64,000 nucleotides of DNA from Epilithonimonas hungarica (GTDB lineage: Bacteria > Bacteroidota > Bacteroidia > Flavobacteriales > Weeksellaceae): contig NZ_FNBH01000003.1 of the NCBI RefSeq assembly GCF_900102265.1, positions 1 through 64,000 on the forward strand. Reading direction: 5' to 3'. The position numbers and the translations under genes are program-made. The notes beneath the pieces were generated by a model. That model was given only the letters and a program-made list of their open reading frames with translations. It made no database searches and had not been told where the DNA came from. Below, one piece after another: positions 1 through 64,000 of the stretch; position 1 is the first letter of the stretch; every line of letters begins with the position of its first letter.

Positions 1-125
1 GCAGCATTCATACCGTACATAACATTTGTTGCTACTTCCCCCAACTTCTTAGTTTCCCACTCCTCCGTAAATTCAGGAAATCTCAAATTGGGAACGTTAC
101 CTACTTTTAATTTTTTATTTATCAT
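1..125 (-). CDS. hsdS: Type I restriction-modification specificity subunit HsdS, N-terminal part (runs off the window)
   Basis: The reverse strand from 125 to 1 reads without a stop and begins M-I-N-K-K-L-K-V, followed by PNLRFPEFTEEWETKKLGEV, the typical opening of HsdS target-recognition domain 1. HsdS chooses the DNA sequence that the HsdM/HsdR complex modifies or cuts. Only about 41 codons are present. It follows hsdM after 47 bp on the same strand, the usual hsdM-hsdS order. No hsdR is visible; it would lie further left if present. Confidence 0.85.
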   Translation of the reverse strand, partial: MINKKLKVGNVPNLRFPEFTEEWETKKLGEVATNVMYGMNA

Positions 126-172
126 CTCGATGATTCAATTTTCGTTAGTAAAAACATTAAGGATGTAAAAAA

Positions 173-1723
173 TTAAAAAACAAGTCCCAATTCTTTGAAA
201 TACACGTCGATTTCTTTGTCCAGTTCTGCTCGTTTTGCTTCTAAAGATTTGATTTCCTGCATTACGGCTAGGATATCGATTTCTTCTTCGGCTTCAAAAG
301 TGTCCACATATCTTGGAATATTAAGATTGTAGTCATTCTCTTCAACTTCTTTCAAAGTAGCTAAGTGACTGTATTTTTCAATAGTCGTTCTGTTACGATA
401 GGTTTCAACAATCTTATCAATATGTTCTTCCCGCAACATATTTTGGTTCTTTACCTTTTCAAATTCCTTACTAGCATCGATAAATAAAATATGGTCAGGA
501 TCTTCCTTACACTTTTTAAACACCAGAATACAAGTCGGAATACTGGTTCCGTAGAAAATATTGGCAGGCAAGCCGATGACTGCATCCAAATAATTTTTCT
601 GTTCAATCAGGTATTTACGGATGTGTAATTCTGATGCTCCACGGAACAACACACCATGAGGAAGAACAATAGCCATTGTTCCATTCTCTGCCAAATGATA
701 AATCATGTGTTGCACAAATGCAAAGTCAGCCTTGCTTGATGGTGCTAATTTTCCATATTGACTAAAACGGTCATCGTTTAAAAATAATGGATTGGCACTC
801 CATTTCGCTGAAAAAGGAGGATTTGCGACAATTGCTTCAAATGGCATATCGTTTAAATGCTGTGGATGTTCTAGTGTATCCTCTTGTTTTATATCGAACT
901 GACGATAATGCACTCCATGCAAGATCATATTCATGCGAGCAAGATTGTACGTTGTACGGTTCATTTCTTGTCCGTAGAAATTATTGACATCTTTTACTTC
1001 TCTTGCAACACGTAATAGTAATGATCCTGAACCACAAGTTGGGTCATATACCGATTTTAAACGATTTTTACCTGTTGTAACAATTTTTGCAAGAATTTTG
1101 GATACTTCTTGAGGCGTATAAAACTCTCCCGCTTTTTTTCCTGCACCGCTGGCAAACTGACCGATCAAATACTCATAAGCATCTCCTAAAACATCCAATT
1201 CTGTATCATTCAATTTGAAGTCAATTTCATCGAGATGCTTTAGAACTTTTACAATAAGTGTATTTCTAGCATCAGCAGTTCTACCCAGATTATTACTATT
1301 CAAATCCATATCAGAGAACAAGTCCTCGAAGTCTTCTTCACTTTGTGTACCCATTGTACTGAGCTGGATATTGGTCAGGATTTTTTGTAAATCTTCAAGA
1401 ATAAAATTGTTATCACCTCTTTTGGTAATTTCGCTAAATAGCTCAGAAGGTTTTAAAAAATACCCTAATGTTTCCAGAGCTTCTTCTCGAATGGCTTCAA
1501 TATATTCTAAACCTTTAGGCGTATCTTCTTTGATATCTCTGAATTGAATTTGATCTTCTTCCAAAATGGAATTTGCATAGATTTCCATTTTTTCAGCCAA
1601 GTATTTATAAAAAATAAATCCCAAAATATAATCTCGGAATTCATCGGCGTTCATTTTTCCACGTAATGTATTGGCTATATTCCAGAGCTGTTGCTCTAAT
1701 ATTTTCTTCTGTTCTTCTGACAT
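173..1723 (-). CDS. hsdM: Type I restriction-modification DNA methyltransferase subunit HsdM
   Basis: A 516-aa N6-adenine methyltransferase of type I restriction systems. An N-terminal helical HsdM domain (about residues 8-140) is followed by the catalytic domain, with AdoMet motif I DPTCGSGSLL near residue 227 and catalytic motif IV NPPF at about 301. The linker GAGKKAGEFYTPQEV at about 193-207 is also typical. Length is normal for the family. It methylates host DNA together with HsdS, whose start lies 47 bp downstream. The unit sits on the same side as the mobile-element genes to its right and is likely cargo of that element, which is an inference because the element's left end is not in the window. 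Confidence 0.93.
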   Translation of the reverse strand: MSEEQKKILEQQLWNIANTLRGKMNADEFRDYILGFIFYKYLAEKMEIYANSILEEDQIQFRDIKEDTPKGLEYIEAIREEALETLGYFLKPSELFSEITKRGDNNFILEDLQKILTNIQLSTMGTQSEEDFEDLFSDMDLNSNNLGRTADARNTLIVKVLKHLDEIDFKLNDTELDVLGDAYEYLIGQFASGAGKKAGEFYTPQEVSKILAKIVTTGKNRLKSVYDPTCGSGSLLLRVAREVKDVNNFYGQEMNRTTYNLARMNMILHGVHYRQFDIKQEDTLEHPQHLNDMPFEAIVANPPFSAKWSANPLFLNDDRFSQYGKLAPSSKADFAFVQHMIYHLAENGTMAIVLPHGVLFRGASELHIRKYLIEQKNYLDAVIGLPANIFYGTSIPTCILVFKKCKEDPDHILFIDASKEFEKVKNQNMLREEHIDKIVETYRNRTTIEKYSHLATLKEVEENDYNLNIPRYVDTFEAEEEIDILAVMQEIKSLEAKRAELDKEIDVYFKELGLVF

Positions 1724-1986
1724 TGAAATAAGCGTTATTTGATTAGGGATTTTTAATCCTTAAGAATCCACTAAAATAGTAAACTTTTAGCTACTAAACA
1801 TTATTTAGGCTGTAAAAAAGGTAGTTGTTTGAATAGACAAATTTGGTTTAGAAAATTTTGAAAATGCATTTGTTACAAGTAATACTAGAAGAAATCAGCT
1901 ATTTCTTTCTATAAGAATTTAAAGAACATTTTTTTCTCTTTCGTTTTATTCATCTGTTTTTGACAAGGATATCTTAGAAGTATTTT

Positions 1987-2826
1987 TTATAAATCTTTGT
2001 CCATATATTCTTCCAAAGAAGATTTCAGTTGGTCTAAAAATGCTGTTCGGGATCCAGCACGATATTTCATTCGGTGGAAAGAATGATGCAAATCTCCTAA
2101 AGAAATTTGAAACATTCTTTCTAAAGCCAAACTGATTTTGCGTATACCTATTTTACCATTAGAAAGAGAGCTATTTGCGTAAAGAGCATAAATCAGTTCT
2201 ATCAAGGCATTTTTGGTATCCGTCCAAAGGATGCTATCAGATATATCCCTCGCAGAAAAATCTGCCATTTCATCATCATTGATTTTTTGGAGAATGTAGG
2301 TATAGAGTAGTTCATTGGCTATTATCCGAGCCACTTTGTTATCATAATAAGTTGAAAACAGAGGGTCAATTTCAAAGACAAAACTGTTCAAACCATCGTG
2401 GAAATTGATGTTGCCTAACCTAAAGTAAGTTTCATCACGATCGGTTCTTCCTGAACGGTAATATCTGTAAAAATCTGAATTGTAGATATGCTCCCTGTAT
2501 TCCTGTTTTAATTCCTTCAACTGTTCCAAAAAATAACTCGCATACATTTTCCCACCATCAACAGGGCAAGCTGTCTGTATGCGAAATATCTTATTGTGAT
2601 AAATGAGCTTGGAGAGAATATATGGCTTGATATTGCGAAAGAAATTGATCTCCTCCCAATGGTTTTTAAAACCTTGCTTTGTAACACCCTCTCGTATAGA
2701 CCATAAGTATTCTTTTAGGTATATAGTCATTTGATATGCTTCATCAATTGCATTAGGTGCAGACAGCGAAATAGCATTTTCTTTTCGCTGTATCTTTGAG
2801 ATAATATGATTTAATGAAGATATCAT
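1987..2826 (-). CDS. RteC-like protein of Bacteroidota conjugative elements
   Basis: A 279-aa protein resembling RteC of CTnDOT-type elements. Recognisable family-like stretches are EEINFFRNIKPYILSKLIYH (about residues 78-97), DETYFRLG (about 130) and DPLFSTYYDNKVARIIANEL in the middle. In CTnDOT, RteC activates the excision genes; here that role is inferred from similarity. The C-terminal third (LIELIYALYANSSLSNGKIG) matches the part of the family that tests for nearby helix-turn-helix binding. It stands alone on the minus strand between hsdM and a DHFR-like gene, with 263 bp of A/T-rich DNA before hsdM in which I see no gene. Confidence 0.75.
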   Translation of the reverse strand: MISSLNHIISKIQRKENAISLSAPNAIDEAYQMTIYLKEYLWSIREGVTKQGFKNHWEEINFFRNIKPYILSKLIYHNKIFRIQTACPVDGGKMYASYFLEQLKELKQEYREHIYNSDFYRYYRSGRTDRDETYFRLGNINFHDGLNSFVFEIDPLFSTYYDNKVARIIANELLYTYILQKINDDEMADFSARDISDSILWTDTKNALIELIYALYANSSLSNGKIGIRKISLALERMFQISLGDLHHSFHRMKYRAGSRTAFLDQLKSSLEEYMDKDL

Positions 2827-2964
2827 TCAGTTTATATAATGGATAACTTGCAAACGCTAAAACAAAAGATAATGTCCATCTATTTCACAATTTCTTTAAA
2901 CTCATTTCTGTCTTGTTATTACAAATAAAAATTCAGGAATCGGTTCAACTCCTGTTTTCCAGGG

Positions 2965-3489
2965 CTATAGGTTCGTTTTTATTCCTTCTTTAGCTAGATG
3001 TAGCTGAACAAAACCGTTTTTAAGCTTTTGTGCTTTATGTTTAAATTTAGCGTTAAGTTCACTGTTGTTTCCTAAAATAGCTCCAGCTCCAGTGATTATT
3101 GGGTTGATGTTAAAATAAATATCTGTAACCAAATCTTTGTCGATAAAGGCATTGAAAGTACCTGCTCCGCCTCCAATAGCAATTTCCTGCATACCTTTTC
3201 CATACATATATTCGATGGCTTCTTCTGAGCTACTTACGGTCTTGTAGCCATCAACTGTATAAGGTTTATCAGACAAGATGATGATTTCTACCCCATTAAA
3301 AAGCTCTTTTACTTCTTTTGGGAATTTTAGAAAATTTTCAAACGTTTTCAATCCTATCACAACGTTACCAACTTGTCTTACAAATTGCACGTAAAATTCC
3401 ATCGTTTCTGGTGGTAGCTGATGATGAGGGTTATCGGCTATTAAAATTCTTCCATTAGCCGAAATGTTTGCGATTACTGTTACTTTCAT
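2965..3489 (-). CDS. Dihydrofolate reductase family protein (RibD C-terminal-like reductase)
   Basis: A 174-aa single-domain protein of the DHFR/RibD-C fold. Family marks are the opening strand KVTVIANISANGRI, the NADPH-site stretch VVIGLKTFENF (about residues 43-53) and the glycine loop EIAIGGGAGTFNAFI (about 101-115). Such stand-alone proteins are probably NADPH-dependent reductases of uncertain substrate, not true folate enzymes. It is divergent from an HxlR regulator 91 bp away, and HxlR genes commonly control the neighbouring reductase, so regulation by it is likely. It is cargo within the mobile element. Confidence 0.85.
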   Translation of the reverse strand: MKVTVIANISANGRILIADNPHHQLPPETMEFYVQFVRQVGNVVIGLKTFENFLKFPKEVKELFNGVEIIILSDKPYTVDGYKTVSSSEEAIEYMYGKGMQEIAIGGGAGTFNAFIDKDLVTDIYFNINPIITGAGAILGNNSELNAKFKHKAQKLKNGFVQLHLAKEGIKTNL

Positions 3490-3517
3490 AATGAACTGTT
3501 TTTGTAATTTCTGACTA

Positions 3518-3547
3518 CAAAACTATCAGATATTCGATTTATATTTG
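3518..3547. promoter_or_regulatory. Divergent -7 boxes between the DHFR-like gene and hxlR
   Basis: CAAAACTA at 3518-3525 is a minus-strand Bacteroidota -7 box (TAGTTTTG) about 30 bp before the reductase ATG. TATATTTG at 3540-3547 is a plus-strand -7 box for the regulator. The two promoters overlap closely, so one bound HxlR dimer could control both. The -33 elements are not clear. Confidence 0.55.
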
Positions 3548-3580
3548 CTATTCATTACCTTTTGGAAAGTAACTATTTTT

Positions 3581-3928
3581 ATGGAAGACAAAAAGAGTGA
3601 CATCAATAAAGAAAGTATATTGGCATTAAAAGATGGCATTGAACTGCTGAGTGGCAAATGGAAATTTTGTATCCTGCACAATTTACAGAACTATGGCACA
3701 ATGAGGTTTAAAGATTTGCAAGAAATGGCTCTGGGAATATCACCAAAAGTTCTATCTAAAGAGCTTCAGGAATTAGAAGATAATTTGCTGATTACCCGAA
3801 CGGTTAATAATACCAAACCTGTTACCGTTTCTTATGCACTTACCGCACACGCCAAAGAAACGGAAGAAGTTGTCAATGCTTTAATTGATTTTGGACTAAA
3901 GCATAGAAAAAAGATAAAAGGGAAATAG
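3581..3928 (+). CDS. HxlR-type winged-helix transcriptional regulator
   Basis: A 115-aa HxlR-family regulator beginning MEDKKSDINKES. The core GIELLSGKWKFCILHNLQ and GISPKVLSKELQELEDNLLI is the winged helix with its recognition helix; HxlR proteins often sense aldehydes, quinones or redox stress through a cysteine, and here a Cys follows GKWKF. I chose the ATG at 3581 and not the TTG at 3545 because the TTG overlaps the -7 box at 3540-3547. It probably represses its own gene and the divergent DHFR-like reductase. Confidence 0.85.
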   Translation: MEDKKSDINKESILALKDGIELLSGKWKFCILHNLQNYGTMRFKDLQEMALGISPKVLSKELQELEDNLLITRTVNNTKPVTVSYALTAHAKETEEVVNALIDFGLKHRKKIKGK

Positions 3929-4020
3929 TTTTTCTATATTGAGTTCAGTTTGTCATTTCTGAAAAAATATTCAGGCAATAGAACAATTGCCTATCTATAT
4001 AACGGATAAGTTCTTCTTCG

Positions 4021-4629
4021 TTATAGTGTTCTTTTCTTGCATTTGATTAAGTAAAACGGATAGTTTTCTGTCACTTCGGTTATTTCAAGAAGTCCTGTAT
4101 CGGCAAATTCTTCTTCAATGGTTTGCCTATCATAAAAGAAGATTTTAACTCCACCAAACATTTCATAACGATCTTTGCCTATTAGCGTTCCTTGTCCATA
4201 ACTTTGAGCGTCCTTAGTTATTGCTGTAAAAATGATTAATCCATCTTTGGTCAATTGACTAAAACAGTCTTGGATCAATTTTGCTCTTTCGTCCTTATCC
4301 AACAAGTAAATTAAACCGTAGCAAAATATTCCGTCATATAAATTGTTGTCAAAAGGCATATCTGTAACAGAACCGTGATAAATTTTCAATCCGCTTCCAA
4401 AATGTTTTTGAGCCAAATCAATGGCTGTCTGCGAGATTTCAATACCTGTTACGGTCATTCCCTTCTCAATAAAAATTTGTGCATTACGTCCATACCCAAT
4501 TCCTGGGATAAGGACATTCTTGATATTATGTTCAAGAAAAATGTCCTTTGTCAAAACGGCAGATTTTGCAGGTTCTAAGCCCCACATTTCTTGTTTGTCT
4601 TTAAATGCTTCTTCCCAAAATTCTGTCAT
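4021..4629 (-). CDS. Class I SAM-dependent methyltransferase
   Basis: A 202-aa Rossmann-fold methyltransferase. AdoMet motif I is VLIPGIGYGRNA (about residues 39-50), motif II is VTGIEIS, and the post-II stretch YDGIFCYGLIYLL is clear. It resembles small thiopurine/tellurite-type methyltransferases that detoxify small molecules, but the substrate cannot be read from the sequence. It lies 8 bp after the 91-aa gene upstream and forms a two-gene operon divergent from a Fur-family regulator, which points to a metal or metalloid-responsive job (inference). Confidence 0.85.
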   Translation of the reverse strand: MTEFWEEAFKDKQEMWGLEPAKSAVLTKDIFLEHNIKNVLIPGIGYGRNAQIFIEKGMTVTGIEISQTAIDLAQKHFGSGLKIYHGSVTDMPFDNNLYDGIFCYGLIYLLDKDERAKLIQDCFSQLTKDGLIIFTAITKDAQSYGQGTLIGKDRYEMFGGVKIFFYDRQTIEEEFADTGLLEITEVTENYPFYLIKCKKRTL

Positions 4630-4637
4630 ATTCTTTA

Positions 4638-4913
4638 TTATTTACAGACTTTATCTTCTAAAATATCGCACATAAACCCCGATTGCTTTATGATTGAAAT
4701 TATATTTTCTGAATTTATTTCGTTGTCTTCAACTCGTAAAATCGTATGTCCACAAGGATAAGGTAATTCGGTTTCGCATAAATCAAAATTGATTTTCAAT
4801 TTTGGAAAACTGCTTTCAAGTATTTGTACAATGCGTTCTGCCTGAATTTTGCTTTTGATATTTGTAGTGAAAACTTCTATTCCATCAAATTTTAAGGTTT
4901 TTTCTGCTGTCAT
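4638..4913 (-). CDS. Small protein with ferredoxin-like/HMA-like layout, operon with methyltransferase
   Basis: A 91-aa protein from the ATG at 4913. An upstream ATG at 4934 is rejected because it lies inside the -7 box at 4932-4939. The layout (IEVFTTNIK strand, then IQAERIVQILES helix, INFDLC strand, ILRVEDN strand, IISIIKQSG helix) is a beta-alpha-beta-beta-alpha fold like small heavy-metal-associated domains, but it lacks the classic CxxC. Cysteines remain in LCETELPYPCGH and at the C-terminus. Function unknown; its operon partner is the methyltransferase and the divergent gene encodes a Fur-family regulator, so a metal-linked role is possible. Confidence 0.7.
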   Translation of the reverse strand: MTAEKTLKFDGIEVFTTNIKSKIQAERIVQILESSFPKLKINFDLCETELPYPCGHTILRVEDNEINSENIISIIKQSGFMCDILEDKVCK

Positions 4914-4931
4914 TTTATTCAAATCTTTTGG

Positions 4932-5003
4932 CAAAGATAAAAAAGTTTCTATTATTGCGACAGTGTAGTAATAAGTTAATGCAAATAATTTGCATTAACT
5001 TTG
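4932..5003. promoter_or_regulatory. Fur-family operator (27-bp perfect palindrome) with divergent promoters
   Basis: Arms AGTTAATGCAAAT (4974-4986) and ATTTGCATTAACT (4988-5000) are exact inverted repeats around one central A at 4987. The right arm overlaps the plus-strand -7 box TAACTTTG (4996-5003) of the Fur-family gene. The minus-strand -7 box TATCTTTG (plus CAAAGATA, 4932-4939) serves the divergent two-gene operon. Binding at the palindrome would block the regulator's own promoter and lie about 40 bp upstream of the other -7 box. Confidence 0.75.
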
Positions 5004-5022
5004 CCAAAGAGAAATAGTAGAT

Positions 5023-5403
5023 ATGAAACGTAGAAATACACCGTCAAAAGAAGTTATTTTTAACTTGTTGGCAAATACAGGAAAAGCAATGAGCCGTGAT
5101 GCGATTGAACAAAAAATAGATGTAGAAATTGACAGGGCTACTATTTACAGAATATTAAATCGTTTTTGTGAGGACGGGTTAGTGCATAAAATTGTAGCCG
5201 AAGACGGAAAACAATATTTTGCCATATGTATAAAATGTGATGAAAAAAGTTTTGCCGATAATCATTTTCATTTTCGCTGTGTCAAATGTCAGACAATAGA
5301 GTGTTTACCCGAAGCTGTTAATTTTTCTGTTCCCAATGGCTACAATGTTGAAAGTGTGAATTGTGTACTCACGGGAATTTGCAAGGATTGTTCGATTTTA
5401 TAG
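5023..5403 (+). CDS. Fur-family metalloregulator (Zur/PerR/Fur type undecided)
   Basis: A 126-aa Fur-family repressor. The N-terminal winged helix contains SRDAIEQKI and IDRATIYRILNRFCEDGLV, the recognition helix region. The dimer domain has the HFHFRCVKC motif (about residues 84-92) and a second CKDC pair near the end, together the structural zinc site. The protein is somewhat short for Fur. Its gene starts 20 bp after a -7 box overlapped by a 27-bp palindrome, so autoregulation is likely. The sensed metal (Fe, Zn, Mn or peroxide) cannot be decided by eye. Confidence 0.88.
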   Translation: MKRRNTPSKEVIFNLLANTGKAMSRDAIEQKIDVEIDRATIYRILNRFCEDGLVHKIVAEDGKQYFAICIKCDEKSFADNHFHFRCVKCQTIECLPEAVNFSVPNGYNVESVNCVLTGICKDCSIL

Positions 5404-5419
5404 TAAGAAAAACAGATTA

Positions 5420-6682
5420 TTACAATCTCCTCCCTTTCTTCTTTTTTTTCATTCGTTTGGCAAACTGTTCTTCCTCGTAGTCCTCGCCCTGTGCATCGGG
5501 TAATAAGCTGAGCAATCCTAAATCGGAATTGGACGAATGCTCTTTTGGAAGAAATTCAAAAAGGTCTTTTGTCGGTACGCTGTCTATTTTATTTGCTTTA
5601 GAAACAGGGTTATTCTGTATCTTCAATTCGGGTTTGTTTCCATTGTTCCACCAATCATTGAACACGTTTGCCGAGAGGTTTTTATCCAATTGCGAACCGT
5701 TCCAAACGCTACGGCTTTCGTGGTCAATAAATGTCATACCGTAAATCCGTCCGCTGTCGTTCCTACGGACAACTGTATTGATGCCCTGCTCGGACAATTG
5801 CTTTTTAAAATCCGTTTCGTTGCTTGTCGTATGAATGGCAAGTTCAACCATGTTTTTCAGAACAGACCTTGCAGTATTGGTTTTCATTTTCTCTTTGGAC
5901 TGTTCAAGGTGTTTTTGAAGTTGTACAACGCCTGCATCTTTTCCGAATAGCGATGCTTTGAACGGATTGCTAACCTTGTTTCCATTCTCGTCCAATGCTA
6001 CATACACCAATCCGTTTACAGGTTGTCCGTTCCGTTCACCTCTGACTTCCTCCACTGTGATGTTGAAAAGAGAAAGTAACGCATTGTAGCTACCCATAGT
6101 TGAAAAGCTATAATACTTTGGCAGATGCCGTACTACCGAAGCAATCTGACTTTTGATGTCGCCATTTTTATGATTTACAGGCTTGAAAACTTTATTGGCT
6201 TGTTTCTGCTCCTGTTCAGTAGCCTTTTGCAGATTATACTTCTGTTCCAAATCCCGACAGATTGCCATTGAACGTGGATGGTCGTAATCATCGGGAATTT
6301 TCTTTCCGTCAATACCTACGCAGGTTGAAACGATATGAATGTGCGTGCGATCAATGTCCGTATGTTTGAAAACTATGTACGGTTGGTTGCCATAGCCCAT
6401 ACGTTCCATATACTCCTGTGCCATTTCCATAAATTGTTCATCGCTGACCTTATCCGCAGGATCTGGGTTCAGTGAAATATGGCGTACCGTCTTTTCCGTT
6501 TTGATGTTTGCCGATAAATACAGCTCAAAGCATTTGTTAAAATAGGTTACGGAATACTTGCCGTCAACTGTGTCAGGTATCTTATTCAAGAGCAGAACCG
6601 CTCCGTTTTCTTTATCTACTTTCTGTTGATTGTACAAAATCGCTCCGTACATATTGCTTCCCTTTCCAATTTTTGCAATCAT
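5420..6682 (-). CDS. mobB: Relaxase/mobilization nuclease (MobB-type, Bacteroidota elements)
   Basis: A 420-aa relaxase that nicks oriT and pilots the transferred strand. The catalytic region shows the three-His motif in DIDRTHIHIVSTCVG (about residues 109-123) and, upstream, TEKTVRHISLNPDPAD (about 61-76), typical of MobB relaxases of Bacteroides mobilizable elements. The likely catalytic Tyr is among the N-terminal tyrosines (Y12 or Y17). The C-terminal end is strongly basic (MKKKKKGRRL). It follows mobA after 4 bp, the usual arrangement. Confidence 0.92.
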   Translation of the reverse strand: MIAKIGKGSNMYGAILYNQQKVDKENGAVLLLNKIPDTVDGKYSVTYFNKCFELYLSANIKTEKTVRHISLNPDPADKVSDEQFMEMAQEYMERMGYGNQPYIVFKHTDIDRTHIHIVSTCVGIDGKKIPDDYDHPRSMAICRDLEQKYNLQKATEQEQKQANKVFKPVNHKNGDIKSQIASVVRHLPKYYSFSTMGSYNALLSLFNITVEEVRGERNGQPVNGLVYVALDENGNKVSNPFKASLFGKDAGVVQLQKHLEQSKEKMKTNTARSVLKNMVELAIHTTSNETDFKKQLSEQGINTVVRRNDSGRIYGMTFIDHESRSVWNGSQLDKNLSANVFNDWWNNGNKPELKIQNNPVSKANKIDSVPTKDLFEFLPKEHSSNSDLGLLSLLPDAQGEDYEEEQFAKRMKKKKKGRRL

Positions 6683-6686
6683 AACT

Positions 6687-7121
6687 TTACTCTTTTTTCA
6701 GATACTTCTCTTCAAATTCCTGTGTTAAACGGATAACCTTTTTAGTAACTTTTACCAATTCTATCGTTTCTTTTTCCAATTTAAAAAGGTATGTTCCTGC
6801 TTTTTTCTCTGAAAAATTGCGGTATAATATCTTCACAATTTGATTGTAATTTGTTCCGATTGCTCGGAACTGGCTAAAAAATCGGGTCAACTTTTCGTGA
6901 TATTCTATTGCATCCATATCAATCTTTACGGTCTTTACGGTCTTCTGAAAGATACAGGCTGTTATAAAATGAGCAATTACTTTGATTTCTGATTGGTCAA
7001 AGAGTGCAAGAAATTTGGCATTGTCCTCTGCATTCAGGTTGATGGAATACCGATTGACCGCAGGGTCAATCTTTGGTTTTCGTCCTGTTTTCCTAATCTG
7101 TTTTCTGTTTTTCTCTTCCAT
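6687..7121 (-). CDS. mobA: Relaxosome accessory protein (MobA/MobC type)
   Basis: A 144-aa basic protein beginning MEEKNRKQIRKTGRKPKID. It has the ribbon-helix-helix-like start (NRYSINLNAEDNAKFLALFD) and the conserved stretch LTRFFSQFRAIGTNYNQIVK of Bacteroidota MobA and plasmid MobC proteins, which bind oriT and help the relaxase. It is directly upstream of the relaxase gene with 4 bp between. The DNA in front of it (7122-7660) carries an oriT-like hairpin. Confidence 0.88.
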   Translation of the reverse strand: MEEKNRKQIRKTGRKPKIDPAVNRYSINLNAEDNAKFLALFDQSEIKVIAHFITACIFQKTVKTVKIDMDAIEYHEKLTRFFSQFRAIGTNYNQIVKILYRNFSEKKAGTYLFKLEKETIELVKVTKKVIRLTQEFEEKYLKKE

Positions 7122-7193
7122 AATAATCCAATTTTAATTTTTAAACAAACGGGCGACTTCGGAGCCGTTTCCAGCCCCCTGCAAGGGCAAGTG

Positions 7194-7232
7194 CTCTTGA
7201 GGTGCGGAAATTTATTTCGAGGACCTCAAGAG
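7194..7232. other. Putative oriT hairpin upstream of mobA
   Basis: CTCTTGAGGT (7194-7203) and ACCTCAAGAG (7223-7232) are exact 10-bp arms around a 19-nt loop. The stem can continue after a small bulge through GCAAG (7188-7192 region) and CTTGC (about 7237-7241), and a smaller GCCC/GGGC stem lies just to the left (about 7174-7188). The position, directly upstream of mobA-mobB in an otherwise gene-free 548-bp stretch (7122-7669), is where oriT is expected. The rest of that stretch is A/T-rich and shows no gene. Confidence 0.5.
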
Positions 7233-7669
7233 ATAACTTGCTCTGAACAGGAGTTCATAAAAATCCGTTTTGCAAACGGATTGGAGTTAGCTGAAAAAGT
7301 TCATCGCTTTCGTTACAAAGTTCGATAAGACCATTTGAATAACAACGACTTACAATCACGCCAAACAATGCCAATAAACGCCAAATACTACCACCTTTAT
7401 GAGGATTGGAATTGCTTTTGTTTCCTTTGTAACTGGTTAACTGGCTGATTGGTTATAACCTTAACTATATAGCCAATCGGCATAAATCCCGACAGCAAAT
7501 CTGCGTGATTGAATGCAGACCTATTACAGATTTTTGAGTTAATAAACTAGCTAATTAAAGGTATGCACTTGCGTAGGTAGATATTTAGTTACATAGATAC
7601 AATAGTATATACAGATGAATGCTTAGCTAGGCTAACAGCTAAATAGATATAATATTAAAATTGAGAGAT

Positions 7670-8170
7670 ATGATACACGAAGAAAACAAAAGTCAGCAAC
7701 TCGAAAAAGAGGATTTTTCTATTGAAAATTTCCTGACTGATGAAAAGAAACAACCTTTGATGGAACAAAAAGGAATAACACATCGGAAAGACTTTGCCAA
7801 ACTCGATGTGGATGAGGAAGCTATTATGCGTGTTATGGCAGAAGAAGAACCCGAGGAAATAGCAACAGAAACGGAACAAATTAAACCGTTAATGAACAGT
7901 ACGAAAAAAAGTACCTCCAAGCCAAAGAAGCTGACCAAACAGGACTACTGCGGACAGTTCTTTAAAATTCCGAACAGTATTGCAAATAGGGGTAAATCGG
8001 TCTATGTACGGCAGGAACACCACGAAAGATTTAACAGGCTTACCAATATTATGGGCATCGACAAACTAACGATTTATGCGTATCTGGACAACATCATCGA
8101 GTACCACTTTCAGGAGTTCGGTGAATTAATTAACGAAATCTATAATGAGAAGCACAAGCCGTTATTTTGA
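7670..8170 (+). CDS. DUF3408 domain protein of conjugative elements
   Basis: A 166-aa protein from ATG 7670 (a TTG nine bases earlier is less likely). The N-terminal half is acidic and low-complexity. The C-terminal DUF3408 domain contains YCGQFFKIPNSIANRGKSVY, the EHHERFNRLTNIMG stretch and the terminal helix TIYAYLDNIIEYHFQEFGEL. These proteins are regularly found beside mobA/mobB in Bacteroidota elements and are thought to be DNA-binding ribbon-helix-helix transfer factors. It is divergent from mobA across the oriT-like region. Confidence 0.85.
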   Translation: MIHEENKSQQLEKEDFSIENFLTDEKKQPLMEQKGITHRKDFAKLDVDEEAIMRVMAEEEPEEIATETEQIKPLMNSTKKSTSKPKKLTKQDYCGQFFKIPNSIANRGKSVYVRQEHHERFNRLTNIMGIDKLTIYAYLDNIIEYHFQEFGELINEIYNEKHKPLF

Positions 8171-8256
8171 TAACCGTCCTTTGGTCAGGATGCGTAACTC
8201 CTTCTTAAAATTGTTTCCTAAAGAAAAAAACAGAAAAAAAAGAAAGCCATTTTAAC

Positions 8257-8410
8257 AAGGCGGACAGGTGGAAGAACCAAAAGGAAACGGAATAAATCCC
8301 GAAGGGTGGCAGGGCAATCACACAACAACAACAACTGGGCGAAGTCACCATATTTGCCCTGCCATTATGCCGTAAGCTTTTGGTTGGGCGGTGCGGTGGG
8401 TGTCCGCCTT
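8257..8410. repeat. Nested inverted repeats in the gene-free stretch before the excisionase-like genes
   Basis: The outer pair AAGGCGGACA (8257-8266) and TGTCCGCCTT (8401-8410) and the inner pair TGGCAGGGCAA (8307-8317) and TTGCCCTGCCA (8354-8364) are both exact and nested. They fill the 393-bp gap 8171-8563. A -7 box TATCTTTG (8410-8417) begins where the outer arm ends, about 150 bp before the HTH gene. The structure could act as DNA (excision or transfer site) or terminate transcripts coming from the DUF3408 gene; I cannot tell which. Confidence 0.6.
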
Positions 8411-8563
8411 ATCTTTGCTACCTTTTTGTTCTTTTTTAGATTTTTATTAAAAAAAAAATCTTTGATAGTATTCTGCAACTGTAAGCCAAACGCTACCTCT
8501 GACGGCAACATTGGAATGACCTATGTAAATAGCTTTTATTTTCGAGGTTTAAATGATGCAGAT

Positions 8564-8860
8564 ATGGAAATAACAGTTTTAGACATTCAGATTTTAAAGG
8601 CATTGCACAGGGAAGTAAAGGAAGTTTCTCTATTGATTTCGGAAATGACTGCACCCTACAAAGCATTGCAACAGGCAACGAAATGGCTCGACCAACAGGA
8701 AGCCTGCCAACTACTGAACATCAGTAAAAGAACGTTGCAGACTTACAGGGAAAAGGGCATTCTTGGAGCAACGCAAATCAATCGGAAGACTTATTTCAGA
8801 TTATCTGAAGTGGAGTTACTAATGCAAGGAGAGCGACCATTAAAAAAGCAAAAGAAATGA
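8564..8860 (+). CDS. Helix-turn-helix (excisionase-like) protein 1
   Basis: A 98-aa protein from the ATG at 8564 (MEITVLDIQIL). The open frame extends 86 codons further upstream, but that part runs through the inverted repeats and the -7 box, so it is not used. The C-terminal domain WLDQQEACQLLNISKRTLQTYREKG is a MerR/excisionase-type HTH. In Bacteroidota elements such pairs regulate or perform excision (Xis-like). It overlaps the next gene by 4 bp (ATGA), so they are translationally coupled. Confidence 0.85.
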   Translation: MEITVLDIQILKALHREVKEVSLLISEMTAPYKALQQATKWLDQQEACQLLNISKRTLQTYREKGILGATQINRKTYFRLSEVELLMQGERPLKKQKK

Positions 8861-9138
8861 AACAAATTGGAAATTCAAACGAGGATATGCTTGCCCTGCT
8901 TGAAGCTATGGTAGGTATCAAAAACGAACTGCTGTATATCAGGGAATATTTTCATCCACTCTTAAAAGGGGAAATTTATCTGTCAGGCGAACAGGTTTGC
9001 GAGATGTTGCATATCAGCAAACGGACACTGCAACAGTATAGGGATGACGGACTGATACCTTTTATCAAGCTCGAACGGAAAATCCTTTTTCGTGAAAGCG
9101 ATATTATTAAGGTGTTGGAAGATAACTATCAGCGTTAG
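8857..9138 (+). CDS. Helix-turn-helix (excisionase-like) protein 2
   Basis: A 93-aa paralogue of the preceding protein, with the same plan: an N-terminal helix (EDMLALLEAMVGIKNELLYI) and the HTH region EQVCEMLHISKRTLQQYRDD followed by a wing IKLERKILFRESDI. It starts within the stop of protein 1. The pair probably acts with the integrase at 12333-13589 in excision. A hairpin at 9181-9207 ends the operon. Confidence 0.85.
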   Translation: MKQIGNSNEDMLALLEAMVGIKNELLYIREYFHPLLKGEIYLSGEQVCEMLHISKRTLQQYRDDGLIPFIKLERKILFRESDIIKVLEDNYQR

Positions 9139-9180
9139 CCGATTGTTTGAAACTGTAACCGTATCGGTCAATTAAAGAAA

Positions 9181-9207
9181 CAGCCCATTGCTTAAAGCGG
9201 TGGGCTG
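9181..9207. terminator. Hairpin between convergent excisionase-like and ABC-3C operons
   Basis: CAGCCCA (9181-9187) and TGGGCTG (9201-9207) are exact arms around a 13-nt loop, placed between two convergent operons that end at 9138 (+) and 9213 (-). T-runs are weak, so it is a terminator mainly by position. Confidence 0.55.
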
Positions 9208-9212
9208 TGTTG

Positions 9213-10940
9213 CTATTTGGTTTCATTATACTTTAACCCTAAAAATCTATTTTCTTTTGTAAATGATGCTCTTTTTACGTCATTGACATTGAATGATAAT
9301 TTATTATTTTGGGAAGCTAATTCTATAAGGTCACTATTTAATGTAACGATATACTGAAATTCATTAGGACTCTTTTCATTGTAGCCATAGAGAAAATTTA
9401 AGCTTTTTTCAATAGAATCATCATCTTCAAAAATATTATCGTGAATTAAGAATCCTGGGTGATATTGTTTTGTGTATTCATTAAGCATCAATGAAATATC
9501 ATAGATAAATACTTTCATTCTTTCAGTAGAATGACTACCATCATCATCGGTTCTCATAACAAATTCAATAACATTTTTGTTTTTTGTTGTTTTAATCTCG
9601 AAATGAGCTTCTCTATTACCCATTATTTTTTCGTGAATTTCTAAAATCGTTTCTCTAAAACTTTTAATTATTTTAGCTTTTTGATATAATTCTTCATCAA
9701 AATCAGAAATTAGAACAGTTTTTTCTGCCTCTAATATTTTTTTATCTCTTTCTGCGGTATCATATCTTTCAATCAATGAACGAAGATTGCTCAATTCACT
9801 GTTCTTATCATTAAATATTTTTATTGAAGTCTTTAAATCTCTTAAAACTTCTCCATTATCTATAAGACTAATTTTTTGAGAATAATCATTATCTAATTTT
9901 CTAACTACTTCATTTAGTTGATTAAGTTCTTTTTTCAAAGCAATTAATCTGTCATTTACAATAGAGCTTCTAAAACCATCAATTTTGTTTTTAAACTCTT
10001 TTAAGTCATCTAAAGATTTCTCTACTAAATCGCCAAGACCTTGTTTGAATTGATTAAATATTATAGAAATTTCATTTTCATTAATATTCTCTGGCTTTGG
10101 TAAAGAATCAATTTGCTTAATCTCGTATTTAATGGCTTGTTGACGTGTTCTAAGTTCAGATAATCTACTTTCCAATTTTACCAAATCTTCCTGAAGTAAT
10201 TCAAAGGATTCATTATTCTTTAATCCCTCAATGGATTTATTGATTTTTAAAACTTCACTTTCTAACTCATTTAAATGGGCTTTGGCATCCTGAATTTTTA
10301 ACTCATCATTTTGAGTTACTATTTTTTTTATTTCAGAAAAGTAGTCTTTCTTTTTTTTCAAATTATCGTTCAACGATTTAATTTCTGAATATTTTTCAAG
10401 TCCCATATTCAAATAAAAAAGATGTGGTCCAAAATCTGGTGGTATCCTTTTTTTTGTATCGTGACACTGAATTAAATCTTTAAATTCCGACCTTTCATCT
10501 CTAATAATTGGTTGTAACAAGTTTCTAAAACTTAATCGTTTTAAGCTTGTAGAAAAACGTTCAAAATATAAATTCCCTAAATAGTCCGAAGCATCATCCA
10601 ATCTATCAAAGTTCTTTTCTTCTCCATTAACAAAAATAGTTACTTGCTCCGGATTTTTGATTGAACGAGAAATAGTCAATTTTTTATCATCAAAGTCTAG
10701 GTCTAATTTGATTTGACTTTCTGTTATTTCAGTATATTTTTTAGGAATTAGGTTTAACCTGCTGTCGGATATTCTTTTAAGTAAACAAAAGTTTATAAAT
10801 TCTATACAAATAGACTTACCTACACCAATTTTCTTATTGGTGCTTTCCGCCTCTTCTCCCATAATAATATTTATCCCATATTCAAAAGTGATTGGTGCAA
10901 ATATTTGAGGCTCGCTATATAGTCTATTAATTTTAATCAT
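9213..10940 (-). CDS. DUF2326 SMC-like ABC ATPase of an ABC-3C type conflict system
   Basis: A 575-aa Rad50/SMC-like ATPase. It begins with a nucleotide-binding half whose P-loop ends in KKIGVGKS (about residues 36-43), then a long coiled coil (about 190-420, rich in K/E/L), then the conserved C-terminal DUF2326 region (GNREAHFEIKT, FLIHDNIFEDDD as the likely Walker B). Such ATPases occur with a small middle component and a third, often nuclease, component. Here the three genes overlap or nearly touch. It is the sensor/motor candidate of a defence system against phage or plasmids (role by family, not shown here). Confidence 0.85.
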   Translation of the reverse strand: MIKINRLYSEPQIFAPITFEYGINIIMGEEAESTNKKIGVGKSICIEFINFCLLKRISDSRLNLIPKKYTEITESQIKLDLDFDDKKLTISRSIKNPEQVTIFVNGEEKNFDRLDDASDYLGNLYFERFSTSLKRLSFRNLLQPIIRDERSEFKDLIQCHDTKKRIPPDFGPHLFYLNMGLEKYSEIKSLNDNLKKKKDYFSEIKKIVTQNDELKIQDAKAHLNELESEVLKINKSIEGLKNNESFELLQEDLVKLESRLSELRTRQQAIKYEIKQIDSLPKPENINENEISIIFNQFKQGLGDLVEKSLDDLKEFKNKIDGFRSSIVNDRLIALKKELNQLNEVVRKLDNDYSQKISLIDNGEVLRDLKTSIKIFNDKNSELSNLRSLIERYDTAERDKKILEAEKTVLISDFDEELYQKAKIIKSFRETILEIHEKIMGNREAHFEIKTTKNKNVIEFVMRTDDDGSHSTERMKVFIYDISLMLNEYTKQYHPGFLIHDNIFEDDDSIEKSLNFLYGYNEKSPNEFQYIVTLNSDLIELASQNNKLSFNVNDVKRASFTKENRFLGLKYNETK

Positions 10941-11173
10941 TTTTGTTTTCTAACATAAATAAAAGGCTCTTTAAAATCAATGATTCCTGATGAATATAAA
11001 AACGCAAGTCCAAAAAATAAATGACGATAACGTGTTATGTTATGTTTTTTAAGATCTTTAGATAGTTCGAAAATAGAAATTTTATCCACTTTTTGACGTT
11101 GAATATTTTTCAAAATCAAAGAAGCTACATATACAGATGAAGTTTTTATATTTTCGTCTTTAGATACTAACAT
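10937..11173 (-). CDS. ABC-3C middle component (small protein)
   Basis: A 78-aa protein that overlaps the ATPase gene by 4 bp and lies 2 bp after the SMEK-type gene. It has a winged-helix-like layout (SVYVASLILKNIQ, ISIFELSKDLKK, HLFFGLAFLYSSGIIDFKEP, IYVRK). The ending GIIDFKEPFIYV is like short middle components of ABC-three-component systems. It probably links the ATPase to the effector. No catalytic residues are seen. Confidence 0.75.
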   Translation of the reverse strand: MLVSKDENIKTSSVYVASLILKNIQRQKVDKISIFELSKDLKKHNITRYRHLFFGLAFLYSSGIIDFKEPFIYVRKQK

Positions 11174-11175
11174 TG

Positions 11176-12102
11176 TTAATTATTTGGAAATACATTACAG
11201 TTAATCAATTCATCCAATAGATAATATTTTATGGCTATTTTGTCGAACTTAATGCCGTTTTCAGAAAGTTTACCATAAAACAATTCAACTAATCTTTCTA
11301 ACGCTATTTGAGGATTATTAGCCTCAGCCGTTAAAATCTTATCGCTTTCATCTTTTAAATAATTTGATATTTTAATTGCCTTTACACTATCAATCCCTTG
11401 TTTAGCTTCAAATAAAGGTTGTTGATAGACAGTACAAAGGTCTGAGTATAAATTTATCAAAAAAACACTATGGTCAGAGAATCTATTGTAAATTTTAAAT
11501 TGTGGGTCTACATTTTCAGGTTTCTCCGATATACTTCGATTGTCATCCTTACTTAAATATTCAATCAAAGCCATTATTGTTTCTACCTCATTGGATTCTG
11601 TCTTCTTCCTTTCTTGTAAGACCTGTTCGTTAAGAAAATCTGCAATACTTTTAATCTTATCAAAATCTGTGATATTATTTATTACTGCTAAGATTTTCTT
11701 TATATCAAGGACATCTTCCTTATGGTTGAAGTTATTACCAAATTTTGTTTTATAATGTTTAGCATCCTTAGCGATTAGCAAAAGTTTTAATTTATAGTCT
11801 TTACGATTGGTATCTTTGTAAAATCCATCAATAGCCTCCTTAATTTTTTTATTATCATTTTGGGAAGTTACCTGAATAGCCAATTTATTTTTAGTATCAA
11901 TTAAGTCAATATGAGCAAAATTATTCTCAATGAAATTAGTGTTCTCAAACTCATATCCAAACAAATTGAAAAAATCTCGGTAAAAATTTTCCGCATAGAC
12001 ATTAATATCTGTTAAATTAAGGGAATTGAGTAGTTCTACCTCTGCTTTAAGGTATGCTAATCTTCTTCCAATTAAAGTTAAATATGATTGCCTATTGTCC
12101 AT
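11176..12102 (-). CDS. SMEK-type N-terminal nuclease-like component of the ABC-3C system
   Basis: A 308-aa protein from the ATG at 12102 (MDNRQSYLTLIGRRL). The longer start at 12150 lies inside the -7 box and is rejected. The N-terminal 100 residues contain a restriction-endonuclease-like core: AENFYRD, then HIDLIDTKNKLAIQVTSQND (about residues 64-83) with D66, Q77 and following lysines, the pattern of D-x(n)-QxT variants of the PD-(D/E)xK fold. The C-terminal half is helical and unassigned. It is the first gene of a three-gene operon and the probable effector. Confidence 0.78.
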   Translation of the reverse strand: MDNRQSYLTLIGRRLAYLKAEVELLNSLNLTDINVYAENFYRDFFNLFGYEFENTNFIENNFAHIDLIDTKNKLAIQVTSQNDNKKIKEAIDGFYKDTNRKDYKLKLLLIAKDAKHYKTKFGNNFNHKEDVLDIKKILAVINNITDFDKIKSIADFLNEQVLQERKKTESNEVETIMALIEYLSKDDNRSISEKPENVDPQFKIYNRFSDHSVFLINLYSDLCTVYQQPLFEAKQGIDSVKAIKISNYLKDESDKILTAEANNPQIALERLVELFYGKLSENGIKFDKIAIKYYLLDELINCNVFPNN

Positions 12103-12147
12103 ACATATATACCAAGTAACTGTTACAATACAACATTTTGATTTTGA

Positions 12148-12155
12148 CAAAGATA
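12148..12155 (-). promoter_or_regulatory. -7 box of the ABC-3C operon
   Basis: Plus-strand CAAAGATA reads TATCTTTG on the minus strand, a match to TAnnTTTG, 46 bp before the ATG at 12102. It decides the start of the SMEK-type gene. Confidence 0.6.
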
Positions 12156-12286
12156 TTAAATTGAGTGTTATGATTTCATTCCAATTATCTGAAACACGAA
12201 AAATGTTATATGGCGGTTAGAAAATAAAGCTGTGAAAAAACAAGCATTTTTATTAATATAAATTGGTTGTTTAAGTACAAGTAAGC

Positions 12287-12314
12287 AGTCCTGTTATTTA
12301 TAAATAACAGGACT
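12287..12314. terminator. Perfect 28-bp palindrome after the integrase gene
   Basis: Arms AGTCCTGTTATTTA (12287-12300) and TAAATAACAGGACT (12301-12314) are exact with no spacer. It lies 18 bp after the integrase stop on the minus strand and upstream of the ABC-3C promoter, so it most likely ends integrase transcripts. A recombination role near the integrase cannot be excluded. Confidence 0.6.
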
Positions 12315-12332
12315 GACAGTTCTTTAAAACTT

Positions 12333-13589
12333 CTACAATTGTGACACAAAAGATTGTTCCAAACCTTTGAATTTATGAGATACTTTTTGCATATCCTTAC
12401 CAACTTTCTCGTTGAGTATCTTGGCGTAAATCTGTGTGGTAGCAATATTTTTATGCCCTAACATTTTGCTTAAACTTTCGAGCGGAACTCCCTCGCTTAA
12501 AAACAAGGTGGCAAACGTATGACGTGCCAAATGAAAGGTTACTTTTTTCTCTTTAAGACAGTCAATCAGCTTGGATATTGCTTTTAGTCTATCATTACAG
12601 GAACTGTTAGACGGAACAGGAAAAACCCTGCCGTCCTTTGACAGTCCTGCATACTTTTCAATAATCATTTTGGGAATATCCAACAGCATTACATTGGACG
12701 ATGTTGCTGTTTTTCTCCTGCGGACAATAATCCACTGGTTTCCGTCAAAGAAATCTTGGATATTACTGTTTTTAAGTCCTTTCATATCTGAATAAGAAAG
12801 TCCTGTAAAGCAACTGAAGACAAACAAGTCTTTAACAAACTCGTCTTTCTTTTTCTCGCAGTTAAACGTTACTAGCTGTTCCAATTCATTCCGCAACAGA
12901 TAACCCCTGTCTTTGTCCTTTTTGGTGTTCTTATACTCGCTGAATGGATTAAAAGCGAGGTGCTTTCTGCTTATTGCCAAACGGCAAAGCGTAGTAAAGC
13001 CAATCATATAATTCCAAATAGTATTATGATTTAGGGTTAAATCGTCACGTAAATAGTAGTCGAAATCCTGTACAAAATTAGAAGTAAGGTCGTTAAACAT
13101 TACATCGGTATAACCGTATTTAGCAAAGGCAAAATTCCGCAGGTGCTTTAAAAGCGTTTTATATCTGAGGTATGTGCCTTGTACCCGAAGTCCGCTGTTT
13201 ACCTTTTTTTCAAAGTCCGCTATAAACTGCTCGTAAAATTTGAAAAAGGTCAGTTCTCCGCTTTCCATTCCGAGAAAAACATTTTTAAGTTTGGCAATGT
13301 TTACCGCTCCCTCGTTCTTTAGGATTTTGGAATAGCATTCTTCAATCCCCAAACGGATTTTGTCAAGTTTGCCGTTTACCTCTTGGGCTTCTCGGCTTTT
13401 GCCTAAAACCCTGCCGTACTTCAAATCCCAATTTGTTGCGGAAATATCCAGCTTGGTACTGAATGCAGACTGTTTGCCGTTTACGGTAATCCTGCACATA
13501 ACCGTAACTTTTCCGTTTTTCTTCGGGGCATTCTTTTTAAGGTAAAACAATACCTTAAATGTTGATTTTTTTGTCGTTTCCATACTCAC
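12333..13589 (-). CDS. int: Tyrosine recombinase/integrase of a CTnDOT-like element
   Basis: A 418-aa site-specific recombinase. Residues 10-60 form an arm-type N-terminal domain (VMCRITVNGKQSAFSTKLD), about 115-215 the SAM-like core-binding domain, and about 230-400 the catalytic domain. Catalytic residues visible: H353 and R356 in HLARHTFAT, H379 in MLGHKN, and the nucleophile Y388 in QIYAK. The usual first Arg (TGLR) is replaced by Ser in FTGLSYSDM (about 261-270), as in IntDOT of Bacteroides elements. It integrates and excises the element with the HTH proteins at 8564-9138. Confidence 0.93.
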   Translation of the reverse strand: MSMETTKKSTFKVLFYLKKNAPKKNGKVTVMCRITVNGKQSAFSTKLDISATNWDLKYGRVLGKSREAQEVNGKLDKIRLGIEECYSKILKNEGAVNIAKLKNVFLGMESGELTFFKFYEQFIADFEKKVNSGLRVQGTYLRYKTLLKHLRNFAFAKYGYTDVMFNDLTSNFVQDFDYYLRDDLTLNHNTIWNYMIGFTTLCRLAISRKHLAFNPFSEYKNTKKDKDRGYLLRNELEQLVTFNCEKKKDEFVKDLFVFSCFTGLSYSDMKGLKNSNIQDFFDGNQWIIVRRRKTATSSNVMLLDIPKMIIEKYAGLSKDGRVFPVPSNSSCNDRLKAISKLIDCLKEKKVTFHLARHTFATLFLSEGVPLESLSKMLGHKNIATTQIYAKILNEKVGKDMQKVSHKFKGLEQSFVSQL

Positions 13590-14221
13590 AATTCTTAATG
13601 ATAAAATTAAACTTATGTGAGCTACGGAACAATATGAAAAACTATGCAGAAAGCTGAAATACAGAGATTTAAAACGATTATTTCTAATGCTTGAAAGTAA
13701 CGTTTTAGTAACCTTACTTTTGCCTAACCTCGCTTTTTTCTGCTTTTTATCACATTACCAAAAAATCAAAAACGATTGTAAAGCCTTTATTTACAATCGT
13801 TTTCCCTGTTATTAATCTTTGATGTATTTTTACTGAAAATTTATTTTAAAATAATCGATTCTTCCGGTTCCGCAGTACCGATTTACAAACTGTGTTAATG
13901 ATTTTACAATGCCAATTAAGATTATTGGTATTGAAGACCGGATTTCACCAAGTACTTCCTGGAAATCAAATAATCTAAATGATACTTATATTAATAAAGT
14001 CGATATTGCTCCTAACTTCTATATAAAAAGCTCTAAAATAAAAGAGTAAGTGTAGCTAATAAATTTTATCATGCAATTGGATGATGTCAACAAACGGCAG
14101 ACCGAATTTTTTGTTGAGTAAGGTTGAAATACTCGAATTTAAAACACGTTTATCTGTTGCCTGTTGGTTAATTTTACAACTGTCTTAATAGTTGTAAATT
14201 GCATGAAGAAATAAGGAAATA
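13590..14221. other. 632-bp gap at the element's right side
   Basis: No convincing gene. It contains a bidirectional terminator (13769-13803), the sequence TTACTTTTGC (13714-13723), which differs by one base from the GTAnnTTTGC core of CTnDOT-type att sites, a 46-codon open frame (13909-14049, MPIKIIGIEDR start, no known relative) and a dyad TTTACAACT/AGTTGTAAA (14173-14198) just before the HEAT-repeat gene. The junction of element and chromosome is probably in this stretch but is not pinned down. Confidence 0.5.
13769..13803. terminator. Bidirectional terminator upstream of the integrase
   Basis: AAAACGATTGTAAA (13769-13782) and TTTACAATCGTTTT (13790-13803) are exact 14-bp arms with a 7-nt loop, flanked by A and T runs that give U-tracts in both directions. 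No gene ends right here, so it may belong to the chromosome beside the insertion or insulate the integrase. Confidence 0.7.
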
Positions 14222-14827
14222 ATGAATGTGCTTATACAGAAATTGACAGCAGTGGAACACGGCTTCAAACCATTTGAATTGGAAGCTCAAAAAATAGTCG
14301 ACAATAAAACTTTATCGGAGTCAAAAGCTATAGCTGTGGATATGCTCCGAAGTGAGTTTTACCAAGCCCGATGCTGTGCCATCTTCATCCTAGGATATAT
14401 TGCGTCCAAAGATAATTCTGTACTCGGTTTATTAAAGGAAGTCGCCCGATCGGATGAAAGCTGGCAGGTACAGGAGATCATTGCAAAGGCATTTGATCAG
14501 TACTGTAAAGATAATGGCTATGAGAGTTCACTTCCCGAGATCAAAGCCTGGCTCGGTGATGAACATCCCAATGTTTGTCGTGCAGTTACCGAAGGCCTGC
14601 GGATATGGACGGGGCGACCTTATTTTAAAACGCATCCAGAAGTGGCCATCGATCTCATAAGCCAGCATAGAACCAGCGATAGTGAATACCTCCGGAAATC
14701 GGTTGGCAATTCGTTGAGGGATATCAGCAAAAAGTATGGGGAAATGGTCAGGCTAGAAACATCAAAATGGGACCTTCAGGACCGGAGGACCGCCTTCACC
14801 TACGACTATGTACTTAAGAGGCATTGA
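14222..14827 (+). CDS. DNA alkylation repair protein (HEAT-repeat, AlkD/AlkC-like)
   Basis: A 201-aa all-helical protein of the DNA alkylation repair family, whose members are HEAT-like glycosylases for N3/N7-alkylpurines. Recognisable stretches are MLRSEFYQARCCAIFILGYI (about residues 42-61), then NVCRAVTEGLRIWTGRPYF (about 117-135) and SEYLRKSVGNSLRDISKKYG (about 154-173). The paired Trp and Arg residues in the middle stretch fit the DNA-binding groove. Whether it is an active glycosylase or a binding protein cannot be told by eye. It stands alone, preceded by a small dyad at 14173-14198. Confidence 0.85.
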   Translation: MNVLIQKLTAVEHGFKPFELEAQKIVDNKTLSESKAIAVDMLRSEFYQARCCAIFILGYIASKDNSVLGLLKEVARSDESWQVQEIIAKAFDQYCKDNGYESSLPEIKAWLGDEHPNVCRAVTEGLRIWTGRPYFKTHPEVAIDLISQHRTSDSEYLRKSVGNSLRDISKKYGEMVRLETSKWDLQDRRTAFTYDYVLKRH

Positions 14828-15173
14828 TGGGTTTTGCTTTCGGAGAAGTATTTTAAAAATAAATTTGATATCAAGTGTCACTTCCTTAATAATATGGTTC
14901 TCTTATAAACAGAAATTAATTATGAAAGATTTATATTGATTTTCAGGCTAAGTGACATTCAGACCATGACCGCAACAAACGGAAGAGCGTATGGGCTGGT
15001 TTTGAGCATCACTGCCGGAAGAAGCCTGTTGATAAGGGCAATACCTTATTGCTGGCCAAAATTAGAGAAATCCGATAATGAACAATTTTGAGTGTTGATG
15101 TCCGATGAAAAAATAATAAATGTAAAAAGTAATAGCTTATGCATCTTATCATGTTATATATTAATTGATCACA
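14828..15173. other. 346-bp gap without a clear gene
   Basis: A Met-less open stretch 14962-15078 (38 codons, basic, ending LLLAKIREIR) might be the decayed end of a gene, but I do not recognise it. The remainder is A/T-rich. This gap separates the alkylation repair gene (+) from the methyltransferase gene (-), so the two units are convergent. Confidence 0.4.
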
Positions 15174-15986
15174 CTATTGTCCTACATTAGTTTTTATTGC
15201 TGACAAAGCGTAAACCATAGGGATTTTATCCGCTAAATGAGCGACTCTGAACTTACCTGGCTCAGATTCTACCGAATGACTAAAATTATTGTACGGCGAA
15301 TAGTCAAATTCTTCAAAATAAGTTATTACCAGCCCGTTTTGTATCAGGCTGCTGAAGACCTCGCCTAAACTGTGATTCCAGCCGATCGTTTTTACTTCAA
15401 TATCCGCTTCTTTATCTGCATAACTCCCTTTTTCAGTTTCTATAATGGCTCCGGAATTAAAATATCTGTATTCGATCTTTTTAAACGCCGAATCAAACAT
15501 CCAGATAACTGGATGAAATTCTACAAAAACAAATGTACCGCCGGGTTTCAGGAATTTCGAAATGATCTTTGCCCACCGATCCAGATCCGGAAGCCAGCCG
15601 ATCGTTCCGTAACTTGTAAAGACAATATCGAACTGACGATCAAAATGATCGGGCAGATTATAAACATCGCAACAAATAAATTGAACGGGGGCATTAAGTT
15701 GTTCAGCAAATTTTTGTGCCTGTTCTATTGCTACATTGGATAAATCAACCCCAACTACATCTGCTCCCAGACGGCTTAAAGAGATACTGTCCTGTCCGAA
15801 ATGGCATTGCAGGTGCAATACGGATTTGCCTGTCAAATCTCCAAGTAAATTAAGCTCTATATCTTTTAATGAACTTTTCCCCTTCAAAAAGGCGTCCAGG
15901 TTATAAAAATCAGAATTGATATGAGCTTCTGTTCTCGTATTCCACGAATCTCTGTTTATTTCCAGATAGTTGTCTTCTATATTCAT
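15174..15986 (-). CDS. Class I SAM-dependent methyltransferase
   Basis: A 270-aa methyltransferase. AdoMet motif I is VLHLQCHFGQDSISL (about residues 55-69), followed by ADVVGVDLS as motif II, CDVYNLP as motif III and FDIVFTSYGTIGWLPD as motif IV region. The N-terminus NRDSWNTRTEAHINSDFY is typical of small-molecule methyltransferases of this size. Substrate unknown. It is last in a leftward series VOC-GNAT-Lpd; 10 bp separate it from the VOC gene, so these are probably co-transcribed. Confidence 0.85.
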   Translation of the reverse strand: MNIEDNYLEINRDSWNTRTEAHINSDFYNLDAFLKGKSSLKDIELNLLGDLTGKSVLHLQCHFGQDSISLSRLGADVVGVDLSNVAIEQAQKFAEQLNAPVQFICCDVYNLPDHFDRQFDIVFTSYGTIGWLPDLDRWAKIISKFLKPGGTFVFVEFHPVIWMFDSAFKKIEYRYFNSGAIIETEKGSYADKEADIEVKTIGWNHSLGEVFSSLIQNGLVITYFEEFDYSPYNNFSHSVESEPGKFRVAHLADKIPMVYALSAIKTNVGQ

Positions 15987-15996
15987 ATGTATTTAT

Positions 15997-16452
15997 CTAA
16001 TGAGATGAATTGATCTTTTGCCACTCCTCGTAGCTGAGCACGCCAAGTTCTGGCTGACTTTTGCCGTTCAAAATATGGATAAACTCCAGTTGATTTCCGT
16101 CTGGATCGTCAAAATAAAGAGCAAGTGCGGGCATCCAGGCAAAAACCATTGGTTCATTGCTGCCATTTTTGAGAAAATTGTAGGCCTTTAATCCGCTTTT
16201 CTCTAAAAAAGTATTTGCATATTTTAAAATAAAATCTTTTGAGCAGGTGAATGCAAAATGCCTTTTATGGAGATTGCCTTCTTGTTCCCAAAGTCCAAGC
16301 ATTGCCGTTTTATTTTCTCCGATCCAGAGAAATGCAATAGGTCTGGTTTCATCATAGTGTGCAAACTGAAGTCCCAATATTTGAGTATAGAACTGAACCG
16401 CGTTTTCTAAGTTACTTACTTGAATGTGTGTCTCATATAATCCTTCAATCAT
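15997..16452 (-). CDS. VOC family protein (glyoxalase/bleomycin-resistance fold)
   Basis: A 151-aa vicinal-oxygen-chelate protein with paired beta-alpha-beta-beta-beta modules. The opening IEGLYETHIQVSNLENAVQF carries the metal-ligand His, and LYFDDPDGNQLEFIHIL (about residues 115-131) carries the C-terminal Glu/His signature. Members are glyoxalases, dioxygenases or resistance proteins such as FosA; the exact reaction is not evident. It lies 10 bp before the methyltransferase gene. Confidence 0.88.
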   Translation of the reverse strand: MIEGLYETHIQVSNLENAVQFYTQILGLQFAHYDETRPIAFLWIGENKTAMLGLWEQEGNLHKRHFAFTCSKDFILKYANTFLEKSGLKAYNFLKNGSNEPMVFAWMPALALYFDDPDGNQLEFIHILNGKSQPELGVLSYEEWQKINSSH

Positions 16453-16504
16453 TTTTATATATTTTATTATTAATATTTATAGTATTTTAATAATGACGAC
16501 TATT

Positions 16505-16939
16505 TCATCTTAGCATGTGGATAATAGGATAATCTTTGCCCGAGCCGTCTTTTTCTGATCTTCCTGTTTGCCTGAATCCCAATTTCTCGTAGAAGCCGAT
16601 CGCCTGTTGGTTTTGCTCATTGACATCAACTTTCGTAATCCCATGATTTTCCTTCATAAAATGAAATAGTTTTTTTCCGTATCCCTTGCCTCTGTAATCA
16701 TTATGGATAAAAAGCATTTCGAGATTTCCTTCCGATGCTGATGAAAACCCGATGGGTTCATCATTTTCAATAAGGAGAAATACTTCTAAATTAGGCAAAT
16801 AATCCTTTGGAATGGCTTGTTTAAAATAAATAAAGTCTTCTTCGGCAAGAAAGTTGTGTGTGGCTCTGACCGCTGATTCCCAAATTTCCATAATTCTGGG
16901 ATGATCATCTAAGAATGCGAGCCTGATTTTTTGTGACAT
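16505..16939 (-). CDS. GNAT family N-acetyltransferase
   Basis: A 144-aa acetyltransferase. The acetyl-CoA pyrophosphate loop is seen in LFIHNDYRGKGYGKKLFHFM (about residues 72-91, with RGKGYGK as the Q/RxxGxG/A motif), and motif B is NQQAIGFYEKLGFRQTGRSE. The N-terminus MSQKIRLAFLDDHPRIMEIW is typical. Acceptor unknown. It lies between lpd and the VOC gene in a leftward cluster. Confidence 0.88.
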   Translation of the reverse strand: MSQKIRLAFLDDHPRIMEIWESAVRATHNFLAEEDFIYFKQAIPKDYLPNLEVFLLIENDEPIGFSSASEGNLEMLFIHNDYRGKGYGKKLFHFMKENHGITKVDVNEQNQQAIGFYEKLGFRQTGRSEKDGSGKDYPIIHMLR

Positions 16940-16969
16940 AATTCTAAAAAAATAATAAATATAAATATA

Positions 16970-18373
16970 TTAAATATTCAATGATGGTCTTCCTGATGCT
17001 ATGGTATAAGCTTCTTTCAGCACCTCGGAATAGGTTGGATGGGCATAGCTCATCGAGGCCATGTCATTTGCTGTCACTTCGTATTCCAATCCGACCACGG
17101 CCTGTGCGATCAGATCTGCTGCCCGGGCGCCGATGATGTGCACTCCTAAAAGTTCGCCATATTTCGGATCTGAAAGGACCTTTACAAAACCTTCCGTTTC
17201 CATCCCCGCTCTTGCTCTGGCATTCACGGCAAAAGGAAATTTACCGATATTATATTCCACTCCTTGTTTCTTTAATTGCTCCTCGGTAGTACCTACAGAA
17301 GCCACTTCTGGCCATGTGTACACTACCGAAGGAATATGGTCATAATTGATATGAGGTTTCTGACCATTGATCCTCTCCACCACAAATACTGCTTCTTCCT
17401 CTGCTTTGTGGGCCAGCATCGCACCACCCACGACATCTCCAATCGCATAAATGTTTGGAGCTGTAGTCTGAAGCAATTCATTGACCTTCAGGGTACCATT
17501 GTTATTCAATTCCACGTTGGCATTTTCTAAACCCAGACCGGTTACATAAGGTTTTCTGCCGACAGCAACCAGAATATAATCAGCGGTTAGATCTTGTTCT
17601 TCTCCTTGTTTATTTTTGAAATACACTTTAGCTGTGTTGTCCAGGTTTTCAGCTTTGTAAACGGCCTGCTGAAGTTTGATTTGCACGCCTTCTTTGGTTA
17701 GAATCTTCGTTAAAGCCTTGCCTAATTCACTATCCATCGTAGCAATAAGATTATCCGCATATTCTAAGATGGTCACTTTGGTTCCGATCCTGTTGAATAT
17801 GGAAGCCATTTCCACACCGATCACACCGCCACCAATAATCACAATGCTCTCGGGCTTTTCCTTCAATTCCAGTGCTTCGGTAGAAGTGATGATCCTCTTT
17901 TTGTCGATAATAATGCCCGGAATTGTTGCCGGTTTTGACCCTGTAGCTATAATGAACTTGTCCGAATTAATAACGGTCTCGGTCTGATCATCGTGTACAA
18001 TTTTCAAGGTTTCATTATTAACAAAAGAACCTGAGCCGTGGAAAACCGTGATCTTATTCTTCCTCATCAAGAAATCCAGCCCTTGTGTGTTTTTGTCCAC
18101 TACTTCTGTTTTGCGTTTAAAAAGTTGTTCAACATTCAGCCGGAGATCCGAATATTCGATGCCATGTACTCCGAAACTGTTAAGTGCATTGGTGTAATGA
18201 TGCGTACTGTCCAGCAACGCTTTGGTGGGAATGCAACCTACATTGGTACATGTACCACCCAAAGTATTATATTTTTCAATAATGGCTGTTTTATATCCCA
18301 ATTGGGCACTTCTGATGGCTGCTACATATCCGCCGGGACCTGACCCGATAACGGTAATATCAAATGTTTCCAT
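16970..18373 (-). CDS. lpdA: Dihydrolipoyl dehydrogenase (E3)
   Basis: A 467-aa flavoprotein disulfide reductase that reoxidises dihydrolipoamide in 2-oxoacid dehydrogenase or glycine cleavage complexes. FAD motif GSGPGGYVAAIRSAQLG (about residues 11-27), redox pair in GGTCTNVGCIPTKALLD (about 39-55), NAD motif IIGGGVIGVEMAS (about 178-190), and the C-terminal His-Glu dyad in YAHPTYSEVLKEA. Length is normal. No E1/E2 genes are nearby, so it may be a second Lpd with another role. The TetR-type motif CAATCGGTCT lies 38 bp upstream of the ATG (18411-18420), suggesting control by the adjacent TetR protein. Confidence 0.95.
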   Translation of the reverse strand: METFDITVIGSGPGGYVAAIRSAQLGYKTAIIEKYNTLGGTCTNVGCIPTKALLDSTHHYTNALNSFGVHGIEYSDLRLNVEQLFKRKTEVVDKNTQGLDFLMRKNKITVFHGSGSFVNNETLKIVHDDQTETVINSDKFIIATGSKPATIPGIIIDKKRIITSTEALELKEKPESIVIIGGGVIGVEMASIFNRIGTKVTILEYADNLIATMDSELGKALTKILTKEGVQIKLQQAVYKAENLDNTAKVYFKNKQGEEQDLTADYILVAVGRKPYVTGLGLENANVELNNNGTLKVNELLQTTAPNIYAIGDVVGGAMLAHKAEEEAVFVVERINGQKPHINYDHIPSVVYTWPEVASVGTTEEQLKKQGVEYNIGKFPFAVNARARAGMETEGFVKVLSDPKYGELLGVHIIGARAADLIAQAVVGLEYEVTANDMASMSYAHPTYSEVLKEAYTIASGRPSLNI

Positions 18374-18410
18374 TTTTATTATTTTAATATTTTGATTAAT
18401 AAAAATAAAC

Positions 18411-18420
18411 CAATCGGTCT
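18411..18420. promoter_or_regulatory. TetR-type operator motif upstream of lpdA
   Basis: CAATCGGTCT, followed by a T run, is identical to the motif at 19079-19088 upstream of tetR. On the minus strand it reads AGACCGATTG and continues as an imperfect dyad AAGACCGATTGGTTT, typical of TetR-family sites. Confidence 0.55.
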
Positions 18421-18437
18421 TTTTGTAAGTAAAAAAA

Positions 18438-19034
18438 TTATACTTTCAGACCTTTGATCAGTTTTTCTAAAAAAGACATGGCTATATTAAGCTCTGTCAT
18501 ATGGTTGTTGACCTTTGCCTGCATAAACGCGCCTTCGATCATTGATATCATGACAATCGCGATTTCGGTTGGATCGGTATCTGCTTTTATTTCATTCCTT
18601 TCCATACCACGTTTGATTTGATTTTCGATAGATGTTTTCCAAAGGCCAAGTGCTTTTTGTACGCGTTCCTTGAGTAATGGATGTGTATCATCAGCCTCCG
18701 TAGCAGTATTTAAGATAGGGCAACCAGCCTGTAGATAGGGATATCTGAAATAATTTTTATAGGTCTGGGGATAAACAAGCAACCTTCCGATAGAATCTTC
18801 AGTTGCTAAAATACGCTCTTTCATATGCTGTGTAACCTTACCAAAATTGTAGTCGAATACGCTTAATGCAATCTCATCCTTATTTTCAAAATTACCGTAG
18901 ATGCAGCCTTTCGAAAGACCGGTGGCGCTCATTACATCGTTTATGGATGTACCTGCATATCCTTTCACGTTAAAAACAGTCGCAGTTTTTTCTATGATCA
19001 GTTGTTTGGTATTTTCGGATTTCTGAGTTTTCAT
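18438..19034 (-). CDS. TetR/AcrR family transcriptional regulator
   Basis: A 198-aa regulator. The N-terminal HTH is classic: KQLIIEKTATVFNVKGYAGTSINDVMSATGLSKGCIYGNFENKDEIALSVFDY (about residues 9-60, in segments). The C-terminal ligand domain is helical and contains the pair AGCPILNTATEADDTHP. The same operator-like motif occurs before its own gene (19079-19088) and before lpdA (18411-18420), so it probably represses itself and the lpdA cluster. The ligand is unknown. Confidence 0.9.
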   Translation of the reverse strand: MKTQKSENTKQLIIEKTATVFNVKGYAGTSINDVMSATGLSKGCIYGNFENKDEIALSVFDYNFGKVTQHMKERILATEDSIGRLLVYPQTYKNYFRYPYLQAGCPILNTATEADDTHPLLKERVQKALGLWKTSIENQIKRGMERNEIKADTDPTEIAIVMISMIEGAFMQAKVNNHMTELNIAMSFLEKLIKGLKV

Positions 19035-19056
19035 AAGCTACAATTCTTATCCGATG

Positions 19057-19090
19057 CAAAGTTAAATAAAAAATAGAACAATCGGTCTTT
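19057..19090 (-). promoter_or_regulatory. tetR promoter with TetR-type operator
   Basis: The minus-strand -7 box TAACTTTG (plus CAAAGTTA, 19057-19064) is 23 bp before the ATG. CAATCGGTCT (19079-19088) sits where the -33 element belongs, so a bound repressor would block polymerase. Confidence 0.6.
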
Positions 19091-19237
19091 TTTTTGAAGG
19101 TATTTTAAATTGCAACAGTTTTTATTTAAATCCTTCTCTGTTCATTTCGACCCGCAAAATGTTCAACTCACCCAATTGCACCGAGGAACACGCCAAAAGC
19201 GATTGCATCTTTGTATTGAATTTAAAACTTAATATCA

Positions 19238-19603
19238 ATGCAAAAGATTATTTTAATGGTAACCGGGCTGCTTTTCAGCCTCAATATTTTTGCCCAAACA
19301 ACCAATGATAAAATTTTGGGCAAATGGACAAACGAAGACAAAACCCGTATCATCGAATTTGTAAAGAGCGGTGATGTTTATGATGCCATCATTAGAAAGG
19401 CCGAAGACAATGGCATAGTTGGTAAAAAGCAAATCACAGCTCTGAAAGCAACTGGTACGACTTCATTTGCGGATGGTACGCTGCACATTATCAAAAAGGG
19501 GAAAACGGCAAAATGCACGGCTTCACTTTCTGGGGATACTACGCTGTACATTAAAGCGAGCTATGGCATGATGTCTAAATCCCTAACCTGGACCAAGCTC
19601 TAA
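19238..19603 (+). CDS. DUF2147-like secreted protein
   Basis: A 121-aa protein with a signal peptide (MQKIILMVTGLLFSLNIFAQ, cleavage after about residue 20). The mature part starts TTNDKILGKWTNEDKTRIIEF, the DUF2147 opening, and ends with the beta-strand LYIKASYGMMSKSLTWTKL. Function of the family is unknown. It lies 13 bp before the TolC gene and probably leads the exporter operon. Confidence 0.75.
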   Translation: MQKIILMVTGLLFSLNIFAQTTNDKILGKWTNEDKTRIIEFVKSGDVYDAIIRKAEDNGIVGKKQITALKATGTTSFADGTLHIIKKGKTAKCTASLSGDTTLYIKASYGMMSKSLTWTKL

Positions 19604-19616
19604 ATTATTCCAGGCA

Positions 19617-20924
19617 ATGAAAACTATTATTTTGGCACTATTGGGTTTCACCAGCTTCAATGCAATGGGTCAGGTACAGTTTGGCTCATTGCAGGAAGTG
19701 CTGGCTTATGCAGATAAAAATGCCATCTCTATCCAAAGTGCGTTGCATCAGGAACAAATAGCTGCTGTAAAAAACAAAGCATCCAAAACAGCCTTATTGC
19801 CTACTGTAAATGCATCTGCCGGGTTTAATGATAACATTACCATACAGCCAACCCTGGTTCCGGCTAATTTATTCAATCCTGCTGCACCGGAAGGTACTTT
19901 CAATGAATATACTTTTGGAAGGAAATATATGTACAGTACCGGCGTACAAGCCAATTGGGATATTGTGAACTTTCAAAAATGGTTTGACATTAAGACTTCC
20001 GAAGCTGCATTACAATTGGACCAAGCCAGTACCATCAATGCAAAATATCAGGTTTACAACCAACTGGCCCAGACCTATTTTTCCATTTTGCTAACGGAAA
20101 AATATTTGACAATAAGCAAAGAAAATATTGCGGCGGCAGATAGTATTTACCGAATAGCAAAAGATAAATATGACACCGGAATTTTCACGGAAGAAAACCT
20201 GAACCGCAGCAAGATTCAACTGGTACAGGCACAGCAACAAGTGAGCAGCCTTGCCACTTCTTTGGAACAACTGTACAATCAATTGCAGTCACAACTCAAC
20301 ATCGATGAACCCATTGCCTTGAAAGATGAACTTCTCGATAGAGAAATGGATACCGGTGATGCTCTTGTAACAACAACGTCTCATCCGGAGGTATTGGTGC
20401 AGGAAGCACAGGTAAAACTAAGCGCGCAACAATTGGCTCAAACCAAATCTCTGCATTATCCAACACTTACACTGGGCTATCAATATAATTACAATTGGGG
20501 AACAGATAAGATGACGGATTTTTCGGGAGCCAATAGCCTTCCACAACAGTTTTTGGGAATAAAATTGAGTGTGCCCATCTTCAATGGCTTCAGTACCAAG
20601 TCAAAAATCAAACAGTCGAAAATACAATTGGAACAAGAGCAAATGGTACTGGACAGCAAAAAGTTGATGGTAAAAAAAGATGATGACAATCTGAAAATAC
20701 AGTACAGGCACGGAATTGAGGATTTTAGAAAACAAGAAGAAGTATTGCAATTACAATATAAAAATGATACACATTCCAAGAATCGCTACGACAGCGGCAT
20801 CATTGGCTTGGATGAGAGACTGGATAAATTCAAGGATTTACTGGAAGTGCAAAATCAATATATGCAAAGCCTCAGCAACCAATATATCAGCTATTACAAG
20901 CTTTATATCCGTAAGCAATTTTAA
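19617..20924 (+). CDS. TolC-family outer-membrane efflux protein
   Basis: A 435-aa TolC-like channel with a signal peptide (MKTIILALLGFTSFNAMGQ). Two repeats of the outer-membrane efflux domain carry long helices (QAQQQVSSLATSLEQLYNQL; later QSKIQLEQEQMVLDSKKL), the repeated NV-type beta strands, and GYQYNYNWGTD plus FLGIKLSVPIFNGF, the hallmark strand of the second repeat. It provides the outer-membrane exit for the adaptor-permease-ATPase exporter encoded downstream. Confidence 0.93.
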   Translation: MKTIILALLGFTSFNAMGQVQFGSLQEVLAYADKNAISIQSALHQEQIAAVKNKASKTALLPTVNASAGFNDNITIQPTLVPANLFNPAAPEGTFNEYTFGRKYMYSTGVQANWDIVNFQKWFDIKTSEAALQLDQASTINAKYQVYNQLAQTYFSILLTEKYLTISKENIAAADSIYRIAKDKYDTGIFTEENLNRSKIQLVQAQQQVSSLATSLEQLYNQLQSQLNIDEPIALKDELLDREMDTGDALVTTTSHPEVLVQEAQVKLSAQQLAQTKSLHYPTLTLGYQYNYNWGTDKMTDFSGANSLPQQFLGIKLSVPIFNGFSTKSKIKQSKIQLEQEQMVLDSKKLMVKKDDDNLKIQYRHGIEDFRKQEEVLQLQYKNDTHSKNRYDSGIIGLDERLDKFKDLLEVQNQYMQSLSNQYISYYKLYIRKQF

Positions 20925-20955
20925 GTATAATCATAAATGTTATGATAAAATATCA

Positions 20956-22089
20956 ATGAAAACAAATAAAATAATAGTTGGGTTATTCTATCTTCCAATG
21001 TTCGGCCTGTTGTCTTGCAACCCTCAGGAGGAAACGACACCACAATACAAGACTATACAGCAAGCCATTTTTGCAAGCGGCCACATGGAGCAGGAGGATG
21101 AATATATAATTTCCGCGACTGCCGATGGTACTATCCGGGAATTTAGCATTCGTGAAGGTGATTATATTTCTAAAGGACAATTACTGGTGCGAATTGATAG
21201 TGATGTTTCCAATACGCAGTTGCAGGAAGCACGAGTAGTTTATAACGATGCGAAACAAAATTCATCGGCCAATGCACCGCAATTAGAGCAGATAAAATCA
21301 CAGATTGACCAGTCTAAGACTCAGCTCAATCTTGACAAGATCAACTATCAGCGTTATGCCGATTTGCGCAAGAAAAATTCTGTATCGCAGTTGGAATATG
21401 AAAAAGCAGAACTACAATACAAAGCCTCACAAAGTAGCTTGCAGGTATTGGAGAAAAGTTACAAACAGGCACAGGATGCATTACAATTAAATGCCGACCG
21501 TAGTTTGCAACAGGTAAAAACACAGCAGGCCATTTTAAACGATTACAGCATACAAGCAGATAAGGACGGTATTGTGCTGGAGGTTTTAAAAAAGAAAGGC
21601 GAATTGGTACGAAAGGGCGAGGTGATTGCCAAAATCGGCAGTGGTAAAAATATCCTGAAGCTATTTATTGCAGAAGATGATATTGCAAAACTTTCCATAG
21701 GTCAAGAAGCGATTGTGCAAATGAACAATTATCCCGACACCACATTTACGGCATCGATCACCAAAATACTTCCGGCATTTGACGAGGCGGCACAATCATT
21801 CACAGTAGAGGCAGCCTTTGTAAATCCACCACAGCTTTTACTTTCGGGTACACAGCTACAAGCAAATATTAAGCAGCAAGGCACAAAGAAAGTTTTGGTC
21901 ATTCCATCAGCAGCGGTCATCCGTGGCAAATATGTAGAGTTAAAAAATGGTGAAGAAAAAGAAATAAAGATCGGACAAAAATCAGGCAATTGGGTTGAAG
22001 TAAAACAAGGCTTGACCGAAAAAGATATCATCCTTTTACCGAAGGGAAAAAGTAAGGAAGAAGGTGTTGCAAAACCTGGTGGAGAGTAG
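20956..22089 (+). CDS. HlyD/MacA-type periplasmic adaptor (lipoprotein)
   Basis: A 377-aa membrane-fusion protein from ATG 20956; an 80-codon upstream extension overlaps tolC and is rejected. A lipoprotein signal ends in FGLLSC (Cys about residue 18). A barrel-sandwich half motif (TADGTIREFSIREGDYISKG), a long coiled-coil hairpin (about residues 85-185), the second lipoyl half (IQADKDGIVLEVLKKKGELV) and a beta-barrel domain follow. It joins the FtsX-type permease to TolC. Confidence 0.9.
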   Translation: MKTNKIIVGLFYLPMFGLLSCNPQEETTPQYKTIQQAIFASGHMEQEDEYIISATADGTIREFSIREGDYISKGQLLVRIDSDVSNTQLQEARVVYNDAKQNSSANAPQLEQIKSQIDQSKTQLNLDKINYQRYADLRKKNSVSQLEYEKAELQYKASQSSLQVLEKSYKQAQDALQLNADRSLQQVKTQQAILNDYSIQADKDGIVLEVLKKKGELVRKGEVIAKIGSGKNILKLFIAEDDIAKLSIGQEAIVQMNNYPDTTFTASITKILPAFDEAAQSFTVEAAFVNPPQLLLSGTQLQANIKQQGTKKVLVIPSAAVIRGKYVELKNGEEKEIKIGQKSGNWVEVKQGLTEKDIILLPKGKSKEEGVAKPGGE

Positions 22090-22144
22090 AAAATATATAG
22101 GTATGGACTTACATTTTGGTGCTGGAATTTAAAAAAAGAAAGAA

Positions 22145-23386
22145 ATGACAAATATAAATAACAAGATATCCTGGACACATCTTACTTCCAAAGTAAAACA
22201 GTTGATCGTAGCGGTACTAAGCGTAACATTTGGGATATCGATGTACGTTTTTATGAACAGCTTTATGAACGGTGTAAATAATGCTCAGACCGATATCACT
22301 TTTACCTCAATGTCACATATAAGGGTATATAATGACCCTGCCGGAGAACCCACAATATTGTTGTCGCAAAAGAATGCTTCGGATACATTGAATATGGTAA
22401 GCAATGCCAGGCACATCAATTATACGGAAGGTATACTCAATGCCGATGAAGTAAAACATGTATTGCAAAAAAACAAAAACATTGTCGCCATTACCGAGCA
22501 GGTCAATCAAAACGTATTTTTCAGAAATGGCGTGACCAAAGTAAGCGGTTCACTTTCTGGCATTGATGTAGTGAATGAAATCCAGATGTTCAACACCACG
22601 GAGTATATAACAGAGGGTAATTTGTATGATTTAGAAAAGCGTTCGGATGCTGTGGTACTGGGCAGTGGATTGGCAGATAAGTTAAGTGCATCAATGGGTG
22701 ACAATATATCGCTTACTACTTCCGATGGCGTAAATAAAATTTTTAAGGTCGTGGGATTACTAGAAACCGGGAGCGGAAGTGTTGATAAGAGCCGTGCAAT
22801 TATTTCTATCAACACGGCACGACAGTTATTGTCTAAGAATAAAAGTTATGCAACAGATGTGATGGCAAATGTAAAGGACTACAACGATGCCAAAATTATT
22901 GCCAATGAAGTGTGTCCAGATATTAAATACAAAACAGAAGCCTGGCAGGAAGGCAATGCCCAATTAGAATCTGCCAATACCCTGCGGGACATCATAGCGA
23001 TTGCTGTTTCACTTACCATACTTATTGTTGCGGGTTTTGGAATTTATAACATTATGAACATGACCGTGAGTGAAAAGATACGGGAGATTGCCATCCTGAA
23101 AGCAATGGGTTTTGATGGAAAGGACATCGTACACATTTTCCTGGTCCAATCTGTCATTATCGGCTTAATTGGTGGTTTTATAGGCTTGTTATTAGGTTTT
23201 GCTGTTGCTTTTATGGTAGACAGCATTCCATTTAAGATCGCATCTTTTGACACATTACCCATCACCTATCTGCCTTCTGATTATATTTTGGCAATGGTAT
23301 TTGGCTTGGCCATCACGTTTATTGCAGGCTATTTACCTGCCAGAAAAGCATCCAAAGTAGACCCTGTAGAAATTTTAAGAGGATAA
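22145..23386 (+). CDS. MacB/FtsX-type ABC transporter permease
   Basis: A 413-aa permease. One N-terminal membrane helix (about residues 15-35), a large periplasmic MacB core (about 40-280) and three C-terminal helices (about 285-410) with the FtsX signature NMTVSEKIREIAILKAMGF and the ending LPARKASKVDPVEILRG. It has no fused ATPase; the separate ATPase gene is at 23599. The stop codon overlaps the start of the Tyr/Cys-rich peptide gene (TAATG). Confidence 0.92.
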   Translation: MTNINNKISWTHLTSKVKQLIVAVLSVTFGISMYVFMNSFMNGVNNAQTDITFTSMSHIRVYNDPAGEPTILLSQKNASDTLNMVSNARHINYTEGILNADEVKHVLQKNKNIVAITEQVNQNVFFRNGVTKVSGSLSGIDVVNEIQMFNTTEYITEGNLYDLEKRSDAVVLGSGLADKLSASMGDNISLTTSDGVNKIFKVVGLLETGSGSVDKSRAIISINTARQLLSKNKSYATDVMANVKDYNDAKIIANEVCPDIKYKTEAWQEGNAQLESANTLRDIIAIAVSLTILIVAGFGIYNIMNMTVSEKIREIAILKAMGFDGKDIVHIFLVQSVIIGLIGGFIGLLLGFAVAFMVDSIPFKIASFDTLPITYLPSDYILAMVFGLAITFIAGYLPARKASKVDPVEILRG

Positions 23387-23589
23387 TGGAACAGAATAAT
23401 TTTAAGAAGAAGTTATTACCAAATGAAGGCTCGGAATTCATTTGGCTGACAGTTTTTTTTGGTTTGTTAACTCTATCTATTTATTACCTGGATTGCTACT
23501 ATTACTACCAGTACTGCAATTATTATTACGAATACGGTTATGAATGCGAGTGTTATTGCTATTACTATTATTACTATGGATGTTATTAA
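23386..23589 (+). CDS. 67-aa membrane-anchored Tyr/Cys-rich peptide inside the exporter operon
   Basis: The start codon overlaps the permease stop by 1 bp and the ATPase ATG follows 9 bp later, so this is a real operon gene. Residues 1-17 are polar (MEQNNFKKKLLPNEGSE), 18-33 form a membrane helix (FIWLTVFFGLLTLSIY), and the last 35 residues consist of 20 Tyr and 6 Cys with a few E, G, Q, N and D. Tyr is written with both TAT and TAC and Cys with both TGT and TGC, so a simple DNA slippage repeat does not explain it. I know no family with this tail. It may be exported, processed, redox-active or metal-binding, or it may serve as a transporter subunit; all are inferences. Confidence 0.75.
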   Translation: MEQNNFKKKLLPNEGSEFIWLTVFFGLLTLSIYYLDCYYYYQYCNYYYEYGYECECYCYYYYYYGCY

Positions 23590-23598
23590 AAATTAAAA

Positions 23599-24270
23599 AT
23601 GAAAGCATTAACTGCAAATAAAATTACAAAATACTTTCACGACCCTGAAACGTTTCAGGTATTGAAAGACGTGAGTTTTGATGTAAACAAAGGTGAATTT
23701 GTTGCCATTGTTGGTAAATCCGGTTCGGGTAAATCTACCCTTCTTTACCTACTCTCCACAATGGATACATCCTACGAAGGAAACATCGTTATCAATGACA
23801 CTATGGTTACCGGGTTAACACAAAACCAGTTAGCCAAGTTCAGGAATGAGCATATCGGGTTTGTGTTTCAGTTTCATTATTTATTGCCGGAATTTTCCGT
23901 ATTGGATAATATAATGCTACCGGCTTTGAAGCTTAAAAAGAAATCTAAAGACGAAATAGAAGCAAGAGCAATGGAACTATTGACGTTGCTTGATATTAAA
24001 GGCCACGAAACCAAAAAGGCGTCCAAAATATCGGGTGGTCAGCAGCAAAGGGTTGCTATCGCAAGAGCTTTGATAAACGAACCAGCCATTATTATGGGCG
24101 ATGAGCCTACGGGAAATCTGGACAGTAAAAACACCAAAATTGTGTTTGATATTTTTCGCCAGCTAGCCAGGGAAAAAGGGCAAACCATCATTGCCGTTAC
24201 CCATGATGACGAATTTGCTGCCAATTGCGACCGAATTATTGAAATGGTAGATGGGAAAATCATTTACTAA
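23599..24270 (+). CDS. ABC transporter ATP-binding protein (LolD/MacB type)
   Basis: A 223-aa ATPase. Walker A GKSGSGKST (about residues 39-47), Q-loop region VFQFHYLLPEFSV, signature SGGQQQRVAIARAL (about 141-154), Walker B with D-loop IIMGDEPTGNLDS, and switch His in VTHDDEF. It energises the FtsX-type permease at 22145-23386. Together with the adaptor and TolC this makes a MacAB-TolC-like tripartite exporter. Confidence 0.93.
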   Translation: MKALTANKITKYFHDPETFQVLKDVSFDVNKGEFVAIVGKSGSGKSTLLYLLSTMDTSYEGNIVINDTMVTGLTQNQLAKFRNEHIGFVFQFHYLLPEFSVLDNIMLPALKLKKKSKDEIEARAMELLTLLDIKGHETKKASKISGGQQQRVAIARALINEPAIIMGDEPTGNLDSKNTKIVFDIFRQLAREKGQTIIAVTHDDEFAANCDRIIEMVDGKIIY

Positions 24271-24366
24271 TCGGTTGACTGGAAATTATAAGGCCAATCT
24301 TAAAAAAACTCGATGTCTATTAATCATTGATTTGAGAAAAAAAATAAATTTTAAATAAATACTATT

Positions 24367-24858
24367 ATGAAAACTATTCAAGAGTTATTTACCAAATTCA
24401 CTTTTACGATAGCCCTTCTTACCGGTCTATCATCCAATCTGCAAGCTCAACGTATTGTAAGGGCTGTGCCACGAAACAACACTGTCGTGGTTTATAGCGG
24501 TGTTTCTTATCGCTATGCGAACGGGTATTATTACAAACCGCATCGCAGTGGGTACGTGGTGGTGACTCCCCCGGTTGGGTTGCGGGTGAGGGTATTGCCA
24601 GTCGGGTATACCAACGTTGTAATCGGAGGAAGAACTTATTTTTATTTTGGTGGGGTTTACTACATCCAGGAACAGCCCAATAGTTACAAAATTGTCGAAA
24701 TTCCGAAGGAAGCCTATCTGATCGCTCTTCCGGCGGGAGTCGAAACTATAACAATCAATGGTAAGAGATATTACAAGATCGATAATACATATTACGAAAA
24801 ACTTGTCTCTGAAAACGGAACAGAACGATATGTACTGGTGGGTGAAAAAATGCAATAA
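24367..24858 (+). CDS. DUF6515-like secreted protein
   Basis: A 163-aa protein with a signal peptide ending near LQAQ (about residue 28). The mature part is rich in Tyr, Val and Gly with repeated units of the form GVSYRYANGYYYKPHRSGYV, GRTYFYFGGVYYI and GKRYYKIDNTYYEKL, each a beta hairpin with PPVG or LPAG turns, as in DUF6515 proteins. Function unknown; cell-envelope location likely. It lies 96 bp after the exporter ATPase. Confidence 0.75.
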   Translation: MKTIQELFTKFTFTIALLTGLSSNLQAQRIVRAVPRNNTVVVYSGVSYRYANGYYYKPHRSGYVVVTPPVGLRVRVLPVGYTNVVIGGRTYFYFGGVYYIQEQPNSYKIVEIPKEAYLIALPAGVETITINGKRYYKIDNTYYEKLVSENGTERYVLVGEKMQ

Positions 24859-24929
24859 TACCTTGTTTTTTAGTATGATGGGTGGGGAAAATTGTAGTAA
24901 AAACAAAAAAGAATATTCCAAGAATAAAG

Positions 24930-26183
24930 ATGGGCAAAAACACAATTCTTTTATTTCTCATAGGATTTACCTGGGGGTCTTTTCATGCACAAATAAGAAG
25001 AGTTTATTCATTCAACAATACAACTATAGAAGTATTGGTACAAAGCAACAGAATGCAAAACAATTTTGCTTTTCCTGGGATGAAGGCATTCATAATTATC
25101 GTCAATAGCGGAAATACTTTAGATACTATTTATGAAAATGATAAACTTCGAAAAATACCCATTAGCGGAATGAATGATTATGCTTGCTTCTACTACATAA
25201 AAGCTGCTGACTGGTTGAATAATGAAACTTTGAAACAATTTTTAGAAGACTTTACAAAATGGTGCTATGAAACAGATTATATAAACAGAAATGAAGTACA
25301 TCTGGTATGGCAAGGCTCATCGAATAAAATAAACTGCGACACTTTTACTAATCTTAGTAAAATAACGGGCAGCGTACATATACTATCTGATAAATTAAAT
25401 AACTATTGCAACAACTATGTCAATACTACAGCAGAAGAAATCTGGCAAAAAAGCCAATCCGGAAAAACTTCTGTACAATATGAAGTCTTGGGTATGAAAG
25501 AGATGAGACAATTGCAAAACGAAAACCAGCAGAAGGCAATTTACAGATCCATCAAAAAAAGCAAAGGCGATATTTTCTTTCAGATTACAGCAGGAAGTCA
25601 TCATATCGGAAATCAGTATAAAACAACATTTGATAAAAACACTTTGGTCGATTTTACCAACTATAAAACTTTGTGGAATTTGAGGGCAGGCTATTATTTC
25701 AGCAACCGTCTATACAGCAATGTTGATGTTGCATTGATCTATTCTGGTAAACAGGAAAATATAGACAATATAAATTGGGATGACCCTGACGGTATTACTG
25801 TAAATGGTTCCGGATATGCTGGTGCAATGATAAGATGTGGCCTTGGGTTGGGTTTTGTGGTATACACCCATAGTAGATTAAGCATCAATACAGGGATAGA
25901 TTCCGGAATAATAAACGCCATAGCCGGAGGCGGAACTGCTAACAGAACTATTGGCGGCGGAGACAACAATACGGATATAGAAAAGCAGAGCCAGAAGAGT
26001 ATATATTATAACATTTATGCAGGACTCAATTATAGACTAGGAAAATCATTTTCATTAAACAGCAATCTTCAATACAATATTTCTGCCTTTAAACAACCTA
26101 TAGGAAGCGTCTCTGCATTCACAGGCATTTCTGTAAATCTTGGTTTGGGCATTACAATATCTACAAAAAATAAAGATGAATAA
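24930..26183 (+). CDS. Secreted protein with C-terminal outer-membrane beta-barrel-like region
   Basis: A 417-aa protein from ATG 24930 (MGKNTILLFLIGFTWGSFHA signal peptide); the GTG at 24882 would hide this signal. The N-terminal half (to about residue 200) is a soluble domain I do not recognise. The C-terminal half has alternating strands typical of an outer-membrane barrel (FFQITAGSHHIGNQYKTTF, LRAGYYFSNRLYSNVDVALI, YYNIYAGLNYRLGKSFSLNS, GISVNLGLGITI at the end). Its stop overlaps the next gene's start, so the two are coupled. Confidence 0.7.
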   Translation: MGKNTILLFLIGFTWGSFHAQIRRVYSFNNTTIEVLVQSNRMQNNFAFPGMKAFIIIVNSGNTLDTIYENDKLRKIPISGMNDYACFYYIKAADWLNNETLKQFLEDFTKWCYETDYINRNEVHLVWQGSSNKINCDTFTNLSKITGSVHILSDKLNNYCNNYVNTTAEEIWQKSQSGKTSVQYEVLGMKEMRQLQNENQQKAIYRSIKKSKGDIFFQITAGSHHIGNQYKTTFDKNTLVDFTNYKTLWNLRAGYYFSNRLYSNVDVALIYSGKQENIDNINWDDPDGITVNGSGYAGAMIRCGLGLGFVVYTHSRLSINTGIDSGIINAIAGGGTANRTIGGGDNNTDIEKQSQKSIYYNIYAGLNYRLGKSFSLNSNLQYNISAFKQPIGSVSAFTGISVNLGLGITISTKNKDE

Positions 26184-27057
26184 ACATAAATATCTTTTAT
26201 TAATGACATTCTTATTTGCAAATAGCTTACTTGCTCAGGATAGGGATTTATTGAATGTCAACTATGCAGTTTCGACATTAAAATATAACGATACTGTTGC
26301 TAATGCCAATTTATTTGATGTAAAACTCAAACTTCCGGTATTCCAAAAAAAACAACATACCATTGTCGGAATAGTGGGTTACAAAAATTTATCGCTACAG
26401 AATTTCCCGGCGGATCATACCGGCAATTTACACGGTCTCACTTTGCAGGGAGTCTGGATCTATAAATTATCAGACAGAAAAAGCCTGACCTTTTTTGCTC
26501 AAACAGGATTGTTTTCAGATTTACAAGATGTGAGTGGCAAAGATTTCAGGTATACTGCAGGCTTGCGTTACAGGGTAAAACATTCCGAAAAGTTGCGTAC
26601 AGGTTGGGGTCTGGCTTATTCCAGACAGTTTTTCGGTAACCAGATTATCCCATTCATTGATGTAGATTACAGACCCAATGATAAATGGAGCATTACGGGG
26701 CAGTTCCCCATCAAACCAAAAGTGCTTTACCATTTTAATGATAAATGGAGTGCCGGGATTGAAGTATCCGCAGATGCATCCAGCTACAGGCTTTCAGCAA
26801 CGGAAAGTGACAATCAGTTTATCCAGGTCAATCAATGGACTGGTTTGGCAAAGCTGGAATATCAGTTTGCAAAAAACTGGGAACTGAATATTGGGGTCGG
26901 TAGAAATTTTAGACAGAGCTACAAACTTTATGATGATACAGCTACTACACCTTGGACGGTTATTACTATGCCTTTAGGTGAAAAGCCCGACCCCATCTAT
27001 GAAATAGACAACAACGGATGGAATATTCAAGTGGGTATTTTATTTAAACCGTTCTAG
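26176..27057 (+). CDS. DUF6268-like outer-membrane beta-barrel protein
   Basis: A 293-aa protein with a signal peptide (MNKHKYLLLMTFLFANSLLA) and a mature part of alternating strands with aromatic girdles (LSDRKSLTFFAQTGLFSDL, IDVDYRPNDKWSITGQFPIK, AKLEYQFAKNWELNIGVGRN, NIQVGILFKPF at the C-terminus ending in Phe). It matches the DUF6268 type of outer-membrane proteins. It overlaps the preceding gene by 8 bp. It precedes the LytS/LytTR pair by 32 bp and may be part of the same operon. Confidence 0.75.
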   Translation: MNKHKYLLLMTFLFANSLLAQDRDLLNVNYAVSTLKYNDTVANANLFDVKLKLPVFQKKQHTIVGIVGYKNLSLQNFPADHTGNLHGLTLQGVWIYKLSDRKSLTFFAQTGLFSDLQDVSGKDFRYTAGLRYRVKHSEKLRTGWGLAYSRQFFGNQIIPFIDVDYRPNDKWSITGQFPIKPKVLYHFNDKWSAGIEVSADASSYRLSATESDNQFIQVNQWTGLAKLEYQFAKNWELNIGVGRNFRQSYKLYDDTATTPWTVITMPLGEKPDPIYEIDNNGWNIQVGILFKPF

Positions 27058-27089
27058 AAGACCTTATCTTTTGTAACTTTATCATAAAA

Positions 27090-28061
27090 ATGAAATTACC
27101 CATAGAAAAAATATTGCCCATTGCTTTATGTATCGTATTTCCGGCATTAAATGCGATTACTACGAGGGGGATTATAAACATTTTTGATGTTGATTCCTTG
27201 ATATTACTTCGGTGGGCGTCTGTTTCTGCAATGCTTTACCTGCTTTGGATCTTGCTGGATTATATTTCTAGAAAAGCAGAAACGTACAGATTTCTTAAAT
27301 CAATTATTGCAGCGACAGCGTTACTTATTATAGTTTACAATATATTTCTGCTCACACCGCTATTTCAAAATAAGAATTTGAAATGGATGTTTGTGGTGAG
27401 GTATTTTATTGCCATTATTCCATTTTTAATAATTCAATATGCCTTTCGTGCCAACAAAAAAGTAGCACAACTGGAACTGGAAAAACAGCAGATACAAACA
27501 GAAAACTACAAGGTTCAATTAGAAGCATTACGCACCAAAGCCGACCCGCATTTTTTATTTAATTCACTCAATACCCTTCGTACAATGGTGCGGCATCGAG
27601 ACCCGAAATCTGAACAGTTTATCCTCAGTCTTTCCGATTTTTACCGGCAAACTTTACGGTACAACGAAAGCACATTGATTAAACTGATTGATGAGGTAAA
27701 GGTATTGGAATCCTATTTATTTCTAATGAAGAACAGAAATGAGGATGCCGTACAAATCAGTATCCAGATTGCTGAAGAATTGTACGAACACCAAATTCCT
27801 ACATTGGCATTGCAAACCGTGGTAGAAAACTGTTTTAAGCATAATATGATGACATCGAAAATGCCTTTGTATATTGAGATCAAAAGTGCCGATAATTATA
27901 TTGAAATTAAAAATAATGTTCAACCCAGGATGACCAACAGTTCATCTTCCGGCTATGGATTGGAAAATTTGAAAAAGAGGTATGAGTTGTTAAATATCGA
28001 AAACGGAGTTGATATTGAATCGACAGATGATTACTTTCTGGTAAGACTTAAACTTATTTAA
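27090..28061 (+). CDS. LytS-type sensor histidine kinase
   Basis: A 323-aa membrane kinase. Four N-terminal membrane helices (about residues 8-120), a short coiled coil (NKKVAQLELEKQQIQTENYK) and the His-kinase domain with the phospho-acceptor in KADPHFLFNSLNTL (H154). The ATPase domain has N in LQTVVENCFKHN (about 245-256) and a GYGLENLKKRYELL lid. Paired with the LytTR regulator 35 bp downstream. Confidence 0.92.
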   Translation: MKLPIEKILPIALCIVFPALNAITTRGIINIFDVDSLILLRWASVSAMLYLLWILLDYISRKAETYRFLKSIIAATALLIIVYNIFLLTPLFQNKNLKWMFVVRYFIAIIPFLIIQYAFRANKKVAQLELEKQQIQTENYKVQLEALRTKADPHFLFNSLNTLRTMVRHRDPKSEQFILSLSDFYRQTLRYNESTLIKLIDEVKVLESYLFLMKNRNEDAVQISIQIAEELYEHQIPTLALQTVVENCFKHNMMTSKMPLYIEIKSADNYIEIKNNVQPRMTNSSSSGYGLENLKKRYELLNIENGVDIESTDDYFLVRLKLI

Positions 28062-28096
28062 TGGAGGATGCAATCTAAATTCTCAACTGAAATAAT

Positions 28097-28843
28097 ATGA
28101 ACGTACTGATAGTAGAAGACGAATTACATACTTCCAAGTTGCTGAAAGAAATAATTGAGCAGGATGAAGATTTTTTGGTAACCGAACGTTTGGAGTCGGT
28201 AGCCGAAGCCGTGCAATATTTAAGTAAACACCAGCAAAAATTAGACCTGATTTTTCTGGATATTCAGTTAGCCGACGGGCATAGCTTTGAGATTTTTAAC
28301 CATATTGACGTTACTGTTCCCGTAGTGTTTTGTACCGCTTATGATGAGTATACTTTACAAGCCATTAAAAACAACGGCATTGATTATATCCTTAAACCCT
28401 TCAAGGAGGAAGACATTCACGCCGCACTAAACAAATATAAAAGGCTAGCTCAAACTTTTAGGGATAAATCAGCTACACCTTTACAATTTCCTGCTATAAC
28501 TCAGTACCAGCAAAGCTTTCTAACACAATATCGGGATAAAACACTGGTAAAATATGTAAAAGAAATCGCTCTTTTTTACATTGAATTTGAAACTGTTTAC
28601 ATGTACACCATCAACGGCGACAAATCCCCTCTTTTTAAGAATTTGGAGTACATCGAATCAGTTTGTGACCCTAAACAGTTTTTCCGCATCAACAGGCAGG
28701 TTTTGATTAATAAAGAAGCAGTATTGTCTATTGAGCCATATTTCAATAGAAAAGTCATTGTTCAAACAAAATTCGGCCTATCAGAAAAATTAATTGTAAG
28801 CAGGTTAAAAGTTGCTGCTTTCAAAGACTGGTTGGAATCGTAG
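28097..28843 (+). CDS. LytTR-family response regulator
   Basis: A 248-aa regulator with a receiver domain (D9/D10 acid pair in VEDE, phospho-Asp in LIFLDIQLAD at about residue 55, Lys in ILKPF at about 103) and a C-terminal LytTR DNA-binding domain (YVKEIALFYIEFETVYMYTI, FFRINRQVLINKEAV, SRLKVAAFKDWL). It works with the upstream kinase; likely targets are this exporter/surface cluster, which is an inference from position. Confidence 0.92.
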   Translation: MNVLIVEDELHTSKLLKEIIEQDEDFLVTERLESVAEAVQYLSKHQQKLDLIFLDIQLADGHSFEIFNHIDVTVPVVFCTAYDEYTLQAIKNNGIDYILKPFKEEDIHAALNKYKRLAQTFRDKSATPLQFPAITQYQQSFLTQYRDKTLVKYVKEIALFYIEFETVYMYTINGDKSPLFKNLEYIESVCDPKQFFRINRQVLINKEAVLSIEPYFNRKVIVQTKFGLSEKLIVSRLKVAAFKDWLES

Positions 28844-29017
28844 TTTATATTTCATCCCTATTCGCAAGTGATATTTTGATAATTGCTTTCTACTAATGGC
28901 TATTTAGCCTTTAATTGAAAAATCGTTGCAATTAAATTCAATATCTCAAATGTTCAATTGAAGTTTTTGTTTGTTCAATTCATCCAAATTTTGATTTCTT
29001 TAAATGTTATTACTCAA

Positions 29018-29025
29018 TAGTTTTG
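29018..29025 (+). promoter_or_regulatory. -7 box before the DUF4397 lipoprotein gene
   Basis: TAGTTTTG matches TAnnTTTG and lies 28 bp before the ATG at 29054. A clear -33 element at the usual distance is not seen. Confidence 0.5.
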
Positions 29026-29053
29026 CTTGTATAAACAATAAAATTATTATGTT

Positions 29054-29743
29054 ATGAAGAAATTATTTATTTTCAAATTAATGATCATTGCAATGGCGGT
29101 AACAACTTTAATATCTTGTGATGATGACGATGAATGTTATTATGTAGAACAGAACGATGCCCGCGGATTAATAGTCAATGCAAGTCCCAATTCGGGAGAT
29201 TTGTATTTTTTTGCGGATGAAAATAAAATCAATGGTAATGCACTGAACTATGCAAATGCTCAGGGATACTATCGATTTTATGATGGGATGCGGACTTTCA
29301 CTGTTCGCGATAATAATGGAAATATTCTGGATACTGAGCAAAGAGAAGTAAATGGAGGAGATGTTTTTTCTCTTTTTGCCGTAAACAATTTTGACCAGCT
29401 GGAACTTGTTAGTTTCGAAGACCATTTGGAAGTGCCAGGTTTTTATCGCGCAGGCATCAGACTGATAAATCTCTCTCCTGGTGCTCCGAACGTAGATATT
29501 TACCTTGATGGTCATTTGATCACATCCAATATTCCTTTTAAAACAGCTTCCCCTTTTGTAAATGTTGAAGATAATGAATATAATGTGGAAATAAAAGATA
29601 CACAAACCGGTAATACACTATTCCAGAAATCTTCGGTTGTTTTTTATCCCAACAGAATTTACACGCTTTATACGAAAGGATTTGTTGATGCTCCTTCAGG
29701 TTCAAACGATAACTTTTCCTTGGAGATTATTCGAAATTATTAA
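29054..29743 (+). CDS. DUF4397 domain lipoprotein
   Basis: A 229-aa lipoprotein: signal ends TTLISC with Cys at about residue 22 followed by DDDDE. The mature part has the DUF4397 layout: RGLIVNASPNSGDLYFFAD and a second repeat GIRLINLSPGAPNVDIYLDG (about residues 134-153), then the closing RIYTLYTKGFVD. Members are surface-exposed beta-sandwich proteins of unknown role. It has its own promoter at 29018-29025. Confidence 0.85.
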   Translation: MKKLFIFKLMIIAMAVTTLISCDDDDECYYVEQNDARGLIVNASPNSGDLYFFADENKINGNALNYANAQGYYRFYDGMRTFTVRDNNGNILDTEQREVNGGDVFSLFAVNNFDQLELVSFEDHLEVPGFYRAGIRLINLSPGAPNVDIYLDGHLITSNIPFKTASPFVNVEDNEYNVEIKDTQTGNTLFQKSSVVFYPNRIYTLYTKGFVDAPSGSNDNFSLEIIRNY

Positions 29744-29746
29744 AAA

Positions 29747-29951
29747 CTTGTAGTATCTAAAGCTGAACTCGTCTTGACCTACTTACCTGCCGGAAAAGGG
29801 AAAGTAGCATATGCTCTTCGCAGGGAAATGGGTAAAGCAATTGCTAATAGACTTGCAAACTAATGACGAAAATAGAATTTATGAATTGACAGGAAGTGAA
29901 ATGTATTCATATGAAGCAACTATTAGGAAGAAAGCCAAAAAAATTGAGTGA
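29747..29951 (+). pseudogene. Remnant of an NmrA/QOR2-like NAD(P)-binding SDR oxidoreductase
   Basis: Frame one (29747-29863) reads to a stop and contains LPAGKGKVAYALRREMGKAI. The reading continues in another frame (29862-29951) as NDENRIYELTGSEMYSYEAT, then a stop. Joined, the pieces give the YELTG-x-x-x-YS-x-E stretch and preceding helix of NmrA-like short-chain oxidoreductases. There is no start and no N-terminal Rossmann part, so it is a decayed C-terminal piece in the 328-bp gap 29744-30071. Confidence 0.6.
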
Positions 29952-29990
29952 TGCATTAAAGGAAATCTATGGTAACAAGCCATAAACTGA

Positions 29991-30061
29991 ATTAGTCAAT
30001 ACTTGATCTGACAGTTATAATCAAATTGACTAATTTTAAAACAGATCAAGTATTGACTAAT
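29991..30061. repeat. Long inverted repeat (20-bp exact arms)
   Basis: ATTAGTCAATACTTGATCTG (29991-30010) pairs exactly with 30042-30061 across a 31-nt loop that itself contains a TTGACTAAT copy of part of the arm. It ends 11 bp before the hsp20 stop (minus strand). It may serve as a terminator for hsp20 or be the footprint of a small mobile element next to the SDR remnant. Confidence 0.6.
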
Positions 30062-30071
30062 GCAAATGTTG

Positions 30072-30503
30072 TCAGTCTATTTTAATTTCCTGGACTTCTT
30101 TTCTTTTTGCAGCATTTTTTGTTATATGGATGCGTAACAGACCATCTTCATAATTTGCTTTGATCTGGTCTTCTGTTATATTGTCTGGCAAACGAAAACT
30201 ACGAGAAAAAGAAGAAGTAGAAAACTCCTTCCTGAGATAATTTTCTTTTTCTTCCTTATTCTCAGTACTGGTTTTTGCAGTGATCGTAAGTAGTCCGTCT
30301 TCATTTTCTATTTTGAAATCTCCTTTCTTAAAACCTGGTGCTGAAACTGTTAGTTCATAGGTGCTATTCTTGTCAATAATATTGACTGTAGGATACATAT
30401 TATTGGCAAAAATGGGCTGGCCAAGAAATCCGTCTGCTGTCCAAAAGTTTTCTATTAAGGATTTTAACGACGGTAACGTGCTGTTTTTTTGTAAAGTGTT
30501 CAT
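30072..30503 (-). CDS. Hsp20/alpha-crystallin family small heat-shock protein
   Basis: A 143-aa small heat-shock chaperone. The alpha-crystallin domain covers about residues 40-130: MYPTVNIIDKNSTYELTVSA, then ENEDGLLTITAKT, and the G-L doublet EDGLLRIHI near the end. The N-terminal arm is short. It prevents aggregation of unfolded proteins. Its promoter has a -7 box at 30531-30538 and TGA-N6-TCA sites at 30562-30573 and 30584-30595, suggesting control by the Crp-type hybrid regulator rather than only by heat. Confidence 0.93.
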   Translation of the reverse strand: MNTLQKNSTLPSLKSLIENFWTADGFLGQPIFANNMYPTVNIIDKNSTYELTVSAPGFKKGDFKIENEDGLLTITAKTSTENKEEKENYLRKEFSTSSFSRSFRLPDNITEDQIKANYEDGLLRIHITKNAAKRKEVQEIKID

Positions 30504-30530
30504 AATTGGAATTTTTTTTAATTAATATCC

Positions 30531-30595
30531 CAAAGGTATATTATGAATATCTTTCACACTATGACAGTAATTTCATTTTGTTGTGATTCTGATCA
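30531..30595 (-). promoter_or_regulatory. hsp20 promoter with tandem Crp/Fnr-like sites
   Basis: Minus-strand -7 box TACCTTTG (plus CAAAGGTA, 30531-30538). The distal site TGATTCTGATCA (30584-30595) is exact for TGA-N6-TCA. The proximal site TGACAGTAATTT (30562-30573) keeps only the TGA half. Centres are 22 bp apart and the proximal one is 33 bp from the -7 centre. Confidence 0.6.
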
Positions 30596-30955
30596 CGTCA
30601 TGCTTTCAGCTTGCCAGGCATCAAGTATCTTGATCATCTGAAATGCCTCTGATCCTGAATCATCTATTTCGATTTTCGAGCACTTTAATCCATGATATTC
30701 GGAGTTCGCTAATTGAAGTGGTAACTGCTTCATTGACCGAAGGATTAAGTATTTTACACCAAAGGAATTCAATTTTCCTACAATCGATGGTGAAATGCTG
30801 GTCTCATCACAGATAACAGCGTCTTTTTCATCCGAGAAATGCATATTATTATCCTTTAATGGATCTGTAATGATAGTAATTTTATGTTTTTTGCGATTCA
30901 ATAAGGCAAGGGACTTTTTTGTGTCCTGACTAATATTGTAGATGATGACCTTCAT
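30593..30955 (-). CDS. Stand-alone protein like the N-terminal part of D-lactate dehydrogenase
   Basis: A 120-aa protein starting MKVIIYNISQDTKKSLALLN. Its pattern (IITDPL, DAVICDETSISPSIVGKL, GVKYLILRSM) resembles the first catalytic-domain part of D-2-hydroxyacid dehydrogenases, in which the Arg of the R-S/C motif lies in the active site. The NAD-binding domain is missing. It could be a binding or regulatory fold, or a fragment; the intact promoter and start suggest a real gene. The promoter has the same tandem sites as the other stress genes here. Confidence 0.65.
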   Translation of the reverse strand: MKVIIYNISQDTKKSLALLNRKKHKITIITDPLKDNNMHFSDEKDAVICDETSISPSIVGKLNSFGVKYLILRSMKQLPLQLANSEYHGLKCSKIEIDDSGSEAFQMIKILDAWQAESMT

Positions 30956-30972
30956 AATGTCTGTTCAATATT

Positions 30973-31037
30973 CAAATATATCGAAGAGATTAATTCCAAA
31001 TAGTGCGCATGGTCATTAAAAAAGATGATTTTAGTTA
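30973..31037 (-). promoter_or_regulatory. Promoter with tandem Crp/Fnr-like sites before the LdhA-like gene
   Basis: Minus-strand -7 box TATATTTG (plus CAAATATA, 30973-30980). Proximal site TGCGCATGGTCA (31004-31015) and distal site TGATTTTAGTTA (31026-31037), each one base off TGA-N6-TCA. Spacing is 22 bp between centres and 33 bp to the -7 centre. The distal site overlaps the stop codon of the regulator gene. Confidence 0.55.
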
Positions 31038-32087
31038 ATTTTTAAGCTTTCTAAGACCACTGATGTCAACTATTGTTATGGTACCCGCATTTTTATCGAT
31101 AAGTTTTTCAGCTTTAAAATCGCCGAGGATCCTGCTAACTGTTTCACTGGCCATGCCTGCCATGCACGCCAGATTTTCTCTGGAAATTTCAAAACTATTC
31201 TTATCTGGATGGCCGCTATGTAGTCTGATCAGTACTTCTGCCATTCTTTTTCTGACAGAAAAATAGGCCAGCTGTAATAGTTGTTCCTCATGATTACTAA
31301 CATTTTGCGCCAGGATACTAATGAATTTTTCTGCTATATCAGGATATTTATGAAGTAACTGATCGACTATCTCTTTTGATACAGAGCAAAGTGTGGCATC
31401 TTCCAATACTTCAGCAGTTTCTTTATATTCCTTTCCTGAGAACAAGGAAACAATCCCAAAATAGTTATCCGCATGATAAACGCCTGTCATCAGTTCCTTA
31501 CCATCATCTGTCATTTTGGTGGTCTTTACCGCTCCTGATAAGACCAGATAAATATTATTTGCAGAGTCTCCCTCATAATAGATGACCTGCTTTTTCTTAA
31601 AAGACCTTATTTTCCTTTCGTCAAATGACCTTTTTAATTCCTCAAGGCCATTTATATTCTGAAATAGATTCGTCATCCTACTAAGGTTGGAAGTATAAAG
31701 AGTTTTTTGAAGTTCTTTTTTCTTCAGCCTGCTCTCTATCGCATTTAGAAGCTCAATATCATCATAGGGTTTAGTGAGGTAATCGTCTGCTCCCATTTCT
31801 ATTCCTTTTCTTATCTCTGTTCTATCCGTTTTTGCTGTAATAAAAACAAATGGTATAAGTCCCGTATCTTCTCTTTTGCTCAATAGATGCAACACGCCAT
31901 AACCATCCATTTCAGGCATCATGATATCACACAGGATAACATCAGGTAGATGCTCGATGGCCATATCCACTCCCTGTTTTCCATTGCTGGCCTGAAATAC
32001 TTTATAGTTCGCGAGTTCAAGAATTTCAGATGTATTCTCACGGATATCTTCATTATCCTCAATGATCAGAATGCGTTTTTTTTCCAT
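31035..32087 (-). CDS. Receiver-cNMP-HTH hybrid response regulator (Crp/Fnr type)
   Basis: A 350-aa chimera. Residues 1-120 are a receiver (D11 acid pair in IEDNED, phospho-Asp in ILCDIMMPEMDG at about 54, Lys in YLTKPYDD). About 150-265 form a cNMP-like beta-roll (KKQVIYYEGDSANNIYLVL, GVYHADNYFGIVSLFSG). The last 80 residues are a Crp-type HTH with recognition helix ASETVSRILGDF, which carries the E-x-x-S-R of Fnr that reads TGA half-sites. No Fnr iron-sulfur cysteine cluster is evident. Partner kinase lies 18 bp upstream. Proposed target: TGA-N6-TCA promoters at 30.5-42.6 kb. Confidence 0.9.
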   Translation of the reverse strand: MEKKRILIIEDNEDIRENTSEILELANYKVFQASNGKQGVDMAIEHLPDVILCDIMMPEMDGYGVLHLLSKREDTGLIPFVFITAKTDRTEIRKGIEMGADDYLTKPYDDIELLNAIESRLKKKELQKTLYTSNLSRMTNLFQNINGLEELKRSFDERKIRSFKKKQVIYYEGDSANNIYLVLSGAVKTTKMTDDGKELMTGVYHADNYFGIVSLFSGKEYKETAEVLEDATLCSVSKEIVDQLLHKYPDIAEKFISILAQNVSNHEEQLLQLAYFSVRKRMAEVLIRLHSGHPDKNSFEISRENLACMAGMASETVSRILGDFKAEKLIDKNAGTITIVDISGLRKLKN

Positions 32088-32105
32088 TGCTTTAAAGGAA
32101 CATGG

Positions 32106-33305
32106 TCAATGTTCATTAATTTGTTTTTGAAATGATAGTATAAATTTAGTTCCGGCTCCAGCTTCGCTTTCAAAATAAATCTGTCCATGCATCAGATTGA
32201 CATATCTAAGAACAATATTCAACCCCAAACCAGTTCCGGGTATATTACCGGTATTATGCGCTCTGAAAAAGGGCTGAAAAAGAGAAGGCTGGTCTTCCTT
32301 TGGTATTCCAAGACCATTATCTTTTAATGTCAAAATATATTTTTCTTCATTTATTTCCGTCGAAAATTCAATGAGGGTATGTTCGCCGGAATATTTTATA
32401 GCATTGCTTATCAGGTTTATCAAACAATTTCTTAATAAATGCTGATCAAGATATATGACATTTTCATGTCCTGTATGTTGATAGATGATAATTTGGTCCT
32501 CCTTGCTGATCAATTGCATCTCTTCTGTAAGTTCTTCAGCAAACTTCACAATATCAAATAACTCGTAATGAGGTGTGATGATTCCAGTATCAAGTTTTTC
32601 CAGTGAAAGAAAGTCATTAAGGATAGAATTGAGACCTCCTATCATACTTTTAACTTTATGAAGATGTTTTATGATCTGTGCATTATCGGAAATCTGCAGG
32701 TATTTTTCAATCAATGCTACTGAAAGCTGCATAGAGCTTAAAGGGGTACGGAATTCATGGGAGGCCATCGATACAAAGCGGCTTTTTATCTTGCTGAGTT
32801 CTATTTGTTTTTCCAGTGACTTGTTCGCTTCCTCCCGGGCTTCTTCTAATTTCTGAAGCATTTGTTTGAGCGATTTTGTTCTTTCTTCAACAGTCTCTTC
32901 TAATTTACTGGTATATTTTTTCAGATATTCTTCAGCTTCTTTTTCTTTTGAGAGGTCATGGATAAAACCGGTATAAACGATCCTATCCTGATATTGGACC
33001 TCGCTGACTGCTAGCCTGAAAGGAAATTGGGTTCCGTCTTTTCTCAGCCCCCATACCTCTCGCCCTTTACCTATTATCTTTTTTCTACCTGTATTTTGAT
33101 AATTTGCTATGTAGCCGTCATGTCTTGATTTGTCGGGTTCCGGCATCAGAACGGAAATATTCCTGCCTATCAGCTCTTCTTCCGTATAACCGAAAATTTT
33201 AAGTGCTGAAGGATTTAATGTTTCTATTATACCCCTGTTGTCAATTGTAATTATACCATCAATGGCAGTTTCGATTATAGCATGCAAGAGTTTTGAACTT
33301 TCCAT
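32106..33305 (-). CDS. PAS-domain sensor histidine kinase
   Basis: A 399-aa soluble kinase with no membrane helices. A PAS domain (about residues 5-120, TAIDGIITIDNRGIIETLNP and the FixL-like NISVLMPEPDKSRHDGYI stretch), a coiled coil (about 125-175), then the phospho-acceptor in VSMASHEFRTPLSS (H183) and the ATPase with NLISNAIKYS, DNGLGIPKEDQ and GTGLGLNIV. The HDGYI stretch resembles heme-PAS sensors of the FixL group, so oxygen or redox sensing is possible but not proven. Transfers phosphate to the hybrid regulator 18 bp downstream. Confidence 0.92.
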   Translation of the reverse strand: MESSKLLHAIIETAIDGIITIDNRGIIETLNPSALKIFGYTEEELIGRNISVLMPEPDKSRHDGYIANYQNTGRKKIIGKGREVWGLRKDGTQFPFRLAVSEVQYQDRIVYTGFIHDLSKEKEAEEYLKKYTSKLEETVEERTKSLKQMLQKLEEAREEANKSLEKQIELSKIKSRFVSMASHEFRTPLSSMQLSVALIEKYLQISDNAQIIKHLHKVKSMIGGLNSILNDFLSLEKLDTGIITPHYELFDIVKFAEELTEEMQLISKEDQIIIYQHTGHENVIYLDQHLLRNCLINLISNAIKYSGEHTLIEFSTEINEEKYILTLKDNGLGIPKEDQPSLFQPFFRAHNTGNIPGTGLGLNIVLRYVNLMHGQIYFESEAGAGTKFILSFQKQINEH

Positions 33306-33437
33306 GATTTATAAGTATCTGAATCTTATAAATTTAAGACTTTATATCTAAATTATAATATTAATATTTGAAAATTTAAATTTGAGGTCTGTTTGCTAAA
33401 AATAACCAGCACTTTATGCATAATAAATTGTCATTTA

Positions 33438-34319
33438 TCAGAATCTGAATACGGTATCTGCACTTTCTGGTATGATCAAAAGTGGGATCTGCATATGTTC
33501 TGCTTGCTTCACAGCGTGGCTGCTCTTGATTAAACTTTCAAAGAATCCTCTTTGCTGATGTCCCATCACCAGAATATCAATATCCTTATTTTTCAATATG
33601 TCAAGACCATAATCTACATTTTCACTGTATATACAATTATAACAATATTTGCCATCCAGATTTTTCAGGAATTTTTCTTTTGTATGTTCATAGTTTCTGT
33701 CTTCGGTCACATCATTCGTACTTTGAAGAATATGCGTGATCAATAATTCAGCATTGAAGTATTTGGCAAAATTGATCAGAGATTGTGCTGTCTTCACATC
33801 TTTTTTATTCAGATCTGTGGAAAAGGCAATTTTTGTAATGGGTTTGTATTTATGATTTTCAGGGATCAAAAGAAGCGGGTACTTTGTTTTATCGATCATT
33901 TGAATGCTGTTGCTGCCCAGGAAAAACCGTTTGATCGTTCCGGCGCCTGTCATACCCATAACGATCAAAATAGTATTTTTGTGCGATGCCATATCATTTA
34001 TCACTTTGATCGTATCGCCGACCTCCGACAGATAGTCCACGGATGGGTGAAAAGGGAAGGCCTCATCTCCCAATAACTTGTTTTCCTTTTGTTCCAGATC
34101 TTTAACCTGTTTTTTTAATTCTTTATTGTTCTCTTCGACCAGTTCAGGATATTCATATAATACCCAAGAGATCTGTCCCAGCATAGGACTTTCGGAAGGT
34201 AGGGAAAAGGCGTGGCACAATTCGATATTGGCCTTTAATGGACTTGCCAGGTGCAAAGCATAGTTTGCCGCATTCTTGGAAGCTTTTGAAAAATCTGTGG
34301 CTACTAAAATTGTTCTCAT
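33438..34319 (-). CDS. Universal stress protein with two UspA domains
   Basis: A 293-aa tandem Usp. Domain 1 (about residues 1-150) begins MRTILVATDFSKASKNAANY and has the ATP-binding loop IVMGMTGAGTIKRFFLGSNS. Domain 2 (about 155-293) starts ITKIAFSTDLNKKDVKTAQ and has LVMGHQQRGFFESLIKSSHA, only partly like the G-2x-G-9x-G(S/T) motif. It lies 12 bp after the L,D-transpeptidase gene and is probably co-transcribed with it. Role: survival under energy or oxygen limitation, by family. Confidence 0.9.
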   Translation of the reverse strand: MRTILVATDFSKASKNAANYALHLASPLKANIELCHAFSLPSESPMLGQISWVLYEYPELVEENNKELKKQVKDLEQKENKLLGDEAFPFHPSVDYLSEVGDTIKVINDMASHKNTILIVMGMTGAGTIKRFFLGSNSIQMIDKTKYPLLLIPENHKYKPITKIAFSTDLNKKDVKTAQSLINFAKYFNAELLITHILQSTNDVTEDRNYEHTKEKFLKNLDGKYCYNCIYSENVDYGLDILKNKDIDILVMGHQQRGFFESLIKSSHAVKQAEHMQIPLLIIPESADTVFRF

Positions 34320-34331
34320 AATGTATATTTT

Positions 34332-35699
34332 TTATTTATTTGCAATGACTTTTTCTATCAGACCGCTGTCAAGATGATATATATCTTTGTAAAATACAGG
34401 TCTCCCGTTTTTTATTGAATATGTTAGATAAGTGATGATGATGGGAATGGGTTGTTTCAAAACAAAGTCTTTTCTTTTGTAATTGGCCATAGCATTTTCC
34501 AAAATGGGCAGTTGATCTTCAGAACGATCATTTTCCAATAACAACTTGGCAAGCTTATCAGCTTGTTCTACACGAACGCAGCCATGGCTCAATGCCCTTT
34601 CTTCTTTGTTGAATAATTGCTTTTGTGAGGTATCATGTAGATAGATACCGTAGGTGTTTTCAAACCGGAAGACTACTGCTCCCAATGCGTTATCACAGCC
34701 TGACGACTGTCTGACGCTGTATGAAGAGGTATTTCTGCTGATCTCTTTCAGACGTGCTGGATTGATTGTGACCTCATTACCATTTCTGTCATATATTGAG
34801 TAATGGTGGTCTGTCAAATATTTGCTGTTTTTTAGGATCTTTGGCAGCATTTCTTTTCGAAATATACTCTGAGGGACCTTCCAGTCAGGTGCCGTCGTAA
34901 AATGAGTGACCACACTTTCCAAGATAGGGCTGGGAGTCGAGGGTTTTCCTACGATCACCTTAAAATCACGTTGTATCTTATTTGTATGAAGTTCTAATGA
35001 ATAAGATGGGATATTCACTAAAATATAATTTTCACTTATAGTATTTATCCATCTTAGACGCTCCATATTGATGACGATCTTCTCTATCTGTGATTGAGAA
35101 GTATTGACCAGGTCATTTGCATAGAGTGTGTTCAAATGATCCTGCAATTGTTTGTAAGCATGGATCTGAGGCTGAACTTCGAGAATAGTTCTCAGGAAAT
35201 CGTTTTGGCTGAGTGCAAAGCTCAATTTATCATCAGAGCAAAACCCATTTATATAGCCGGCATCGATATCAGATGAGGTATATTTTGGATTGTACTTTCC
35301 AAAATGTAGATTGTTGATGAAAGTAATAAGAGCATCTGTCATCAAAATATCCAGCCAAGCCCTTTCGTCTGAGTCATTAAATTTAGAATCAATTATTGCC
35401 ATCAATTTTTCAGGAGATAGCTCCTGGCAATGATAACCTGAAGAAGATAATCCAAATTGATCGGCATAACCTAGCAACAGTACTGCTATTTCAGGTTGGT
35501 CTGAATTCGAGCCTTCAAACCAGGTATATCCCATATTGTCTTTCGTATAAAATCTGAGAACTGATTTTGGATAATACAATTTCGAAAGATTGGTCTTATC
35601 CTGCAATAACGTAGCAATTCTGGTCGTTTTATCTGAATTTTGAGCCTGTAAAACGAGGTTGAAGAAAACAAGAACTACAAAAGTTGCAATAGCTTTCAT
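34332..35699 (-). CDS. L,D-transpeptidase (YcbB-like, YkuD domain)
   Basis: A 455-aa periplasmic enzyme that makes 3-3 crosslinks in peptidoglycan. Start at 35699 gives a signal peptide (MKAIATFVVLVFFNLVLQAQ); the ORF extends 21 codons upstream without one. An N-terminal scaffold domain (about residues 30-210), then the YkuD domain with VNIPSYSLELHTNKIQRDFK, and the catalytic motif SHGCVRVEQ (Cys about residue 375) preceded by YGIYLHDTS. Length and layout match YcbB/LdtD. It shares an operon with Usp. The reinforced wall fits a stress island. Confidence 0.92.
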   Translation of the reverse strand: MKAIATFVVLVFFNLVLQAQNSDKTTRIATLLQDKTNLSKLYYPKSVLRFYTKDNMGYTWFEGSNSDQPEIAVLLLGYADQFGLSSSGYHCQELSPEKLMAIIDSKFNDSDERAWLDILMTDALITFINNLHFGKYNPKYTSSDIDAGYINGFCSDDKLSFALSQNDFLRTILEVQPQIHAYKQLQDHLNTLYANDLVNTSQSQIEKIVINMERLRWINTISENYILVNIPSYSLELHTNKIQRDFKVIVGKPSTPSPILESVVTHFTTAPDWKVPQSIFRKEMLPKILKNSKYLTDHHYSIYDRNGNEVTINPARLKEISRNTSSYSVRQSSGCDNALGAVVFRFENTYGIYLHDTSQKQLFNKEERALSHGCVRVEQADKLAKLLLENDRSEDQLPILENAMANYKRKDFVLKQPIPIIITYLTYSIKNGRPVFYKDIYHLDSGLIEKVIANK

Positions 35700-35788
35700 A
35701 TTATGGGAATTGGTATTGTAAAATTCCAAATAATTGTCTTCCCAAATAATGATCTTGGTCACTAAAAAATATGATCTAATCCTGTTCC

Positions 35789-35853
35789 TGACCAGTATCA
35801 GATTTATAAGTAACCGGCGTCATATCATTTCGCAGAACAATTCAAGACCTTTG
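35789..35853 (+). promoter_or_regulatory. Promoter with tandem Crp/Fnr-like sites before the stress lipoprotein
   Basis: Distal TGACCAGTATCA (35789-35800, exact), proximal TAACCGGCGTCA (35811-35822, one mismatch), -7 box GACCTTTG (35846-35853). Centres are 22 bp apart and 33 bp from the -7 centre. The sites lie between this gene and the divergent L,D-transpeptidase gene and might also serve the latter, though no -7 box at the right spacing is seen there. Confidence 0.6.
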
Positions 35854-35897
35854 AAATGTTTTTGGTAATGGTCATTCTAACATTAAAAATATATATC

Positions 35898-36512
35898 ATG
35901 AAAAAAGTACAGTATAGTCTTTTGGTAATTCTTATGATATTAATGAATTCCTGTAATTCCACTCAGATCGTCAGCAGTTGGAGGGCATCCGACAAACAGA
36001 TCCATCCTTCAGACTGGAAAAAAGTTTTGGTGGTGGCTCTGTTGCGAAACGAGACCAACCGCCGTAGTGCCGAAGATGAAATGGTAAAATACCTCAACGG
36101 AAAAGGGGTCACTTCCTACAGTTATTTGGACGAAAATTTTGACCGCAAAGATGAAGAGACATTGAGACATAAAATTAAAAATGATGGCTTTGATGCGGCC
36201 ATTACTATGCGTTTGATCGATGTTGACAAAGAAAAAGTTTATGAACCTGCACAGTATTATATGTATCCGATGTACTATGATGACTTTGTAAAATATTACT
36301 ACAGAAATTGGATGCATTACAATACTCCGGGTTATTATACAATTACTAAAAAATTCATTATAGAAACGGTCATCTATTCTATTCAGGATGATAGAATAAT
36401 ATGGTCCGGAATCACGGCAACCTACGATCCCAAAGGTGTCAGACGTCTAACTTCCGAAATCGCTCATGTCATTCGCAACAGAATGCAGCAGGAAGGATTT
36501 ATTGAAAAGTAA
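35898..36512 (+). CDS. Stress-associated lipoprotein
   Basis: A 204-aa lipoprotein from ATG 35898; signal MKKVQYSLLVILMILMNSC with Cys at 19. The mature part (STQIVSSWRASDKQIHPSDW, VLVVALLRNETNRRSAEDEM, GFDAAITMRLIDVDKE, then a Tyr-rich YYMYPMYYDDFVKYYYRNW, and FIIETVIYSIQDDRIIWSGI) has the layout of DUF4136/CsgG-like envelope lipoproteins. Function unknown. It is divergent from the L,D-transpeptidase and has a promoter with tandem Crp-like sites. Confidence 0.75.
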   Translation: MKKVQYSLLVILMILMNSCNSTQIVSSWRASDKQIHPSDWKKVLVVALLRNETNRRSAEDEMVKYLNGKGVTSYSYLDENFDRKDEETLRHKIKNDGFDAAITMRLIDVDKEKVYEPAQYYMYPMYYDDFVKYYYRNWMHYNTPGYYTITKKFIIETVIYSIQDDRIIWSGITATYDPKGVRRLTSEIAHVIRNRMQQEGFIEK

Positions 36513-36674
36513 CAGGAATGAAAACATGGATTCCAAGAGGCGACTTACCAGATCAGATGATAAGACCAATAAAATTAGTATTGATAAATAATATCAGTTA
36601 TTACTGATATCCGATGTATTTTATAAAGAGCGTTCAAAAAAACTATAATATACAAAAAACAGACAAGATCAATT

Positions 36675-36739
36675 TGACCATCATCATATATTATTATGAT
36701 CTTCATTATTTTATTTTCTTTGAAATTTCTTGAACTTTG
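36675..36739 (+). promoter_or_regulatory. Promoter with tandem Crp/Fnr-like sites before the first BON gene
   Basis: Distal TGACCATCATCA (36675-36686, exact), proximal TGATCTTCATTA (36697-36708, one mismatch), -7 box GAACTTTG (36732-36739). Spacings 22 and 33 bp. A small hairpin ATATCAGT/ACTGATAT lies upstream at 36591-36610. Confidence 0.6.
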
Positions 36740-36756
36740 GAAGATAAAGCAAGACA

Positions 36757-37422
36757 ATGAAAACAAATGCAGAATTACAGCGAGATGTTCAGGATGCCAT
36801 TAACTGGGAACCACAGTTAAAGAACATCAATATCGGCATAACAGCCACAGACGGCATTGTTTGTCTTACAGGCACTGTGGACAATTATGCTAAAAAAATA
36901 CAGATCGAACAGGTCGTGAAAAAGGTTTTTGGAGTCAACATTTTTGTAGAAAACATCGATGTGAAATTACAGAAACATGAAACAAAAAATGATATTGAAA
37001 TAGCCAAAGAGATCATGGCAGCGTTTGAGGCCAACCCCGTTATTCCACAAGAACAACTAGAAGTGAAGGTTGAGAATGGCTGGGTAACTTTGACAGGAGA
37101 ACTTTCCTGGGACTATTTACGGGACGTTACTGAAAATACGATCCAGCATCTCCCATGGATCAAAGGTATATACAACAACATCACCATTGTACCCGAGATG
37201 CATCATTATACTATTGACAAGAAAGATATTATGAAAGCACTTAAAAGAAGCTCTATTGATGACCGGGAAATTACCGTTTCCGTATCAGGAACAACAGTTA
37301 GGCTCACAGGCACAGTACATACTTGGCATCAGAGAGAAGAGGCAGCAAGGATCGTCTGGAAAACACCAGGTATAAAAAATCTAAAGAATGAATTGAAAGT
37401 GGACTATGAATATGATCTATAG
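36757..37422 (+). CDS. Triple-BON-domain protein (OsmY-like), copy 1
   Basis: A 221-aa protein made of three BON domains (about residues 5-70, 80-145, 150-218). Conserved turns are ITATDGIVCLTGTVDNYAKK, VEVKVENGWVTLTGELSW-type and ITVSVSGTTVRLTGTVHTWH. No signal peptide, so it acts in the cytoplasm or is exported otherwise. BON proteins bind phospholipid and protect the envelope under osmotic stress. It is a paralogue of 40812-41474 with the same promoter type. The Mla genes follow 90 bp downstream. Confidence 0.92.
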   Translation: MKTNAELQRDVQDAINWEPQLKNINIGITATDGIVCLTGTVDNYAKKIQIEQVVKKVFGVNIFVENIDVKLQKHETKNDIEIAKEIMAAFEANPVIPQEQLEVKVENGWVTLTGELSWDYLRDVTENTIQHLPWIKGIYNNITIVPEMHHYTIDKKDIMKALKRSSIDDREITVSVSGTTVRLTGTVHTWHQREEAARIVWKTPGIKNLKNELKVDYEYDL

Positions 37423-37512
37423 ATAATCGATTGTCCCAAATGCGTTCAGTATTATAAAAACCTATTCATTTGGCAGAGATTATAAACAAACCATATAATA
37501 GATATAAAAGTC

Positions 37513-38271
37513 GTGGAATCCGATCTGAAAAACAGTTTTTTGCTCATCGGCAGTATTGCATCTTTCTCCGTCCGTTTTTTCCGGGAGATCTTTAAACCGG
37601 GTTTCGAATTCAAGGAATTTATCAGGCAATGTTTTGCGGTGGGCTATAGATCATTACCATTAGTGACGATCACAGGTTTTATTATGGGTCTGGTATTGAC
37701 CATCCAGTCCAGACCGGCAATGTCTAAATTTGGTGCCGAGTCCTGGATACCCAGCATGGTCTCGTTATCTCTGATCAGGGAGATTGCACCAGTGATCACA
37801 GCTCTGATCTGCGCAGGCAGGATATCGTCCGGGATGGGAGCAGAATTGGGCTCGATGAAAGTAACAGAGCAGATCGATGCTATGGAAGTTGCGGCCATCA
37901 ATCCATACCGTTATCTGGTGATAACCAGAACAATGGCTACGACATTAATGATTCCGATCTTGGTATTTTATGCTGATCTGATAGGCATTATGGGAGGGTT
38001 TGTGGGCATCAGTATGCATAGCGGTGGCAATTTACAGCACTACTTTTCTACAGTATTCGATTCTTTGGAGTATGAGGATATCTTACCCGCGACTATAAAA
38101 ACTTTCTTTTTTGGTTTTTTTATAGGGATTATTGGCTGTTATGAGGGATTCAATGCCTCCGGAGGTACTGCAAGCGTTGGCAAAGCAGCCAACTCTGCTG
38201 TGGTTTCCGCATCGCTTAGCATTTTTATCATTGATATGATAGCAGTACAACTAACCGACCTCTTTTTCTAA
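37513..38271 (+). CDS. mlaE: MlaE-type ABC transporter permease
   Basis: A 252-aa inner-membrane permease of the lipid-trafficking MlaFED class. Start is a GTG. Five to six helices; the MlaE signature stretch LSLIREIAPVITALICAGRIS followed by GSMKVTEQIDAMEVAAINPY (about residues 85-140) and the C-terminal TFFFGFFIGIIGCYEGFNAS. MlaE moves phospholipids to or from the outer membrane. 5 bp before mlaF; the three genes make an operon. Confidence 0.92.
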   Translation: MESDLKNSFLLIGSIASFSVRFFREIFKPGFEFKEFIRQCFAVGYRSLPLVTITGFIMGLVLTIQSRPAMSKFGAESWIPSMVSLSLIREIAPVITALICAGRISSGMGAELGSMKVTEQIDAMEVAAINPYRYLVITRTMATTLMIPILVFYADLIGIMGGFVGISMHSGGNLQHYFSTVFDSLEYEDILPATIKTFFFGFFIGIIGCYEGFNASGGTASVGKAANSAVVSASLSIFIIDMIAVQLTDLFF

Positions 38272-38276
38272 ATATC

Positions 38277-39056
38277 ATGCAAACCAGAGAAATTATCCAA
38301 GATACACACCGCGAGCCTGCTGTCGAAGGAGTATTGATAGAATTTAAAGATGTTTATAAATCTTACGGCGACAATAAAGTTCTGAATGGAATTAATTTTA
38401 GCATTAACAAAGGCGAGAATCTTGTCATACTTGGCAAATCGGGTTCGGGAAAATCTGTAACTGTAAAATGTCTGGTTGGCCTCACAAAGGTAGATAGCGG
38501 CGAGATCATTGTTTTTGGGAAGGACATTACAAAACTGAATGAAGACGGGCTCAACTCGGTTCGGATGAAAATAGGATTTCTCTTTCAGAGTGCTGCATTG
38601 TATGATTCGATGACCGTAAGGCAGAACTTGGTTTTTACCTTACAGCATCACAACAAAAAACTGACCGAAGCACAAATGGAATCCTATGTAATGGACGCGC
38701 TGAAAAATGTCGGATTGCTGGAATCCATAGATAAATTTCCAGCAGAGCTTTCCGGTGGAATGAAGAAAAGAATTGGGCTGGCCAGGGCATTGATCATCCA
38801 GCCGGAAATTATGATCTATGACGAGCCGACAGGAGGACTGGATACCATCACCGCTCGTGAGATAATCGATCTGATATCTGAGATAAAGATAAAATATAAG
38901 ACCACTTCAATAATTATAACACATGACCTTACCTGTGCCAAGTACAACAGCGACAGGATCATAGTCCTCAAAGACGGCGTTGTGAAAACTGAAGGCCGTT
39001 TCAGAGATATTGAAAATAATACGGACGAATGGGTAAGATCCTTTTTTGAAAAATAA
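38277..39056 (+). CDS. mlaF: MlaF-type ABC transporter ATP-binding protein
   Basis: A 259-aa ATPase. Walker A GKSGSGKS (about residues 53-60), Q-loop FLFQSAALYDSMTV as in MlaF, signature LSGGMKKRIGLARALI (about 161-176), Walker B IMIYDEPTGGLD and switch ITHDL. The QSAALYDSMTV stretch and the SGGMKKR signature are typical of MlaF rather than of importers. It lies between mlaE and mlaD. Confidence 0.93.
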   Translation: MQTREIIQDTHREPAVEGVLIEFKDVYKSYGDNKVLNGINFSINKGENLVILGKSGSGKSVTVKCLVGLTKVDSGEIIVFGKDITKLNEDGLNSVRMKIGFLFQSAALYDSMTVRQNLVFTLQHHNKKLTEAQMESYVMDALKNVGLLESIDKFPAELSGGMKKRIGLARALIIQPEIMIYDEPTGGLDTITAREIIDLISEIKIKYKTTSIIITHDLTCAKYNSDRIIVLKDGVVKTEGRFRDIENNTDEWVRSFFEK

Positions 39057-39062
39057 ACAGTT

Positions 39063-40127
39063 ATGGGCAAAGAATCATTGAATAATTTGAAGCTTGGGGT
39101 TTTTGTAGTGGCAGGGATCATCCTTTTTATAATGACCGTTTACTTTATCGGCCTCAACAGAAATCTGTTCGGGTCCAACTTTGTACTGCGTTCAGAATTT
39201 AAAAATGTCAGTGGGCTAAAGCAGGGCAGTGCCGTGCGTTTATCGGGAATAGATGTAGGTACGGTGAGCAAGATCAAATTCATTTCAGATTCACTGGTAA
39301 TGGTCGATCTTTTGATCCGAAAAGATGTACAGCAATACATAAAAAAAGATGCTGTTGCCAGCATTGCATCGGATGGTCTGGTAGGTGATAAGGTCTTTAT
39401 CATTTCACCTGGGACCAGTTCTGCAAGTACTGTAAAAGATAACGACATTATCGCATCTTCAAAGACCGTCGAAATAGAGGATATACTTTCCAGCATAAAA
39501 AAGAGCGCAGATAATACAAAAATAATCACGAATGAGCTGGTCCAGTTCAGTCAAAAGATGAACAATAAAAATGGACTATTGACAAAAATCCTTAACGACA
39601 AATATTTTGCTGCAAGGATAAACAAAACAATTACAAACCTCCAAAAGAGTTCTGAAGATCTCGCTCAATTTATGCCCATGCTTAAAAACAAGAACGGAAT
39701 CGTAGCAAAACTTTTGACCAATGAAAAATGGGCAGAGGATGTAGAGGTCATAATATCAAATTTGAACAACAGCACCAATGAGATCAGTCGATTTACCATC
39801 AAATTAAATGATAAGGACAATATACTTTCCAAAATACTTTCAAATGATAGTCTGGCAATTTCATTAGATAGAACACTCAGAAATATTGAGACTAGTTCAG
39901 ACGAGTTGGTACAATTCACTTCAAATATAAATAATAAAGATAATGTCATCTCCAGGCTTACAAACGATCCACAGCTTGGGAAATCGGTCGATTCTATAAT
40001 CACTAACGTTGAAAAAGGCGTTGATGAACTGAGGGAGATAGAAAATGCCGCCAAACATAATTTTCTGTTGAGAGGTTATTTCAACAAAAAGAAAAAAAAG
40101 GACGAAAGAAAAAAAAATAGTGATTGA
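39063..40127 (+). CDS. mlaD: MCE-domain protein (MlaD type)
   Basis: A 354-aa protein with one N-terminal membrane helix (about residues 9-31, LGVFVVAGIILFIMTVYFIG), an MCE domain (about 36-125: LRSEFKNVSGLKQGSAVRLS, GIDVGTVSKIKFISD, ISPGTSSAS) and a long helical tail in which units of the form NKNGIxAKLLTNExWxxxV recur, predicted to form a periplasmic tube or coiled coil. It has the length of extended MCE proteins. It ends with a lysine-rich tail. Forms the substrate-binding ring with MlaE and MlaF. Confidence 0.9.
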   Translation: MGKESLNNLKLGVFVVAGIILFIMTVYFIGLNRNLFGSNFVLRSEFKNVSGLKQGSAVRLSGIDVGTVSKIKFISDSLVMVDLLIRKDVQQYIKKDAVASIASDGLVGDKVFIISPGTSSASTVKDNDIIASSKTVEIEDILSSIKKSADNTKIITNELVQFSQKMNNKNGLLTKILNDKYFAARINKTITNLQKSSEDLAQFMPMLKNKNGIVAKLLTNEKWAEDVEVIISNLNNSTNEISRFTIKLNDKDNILSKILSNDSLAISLDRTLRNIETSSDELVQFTSNINNKDNVISRLTNDPQLGKSVDSIITNVEKGVDELREIENAAKHNFLLRGYFNKKKKKDERKKNSD

Positions 40128-40811
40128 GCCTGTTTTATTATCTTAGTATAAACAGGTCTTGAGGTAATCTGCCATACTTTCTTTAATACAAGTAAAGCAT
40201 ATTTTTTATTTTTGAAATCGGGTACCTTCATAGCCTTTCCTTCTATTCCTCAAAAAAATTCTGGATTATATCAAGGGTATAGATCTCTGGGTGCAATGTC
40301 GTGCCAGAGGTGTTGGATTCCTATCAATTTTACATTTGGTTTTAAGGGTTTCAAAAATCATCAGGTTATTGGGATACACTAGATCTTTTAGTTCGATATA
40401 GCTACCAACTCTAGAAACAATACTGTAATTTTTGTATAAAGAACTCAGTAATTAATGACTTTGATCACTAAAAAAAATGATATGGTGTTGTCATTATTAT
40501 CTCATTAAATGCAAAGTGCATCATCATTCGATTTTCGTAGATAACTATTTACTGCAAACCGTATAGGCAAAATTTTGATACTGACGACAATCAGATTCAA
40601 TGATGATGAGCATCATTTAATTTCAAGTAAAGTTTACGGAACTTTGGAACACTTTAATAACGAAAGGATTACGTAATCGATTTTCAAAGGATCAAATCAA
40701 AATTAAAAATTGTTTAACAGGAAACAACATTGCTAAGTATGCTTATCATACTTTTTAAAGATCAGTATTACTAATGCAGTTTCAAATTTCCAAAATTAAA
40801 AGTTCAAAAAA
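40128..40811. other. 684-bp gap after mlaD with regulatory sites for the second BON gene
   Basis: No gene found. It holds a weak CCTGTTT/AAACAGG hairpin after mlaD (40129-40156), an isolated exact TGA-N6-TCA site (TGACTTTGATCA, 40456-40467) without a nearby -7 box, the tandem sites and -7 box of the BON gene (40582-40646), and a hairpin AAGTATG/CATACTT with a T run (40735-40753) inside its predicted leader. The 160-nt leader is long for these genes. Confidence 0.55.
40582..40646 (+). promoter_or_regulatory. Promoter with tandem Crp/Fnr-like sites before the second BON gene
   Basis: Distal TGACGACAATCA (40582-40593) and proximal TGATGAGCATCA (40604-40615) are both exact TGA-N6-TCA. -7 box GAACTTTG (40639-40646), identical to copy 1. 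Spacings 22 and 33 bp. This is the best example of the set. Confidence 0.65.
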
Positions 40812-41474
40812 ATGAAAACTAATTCAGAATTACAGAAAGACGTTCAGGATGCCATCAAATGGGAGCCACTATTGCATTCAGCAGAGATCGGGGTGATCGT
40901 AAAAGACGGTGTCGTTACTTTAACAGGTACAGTTGACAGCTACATCAAAAAGACAGAAGCCGAAGATGCCGCTAAACGAGTGGCTGGCGTAAAAGCTTTG
41001 GTTGAGGACATTGAAGTGAAATTTCCCAATTCCTTGTCAAAAACTGATGCCGACGTTGCTAATGATGCTTTGGCAGCGTTAAAGGCGGACTGGTCTGTTC
41101 CGGATGAAAAAATAGTGGTAAAAGTTGAAGATGGATGGATCACTTTGGAGGGCGAACTGCCTTGGAATTACCAGAAAGAAGCCGCCAAAAGAGCGGTAAA
41201 ATATCTTAAAGGTGTGAAAGGTGTAATTAACAATATTAAGATCAAGTCTGAAGTTCACGATAAGATTGAGCAGAAAGCAGTTAAAAACGCACTTAGAAGA
41301 AGTTCGATTGACGATAGCGATATCGATGTTTCAGTGTCAGGCACAACGGTGACATTGACGGGAGTGGTCAACTCTTGGTATGCCAAGGAAGAAGCAGGCC
41401 GTATTGCATGGAAAACACCAGGTATATGGCATGTGAAAAATGAATTGGCTGTTGATTACGAATACGCCTTTTAG
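40812..41474 (+). CDS. Triple-BON-domain protein (OsmY-like), copy 2
   Basis: A 220-aa close paralogue of 36757-37422 (both begin MKTNxELQxDVQDAI and end VDYEYxx). Three BON domains with the turns VIVKDGVVTLTGTVDSYIKK, VEDGWITLEGELPWNYQKE and DVSVSGTTVTLTGVVNSWYA. No signal peptide. Likely first gene of an operon with Dps and the SHOCT protein. The duplication with the same promoter layout argues that the whole gene with promoter was copied. Confidence 0.92.
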   Translation: MKTNSELQKDVQDAIKWEPLLHSAEIGVIVKDGVVTLTGTVDSYIKKTEAEDAAKRVAGVKALVEDIEVKFPNSLSKTDADVANDALAALKADWSVPDEKIVVKVEDGWITLEGELPWNYQKEAAKRAVKYLKGVKGVINNIKIKSEVHDKIEQKAVKNALRRSSIDDSDIDVSVSGTTVTLTGVVNSWYAKEEAGRIAWKTPGIWHVKNELAVDYEYAF

Positions 41475-41503
41475 CAATCATTAGATCTTAAAAAATTATT
41501 ACA

Positions 41504-41581
41504 ATGAGATCAACTGATGATCAAAACAAATCAGGAGTGCCGGTAGTGCATAAAGCTGAAAATCAGAACAATGAGGGCTGA
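41504..41581 (+). CDS. Possible 25-aa peptide between the BON and Dps genes
   Basis: An ATG 30 bp after the BON stop opens 25 codons (MRSTDDQNKSGVPVVHKAEN, then QNNEG). Very polar. It ends 47 bp before the dps ATG. I do not recognise it; it may be a small stress peptide or chance. Confidence 0.35.
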   Translation: MRSTDDQNKSGVPVVHKAENQNNEG

Positions 41582-41627
41582 AAAACAGTTCAAAAATATC
41601 AATAAGCAAACCACTAATAATAATATT

Positions 41628-42104
41628 ATGAAAATACAGATAGGTATAGGAGATGTTCATCGCCAAACCGTGGCAGATGAATTGGTAAAAATATTGGCAG
41701 ATGAGAATGTTTTGTATATCAAAACAAAAAATGCCCATTGGAATGTTGAAGGTTCTGATTTTTATGAAAAGCATAAATTCTTTGAAAGCCAGTTCAGACA
41801 ATTGGATGAGGCAATAGACAATGTTGCCGAAAGGATTCGTTTTCTGGGGCATTATGCACCTGCAACATTAAGGTCATATCTGAACCTGACACATCTCACG
41901 GAACAGACAAGAGAGAAAAACGACAGCCAAGGATTTATTACAGAACTATTGGCAGACCATCAAAGTATCATTATTATACTACGCGAACATATTAAAACTT
42001 TTGTCGATGAAGTTCACGATGCGGGAACTTCAGATTTCATAACGGGGCTTATGAAAGAACACGAGAAAATGGCATGGTTTCTACGTTCACATTTAAAAGA
42101 TTAA
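41628..42104 (+). CDS. dps: Dps family DNA-protecting ferritin-like protein
   Basis: A 158-aa ferritin-like protein from ATG 41628. The first helix has NAHWNVEGSDFYEKHKFFES (about residues 29-48) with H and the following DEAIDNVAERI giving the inter-subunit ferroxidase ligands (H31, H43, D58, E62 region). Dps dodecamers store iron, quench peroxide and coat DNA. The N-terminal tail is short without strong lysine repeats. It follows the BON gene and precedes SHOCT by 4 bp. Confidence 0.92.
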   Translation: MKIQIGIGDVHRQTVADELVKILADENVLYIKTKNAHWNVEGSDFYEKHKFFESQFRQLDEAIDNVAERIRFLGHYAPATLRSYLNLTHLTEQTREKNDSQGFITELLADHQSIIIILREHIKTFVDEVHDAGTSDFITGLMKEHEKMAWFLRSHLKD

Positions 42105-42108
42105 AATT

Positions 42109-42327
42109 ATGTTTTACGATTATTATAACTATCATTTCTGGGGAATGGACCTTGTTTGGTGGGTCATTTGGTGCATCGTGATCTTCTGGATCTTTGCTAC
42201 GCCTTATGATATACCGGGACAAAGGAAAAAAAAGGATTCACCACTTGATCTGCTGAAAAAACGTTATGCTTCAGGAGAGATCAAAACCGAAGAGTATCAG
42301 GAAAAGAAAAAAATTCTTGAAGGCTGA
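42109..42327 (+). CDS. SHOCT domain membrane protein
   Basis: A 72-aa protein: a Trp-rich membrane helix (DLVWWVIWCIVIFWIFATPY, about residues 14-33) and a C-terminal SHOCT motif (LDLLKKRYASGEIKTEEYQE, about 46-65). SHOCT segments mediate oligomerisation. It lies 4 bp after dps and ends the operon. Confidence 0.85.
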   Translation: MFYDYYNYHFWGMDLVWWVIWCIVIFWIFATPYDIPGQRKKKDSPLDLLKKRYASGEIKTEEYQEKKKILEG

Positions 42328-42673
42328 TCCTACGAATAATATATCACTTTACAAATGCAGTCATCAATCCTTTTAATATAAAGGACTATTGGGACTGCTT
42401 TTTATATAATAATACTTGAAAAAAAGGCATTTTATCTATAACCAGAATTTGTTCGAAGCTACAAGCTTTCTTCTTAATAATACGTGCTTCAGATCATCCC
42501 GACATGTGACGAGCGTCATTTTTTTACCTGTCAATCGATCCCTATCTTTAGTCAATATTTGAAACGTCAATTTTGCAAGGCCTGTCGTTGTTTTTTATTT
42601 ATTGGCAAAAAACTCTAGGTCGATGAGTTGAGGTCCAGATGTTTTATTGCCAATACATTTAAAATATAAACAA
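42328..42673. other. 346-bp gap before the DUF1003 gene
   Basis: No gene. It contains GACTATTGGGACTGCTTTTTA-type A/T-rich DNA and the tandem Crp-like sites and -7 box of the DUF1003 gene (42485-42550, given separately). Transcript leader would be about 115 nt. Confidence 0.5.
42485..42550 (+). promoter_or_regulatory. Promoter with tandem Crp/Fnr-like sites before the DUF1003 gene
   Basis: Distal TGCTTCAGATCA (42485-42496, one mismatch), proximal TGACGAGCGTCA (42507-42518, exact), -7 box TATCTTTA (42543-42550). Centres 22 bp apart; 34 bp to the -7 centre. Confidence 0.58.
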
Positions 42674-43366
42674 ATGCAAACCAGCTACATCGGTCATCAG
42701 GAGATTCCGGAAGGAGAAGAGGTCAAAGGAGCAGACCTTAGAGAAGGTATATATGATCTCATCAATAAAAATTTCCCTCAGTTCGGCAAAGATGATTTTA
42801 TTTCCATTACCGAGCTCAATCAATACAGGAGGTTGTATCTGACCTCATTGATTATCGAGGAAAGGGGAGAGCTGGAGATCATAGACCTGGATGTGATGGA
42901 TGCCATTAAAAATAATTCCATCCTTTCTGAAAATATCCAGGACGAAATCGAGGCAGACCTGACGATTGGAGAAAAACTAGCAGATAAGGTCGCTTCTTTT
43001 GGGGGTAGCTGGACATTCATACTCGTATTCTTCTCATTTATAATGATCTGGATCTTTATCAATATATGGATTTTGTCGACAAGACCTTTCGATCCATATC
43101 CATTTATCTTATTGAATTTAATTCTTTCATGCCTGGCTGCAATCCAGGCTCCCATCATTATGATGAGCCAGAACCGGCAGGAACAGAAAGACAGGATCAG
43201 AGGCGAACACGATTATAAGATCAATCTGAAGGCTGAACTGGAAATAAAACTACTGAGTGAAAAAATAGACCATTTGCTGGTCAACCAAAACAAAAAACTA
43301 TTGGAAATTCAGGAATTACAAACGGATTATCTGGAAGACCTGATGAACGTTCTTAAGAAGAAGTGA
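42674..43366 (+). CDS. DUF1003 family membrane protein
   Basis: A 230-aa protein from ATG 42674. The DUF1003 core (about residues 95-190) contains GEKLADKVASFGGSWTFILV, a first helix, then WILSTRPFDPYPFILLNLIL, a second helix and the conserved APIIMMSQNRQEQKDRIRGE. It ends in a coiled coil. Role unknown; in many bacteria these are cyclic-nucleotide or stress-associated. Promoter as in the other stress genes. Confidence 0.9.
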   Translation: MQTSYIGHQEIPEGEEVKGADLREGIYDLINKNFPQFGKDDFISITELNQYRRLYLTSLIIEERGELEIIDLDVMDAIKNNSILSENIQDEIEADLTIGEKLADKVASFGGSWTFILVFFSFIMIWIFINIWILSTRPFDPYPFILLNLILSCLAAIQAPIIMMSQNRQEQKDRIRGEHDYKINLKAELEIKLLSEKIDHLLVNQNKKLLEIQELQTDYLEDLMNVLKKK

Positions 43367-43464
43367 TCTAATGGAAAAGACCTCAATTGAAAGTAAATAA
43401 CTTCTGATCTTTTCTAGTCAAAATAATGATCAATCATTAACAGTTAATCTTAAAAACATTTACA

Positions 43465-45966
43465 ATGCCTATCCATAATTTCAATATCAAAGGTCTATCC
43501 GATAATGAGGTCATCAAGGCTAGGGAAAAGTATGGACGAAATAAGTTGAATTACAAGAAGGAAAATACTTTCATCGATACTTTCATTCGCATCATGAAAG
43601 ATCCGATGCTGATTTTACTCTTGGTTGCAGCTTCTATTTATTTTATAAGCGGAAAGACAGGTGACGGTATTTTTCTGACGGCTGCCATAGTATTCACGAC
43701 CTCTATTTCACTCTACCAATATTCGAGAAGCAAAAATGCGCTTGAAAAATTGAAAGATCTTTCCCAGCCCAAATGCAAGGTGATCCGAAATGGAAGCATT
43801 GTAGAGATCAAAAGCGAAGACCTGGTGATAGGGGACAGTTTGATGGTGGAGGAAGGAACCCTTATCACAGCAGATGGTAGTATCATCCATTCCAACGATT
43901 TTTCCGTTAACGAATCTATCCTGACAGGCGAGTCTCTTTCGGTATCAAAAGACAAAACAAAAGAAGATCATTTCATTTACAGCGGTACGACGGTAGCCGG
44001 AGGATTAGCGGTCGCAGTGATAACTGCCATAGGCAATGAGACCAGACTGGGCAAGATCGGAAGTAGCCTTGAAAGTATTACCGAAGAAAAAACACCTCTG
44101 GAAAATCAGATCGCGAATTTTGTGAAGAAAATGGCGATTACCGGTGCAATTGTTTTTATGGTTGTCTGGGCAATCAACTATTGGAATTCTGAAAATGTAT
44201 TGAGCAGTTTACTGCAATCACTTACTTTGGCCATGAGTATCCTACCCGAAGAGATTCCTGTGGCATTTACCACATTTATGGCCTTAGGTGCGTGGCGCCT
44301 AATGAAACTGGGCATCGTGGTGAAGCAAATGAAAACTGTGGAAACACTAGGTAGTGCAACCGTGATCTGTACAGACAAGACGGGAACATTGACCGTGAAT
44401 AAAATGAGCGTGGCTAAACTTTTTTTGCTGTCCGCAAATAAAATATTCCAGCCTGGGGATAATTTAACAGTTGATGAAATAGGATTGATCACTACAGCGA
44501 TGTGGGCAAGCGAGCCTATTCCTTTTGATCCGATGGAAATAGCACTGCATCAAACATATCAGGATATTAATAAAAAAGATGAACGGCACAATTACTATCT
44601 TATCCATGAGTATCCTTTGGGTGGAAAACCGCCGATGATGACCCATATCTTCGAAAACAATTCAGGAGAACGAATTATTGCAGCCAAAGGAGCCCCGGAA
44701 GCTTTGATGGCTGTTTCTAGTCTCACTCCAGATGAAAAGCTGCAGATCAATGAAGCGATACAGCTTTTGGCAAAAGATGGATTCAGGGTTTTGGGCGTAG
44801 GCATCTCCAATTTTATAGGAATTCAATATCCTGAAAATCAGCAGGATATTGAATTTCAATTCAAAGGCATCATTGCATTTTATGACCCTCCGAAAAAGAA
44901 TATACAAAAGGTATTGCAGGGTTTTTACGATGCTGGCATTGCAGTGAAGATCATCACAGGAGACAATTCTGAGACCACGCAGGCAATTGCCAGACAGATA
45001 GGTCTCAAGGGCTATAAGGATAGCATTACAGGTGACGAATTGATGAGAATGAGCGATAACGAATTGAATAATAGCGTGATGGAAAATGCTATTTTCACCC
45101 GGATGTTTCCTGAAGCCAAGTTAAAGATCATTACTGCTTTAAAATCCCAAGACCAGATTGTTGCAATGACAGGTGATGGTGTCAATGATGGTCCTGCTTT
45201 GAAAGCTGCACATATAGGTATAGCAATGGGTAAAAAAGGGACAGAGATCGCCAGGCAGGCAGCATCACTGATCTTGCTCGAAGATGATCTGTCCAAAATG
45301 GTGGATGCTGTGGCGATGGGCAGGAAGATCTATACCAACCTGAAAAAAGCTGTTCAGTATATTATTTCAATTCATATCCCGATCATCCTTACAGTATTTA
45401 TTCCGTTGGCTTTAGGCTGGGTATATCCCAACATATTTTCACCGATCCATATTATTTTCCTGGAGATCATTATGGGACCTACCTGTTCCATAATCTACGA
45501 GAACGAGCCTATGGAAAAAAATGCGATGCAACAGAAACCGAAAGCATTGACCACTACTTTTTTCAACTGGAGAGAATTATCTACAAGCATTCTGCAAGGA
45601 CTGGTCATTACCGCAGGTACGTTGTTCATATACCAATACTCTGTTCAAAGAGGTTACGATGAGGCATTGACAAGGACAATGGTATTTACAGTTTTGATCA
45701 CGTCCAATATCTTTCTTACGTTGATCAACCGCTCATTCTATTATTCTTTTTTTACTACTTTGAAATACAAGAACAACCTTGTTTTACTTATCATATCAAT
45801 TACTGTTTTTATGGTAATATTGATGCTTTATGTTAAACCAATAACAGTATTTTTCGGATTTGAGACCTTGAAGCTTTCGGATCTATTGATTTCGGTTTTG
45901 GTGGGATTTATTTCAGTGATATGGTTTGAACTTGTAAAGTTGATCAATCGTTCTGATAAGCATTAA
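43465..45966 (+). CDS. P2-type cation-translocating ATPase (calcium-type)
   Basis: An 833-aa pump. N-terminal cation ATPase domain, TGES dephosphorylation loop (about residues 154-157), membrane ion motif PEEIPVAFTTFMALGAWRLM (about 261-280), phosphorylation site DKTGTLT (D304), hinge TGDGVNDGPALKAAHIG and about ten membrane helices, the last four in a C-terminal cation domain. The PEEIPVA variant occurs in bacterial P2-type pumps often called calcium ATPases; the ion is not certain. It lies at the end of the stress island without a recognised tandem-site promoter. Confidence 0.9.
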   Translation: MPIHNFNIKGLSDNEVIKAREKYGRNKLNYKKENTFIDTFIRIMKDPMLILLLVAASIYFISGKTGDGIFLTAAIVFTTSISLYQYSRSKNALEKLKDLSQPKCKVIRNGSIVEIKSEDLVIGDSLMVEEGTLITADGSIIHSNDFSVNESILTGESLSVSKDKTKEDHFIYSGTTVAGGLAVAVITAIGNETRLGKIGSSLESITEEKTPLENQIANFVKKMAITGAIVFMVVWAINYWNSENVLSSLLQSLTLAMSILPEEIPVAFTTFMALGAWRLMKLGIVVKQMKTVETLGSATVICTDKTGTLTVNKMSVAKLFLLSANKIFQPGDNLTVDEIGLITTAMWASEPIPFDPMEIALHQTYQDINKKDERHNYYLIHEYPLGGKPPMMTHIFENNSGERIIAAKGAPEALMAVSSLTPDEKLQINEAIQLLAKDGFRVLGVGISNFIGIQYPENQQDIEFQFKGIIAFYDPPKKNIQKVLQGFYDAGIAVKIITGDNSETTQAIARQIGLKGYKDSITGDELMRMSDNELNNSVMENAIFTRMFPEAKLKIITALKSQDQIVAMTGDGVNDGPALKAAHIGIAMGKKGTEIARQAASLILLEDDLSKMVDAVAMGRKIYTNLKKAVQYIISIHIPIILTVFIPLALGWVYPNIFSPIHIIFLEIIMGPTCSIIYENEPMEKNAMQQKPKALTTTFFNWRELSTSILQGLVITAGTLFIYQYSVQRGYDEALTRTMVFTVLITSNIFLTLINRSFYYSFFTTLKYKNNLVLLIISITVFMVILMLYVKPITVFFGFETLKLSDLLISVLVGFISVIWFELVKLINRSDKH

Positions 45967-45967
45967 A

Positions 45968-46134
45968 TGGCGACAATTTCCTAGAAAACATATCCTTAAA
46001 AAAGGCAACTCTTATTTTGGAACTGCCAGTTCTGCAGAGGTCACTCCCAACACCATCAGTTGCTACCTGCAAAGCGGGTTCTTACTAAGTGTCAAATATT
46101 CAATCTGTTATTCGAAATACAAGAAGGATGGATG
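45968..46134 (+). pseudogene. Possible remnant of an IS200/IS605-like transposase C-terminus
   Basis: An open frame without a start directly after the ATPase stop reads KKGNSYFGTASSAEVTPNTI, then SCYLQS, before a stop at 46134. The shape (GxSYF-x-T-x-EVT-x-TI-x-x-YLQ) recalls the C-terminal helix of IS200-type TnpA. Too short to be sure. Confidence 0.3.
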
Positions 46135-46242
46135 AGATTTATGATCATGGAAATTTAAGATAAAAAAAGACGAACAGTTATTATCTTAAAATTAATTGAT
46201 AAAAAGCCTTTTTATAAATCTGCCAATCGTTTTCAAATAATT

Positions 46243-46337
46243 TATCTTTGTATGAAAGTTGAAAACTAATGGCAGAAAGTAAAAAATACCCTATTGACAA
46301 TGTGGTAGCTCCGATTCAAAAATTTGATTACGTTTAA
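46243..46337 (+). promoter_or_regulatory. Promoter plus 22-codon NhaA-like leader fragment before the sigma-54 regulator
   Basis: TATCTTTG (46243-46250) is a full -7 box. 18 bp later an ATG (46269) opens MAESKKYPIDNVVAPIQKFD, then Y-V-stop. The PID-x-x-V-x-x-PIQKF pattern is like the extreme N-terminus of NhaA antiporters, so this looks like the stub of a deleted nhaA whose promoter now drives the regulator gene 17 bp on. Confidence 0.4.
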
Positions 46338-46354
46338 TCTCATAATATTTCCAA

Positions 46355-47701
46355 TTGAACACAATCCTCATCATCGACGACGAAGAAAAAATAAGAATAT
46401 TGCTTTCCAGAATTATCAGTTTGGAAGGTTTTGAAGTTTTTCAGGCTTCTGATTTGAAGAATGCCAAAAAGCGACTTGATATTTCAGATATCGATGTTGT
46501 TCTAAGCGATGTTAAACTCCCCGACGGAAGTGGTGTTGAGTTTTCTAAGGTCATCAGGGAAAAACATCCTGCAACCGAAGTTATTCTTCTGACAGCTTAT
46601 GGCAATATTCCCGATGGCGTCCAGGCGATAAAAAACGGAGCTTTCGATTATATCACAAAAGGTGATGATAACAACAAAATCATTCCGCTTGTTTATAAAG
46701 CTGTTGAAAAAGTGGCGCTTAACAAACGACTGATCCAGCTCGAAAAACAACTTGGAGATAAGCTTTCTTTCGATAATATCATTGGAAAATCAAAAACGAT
46801 CCAATCCGCTATTGAGTCCGCAAAAAAAGTGGCAGTAACAGATGCGACCGTTCTTTTAACAGGAGAAACAGGAACTGGTAAAGAAGTTTTTGCACAAGCG
46901 ATTCATAATGCGAGTAACAGAACCAAACATAATTTTATTGCAATCAATTGTTCTGCTTTTTCTAAGGAACTGTTGGAAAACGAATTGTTTGGACACAAAG
47001 CTGGTGCTTTTACCGGCGCTGTAAAAGATGCAAAAGGAATTTTTGAAGAAGCCAACAACGGAACGGTTTTCTTGGATGAGATCGGCGAAATGCCTCTGGA
47101 TCTGCAGGCAAAATTGCTCCGTGTTTTAGAATCCGGAGAATTTCTGAAAGTTGGGGATAACAGGCCTACAAAAGTTAATGTAAGAATCATAGCGGCGACC
47201 AACCGTGATTTGCAGAATGAAATAGAGAATGGCAATTTCCGGGAGGATCTTTACTATCGTATCAATATTTTCAATATTCAGCTTCCTCCGCTTCGTGAAA
47301 GGGTGATTGATATTGAAGAATTGGCAAAATATTTTTTGGCTAAATTCAGCCAGAAAGCAGGAAAGAAAATGACGGCTATTTCTCCCGAATATCTCGAAGC
47401 TCTGAAGCAACATCCGTGGAAGGGAAATATCCGCGAGCTTAGAAACATCATTGAAAGAAGTATTATTCTTTCCGATAGTTTGGAATTAAAATCGGACTCT
47501 CTTCCTTCGGAATTTCAAAAAAATCATTCTGTAAACTCAAGCTCAAAAACGTTATCTGCTTTTGAATTGGCAAGTGCGGAAAAAATCCATATTCAAAAAG
47601 TACTGAATTACGCTAACGGAAATAAAACCAAAACTGCAGATTTATTAGGAATCGCGCTCACAACATTATACAGAAAAATAGAGGAATATCAGATTAAATA
47701 A
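46355..47701 (+). CDS. Sigma-54-dependent response regulator (NtrC type)
   Basis: A 448-aa activator with TTG start (MNTILIIDDEEKIRIL). Receiver with phospho-Asp in VVLSDVKLPDGSG (D52), AAA+ domain with Walker A GETGTGKE (about 170), GAFTGA sigma-54 contact loop (about 225), Walker B TVFLDEIGEMP, and a Fis-type HTH at the end (NKTKTADLLGIALTTLYRKI). In this locus it stands where KdpE stands in proteobacteria and probably activates kdp under low potassium. A terminator at 47727-47755 follows it. Confidence 0.92.
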   Translation: MNTILIIDDEEKIRILLSRIISLEGFEVFQASDLKNAKKRLDISDIDVVLSDVKLPDGSGVEFSKVIREKHPATEVILLTAYGNIPDGVQAIKNGAFDYITKGDDNNKIIPLVYKAVEKVALNKRLIQLEKQLGDKLSFDNIIGKSKTIQSAIESAKKVAVTDATVLLTGETGTGKEVFAQAIHNASNRTKHNFIAINCSAFSKELLENELFGHKAGAFTGAVKDAKGIFEEANNGTVFLDEIGEMPLDLQAKLLRVLESGEFLKVGDNRPTKVNVRIIAATNRDLQNEIENGNFREDLYYRINIFNIQLPPLRERVIDIEELAKYFLAKFSQKAGKKMTAISPEYLEALKQHPWKGNIRELRNIIERSIILSDSLELKSDSLPSEFQKNHSVNSSSKTLSAFELASAEKIHIQKVLNYANGNKTKTADLLGIALTTLYRKIEEYQIK

Positions 47702-47726
47702 AAAACCCTATCATAACAATAGTATC

Positions 47727-47755
47727 AACCCTTTCATTTTGAAAGGGTTTTTTGT
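47727..47755 (+). terminator. Terminator after the sigma-54 regulator
   Basis: AACCCTTTC (47727-47735) and GAAAGGGTT (47741-47749) with a TTTT-type loop, followed by a T run. It ends the regulator transcript 26 bp after the stop and separates it from kdp. Confidence 0.8.
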
Positions 47756-47820
47756 TTTAAAAAATTCAAATTAAATTTTAAATTTCTGATAATTAATTGC
47801 TTGTGAATTTTTTTTCTTTC

Positions 47821-47835
47821 TGGAGTCGGATTTGA
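47821..47835 (+). promoter_or_regulatory. Degenerate sigma-54-type promoter before the kdp mini-ORFs
   Basis: TGGAGTCGGATTTGA has GG and GA at the 10-nt spacing of -24/-12 elements (GC expected at -12) and lies 30 bp before the first mini-ORF, just after a sigma-54 activator gene. The match is weak, so this is only a candidate. Confidence 0.25.
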
Positions 47836-47865
47836 CAATATTCTGGCATAATATAAAAATAGATC

Positions 47866-47979
47866 ATGCAAAAATGGAAGATCAGAATGTACAGGAGACT
47901 GAAATCTTGGCATCTATTAGCAATCCTTTATGGACTTATTATATTCTTTGGAATTACATACAGAATTTTTAATCAATAA
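47866..47979 (+). CDS. Small membrane protein upstream of kdpF (37 aa)
   Basis: Starts MQKWKIRMYRRLKSWHLLAI and continues as a hydrophobic helix (LYGLIIFFGITY) ending RIFNQ. Basic N-terminus inside, one membrane helix. It is 3 bp before the next mini-ORF and opens the kdp operon. I do not recognise a family; a KdpF-like accessory is possible. Confidence 0.55.
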   Translation: MQKWKIRMYRRLKSWHLLAILYGLIIFFGITYRIFNQ

Positions 47980-47982
47980 ACT

Positions 47983-48063
47983 ATGACACTAGTATTAACC
48001 ATCTCGGGTATTGTACTTTTTGTACTCTTTTTTCTAACCGTAAAATATTTTGAAAAGATATGA
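47983..48063 (+). CDS. Second small membrane protein upstream of kdpF (26 aa)
   Basis: MTLVLTISGIVLFVLFFLTV followed by KYFEKI. Almost entirely one membrane helix. Its stop overlaps the kdpF start (ATGA), which argues that it is translated. Its function is unknown; it resembles other single-helix kdp accessory peptides only in size. Confidence 0.55.
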   Translation: MTLVLTISGIVLFVLFFLTVKYFEKI

Positions 48064-48137
48064 CAGCATTATTTATCATCGCCATCGCCGTATTTGCATA
48101 TATGTGCTACGTGCTTGTAAAACCAGAAGAATTTTAA
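48060..48137 (+). CDS. kdpF: KdpF, small subunit of the potassium-transporting ATPase
   Basis: A 25-aa peptide, MTALFIIAIAVFAYMCYVLV then KPEEF. The ending YVLVKPEEF matches the YLVxxLLxPE(K/R)F end of KdpF. It stabilises the KdpABC complex in the membrane. Overlaps the preceding mini-ORF by 4 bp. 96 bp of repeat-bearing DNA follow before kdpA. Confidence 0.85.
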   Translation: MTALFIIAIAVFAYMCYVLVKPEEF

Positions 48138-48160
48138 ACTAATGAATTACAAAGGTTAAA

Positions 48161-48206
48161 TGTAAAAAGTTAGAAGTGGAAAGTTAACCTCTCTTACTTC
48201 TGACTA
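48161..48206. repeat. AAGTGAGAAG-family repeat, copy a (between kdpF and kdpA)
   Basis: AAAAAGTTAGAAGTGGAAAG on the left and CTCTTACTTCTGACT on the right form an imperfect inverted repeat. It is a degenerate member of the family seen at 49931-50022, 50501-50530, 51613-51679 and 53181-53250. Confidence 0.5.
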
Positions 48207-48233
48207 AGAAAATCATTTTTAACTAAAAAGATT

Positions 48234-49931
48234 ATGAACACAGAAATTTTAGGACTTATATTGATGTTTGCGTTGGTGGTATTACTCGCTATTCCACTAG
48301 GTCGATACATCGGTAAAATATTCAGCAACGAAAAAACTTGGCTCGACGGGATCTTTAATCCATTAGACAAACTATTTTATAAAATTGCCGGCATCAATCC
48401 TGAAAAGGAAATGAACTGGAAACAACATCTTGGAGCATTACTTACCATCAACATCGTTTGGTTTCTTATCTCTATGTTTGTGTTGACCAATATGAGCTGG
48501 CTTCCTCTCAATCCGGACAATAACCCATCAATGAGCGGTGATTTGGCATTTAACACCGCAGTAAGTTTTGTGACCAATACCAATCTTCAGCATTATTCGG
48601 GAGAATCCGGGTTATCTTATTTAGGACAATTAACATTAATGTTGTGGCAGTTTATTTCTGCAGGCTGTGGTATTGCCATTGCAGGTGTTGTTTTCCTTGC
48701 CATGAAAGAGAGAACGACAGATAAATTAGGAAATTTTTATTTCTTATTCATCAGAACGTGTACAAGAGTTTTGTTTCCTCTAGCAGTTGTTGTTGCTTCT
48801 TTATTAGCTTTCAACGGAACACCAATGACTTTTGAGGGTAAAGACTCGATCACAACTTTACAGGGAGACAAAGTAGAAGTGAGCCGTGGTCCTGTTGCAG
48901 GCTTTGTAGCGATCAAACAATTAGGGACCAACGGTGGTGGGTTTTTTGGGCCCAACTCTGCACATCCGCTAGAAAACCCAAGTTACTTTACCAATATTGT
49001 CGAGACAGTTTCTATTATGCTGATTCCAATTGCGTTGGTATTTGCAATGGGTTATGTTTTAAGAAGAAAAAAACTGGCGTTGACGATTTTCGGGGCGATG
49101 ACCATAGGTTTTTTGTTATTATTAATACCAACAGTTATTAATGAAATAAACGGAAACCCAGCCATTGAAAAAATGGGAATTGCTCAGAATCTGGGAAGTA
49201 TGGAAGGTAAAGAAGTCCGTTTCGGACCTGCGGCTTCGGCTTATTGGGCAATTAACACAACGGTTACAAGTAATGGCTCTGTCAACGCAATGCACGACTC
49301 ACTGACGCCGCTTTCCGGAATGAATACAATGCTTGGAATGATGGTCAACGCTTTCTACGGCGGTGTTGGTGTAGGATTTTTAAATTTTTACATCTTTATT
49401 ATCCTTGCCGTTTTCATCAGTGGATTGATGGTTGGTAGAACGCCTGAATTCTTAGGTAAGAAAATCGAAGCCAGAGAAATGAAAATCGCAATGATTATCG
49501 CACTTCTTCACCCTTTCTTGATTCTTACAGGAACTGCAATTTCAAGTTATATGGTGGCTCATGATCCTGATGATTATGGAAGTTGGCTAAACAACCCGGG
49601 TTTCCACGGTTTCAGTGAAATGTTGTACGAGTTTACATCTTCAAGTGCCAACAACGGAAGCGGTTTCGAAGGTTTAGCAGATAACAATCCGTTCTGGAAT
49701 ATTGCCTGCGGAATTGTGATGCTGATGGCGAGATACTTGCCAATCATCGGTCCGGTTGCCATTGCTGGAAGTCTTGCTGCCAAAAAATATATCCCTGAAA
49801 GTGCAGGGACACTTAAAACAGATACAGCAACATTCGGTTTAATGGTATTTGCAGTTATCGCAATTGTGGCAGCGTTGTCATTTTTCCCGGCACTAGCCTT
49901 AGGACCTATTGCAGAATATTTTAGTATGTGA
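48234..49931 (+). CDS. kdpA: KdpA, potassium-transporting ATPase channel subunit
   Basis: A 565-aa membrane protein of the SKT superfamily with about ten helices that carries the K+ pathway. One selectivity-filter repeat is seen as AIKQLGTNGGGFFGPNSAHP (about residues 226-245), another as AVSFVTNTNLQHYSGESGL near 110. Length is normal (E. coli KdpA is 557). Works with KdpB and KdpC. Unusually, kdpB is not directly downstream: an antisense gene of 119 codons lies between. Confidence 0.95.
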   Translation: MNTEILGLILMFALVVLLAIPLGRYIGKIFSNEKTWLDGIFNPLDKLFYKIAGINPEKEMNWKQHLGALLTINIVWFLISMFVLTNMSWLPLNPDNNPSMSGDLAFNTAVSFVTNTNLQHYSGESGLSYLGQLTLMLWQFISAGCGIAIAGVVFLAMKERTTDKLGNFYFLFIRTCTRVLFPLAVVVASLLAFNGTPMTFEGKDSITTLQGDKVEVSRGPVAGFVAIKQLGTNGGGFFGPNSAHPLENPSYFTNIVETVSIMLIPIALVFAMGYVLRRKKLALTIFGAMTIGFLLLLIPTVINEINGNPAIEKMGIAQNLGSMEGKEVRFGPAASAYWAINTTVTSNGSVNAMHDSLTPLSGMNTMLGMMVNAFYGGVGVGFLNFYIFIILAVFISGLMVGRTPEFLGKKIEAREMKIAMIIALLHPFLILTGTAISSYMVAHDPDDYGSWLNNPGFHGFSEMLYEFTSSSANNGSGFEGLADNNPFWNIACGIVMLMARYLPIIGPVAIAGSLAAKKYIPESAGTLKTDTATFGLMVFAVIAIVAALSFFPALALGPIAEYFSM

Positions 49932-50022
49932 GAAATGAGAAGTAAAAAGTGAAATGTTAATTTAAAATAATTAGTGTAAGATTACCTAATCCATCTTACT
50001 TCTCACTTCTCACTTCTTACTC
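49931..50022. repeat. AAGTGAGAAG-family repeat, copy b (after kdpA)
   Basis: AGAAATGAGAAGTAAAAAGT (49931-49950) faces CATCTTACTTCTCACTTCTC followed by ACTTCTTACTC (about 49992-50022). The right side contains ACTTCTCACTTCTTAC (50005-50020), identical to 51663-51678 inside kdpB. It ends 9 bp before the stop of the antisense four-helix-bundle gene and may act as its terminator. Confidence 0.65.
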
Positions 50023-50030
50023 TTTAAGTA

Positions 50031-50387
50031 TCACTCACTAATCAATTTTCGCTTTAATCCATAAACCAGTTTTCCGATTAAGTCGAGTTTTGAATTTAAC
50101 TGATTGAAATCTTCATCCGACAGAAATTCTAACTCATATGAAATGATAAACAGAGTATCAAGTTCCGCAATAGAACCTATAGCAATATCAAGAAACCTAA
50201 CAAATTCTTTTTTACTGGTTCTTGCAGCACCTTCGGCAATATTTAGAGGGATTGATAACGCAGCTCTCCGCATTTGCGAAATAATGCCAAAAAGTTCTTC
50301 TTTAGGAAAAGATTTGGTAATGAGATATAAATCTTTTATTAACAAAATGCTGTCGCTCCAGGCTTTTAAATTTCTGTGTGGTTTCAT
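50031..50387 (-). CDS. Four-helix-bundle protein (23S rRNA IVS type), antisense between kdpA and kdpB
   Basis: A 118-aa protein from ATG 50387 (MKPHRNLKAWSDSILLIKDL); an extension of 15 codons is poorly conserved in character. It has four helices, with the family marks KAW near the start, QMRRAALSIPLNIAEGAART (about residues 43-62) and an SxAELDT-type third helix (DIAIGSIAELDTLFIISYEL). Such S23/IVP proteins are found in 23S rRNA inserts and scattered at many chromosome sites; relatives act in diversity-generating retroelements. Its flanks are repeat copies b and c. The kdp operon is otherwise collinear. Confidence 0.88.
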   Translation of the reverse strand: MKPHRNLKAWSDSILLIKDLYLITKSFPKEELFGIISQMRRAALSIPLNIAEGAARTSKKEFVRFLDIAIGSIAELDTLFIISYELEFLSDEDFNQLNSKLDLIGKLVYGLKRKLISE

Positions 50388-50500
50388 CAAAATATGTTTA
50401 AAAACTAAAAATAAGTAAAAATAATTATGCAAATCAACTTCTCAACTTGATTCTGAGAATTAAAACTAAAATTATGTTGAAAATAAAAAACAGTTTAAAA

Positions 50501-50530
50501 ACTTCTAACATCTTACATTTTACTTCTAAC
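50501..50530. repeat. AAGTGAGAAG-family repeat, copy c (before kdpB)
   Basis: ACTTCTAACATCTTACATTT then TACTTCTAAC (50501-50530), a right-arm-like sequence ending 10 bp before the kdpB ATG. With copy b it brackets the four-helix-bundle gene. Confidence 0.5.
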
Positions 50531-50540
50531 AACTAAAAAA

Positions 50541-52607
50541 ATGAAAGGAAATAACAATTTGTTTCAGGCAGAATTAGTCAATGAGGCATTGAAGCAATCT
50601 TTTATAAAATTACATCCTGCCAAAATGTTCCGCAATCCGGTAATGTTTATGGTTTGGGTAGGAACTCTCGTAATGGCAGGCGTTTGCGTTTGGATTGCAT
50701 TAGGAGAACAAAACCAGGGTAGTTTGGTTTACAACGTTATTGTAACGGCTGTTCTATTCATCACATTATTGTTTGCCAACTTCGCAGAAGCTATTGCAGA
50801 AGCAAGAGGGAAAGCACAAGCAGATTCGCTTAGAAAAACAAGGGAAGAAACACCGGCAAAATGGATTAATCCTCACGGAGAAATTTTCAATGATGAATTG
50901 ACGATTGTTCCATCTTCTCAACTTAAAAAAGGAGACATTTTTCTTTGCGAGCCAGGAGACATTATTCCGTCTGACGGAGAAATCATTGAAGGTTTAGCCA
51001 CGATTGATGAAAGTGCCATTACCGGAGAATCTGCTCCCGTAATCCGTGAAGCAGGTGGTGATAAAAGCAGTGTGACGGGAGGTACGAAAGTTCTTTCAGA
51101 CAAAATCAAAGTAAAAGTAACGACAGAACCAGGGGAAAGTTTCTTGGACAAAATGATTGCTTTGGTTGAAGGTGCTTCTAGACAGAAGACACCAAACGAA
51201 ATTGCGTTGACAATTCTATTGGCGGGATTCACATTGGTTTTCATTATCGTTACAGTTACTTTGAAACCTTTTGGTGATTATGCTAATACGCCAATTACAA
51301 TTGCTGCATTTATCTCATTATTTGTATGTCTTATTCCAACTACGATTGGTGGATTATTATCAGCTATCGGTATTGCAGGAATGGACAGAGCTCTAAGAGC
51401 AAATGTGATTACTAAAAGTGGTAAAGCAGTAGAAACTGCGGGTGATATTGATGTTTTACTATTAGATAAAACAGGAACCATCACTATCGGAAACAGAAAA
51501 GCAACACATTTTTATCCAGCTAATGGAATTGATGAAAAAGTATTGATTAAAGCAGCTGTTCTAAGTTCTATGGCAGATGAGACTCCGGAAGGGAAATCCA
51601 TTGTAGAGCTCAGTGAAAAGTTAGATGTAAAAAGTGAAATAAAAAATGAACTTTCACTTCTAACTTCTCACTTCTTACCTACTTACATCAATTTCACAGC
51701 AGAAACAAGAAGTTCAGGGATTGATTATGAAGACACAAGAATCAGAAAGGGCGCAACTGATGCAATTAAGAGTATTGTTACAAATGCAGGAAACACATTC
51801 CCGCCAGAAGTTGCAGAAAGAGTCAGAGAAATTTCTCAAAACGGAGGAACACCGCTTGTGGTTTCAGAAAATGAAAAAGCGCTTGGAGTCATAGAATTAC
51901 AGGATATCATTAAGCCAGGAATCAAAGAGCGTTTTGACCGTCTTAGAAAAATGGGTATCAAAACCGTAATGGTTACCGGAGACAACCCATTGACTGCAAA
52001 ATTCATCGCTGAAAAAGCAGGTGTGGACGATTTTATCGCAGAAGCGAAACCTGAAGATAAAATGAACTACATCAAAAAAGAGCAGTCCGAAGGAAGACTG
52101 GTCGCAATGATGGGAGATGGAACCAATGATGCTCCGGCTCTGGCTCAGGCAGATGTGGGTGTAGCGATGAACAGCGGAACCCAGGCTGCAAAAGAAGCCG
52201 GAAATATGGTGGATCTGGATAACGACCCAACCAAATTGATTGAAGTGGTTGAAATCGGAAAACAATTATTGATGACTCGCGGAACGTTGACAACATTCAG
52301 CATTGCGAATGACGTAGCCAAGTATTTTGCGATTGTTCCGGCATTATTTATTGCATCAATTCCAGCATTACAAGGCCTGAATATTATGGGACTTCATTCT
52401 CCTGAATCAGCGATTCTTTCAGCGGTAATTTTCAATGCGATTGTAATTCCAATGTTGATTCCATTAGCCTTGAAAGGAGTGGCTTACAAACCAATCGGTG
52501 CAAGTGCATTATTGAGAAGAAACCTTTTGATTTACGGTTTGGGAGGTGTTTTAATTCCATTTATCGGTATCAAAATCATAGACTTAATCGTGTCATTATT
52601 CATTTAA
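50541..52607 (+). CDS. kdpB: KdpB, potassium-transporting ATPase catalytic subunit
   Basis: A 688-aa P1A-type ATPase. TGES-loop [15 protein letters not shown] (about residues 157-171), membrane [20 protein letters not shown], phosphorylation site [18 protein letters not shown] (D308 region), [20 protein letters not shown] and hinge [20 protein letters not shown]. Length is close to normal (E. coli 682). In the nucleotide-binding domain about residues 358-380 ([20 protein letters not shown], then FLPTY) are encoded by a member of the kdp-region repeat family, giving a net gain of about 6 residues against E. coli KdpB. The catalytic motifs are intact. Confidence 0.95.
51613..51679. repeat. AAGTGAGAAG-family repeat, copy d, inside the kdpB coding sequence
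   Basis: Left part AGTTAGATGTAAAAAGTGAA, right part CACTTCTAACTTCTCACTTC followed by TTACC. AAGTGAAA (51632-51639) and TTTCACTT (51652-51659) are exact arms. ACTTCTCACTTCTTAC (51663-51678) is identical to part of copy b. The frame is kept through the repeat. Confidence 0.7.
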
Positions 52608-52620
52608 ATTATTAAATAAA

Positions 52621-53184
52621 ATGTTTAAACAAAATATATTACCAGCTATCAGATTAACGCTTTTCTGTGCTGTATTTTTTTCAGGATTCTATACACTTTT
52701 AATTTTTGGCATTGCTCAGACTGCTCCCAATAATGGTAAAGGAGAAATCATCGAACACAATGGTAAAAAGTATTATGCCAATGTTGGACAAAAATTCGAT
52801 AAAGACGAATATTTCTGGTCTCGTCCTTCAGCTGTGGATTATAATGCCGCCGGAGCGGGAGGAAGCAATAAAGGGCCTTCAAATCCTGATTATCTGAAAG
52901 ATGTTGAAGGAAGAATCGAGAACTTTATGAAACACAATCCAAGTGTTCAGAAATCTGAAATTCCTTCCGATATTGTTACTGCAAGTGGAGCTGGTCTAGA
53001 TCCGAATATCTCTGTTCAGGCAGCAAAAGTTCAGGCTCAAAGAATTGCAAGCATCAGAAAAATAGACATCAGCAAAGTCAATTCACTTATCGAAAAAAGT
53101 GTCGAATCTCCTTTTCTTGGAATGTTCGGTACAGAAAAAATCAACGTTTTAAAACTCAATATCGCATTAAACGGATTAGAGTGA
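52621..53184 (+). CDS. kdpC: KdpC, potassium-transporting ATPase subunit C
   Basis: A 187-aa subunit with one N-terminal membrane helix (about residues 9-31, LFCAVFFSGFYTLLIFG) and a periplasmic domain. Family marks are FWSRPSAVDYNAAGAGGSNK (about 64-83), PSDIVTASGAGLDPNISVQA (about 119-138) and the ending LGMFGTEKINVLKLN. It stabilises KdpB/KdpA. Length is normal. 13 bp after kdpB. Confidence 0.95.
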   Translation: MFKQNILPAIRLTLFCAVFFSGFYTLLIFGIAQTAPNNGKGEIIEHNGKKYYANVGQKFDKDEYFWSRPSAVDYNAAGAGGSNKGPSNPDYLKDVEGRIENFMKHNPSVQKSEIPSDIVTASGAGLDPNISVQAAKVQAQRIASIRKIDISKVNSLIEKSVESPFLGMFGTEKINVLKLNIALNGLE

Positions 53185-53250
53185 AAAGTTAAAAATGAGA
53201 AGCTAAAAGTGAGAAACTACTGAAAAATTTCTTACATCTTACTTCTCACC
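53181..53250. repeat. AAGTGAGAAG-family repeat, copy e (between kdpC and the porin)
   Basis: GTGAAAAGTTAAAAATGAGA with AGCTAAAAGTGAGAAAC (about 53181-53217) faces TTTCTTACATCTTACTTCTC then ACC (about 53228-53250). Overlaps the kdpC stop and fills most of the gap before the porin gene. Confidence 0.6.
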
Positions 53251-53269
53251 AATTATAAAAAATTTAGAA

Positions 53270-54361
53270 ATGAAAAGAAAACTATCATTATTGGTATTTG
53301 CAATTCTTGGAGCAGTTTCTACGCTACACGCTCAGGAAGAAACTGAACCTAAAAACCCTTTGAAAATCTCTGGCTACGCAGAAGTGTATTATCAGTATGA
53401 TTTTAATAATCCTGAAAACAATACAAGACCGGGATTTGTGTACAGCCACAACAGAAACAACGAGGTCAACCTTAATTTAGGATTTGTAAAAGCCAATTAC
53501 GAAACTGAAAAACTAAGAGCCAATGTTGCTTTGGGTGTCGGAACTTATATGAACTCCAACTACGCAGCTGAAGCGGGTGTTTTGAAAAATATCTATGAAG
53601 CCAATATCGGAGTAAAAATCTCAAAAAACAAAAATCTTTGGGTTGATGCCGGGATTTTGCCTTCGCACATCGGTTTTGAAAGCGCTATCAGCAAAGACTG
53701 CTTTACTTTGACAAGAAGTATTTTGGCAGACAATTCTCCGTATTTCGAAAGTGGAGCAAAAATTTCTTATACAAGCGACAGCGGAAAATGGTTTGTAAGC
53801 GGTTTGGTTCTTAACGGATGGCAAAGAATCCAGCGTGTGGATGGAAATTCTACGGTTGCTTTTGGACATCAGTTAACTTACAAACCAAACGAAAAAATTA
53901 CTTTAAACAGCAGCTCATTCATCGGAAATGATAAACCGGACAGCATCAGACAAATGAGATACTTCCATAATTTGTACGGCAGTTTCCAAATCAGTAAAAA
54001 GTTGGCGCTGATTACAGGTTTCGACATTGGTGCAGAGCAGAAAGCCAAAGGAAGTGACCAATATAATATTTGGTATTCTCCGGTTGTGGTTGCTAAATAT
54101 TCTCCAACAGAAAAATTAAGTTTTGCTGCAAGAGGAGAATACTACAGCGATGAAAAAGGGGTAATCATTGCGACAGGAACTGCAAATGGGTTTAAAACGT
54201 TTGGCTATTCTGTAAACGCAGATTATTGGATTCTTCCCAATTTGGTTTGGAGAACCGAACTTAAAAATCTAAGCAGCAAAGACGACATCTTTATCAACAG
54301 AGATAATAATTTTAAAAATAATAATCTGATGGCAGTGACATCTCTTGCCGTGAGTTTTTAA
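53270..54361 (+). CDS. Outer-membrane porin-like beta-barrel in the kdp operon
   Basis: A 363-aa protein with a signal peptide (MKRKLSLLVFAILGAVSTLH AQ region) and a barrel of alternating strands (LKISGYAEVYYQYDFNN, NEVNLNLGFVKANYETEKL, LWVDAGILPSHIGFESA, KLSFAARGEYYSDEKGV), ending with the Phe of SLAVSF. It matches porin_OmpL/BBP2-type proteins that follow kdpC in many Bacteroidota kdp operons, and probably lets K+ reach KdpA. Confidence 0.85.
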   Translation: MKRKLSLLVFAILGAVSTLHAQEETEPKNPLKISGYAEVYYQYDFNNPENNTRPGFVYSHNRNNEVNLNLGFVKANYETEKLRANVALGVGTYMNSNYAAEAGVLKNIYEANIGVKISKNKNLWVDAGILPSHIGFESAISKDCFTLTRSILADNSPYFESGAKISYTSDSGKWFVSGLVLNGWQRIQRVDGNSTVAFGHQLTYKPNEKITLNSSSFIGNDKPDSIRQMRYFHNLYGSFQISKKLALITGFDIGAEQKAKGSDQYNIWYSPVVVAKYSPTEKLSFAARGEYYSDEKGVIIATGTANGFKTFGYSVNADYWILPNLVWRTELKNLSSKDDIFINRDNNFKNNNLMAVTSLAVSF

Positions 54362-54414
54362 AAATCTCCATATTTACTAAGAATCCCTTGTTAAAATTTT
54401 GGCAGGGGATTTAC

Positions 54415-54422
54415 TAACTTTG
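54415..54422 (+). promoter_or_regulatory. -7 box before kdpD
   Basis: TAACTTTG matches TAnnTTTG and lies 16 bp before the ATG at 54439. A hairpin AATCCC/GGGATT (about 54381-54411) just upstream could end porin transcripts, so kdpD may have its own promoter. Confidence 0.5.
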
Positions 54423-54438
54423 AATAAGGCAATTCTTT

Positions 54439-55560
54439 ATGGCTGAAAAAAATTCTGCACAAGACTTTCTCAATCTGATAAAAAAATCAAGACGGGGAAA
54501 ATTCAAAATCTATATCGGAATGAGTGCCGGTGTTGGGAAAACTTATCGTATGCTTCAGGAAGCGCATGCTCTTTTAGCAAGTGGGATTGATGTAAAAATC
54601 GGGTATATCGAAACACATCATCGCAAAGAAACCCATGCTTTGCTGGACGGACTTCCTATCATTCCGAGAAGAACGTTATTCTACAAAGGAAAAGAATTAG
54701 AAGAGCTCGATGTACAGGCGGTTATCAATCTTCGCCCGGAAGTTGTGATTGTAGATGAATTGGCCCATACCAATATTGAAGGTAGCAAGAACGAAAAACG
54801 TTGGCAGGATGTGATGGATATTCTGGATTCTGGGATTAATGTCATCAGTGCAGTCAACATACAGCATATTGAAAGTCTCAATGAAGATGTTAAATCGATT
54901 ACTAATATTGAAGTTCAAGAGCGTATTCCAGATAATGTTTTGGCCCAGGCTGATGAAGTTGTGAATATTGACCTTACTTCCGAAGAATTGATTGACCGTT
55001 TGAAAGCCGGAAAAATCTACGACCAATCAAAAATCAATTCGGCACTCAATAATTTTTTTAAATCTGAAAATATTCTACAACTCCGTGAATTGGCTTTGAG
55101 AGAAGTTGCTTCGCAGGTGACTAGAAAAGTGGAGACGGAAGTTACGATTCATAAGTCGGTCAAAAAAGAAAAATTTCTGGCATGCATTAGCTCAAACGAA
55201 AAAACTGCGAAAAACGTCATCAGAAAAACAGCGAGATTAGCTAATTATTACAACAGCCAGTGGTATCTTCTGTATGTTCAGATTCCCAGAGAGAGTTCTG
55301 ATAAAATTGCTTTGGATAAACAAAGACATTTGATCAATAACTTTAAACTGGCGACTGAACTGGGAGCAGAAATCATAAAAGTTGAAGATACAAAAGTTGC
55401 TCACGCTATCATGGAACAATGCGAAGAAAGAAAAATCACAACGGTTTGCATCGGAAGACCTCATTTAAATCTATGGAAAGTAATTTTGGCGACAGATACT
55501 TTCAATACATTGCTTAATAAATTATCCCAGGGAAAAATAGACTTAGTAATTTTGTCCTAA
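54439..55560 (+). CDS. kdpD: KdpD N-terminal sensor half (KdpD domain plus Usp domain), without kinase
   Basis: A 373-aa soluble protein. The KdpD domain (about residues 18-230) shows Walker A SAGVGKTYRMLQEAH (about 29-43), HHRKETHALLDGLP, the Walker-B-like VVIVDELAHTNIEGSKNEKR and the VNIQHIESLNEDVKSIT stretch. The Usp domain follows (about 245-373, VKKEKFLACISSNEKTAKNV, ending VILS). E. coli KdpD carries kinase and membrane parts in the same chain (894 aa); here they are separate. Overlaps the kinase gene by 1 bp. Confidence 0.93.
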   Translation: MAEKNSAQDFLNLIKKSRRGKFKIYIGMSAGVGKTYRMLQEAHALLASGIDVKIGYIETHHRKETHALLDGLPIIPRRTLFYKGKELEELDVQAVINLRPEVVIVDELAHTNIEGSKNEKRWQDVMDILDSGINVISAVNIQHIESLNEDVKSITNIEVQERIPDNVLAQADEVVNIDLTSEELIDRLKAGKIYDQSKINSALNNFFKSENILQLRELALREVASQVTRKVETEVTIHKSVKKEKFLACISSNEKTAKNVIRKTARLANYYNSQWYLLYVQIPRESSDKIALDKQRHLINNFKLATELGAEIIKVEDTKVAHAIMEQCEERKITTVCIGRPHLNLWKVILATDTFNTLLNKLSQGKIDLVILS

Positions 55561-57284
55561 TGAAAATAAAAACAAAACTCAATATAGGTGTCGGAGTGCT
55601 TTTTATGATGATATTCGTATTGTCAGTTTTAAGCGGTTGGTATATCAATCAGCTTAAAAAAGACACCAATAATATCCTGAAAGCTAACTATAATACACTT
55701 CAATATTCCAGAAATATGTTGCTGGCTTTGGAGGAAATTGATTCTGACCCGTTGGCATTCAGCGTTTTTGAAAAACATCTTCAACAACAGCAGAAAAATG
55801 TGACCGAACCCGGCGAAAAGGAAGCTACAGATAATGTTGCCATACATTTTGAAGCTTTGAAAAAACATCCTGCCAATTTTGGCCTTCAAACCTCTATCAG
55901 GAAAGACCTCGCTGAACTGATGCAAATCAATATGAGCGCCATTGAGCATAAAAGTACGGTTGCAGATTCGACGGCAAAAAATGCGATTATTGTTATTTCT
56001 TCTGTAGGAATGGTGTGCTTTATTATAGCTTTTATACTGATGGTCAATCTCCCTTCAAATATTGCAGATCCCATCAAAAGCCTTACTGAAAGTATAAAGC
56101 AAATTGCGAATCAAAACTATAAAGAACGTGTACATTTTGAAAGCCGAAGTGAGTTTGGAGATTTAACAAATTCATTCAATATAATGGCGGAAAAACTTCA
56201 GGAATATTCTGAAAGCAGACTTGATAAAATCATCAGAGGAAAAAAACGTATTGAAACTTTGATAGATAATATGCACGACCCGGTTATCGGAATTGATGAG
56301 GATAGAAAAGTTCTTTTTGTGAATGATGAAGCTCTGAAAATTACAGGACTCAGAAAAGAAAATTTTGTGGGAAAATTGATTCAGGATGTTGCTGTAAATA
56401 ATGATTTGGTAAGAGATATTATCAAAGATGTGATTGTTCCGGATAAGATAAATCCTGAAAAAGAACCGATGAAGATCTATGCCAACGGAAAGGAGAGTTA
56501 TTTTGAAAAAGAAATTGTCGACATCAATATCGTTCCGACCGGTGAGCAGCAGAGTCATTTTATTGGGCAGGTGATCATGCTTAGAAACATTACGCCATTC
56601 AAAGAATTGGATCTAGCTAAGACCAATTTTTTAGGTACGGTTTCTCACGAGTTCAAAACACCAATTTCTTCTATCCAAATGGGATTACAATTACTGGAAA
56701 ATGAACAAATAGGAGATTTGAATAGTGAACAGAAAAATCTAGTCAATGGAATTAGAGAAGACTCCAACCGTCTATTGAAAATTACAGGAGAATTGCTTAA
56801 CATCACACAAGTAGAAAGCGGTTTGATACAGCTTAATATGAAAGCTTCAGATATCAAAAATATTGTTGATTATGCTATTGGTGCAAACAGATCTTCTGCT
56901 GAACAAAAACATATTCATTTTAAGGTCAACATAGAAGAAGGTTTGTCAGTGGTTTTAGCTGATAGTGAAAAAACAGCTTGGGTCCTTAATAATCTGCTCT
57001 CAAATGCCGTTCGTTATTCTTACGAAAATTCTAATATTAATATTGACGTCAGAAAAATTGATGACAAGATTCAGTTTTCTGTTACTGATACAGGGCAGGG
57101 AATCGCACCACAATATTTATCCAAAATCTTTGACCGCTATTTCCGGGTTCCGGGAAGCAAAAAAGAAGGAACAGGTTTGGGATTGAGCATCAGTAAGGAA
57201 TTTATTGAAGCACAAGGCGGTGAAATTACTGTTAAAAGTGAATATGGGGCTGGAAGTACATTCACCTTTGATTTAAAGGCGTAA
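55560..57284 (+). CDS. HAMP-PAS sensor histidine kinase of the kdp locus
   Basis: A 574-aa membrane kinase. Helices at about residues 7-28 and 140-165 flank a periplasmic domain, followed by HAMP (PIKSLTESIKQIANQNYKER), PAS (about 225-340), the phospho-acceptor in LGTVSHEFKTPISSIQMGLQ (H about 363), and the ATPase with NNLLSNAVRYSYEN, DTGQGIAP and GTGLGLSISKEF. It probably phosphorylates the sigma-54 regulator at 46355, since no KdpE is seen. Starts in the stop of kdpD. Confidence 0.92.
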   Translation: MKIKTKLNIGVGVLFMMIFVLSVLSGWYINQLKKDTNNILKANYNTLQYSRNMLLALEEIDSDPLAFSVFEKHLQQQQKNVTEPGEKEATDNVAIHFEALKKHPANFGLQTSIRKDLAELMQINMSAIEHKSTVADSTAKNAIIVISSVGMVCFIIAFILMVNLPSNIADPIKSLTESIKQIANQNYKERVHFESRSEFGDLTNSFNIMAEKLQEYSESRLDKIIRGKKRIETLIDNMHDPVIGIDEDRKVLFVNDEALKITGLRKENFVGKLIQDVAVNNDLVRDIIKDVIVPDKINPEKEPMKIYANGKESYFEKEIVDINIVPTGEQQSHFIGQVIMLRNITPFKELDLAKTNFLGTVSHEFKTPISSIQMGLQLLENEQIGDLNSEQKNLVNGIREDSNRLLKITGELLNITQVESGLIQLNMKASDIKNIVDYAIGANRSSAEQKHIHFKVNIEEGLSVVLADSEKTAWVLNNLLSNAVRYSYENSNINIDVRKIDDKIQFSVTDTGQGIAPQYLSKIFDRYFRVPGSKKEGTGLGLSISKEFIEAQGGEITVKSEYGAGSTFTFDLKA

Positions 57285-57447
57285 TTCATAATTCTCTCTC
57301 TGTTGAAAATGAATTTGTTTTCAAATCCAAAAGAAGATATTGAATTTGGAAAACAATATATTTTAATGTTCTAAAAAATATAGAATAACAATAAGAACAT
57401 TTTCAAAAAAACTCAATATTAGTATAAAATTTAGCCATTGGTTTTTA

Positions 57448-57461
57448 TGACCTCGACAGGA
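57448..57461. repeat. Partial duplicate of the tRNA-Arg 3' end
   Basis: TGACCTCGACAGGA (57448-57461) is identical to 57543-57556, the last 14 nt of the tRNA-Arg gene, and lies 95 bp downstream of it (minus-strand sense). Such partial 3'-end copies often mark old integration events. The 379-bp gap 57285-57663 otherwise holds only the terminator and the tRNA. Confidence 0.6.
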
Positions 57462-57500
57462 CTGTATCTAACAACATACAAGTCTAATTATTGGTATAAA

Positions 57501-57534
57501 AATGGCGCCAACTGTCTTTAGTTGGCGCCATTTG
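57501..57534. terminator. Terminator between the kinase gene and tRNA-Arg
   Basis: AAATGGCGCCAACT (57501-57514) and AGTTGGCGCCATTT (57521-57534) are exact 14-bp arms with loop GTCTTT. It ends 9 bp before the tRNA 3' end and serves the tRNA (minus) or both directions. Confidence 0.75.
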
Positions 57535-57542
57535 GCTGTTTG

Positions 57543-57616
57543 TGACCTCGACAGGATTCAAACCTGTAACCTTCTGAGCCGTAATCAGATGCGCTATTCA
57601 GTTGCGCCACGAGGCC
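57543..57616 (-). tRNA. tRNA-Arg (anticodon ACG)
   Basis: The reverse strand reads a full 74-nt cloverleaf: acceptor GGCCTCG pairs with CGAGGTC plus discriminator A; D-arm GCGCAACTGAATAGCGC; anticodon arm CTGATTACGGCTCAG with ACG at the centre; T-arm CAGGTTTGAATCCTG. The CCA end is not encoded. ACG reads the CGU/CGC/CGA codons after inosine formation. A promoter lies at 57632-57639. Confidence 0.93.
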
Positions 57617-57631
57617 TTGTTTAAAGGTTTG

Positions 57632-57639
57632 CAAATATA
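57632..57639 (-). promoter_or_regulatory. -7 box of the tRNA-Arg gene
   Basis: Plus-strand CAAATATA reads TATATTTG on the minus strand and lies 15 bp before the tRNA 5' end. Confidence 0.5.
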
Positions 57640-57663
57640 GTACTTTTTTGCTTTCTTTGGAAG

Positions 57664-58716
57664 ATGAAACGTATTTTTTTACTCTTAATTTTATTTCTTT
57701 TTTCAATCTCCTGCAAAAAAGAAAACATCCAAATATCAAATGACAATATAACCATCTCATCACGAGTTAATTATATTGAGGGTTTTAATAGCTTGACTTT
57801 GACATCGGGAAAATTCAAAAATGTAATTCCAAACAAAAATCTGCCTTTCAAAAAAGCAATGTTGCTAAATTCGAGTCTGATCGGTTTCTTTTCTGAACTG
57901 AATTTAGAAAATAAAATCACCGGTGTCTCTAATCCCGAATATATTTTCTCGGAAAAAATCCATCAGCTGATCAATGAAAATAAAATTTTGAACATCGGAA
58001 ACGAACAAAAATACGACATCGAAAAAATCCTTTCCAACAAACCGGATGTTATCTTTACCAATTACGTTCCCAACTTCGCCAACACTTACGAAGTCCTGAA
58101 AAGCAACGGAATCGAGCTCATTTTCCTCGACGATTTTATGGAACAGGATCCATTAGAAAAATCAAAATACCTTTTGCTTTTCGGAAAACTCCTCGGCAAA
58201 GAAGAAGAGGCGAAAAAAACTTATCAAAATATAGAAGATAATTACAAAAAAATCCAGGCTTTATCAAAAAAATCAAGATCAAATTCCTTAGTTCTCTGCA
58301 ATGAGATGTACGGAAGCCAGTGGTTCCTACCAGGAGGAAGCTCTTTCGTAGCAAGGCTGATTAAGGATGCCGGCGGAGATTACATTCTGAAAGACAACAA
58401 AGAATCATCTTCTGTTCCGTTGAGTTTTGAAGAAGTTTTCGTCAAGTCAGAAAACGTAGATTACTGGATCAACATCAGTCCTCACAAAAACAAAAAAGAA
58501 CTACTGACAATGAATCCGAACTACAGCAAAATGAAAGTCTTCAATTCCGGAAAACTGTATATGATAAATAACAGAGAGAAAGACAATGCCAATGATTATT
58601 TTGAATCAGGTGTTGTGAGATGTGATCTGGTTTTGAGAGATTATTTCAAGATATTTCATCCGGAAGACGTAACTTTCCAGTCAGAACCTTTAATCTATAT
58701 GAAAGAACTGAAATAA
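57664..58716 (+). CDS. Periplasmic metal-chelate binding lipoprotein (BtuF/FecB fold)
   Basis: A 350-aa lipoprotein: signal MKRIFLLLILFLFSISC with Cys at 17. The mature part has the helical-backbone receptor plan: ITGVSNPEYIF, IEKILSNKPDVIFTNYVPNF, a long helix (KSKYLLLFGKLLGKEEEAKK) and the second lobe NEMYGSQWFLPGGSSFVARL. These proteins deliver cobalamin, heme or siderophores to an ABC importer; the ligand is unknown and no permease is nearby. Stop overlaps the CPBP gene by 1 bp. Confidence 0.85.
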   Translation: MKRIFLLLILFLFSISCKKENIQISNDNITISSRVNYIEGFNSLTLTSGKFKNVIPNKNLPFKKAMLLNSSLIGFFSELNLENKITGVSNPEYIFSEKIHQLINENKILNIGNEQKYDIEKILSNKPDVIFTNYVPNFANTYEVLKSNGIELIFLDDFMEQDPLEKSKYLLLFGKLLGKEEEAKKTYQNIEDNYKKIQALSKKSRSNSLVLCNEMYGSQWFLPGGSSFVARLIKDAGGDYILKDNKESSSVPLSFEEVFVKSENVDYWINISPHKNKKELLTMNPNYSKMKVFNSGKLYMINNREKDNANDYFESGVVRCDLVLRDYFKIFHPEDVTFQSEPLIYMKELK

Positions 58717-59531
58717 TGGAAAATCAAAATTACAAAGTCGATTTTTTCGTAGGGATTTTATTGGTAGTGGGACTTTTCATTGGACAATCGGTTGCTTATG
58801 CGATCGGTTTAGGGTTCTCGGCATTATTTGGCGAGGACATCAGTGATACAGGTATTTTTAACATTTTTATGTATATGGCGACAATGATAGTCCCTATTCT
58901 CTTTTTTGATTTTTTCATTGTCAGAAAAGACGGAAGTAAGCTCAATTTCGATTTCTCTACCAAGCCATTTCGTGTCTATCTTTTGATATTTCCAATGATG
59001 TTTGGGATGATGCTGGTTGCAGATTATACCACACAACTGATTCCTACGACCGGTGACCTGCTTGGCCCTATCTACAAGATCTACAATGACCAATTTGCGA
59101 AACTTTTGAAAGATCCAGTTTCATTGATCATTATGACGGTCATTCTTGCGCCGATTTTGGAAGAGATTCTTTTCCGGGGCATTATTATGAAAGGAATGGT
59201 CAATAATAAAGTAAAACCAACGATGGCGATTGTTATATCTGCCTTCATTTTTGGAGCGGTACATTTCAATCCTTGGCAATTTGCAGGTGCATTTTTACTC
59301 GGTTTGGTATTAGGTTTGGTGTACAACAAGACCAGGTCGTTGCTGATGCCGATATTGCTTCATGCATTCAACAATTTCACCTCGGCAGTGATGATGCTGT
59401 ATTCGGATTCAGAGACTTTTTCCGATCTGGTGCATATTAACAAAGAATTGATCTTGGTAATTGGTATTGTGGTCTTTGCAATTCCATTTTACTTTTTTGC
59501 AATTCAGAAGAATATTATTTATAAAGATTAA
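58716..59531 (+). CDS. CPBP family intramembrane metalloprotease
   Basis: A 271-aa protein with seven to eight membrane helices. The CPBP (Abi) motifs are EEILFRGIIMKG (about residues 147-158, EExxxR), FGAVHFNPWQF (about 173-183, FxxxH) and the third motif LLHAFNNFTSA (about 210-220, HxxxN). Members are CAAX-type proteases or immunity proteins. It is coupled to the binding lipoprotein by a TAATG overlap, which is unexplained. Confidence 0.88.
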   Translation: MENQNYKVDFFVGILLVVGLFIGQSVAYAIGLGFSALFGEDISDTGIFNIFMYMATMIVPILFFDFFIVRKDGSKLNFDFSTKPFRVYLLIFPMMFGMMLVADYTTQLIPTTGDLLGPIYKIYNDQFAKLLKDPVSLIIMTVILAPILEEILFRGIIMKGMVNNKVKPTMAIVISAFIFGAVHFNPWQFAGAFLLGLVLGLVYNKTRSLLMPILLHAFNNFTSAVMMLYSDSETFSDLVHINKELILVIGIVVFAIPFYFFAIQKNIIYKD

Positions 59532-59535
59532 ATTT

Positions 59536-59626
59536 ATGGCAGCTATTTCCGCCCTCCGTTCCCGCTTTTTTCTTTTTTGATAAAAAGAAAAAGAGCTCCA
59601 CTCAGGTCGGGCTGCGCTTCGCAAAA
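59536..59626. repeat. Flavobacterial intergenic repeat (GCTTTTTTC/AAAAGAGCTCC type)
   Basis: The stretch contains a dyad CTTTTTTCTTTTTTGAT / ATAAAAAGAAAAAG and GGTCGGGCTGCGCTTCGC, GC-richer than its surroundings and lacking codon structure. I recognise the style of a dispersed intergenic element of Flavobacteriia; only one copy is in this window. Confidence 0.45.
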
Positions 59627-59725
59627 TCCAACATTTGCATCAATTCAAACCTTGTCAAAACTTCGAACTTTCAAAAATTAAATTATAATCAATTATCACT
59701 CATCAACTATCATTTATAACAACAT

Positions 59726-60310
59726 ATGGAAATCCTTATAGCAACACATAATTTACATAAAAAAGAAGAGATACAGCAGATTCTCGGGTCAGAATATATC
59801 GTCACGAGCTTGTCAGATTATGATCTGAATGACGAGATTATAGAAGATGGAAATACCTTTGCTGAAAATGCTCTCATAAAAGCCAAATATTGCTTCGAGA
59901 AAACAGGGAAACCAAGTATAGGGGATGATAGTGGTCTCGTAGTGGAAGCTCTCAATGGCAGACCAGGCATCTTCTCGGCGCGTTATGCAGGGAATCACAA
60001 TTTCCAAAAGAACATCGAGAAGGTTTTGGAAGAAATGAAAGACGAACCGAATAGAAGGGCTTATTTCATTACGGTGCTTTGTTTCAAGGACCAAGATGGC
60101 GAACATTATTTTGAAGGTCGGGTTTACGGTAATTTGACAAATGAAGTGTTCGGATCAGACGGATTTGGTTATGATCCGATCTTTGTTCCGGACGATTACA
60201 ATTTAACATTTGCAGAAATGCTGCCTGAAGAAAAGAACAAGATCAGCCACAGAAGTGAAGCTTTGAAGTTATTCTTGGATTTCCTGAATTCTAGAGGGGG
60301 TGCGTTGTGA
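59726..60310 (+). CDS. rdgB: XTP/dITP diphosphatase (RdgB/HAM1 family)
   Basis: A 194-aa pyrophosphatase that removes dITP, XTP and dHAPTP from the nucleotide pool. Start MEILIATHNLHKKEEIQQIL (HN-x-x-K substrate loop). Further marks: ENALIKAKYCFEKTGKPSIG, DDSGLVVEALNGRPGIFSAR with the catalytic Asp pair (about residues 68-87), GFGYDPIFVPDDY (about 142-154) and ISHRSEALKLF. Length is normal. Confidence 0.95.
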   Translation: MEILIATHNLHKKEEIQQILGSEYIVTSLSDYDLNDEIIEDGNTFAENALIKAKYCFEKTGKPSIGDDSGLVVEALNGRPGIFSARYAGNHNFQKNIEKVLEEMKDEPNRRAYFITVLCFKDQDGEHYFEGRVYGNLTNEVFGSDGFGYDPIFVPDDYNLTFAEMLPEEKNKISHRSEALKLFLDFLNSRGGAL

Positions 60311-60365
60311 TTTTTGTGATGTTTTCGTATATTTACCCTTTTAATTTTCAATACAAAAAAGAAAA

Positions 60366-61283
60366 TTGAGCACATATCTTACAATTTTGGGATTCAATTC
60401 AGCAATTCCGACCATTAATTCCTCTCCAACTTCTCAATTCTTGGAAATGGAAGAGCGTCATTTTCTAATCGATTGTGGTGAAGGAACACAGGTGCAGATG
60501 CGCAAGGCAAAAGTGCGATTTTCCAAGATCAATCATATTTTCATTTCCCATCTTCATGGTGACCATTGTTTTGGACTACCCGGATTGGTGGCTTCTTTCC
60601 GATTATTGGGAAGAAAGACGCCTTTGAACATCTATGGTCCAAAAGGCATCAAAAAAATGATGGATACGATCTTTGAAATTACCGAGACCTATAAAGGCTT
60701 TGAAGTGGTTTACCACGAGCTCGAAGGGAAAGAATCTGTAAAAATCTACGAAGACAAAAGGGTAGAGGTCTACACGATCCCATTGAATCATAGGATTTAT
60801 TGCAACGGTTATCTCTTCAAAGAAAAACCAAAAGAACGTCATCTGAATATGAATGAGATCTCCAAACATAAGGAAATAGAGATCTGTGATTTCCAGAATC
60901 TGCGTCTGGGAAAAGACTTCGTCTCAGAAGATGGAAATGTGATTAAAAACTCTTTGTTGACGACAGACCCGAAACCTTCTGTCTCCTATGCATTTTGCAG
61001 CGATACCAAATATAAGGAAGACATCATCCCGATCATCGAAAATGTGGACGTTCTTTACCATGAGTCCACTTTCCTTCATAACTTGAAAGATATGGCGGAT
61101 TATACTGGACATTCCACAGCTTTGGAAGCCGCTACTATTGCCAAGAAAGCCCAGGTCGGTAAGCTGATTCTAGGACATTTTTCCAATCGTTACAGCGATC
61201 TAAGTGTAATGACAGACGAAGCCAGACAAATTTTTCCGAACACTTTTTTACCAAAAGCGTTGGAAATGGTGAAAGTAGGATAA
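60366..61283 (+). CDS. rnz: Ribonuclease Z
   Basis: A 305-aa metallo-beta-lactamase-fold nuclease that trims tRNA 3' ends. Start TTG, then STYLTILGFNSAIPTINSSP. Zinc motif HLHGDHCFGLPGL (about residues 63-75), further ligands in NHRIYCNGYLF, YAFCSDTKYKED and GHSTALEAATIAKKA, LGHFSNRY. Length is normal for bacterial RNase Z. Gene sits 55 bp after rdgB. Confidence 0.95.
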   Translation: MSTYLTILGFNSAIPTINSSPTSQFLEMEERHFLIDCGEGTQVQMRKAKVRFSKINHIFISHLHGDHCFGLPGLVASFRLLGRKTPLNIYGPKGIKKMMDTIFEITETYKGFEVVYHELEGKESVKIYEDKRVEVYTIPLNHRIYCNGYLFKEKPKERHLNMNEISKHKEIEICDFQNLRLGKDFVSEDGNVIKNSLLTTDPKPSVSYAFCSDTKYKEDIIPIIENVDVLYHESTFLHNLKDMADYTGHSTALEAATIAKKAQVGKLILGHFSNRYSDLSVMTDEARQIFPNTFLPKALEMVKVG

Positions 61284-61306
61284 CAATAGAAATCAATATT
61301 AAAACT

Positions 61307-61334
61307 AAAAACGGATCCGCAAGTTTCCGTTTTT
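61307..61334. terminator. Bidirectional terminator between rnz and the DUF3817 gene
   Basis: AAAACGGA (61308-61315) and TCCGTTTT (61326-61333) with a 10-nt loop and A/T runs on both sides. Placed between convergent genes. Confidence 0.75.
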
Positions 61335-61337
61335 TAT

Positions 61338-61649
61338 TTATGCAGTTAAGGATTCTTGCTTCAATTTCTTATCGATCAGGAAAGGCAGAAAGGGTACTAC
61401 TGATGCTGTCAGATAATAGATAATTCTTAAAATATTCCAACGGTACTTGAAAGCGGCTGCGATCAGAATTGCAAAATAGAAAAGAAATAATACGCCATGG
61501 ATCCACCCAAAATATTTAACACCCTCTGGGATATCCCAAATGTATTTTAAAGGCATCGCGATAAAAAGTAGGATCAAATAGGAAACAGCTTCTACCAATG
61601 CGATATGCCGATAGACATTGATTAGTTTAAATTCTTTCTCTTTGGACAT
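61338..61649 (-). CDS. DUF3817 family membrane protein
   Basis: A 103-aa protein of three membrane helices. Family marks are VEAVSYLILLFIAMPLKYIW (about residues 15-34), the WIHGVLFLFYFAILI helix (about 48-62) and the third helix YYLTASVVPFLPFLIDKKLK. Function unknown; related proteins are integral membrane proteins of hypothetical transport role. Confidence 0.85.
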   Translation of the reverse strand: MSKEKEFKLINVYRHIALVEAVSYLILLFIAMPLKYIWDIPEGVKYFGWIHGVLFLFYFAILIAAAFKYRWNILRIIYYLTASVVPFLPFLIDKKLKQESLTA

Positions 61650-61798
61650 TTTATATTGATTTGAATAAAAAACAAAGAAACGAATTCCATTCTAGAATAT
61701 TTTATTCTTGTCTTGTAAAGGGTCAAAATACCTTAAACAGGGTATTTCAAGTTTGAATTAACTGCTCTAATTTTAAATTTGAATTAAAAACTAAGATT

Positions 61799-62368
61799 AT
61801 GCGGACAAAATTTTATTTCATCTTATTAGTTTTAGCCTGTTTTCTGCTCAATGCACAAGCGTTGCAAACAGGCAATTATACATCAAGCGACGGAAACTAT
61901 ACTGTAAGTATTGAACAAAGTGGTGATGAGATCAGTCTCATAGAACCTAACAAATCGAATATCTATAAGAAAACAACTTCAGATTACTATTATAATACAG
62001 AGCCAAAGTATAATACATACTATATAAGACTTGTTGGGAATAACAAATTCTATTCTGGTAAAAATGATGGTAATGAGTTTCTGTTTACCCTTTCCAGTAC
62101 CAATCCTAGTGAAACTATAGAATCTGTAGATAACTGCCCTCTGTATGATAAATATTTGAAGTTGAGCCAAGAGGATCCCGTTGAAGTTCAAGCATGGACC
62201 TTTTGCGGTGCTGCTGCAATTGCTAAGTGCACGTACAATGCCGAGGCAAGTCAGGCATATAATAAAACCATTATTGCAGGACTAAAAGCTATTTTGGAGG
62301 ATCAAAACAGATGCCCTTGTGAAGACGTAATTCCAAAGTCCGAATGGGATGCAGTCCCTAATTATTAA
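61799..62368 (+). CDS. Secreted protein of unknown function
   Basis: A 189-aa protein with a signal peptide (MRTKFYFILLVLACFLLNAQ A). N-terminal half is beta-rich (LQTGNYTSSDGNYTVSIEQS); C-terminal half has six Cys (NCPLYDKYLKLSQ, FCGAAAIAKC, RCPCEDVIP), probably disulfide bonded. No family recognised. Ends 10 bp before the next gene, whose product is also secreted. Confidence 0.7.
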   Translation: MRTKFYFILLVLACFLLNAQALQTGNYTSSDGNYTVSIEQSGDEISLIEPNKSNIYKKTTSDYYYNTEPKYNTYYIRLVGNNKFYSGKNDGNEFLFTLSSTNPSETIESVDNCPLYDKYLKLSQEDPVEVQAWTFCGAAAIAKCTYNAEASQAYNKTIIAGLKAILEDQNRCPCEDVIPKSEWDAVPNY

Positions 62369-62378
62369 ACAAGAAATT

Positions 62379-63661
62379 ATGAGAATAAAAATTACTTTTC
62401 TTTGGTTTTTCTGCAATGTCATATTTTTTACTGCACAACAAAACAACAATTTTGAAAAACTGGTTAACGAGGAGTTCGGAACATTGTTGGAAAGTCTGCT
62501 TGTTGATGGGAAACTGGATAATGATAATGCCAAAGCATATTTGGCAACTGTTTACCGATACAATTCCGACGTCAATGATTATCTTCAGAATGCTGATTTT
62601 TCTACGAACCTTAATTCCATAAACTCAACCGATCTAAATACATTACAATATGTAGAACTTGTCAATTCTTCTTTGCTGGGTGCAGTTCCCAATCAAAAAT
62701 TCCAGCAGTTATCACAAAATATCAGTGACGGGCTGATGTTTTATAACGGTATCTACGATATCACACAAGGGAATATTACCAATAATGCCATTGGTGTAGG
62801 ATTCAAAATTTTTGACTTTTTTTCCGATCTCAATAGAATGATTAAAGAAGAGGAAAAATTAAAAGAAAAAATAAAAATTATCACTCCAACTCTTGGAAAA
62901 TTAAGTAAGAACAATATTAATTCCCCTAAATTAAAAATTGTTGAAGATTTCTCATCTGCAGACAATTGGAACCTCAATAAAGAACCTGTTTTTACTAAGT
63001 ATTCTACACTTATATACTGACAACTAATTATACCGAAATAAAAGATAATCATCTTAATATCACGACTCAGAATTATAATTCCGGAGATTGGCTGAATTTG
63101 GGAATAAGCAAAGAAGTTGTATATGAAAAAGCCAGATTATTCAGAAACATCAATAAGTTTGATTTTTCTAAAGATTTTAGAATAACAATGGATCTGAAAA
63201 TTGATCTGAACACAGAGAATGATGTATTCTATATTTATATCGGAAAAGGGTATTATATAAGCATTCAAAAATATAAAAAATGGGTCTTGTTCGGTACTCC
63301 TGCAGCGTATGATGTGACCTATGATTATGGCAGATTGGAAAACCTGTATCCACGGAAAAAAGAAATAAAAGATTTTGATAAGGCTAAAGGGATTTATAGA
63401 TATTCTGGTTCAGGAGGAGAATCTGTAACATATGAACAAAAAAAAATTCCTGAAATAGACTTTAATGGTGTTTTGACCTTGGAAATTATAAAACAGGGAG
63501 GGAAGTTCTCAGGTAAATTATTAAATGATCTATCTGGATCCGAATTTACAGTTGACAATATAAGTTACTTTCCTGATAAATATTATCTAGGTTTCAAATT
63601 AAAAGCTTGGAACAAAAATGCAAAAGTAGAAATCCATCATCTAGAATTAGAACACCTATAA
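62379..63661 (+). pseudogene. Secreted protein gene broken by a frameshift near 63,000
   Basis: The first frame starts MRIKITFLWFFCNVIFFTAQ (signal peptide) and runs to a stop at 63018-63020 after EPVFTKYSTLIY. A second frame, open from about 62999 to 63661, continues (LTTNYTEIKDNHLNITTQNY, SGDWLNLGISKE, ending VEIHHLELEHL) with the character of a lectin-like beta-sandwich. The two parts together would make one protein of about 425 aa with a coiled-coil front. A one-base change between 62996 and 63020 explains the break. No homopolymer lies there, so sequencing error is less likely but possible. Confidence 0.65.
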
Positions 63662-63676
63662 TACTACAGAAATAAC

Positions 63677-63705
63677 AAAACACAGATTTATGATCTGTGT
63701 TTTTT
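63677..63705 (+). terminator. Terminator after the broken secreted-protein gene
   Basis: AAAACACAGAT (63677-63687) and ATCTGTGTTTT (63693-63703) with loop TTATG and a following T run. It ends transcripts 16 bp after the stop at 63661. Confidence 0.75.
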
Positions 63706-63755
63706 GATTCTAATCCAAAGTAACAATCCTTAATTCTTTGTGACTAATAAAATGT

Positions 63756-63770
63756 TGCGTAAATTACGCA
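63756..63770. promoter_or_regulatory. Palindrome upstream of the M16 peptidase gene
   Basis: TGCGTAA and TTACGCA (63756-63762, 63764-63770) flank one A, 34 bp before the ATG. It may be an operator; no -7 box match lies beside it. Confidence 0.35.
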
Positions 63771-63803
63771 CCAAAATAAAAATTAAAAAAATAAAAGTAT
63801 AAT

Positions 63804-64000
63804 ATGAAGAAAATTTTTATTTCAATTTCACTCTTATTTATGATAAATGCAATGGCACAGAAATTTGAAACGCAAACCTCAACAGATAAACAAGGTTATA
63901 CTTACGAGACTGTAAAAAATGACCAGTCAGGCGTAAGAGTTTATACCCTGAAAAACGGACTAAAGGTCTACCTCGCTAAAAACGACGATGCACCAAGGAT
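63804..64000 (+). CDS. M16 family zinc peptidase, N-terminal part (runs off the window)
   Basis: Sixty-five codons are visible: signal peptide MKKIFISISLLFMINAMAQ, then FETQTSTDKQGYTYETVKND, and GVRVYTLKNGLKVYLAKNDD followed by APR. The YTLKNGLxVxLxxxxxxP(R/K) opening is the standard start of M16 (insulinase/pitrilysin) peptidases. The HxxEH motif would lie just beyond the window. Likely periplasmic. Confidence 0.85.
   Translation, partial: MKKIFISISLLFMINAMAQKFETQTSTDKQGYTYETVKNDQSGVRVYTLKNGLKVYLAKNDDAPR

Follow-up and report, generated by a model that had tools for sequence, protein, structure and literature searches.

Paired TGA-N6-TCA sites at stress-gene promoters of Epilithonimonas hungarica and a candidate receiver-Crp/Fnr hybrid regulator

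The window, i.e. the whole stretch of 64,000 nucleotides of E. hungarica DNA analysed here, carries stress genes, a hybrid regulator and an adjacent PAS histidine kinase (Table 1). Direct reading of the window bore out the earlier note's description of TGA-N6-TCA pairs at six promoters, with a centre spacing of 22 bp throughout. The proximal site is separated from a TAnnTTTG-like -7 box by 23 bp in five promoters and by 24 bp in that of the DUF1003 gene, i.e. 33 and 34 bp between the two centres, as had been claimed; one half of the proximal hsp20 site is indeed missing. From the 33-bp distance, the presumed start would lie about 41.5 bp downstream of the proximal site. Class II Crp/Fnr activators bind around -41.5, and the window promoters may be activated through the same type of polymerase contact.

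The promoters differ in quality. That of BON-domain gene 2 matches the paired-site pattern exactly, and the DUF1003 promoter is the least certain member: its matrix score is 18.5 with a gap of 24 bp and 0.7 with a gap of 23 bp, and since the reverse strand scores 17.4, its direction is also less certain. The distal site of the LdhA-like promoter touches the end of the hybrid regulator gene. The 120-aa LdhA-like ORF has no match of its own in Pfam, NCBIfam or PDB; at the equivalent place, relatives carry full-length or short 2-hydroxyacid dehydrogenases whose starts resemble it. The lipoprotein-like gene belongs to no family in Pfam or NCBIfam. A seventh, weaker paired promoter, overlooked in the first reading, precedes the L,D-transpeptidase (LdtP) gene, whose translation more probably begins at a later ATG, near 35699. 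The additional paired element on the minus strand is weak (rank 22 in the family-independent matrix described below).

Table 1. Features of the regulator-kinase locus and its paired promoters (window positions)
Feature	Position	Strand	Elements or basis
hsp20 gene, target	30072..30503	-	Pfam HSP20
hsp20 promoter	30531..30595	-	distal 30584-30595, proximal 30562-30573, -7 box 30531-30538 (TACCTTTG)
Short LdhA-like ORF, 120 aa, target	30593..30955	-	
LdhA-like promoter	30973..31037	-	distal 31026-31037, proximal 31004-31015, -7 box 30973-30980 (TATATTTG)
Hybrid regulator (receiver, cNMP-binding fold, Crp/Fnr HTH)	31035..32087	-	Pfam Response_reg, cNMP_binding, HTH_Crp_2
FixL-like PAS histidine kinase	32106..33305	-	FixL-position His62 and Arg82 kept
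USP gene, behind L,D-transpeptidase gene	33438-34319		Pfam Usp
L,D-transpeptidase gene, target	34332..35762	-	Pfam YkuD
L,D-transpeptidase promoter	35719..35783	-	half of the distal site retained, proximal 35750-35761, -7 box 35719-35726 (GAATTTTA)
Lipoprotein promoter	35789..35853	+	distal 35789-35800, proximal 35811-35822, -7 box 35846-35853 (GACCTTTG)
Lipoprotein-like gene, target	35856..36512	+	by eye
BON1 promoter	36675..36739	+	distal 36675-36686, proximal 36697-36708, -7 box 36732-36739 (GAACTTTG)
BON-domain gene 1, target	36757..37422	+	Pfam BON
mla-type genes, behind BON-domain gene 1	37513-40127		names by eye
Promoter-like paired element	40433..40489 (pair 40456-40489)	-	no gene seen behind
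BON2 promoter	40582..40646	+	distal 40582-40593, proximal 40604-40615, -7 box 40639-40646 (GAACTTTG)
BON-domain gene 2, target	40812..41474	+	Pfam BON
Dps-like gene, behind BON-domain gene 2	41571-42104		Dps score under NCBIfam cut-off
Small SHOCT-like ORF, behind BON-domain gene 2			by eye
DUF1003 promoter	42485..42550	+	distal 42485-42496, proximal 42507-42518, -7 box 42543-42550 (TATCTTTA), gap 24 bp
DUF1003 gene, target	42647..43366	+	Pfam DUF1003
P-type ATPase, behind DUF1003 gene	43465-45966		NCBIfam P-type ATPase families

Taken alone, the bare 34-bp pattern shows no excess in the window at up to three mismatches (57 observed, 53.6 expected); therefore the tests below rely on register with the -7 box and on other genomes. 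Among 127,872 window positions, a matrix trained on 50 pairs from outside the Weeksellaceae, near-duplicates kept, placed the six promoters at ranks 1, 2, 3, 4, 6 and 10 and that of the L,D-transpeptidase gene at rank 7; the top-ranked positions include no paired promoter before the kinase-regulator genes. The whole genome was also scanned, as the earlier note had proposed. With a profile of relatives' promoters built without the window (60 oriented pairs; 15 near-duplicate or doubtful ones and boxes with two mismatches left out), ranks 1-4 of the genome were taken by three of the claimed promoters and that of the L,D-transpeptidase gene (E 3.5e-5), and the LdhA-like promoter ranked 11th, but the hsp20 (E 0.87) and DUF1003 (E 0.36) promoters were weak on their own. 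At up to one mismatch, 4 of the 19 listed places in the 3.96-Mb genome lie inside this 12-kb stretch. At two mismatches the genome holds 311 places, and 93 for the pattern reversed; this comparison was set aside because reversal makes a poor control.

In 79 related loci (L001-L022 left out), spacing 22 accounted for 84 exact pairs, whereas none of 84 other spacings had more than 4. The control motif TGA-N7-TCA, counted in the loci of other families, also gave 7 pairs with a spacing of 22 and 6 with one of 44. Among the 84 exact pairs, which include no triple array, 83 have full flanks, and a TAnnTTTG box with at most one mismatch stands at a gap of 23 in 77 of their 166 flanks, both sides being counted; no other gap between 10 and 44 has more than 9. 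The 80 pairs orientable by the -7 box carry, at site position 9, A in 71 distal sites; of the proximal ones, 42 have G there and 21 have A.

The layout is also kept at orthologous promoters, as the earlier note had proposed to check. In 20 Weeksellaceae loci, a set comprising L022 (98% identical to the window regulator) and some near-identical species pairs, the matrix found 92 matches, against 0-3 for each of 20 column-permuted matrices. A paired promoter precedes Hsp20 in 18/18 orthologs, the LdhA-like gene in 18/19, the lipoprotein gene in 10/10, the BON genes in 16/22 and LdtP in 8/17; DUF1003 orthologs were absent within reach of this comparison. Within the 20 loci, none was found before mla (0/33) or dps (0/8) genes, the kinase or the regulator (0/20 each), or USP (none in 20/20). 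In other families, paired sites precede 16 of 63 kinase-like genes, the matrix having been trained on some of these loci. Furthermore, cbb3 oxidase (FixNO) and 2-hydroxyacid dehydrogenase genes stand behind paired promoters in relatives. This conservation supports the arrangement originally described, with two sites two helical turns apart and the proximal one in a presumed class II position.

The phospho-acceptor of the hybrid is Asp54, an Asp in 81/81 aligned hybrids, and its output domain is HTH_Crp_2, not the LuxR type of FixJ. Its Crp part contains two cysteines only, at positions 97 and 171, and lacks the N-terminal Fe-S cysteines of Fnr; it reaches 75.7 bits with the NCBIfam Fnr model (cut-off 228) and 72.3 bits with the Caulobacter FixK model (cut-off 300). 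The recognition helix ETVSR at 315 does fit the Fnr-type E-x-x-S-R pattern put forward in the earlier note. As an argument for the reader of the sites, however, it is weak, since only 41 of the 81 hybrids have E-x-x-S-R and the other 40 E-x-x-I-R, and exact 22-bp pairs accompany both kinds (35/39 and 27/40 loci, respectively).

In 80/80 related loci, the hybrid has a PAS kinase relative next to it on the same strand. In FixL, the heme-PAS domain relies on a proximal His and a distal Arg; the best PDB matches of the window kinase are FixL heme-PAS domains (E 4.6e-31), and SRHDGY and GKGRE are kept. The kinase thus carries a FixL-type heme-PAS signature, which the first reading had overlooked, and is predicted to bind heme. 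It is FixL-like and not the rhizobial equivalog, scoring 172 bits with sens_FixL_Rhizob (cut-off 850). The FixL-type Arg is found in 40/41 kinases beside E-x-x-S-R hybrids and in 3/40 beside E-x-x-I-R hybrids.

Presence of the hybrid and of paired sites is associated across genomes. Among 247 Bacteroidia genomes, the 116 with the hybrid have a mean of 5.2 exact pairs and the 131 without it 1.1, with 0.61 and 0.49, respectively, at control spacings (p 4e-4 by permutation within families). The threshold for presence was E 1e-60, at which one copy truncated at the end of a contig (G142) goes uncounted. The trend is reversed in 5 of 24 mixed families, where genomes with the hybrid have fewer pairs, and genomes lacking it still contain 146 pairs, compared with 63.6 for each control spacing. 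Tandem promoters (both sites plus -7 box, at most one mismatch) occur in 7/7 Weeksellaceae genomes with the hybrid and in 14/112 without (Fisher p 2e-6). This limit was used since at two mismatches 98 of the 119 genomes match, 91 of them without the hybrid. In the own genus the figures are 2/2 and 1/12; the match of that one genome among the 12 is also found outside the island in G000. Of the 71 pairs listed from 14 genomes (at most 8 per genome), 27 are no more than 25 kb away from the hybrid gene, with 0.85 expected. Linkage alone is not the cause of the association, since matches in G355 are far from the regulator gene. Together with the conservation, this distribution supports the hybrid as the probable reader of the sites.

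A different Crp/Fnr protein of the cell, for instance the plain one of 237 aa next to the cbb3 operon, could instead read the sites, the hybrid being a mere neighbour. Indeed, the layout also occurs where the hybrid is absent: in some families plain Fnr-like genes adjoin it. In G134, G036 and G002, which have no hybrid, an exact 22-bp paired promoter lies immediately downstream of such a gene (matrix scores 46.0, 39.0 and 33.4), and the plain paralog of E. hungarica groups with these proteins (split support 0.94). However, this paralog is present in 119/119 Weeksellaceae genomes (in G305 as a 122-aa fragment) and therefore cannot explain tandem promoters that follow the hybrid, both in the family and in the genus; we consider a different reader unlikely. 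Since 8 HTH_Crp_2 matches exceed the cut-off in the E. hungarica genome, and similar single sites, equally far from a -7 box, occur there near small Crp proteins, cross-binding is possible. A single site in the own cbb3 operon (L145) stands, by eye, outside the -7 register and was not retained.

We favour, with a probability of roughly 0.77, an oxygen-limitation and stress regulon in which the FixL-like kinase would detect oxygen via its heme-PAS domain and phosphorylate the receiver of the adjacent hybrid, a FixJ-like receiver and a FixK/Fnr-like DNA-binding part in one chain. Two hybrid dimers would then occupy the adjacent sites cooperatively on the same side of the helix, 22 bp being two turns. 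The proximal dimer, at about -41.5, would replace the -33 element and contact RNA polymerase, activating rather than repressing as a class II factor, and the distal dimer, at about -63.5, would stabilize it.

The role of the distal dimer could be questioned, since at class II promoters the polymerase alpha subunit usually binds around -63.5 and would be overlapped. Possibly, only the proximal site activates, and the distal one binds some other protein or restrains transcription by filling the stretch that the alpha subunit needs; the single sites found equally far from a -7 box in the own genome and the half distal site of the LdtP promoter agree with this. On the other hand, both sites share one core, the distal site is no worse conserved outside it, and the constant spacing of 22 is what contact between two molecules of the same protein would produce, all of which makes this reading improbable. 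Finally, chance or low-complexity similarity spotted after the fact, which the unenriched bare pattern would allow, is hardly credible against the independent data sets of spacing, -7 placement, leave-family-out matrix, orthologs and genome comparisons.

Beyond the regulon proposed for this locus, Bacteroidota could possess their own low-oxygen promoter grammar, in which Fnr-type dimers at -41.5 and -63.5 replace the -33 element. The DNA would stay constant while the sensor is swapped, between plain cysteine-bearing Fnr-like proteins and receiver-Fnr hybrids with FixL-like or other PAS kinases, and phosphorylation of the hybrid would license cooperative binding to the pair, as for DevR. We advance this joint reading tentatively, at somewhat less than even odds. 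A literature search by titles and abstract openings, with subscription papers thinly covered, found no description of these sites or this hybrid in Bacteroidota. A readable promoter code across many Bacteroidia families could make low-oxygen regulons predictable from sequence, and the likely regulator of the paired promoters can now be named. The pairs also offer a natural test case for why two activator dimers stay two helical turns apart.

The rhizobial FixL-FixJ-FixK2 cascade comprises a heme-PAS kinase, a receiver protein, a Crp/Fnr-type output, a TGA-N6-TCA box and cbb3 oxidase. Counterparts of all these are present here, cbb3 oxidase behind paired promoters of relatives, but the receiver and Crp/Fnr part are fused, two boxes stand 22 bp apart, and the window targets are stress genes. 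If FixJ and FixK functions indeed reside in one chain, the classic cascade would be shortened. The proximal site next to the -7 element would correspond to that of class II Crp/Fnr promoters, but here a second, contiguous site is added at about -63.5 and the -7 box is that of Bacteroidota. The plain Fnr-like regulators of G036, G134 and G002 share the exact paired promoter and, unlike the hybrid, lack a receiver and carry several N-terminal cysteines, from which they may sense oxygen directly. DevR/DosR of Mycobacterium, whose targets include Hsp20 and USP, is unrelated: it has a NarL-type DNA-binding domain, recognizes another box and belongs to a separate family. Nevertheless, it resembles the proposed hybrid system in working principle, with hypoxia acting through kinases on a receiver that, once phosphorylated, binds cooperatively to closely packed sites, the proximal one overlapping the -35 element (PMC3029386).

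The stress-type gene cluster of the window comprises genes for Hsp20, a short LdhA-like ORF, the receiver-cNMP-HTH_Crp hybrid (98% identical to its Epilithonimonas caeni counterpart), a PAS histidine kinase and a universal stress protein (USP). It also carries an L,D-transpeptidase (LdtP), a lipoprotein-like protein, two BON proteins and, by eye, mla-type transport genes; a Dps-like protein, DUF1003 and a P-type ATPase complete it. The six TGA-N6-TCA pairs claimed by an earlier note, with centres 22 bp apart, were read directly at their positions. When the promoters are aligned on the proximal site, a TAnnTTTG-like box follows at 23 bp in five of the six and at 24 bp in DUF1003. A seventh promoter in the same register, its distal site half-lost, lies upstream of the L,D-transpeptidase gene.

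Features of the window
Feature	Position (strand)	Remark
Stress-type cluster	30.0-46.0 kb	
Hybrid regulator	31035-32087 (-)	
PAS kinase	32106-33305 (-)	
Pair, hsp20	30562-30573, 30584-30595	
Pair, LdhA-like	31004-31015, 31026-31037	
Pair, lipoprotein	35789-35800, 35811-35822	
Pair, BON1	36675-36686, 36697-36708	
Pair, BON2	40582-40593, 40604-40615	
Pair, DUF1003	42485-42496, 42507-42518	
Paired-site promoter-like element	40433-40489 (-)	between mlaD and BON2; no gene seen behind; similar to LdtP and LdhA-like promoters
LdhA-like ORF	30593-30955	only 120 aa; resembles 2-hydroxyacid dehydrogenase start
Regions bearing on the possible island	5420-13589, 30000-46000	one relaxase-like and one integrase-like ORF (by eye) upstream

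Within the window the bare pair pattern, allowing up to three mismatches, is not enriched (57 found, 53.6 expected), and the layout was therefore tested on data that had no part in its original noticing. With the hybrid protein as query, 80 loci were retrieved from named records, of which 79 (19 Weeksellaceae and 60 other, the near-identical L022 being excluded) served for spacing. Exact pairs at spacing 22 numbered 24 in the Weeksellaceae and 60 in the other loci, against at most 4 in both sets together at any other spacing from 6 to 90. None of four control motifs showed a comparable 22-bp peak in these loci, except TGA-N7-TCA, which in the non-Weeksellaceae loci formed 7 pairs at 22, 6 at 44 and 3 at 66. 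Around the 83 pairs with full flanks, a TAnnTTTG box (at most one mismatch) stood at gap 23 in 77 of 166 flanks; none of the remaining gaps between 10 and 44 had more than 9.

A weight matrix built on 50 promoters from families other than Weeksellaceae placed the claimed promoters at ranks 1, 2, 3, 4, 6 and 10 of 127,872 window positions and that of the L,D-transpeptidase at rank 7; ranks 5 and 9 were the DUF1003 and BON1 sites on the opposite strand, and rank 8 (position 52288) has no known meaning. Across 20 Weeksellaceae loci, L022 among them, the same matrix gave 92 matches, compared with 0-3 for 20 column-permuted matrices. By this matrix, the shared layout is kept by orthologous promoters of Hsp20 (18/18), LdhA-like (18/19) and lipoprotein (10/10) genes, and in part by those of BON (16/22), L,D-transpeptidase (8/17) and P-type ATPase (1/2) genes. 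These loci hold no DUF1003 ortholog, and no match precedes their mla (0/33), dps (0/8), USP (0/20), kinase (0/20) or regulator (0/20) genes. A sequence-only profile of 60 promoters of relatives, Weeksellaceae orthologs included, ranked four cluster positions first in the whole genome (3.96 Mb, 12 contigs), but hsp20 (E 0.87) and DUF1003 (E 0.36) were not significant alone. At the LdhA-like position, several Pedobacter-type loci encode a full-length protein and others a short one (134-157 aa).

The proposal that the hybrid reads these sites is supported in that its presence tracks the promoters, but the layout is not exclusive to genomes that carry it. Among 247 Bacteroidia genomes, with presence called at E up to 1e-60 and controls averaged over ten spacings, the 116 with the hybrid contained 607 exact pairs vs 70.9 per control spacing, and the 131 without it 146 vs 63.6. 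Where a family included both kinds, pairs were higher with the hybrid in 19 of 24 and lower in 5 (permutation p 4e-4). Full promoters (both sites and the -7 box, at most one mismatch) occurred in all 7 Weeksellaceae genomes with the hybrid vs 14 of 112 without (Fisher p 2e-6), and, in the own genus, in 2/2 vs 1/12 (p 0.03). A relative of the plain Crp paralog adjoining the cbb3 operon is found in all 119 Weeksellaceae genomes, once as a fragment, and thus its presence does not explain the difference. Among 71 pairs listed from 14 genomes (eight per genome at most), at least 27 lie within 25 kb of a hybrid gene, where 0.85 would be expected; in one genome, G355, the promoters found are distant from that gene on the same contig, so the association does not come from linkage alone. 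Genomes without the hybrid, for example G134, G036 and G002, encode a plain Crp/Fnr protein that has several cysteines near its N-terminus; an exact pair lies immediately downstream of its gene and precedes, by eye, a short ORF and a CcoI-like ATPase gene. A small tree built from 32 Crp parts places all 23 sampled hybrids in one group (support 0.94) and the plain proteins, including the own 237-aa paralog, in another (0.94). Since the hybrid occurs in only 7/119 Weeksellaceae genomes and one relaxase-like and one integrase-like ORF lie upstream in the window, the cluster may be a mobile island.

In 80/80 loci the regulator has a same-strand PAS kinase relative as its neighbour. Among structures, the PAS domain of the window kinase is closest to FixL heme-PAS (E 4.6e-31), and it retains both the His and the Arg at FixL positions. 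This His is present in 79/81 kinases and the Arg in 43/81, namely in 40/41 beside E-x-x-S-R regulators (loci L022-L061 and the window) vs 3/40 beside E-x-x-I-R regulators (L062-L101); oxygen as the signal is therefore best supported for the E-x-x-S-R group, to which the window belongs. In relatives, paired promoters precede the gene of the bifunctional cbb3 oxidase CcoNO, assigned by NCBIfam in L082 and L097 and by Pfam in L082 and L063, with about 12 alike by eye. Other genes behind them encode USP, YceI, MlaE, a P-type ATPase of heavy-metal type, a full-length 2-hydroxyacid dehydrogenase and the PAS kinase itself. Such genes would form part of a FixK-type oxygen-limitation regulon. The own genome has two ccoN genes (cbb3 oxidase) above cut-off (L144, L145), with no exact 22-bp pair seen around them in the stretches fetched.

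Single TTATGA-N6-TCATAA-like sites, 23 bp from a TAnnTTTG box, lie on contigs C3 and C9 of the own genome (L106, L110, L113, L121, L137-L139). Close by are genes for Crp paralogs of ~198 aa and for a protein that is a receiver only; the sites probably constitute a second Crp/Fnr regulon, one of single sites. In one family (L146-L148, from G163, G111 and G139) there are separate receiver proteins, 218-221 aa long, whose end is LuxR-like by eye; their receivers share 40-49% identity with the hybrid's, kinase-like ORFs adjoin them, and they are a possible unfused FixJ-like counterpart.

Low oxygen would activate the kinase, which would in turn phosphorylate the hybrid's receiver; two dimers could then sit side by side on the DNA, the distal at about -63.5 and the proximal, at about -41.5, standing in for the -33 element. 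The component parts are of known kinds, and a literature search covering few subscription papers found no description of the receiver-Crp/Fnr fusion with this fixed paired promoter. The window kinase is FixL-like, yet falls under the FixL equivalog cut-off, and the hybrid is a member of none of Fnr, FixK and FixJ by cut-offs or defining parts. In way of working, DevR/DosR is the nearest analogue: according to PMC3029386, it needs its receiver to bind a weak neighbouring site cooperatively, and the site proximal to the start overlaps the -35 element. Since DevR has a DNA-binding domain of a different type, the likeness is one of working, not of membership.
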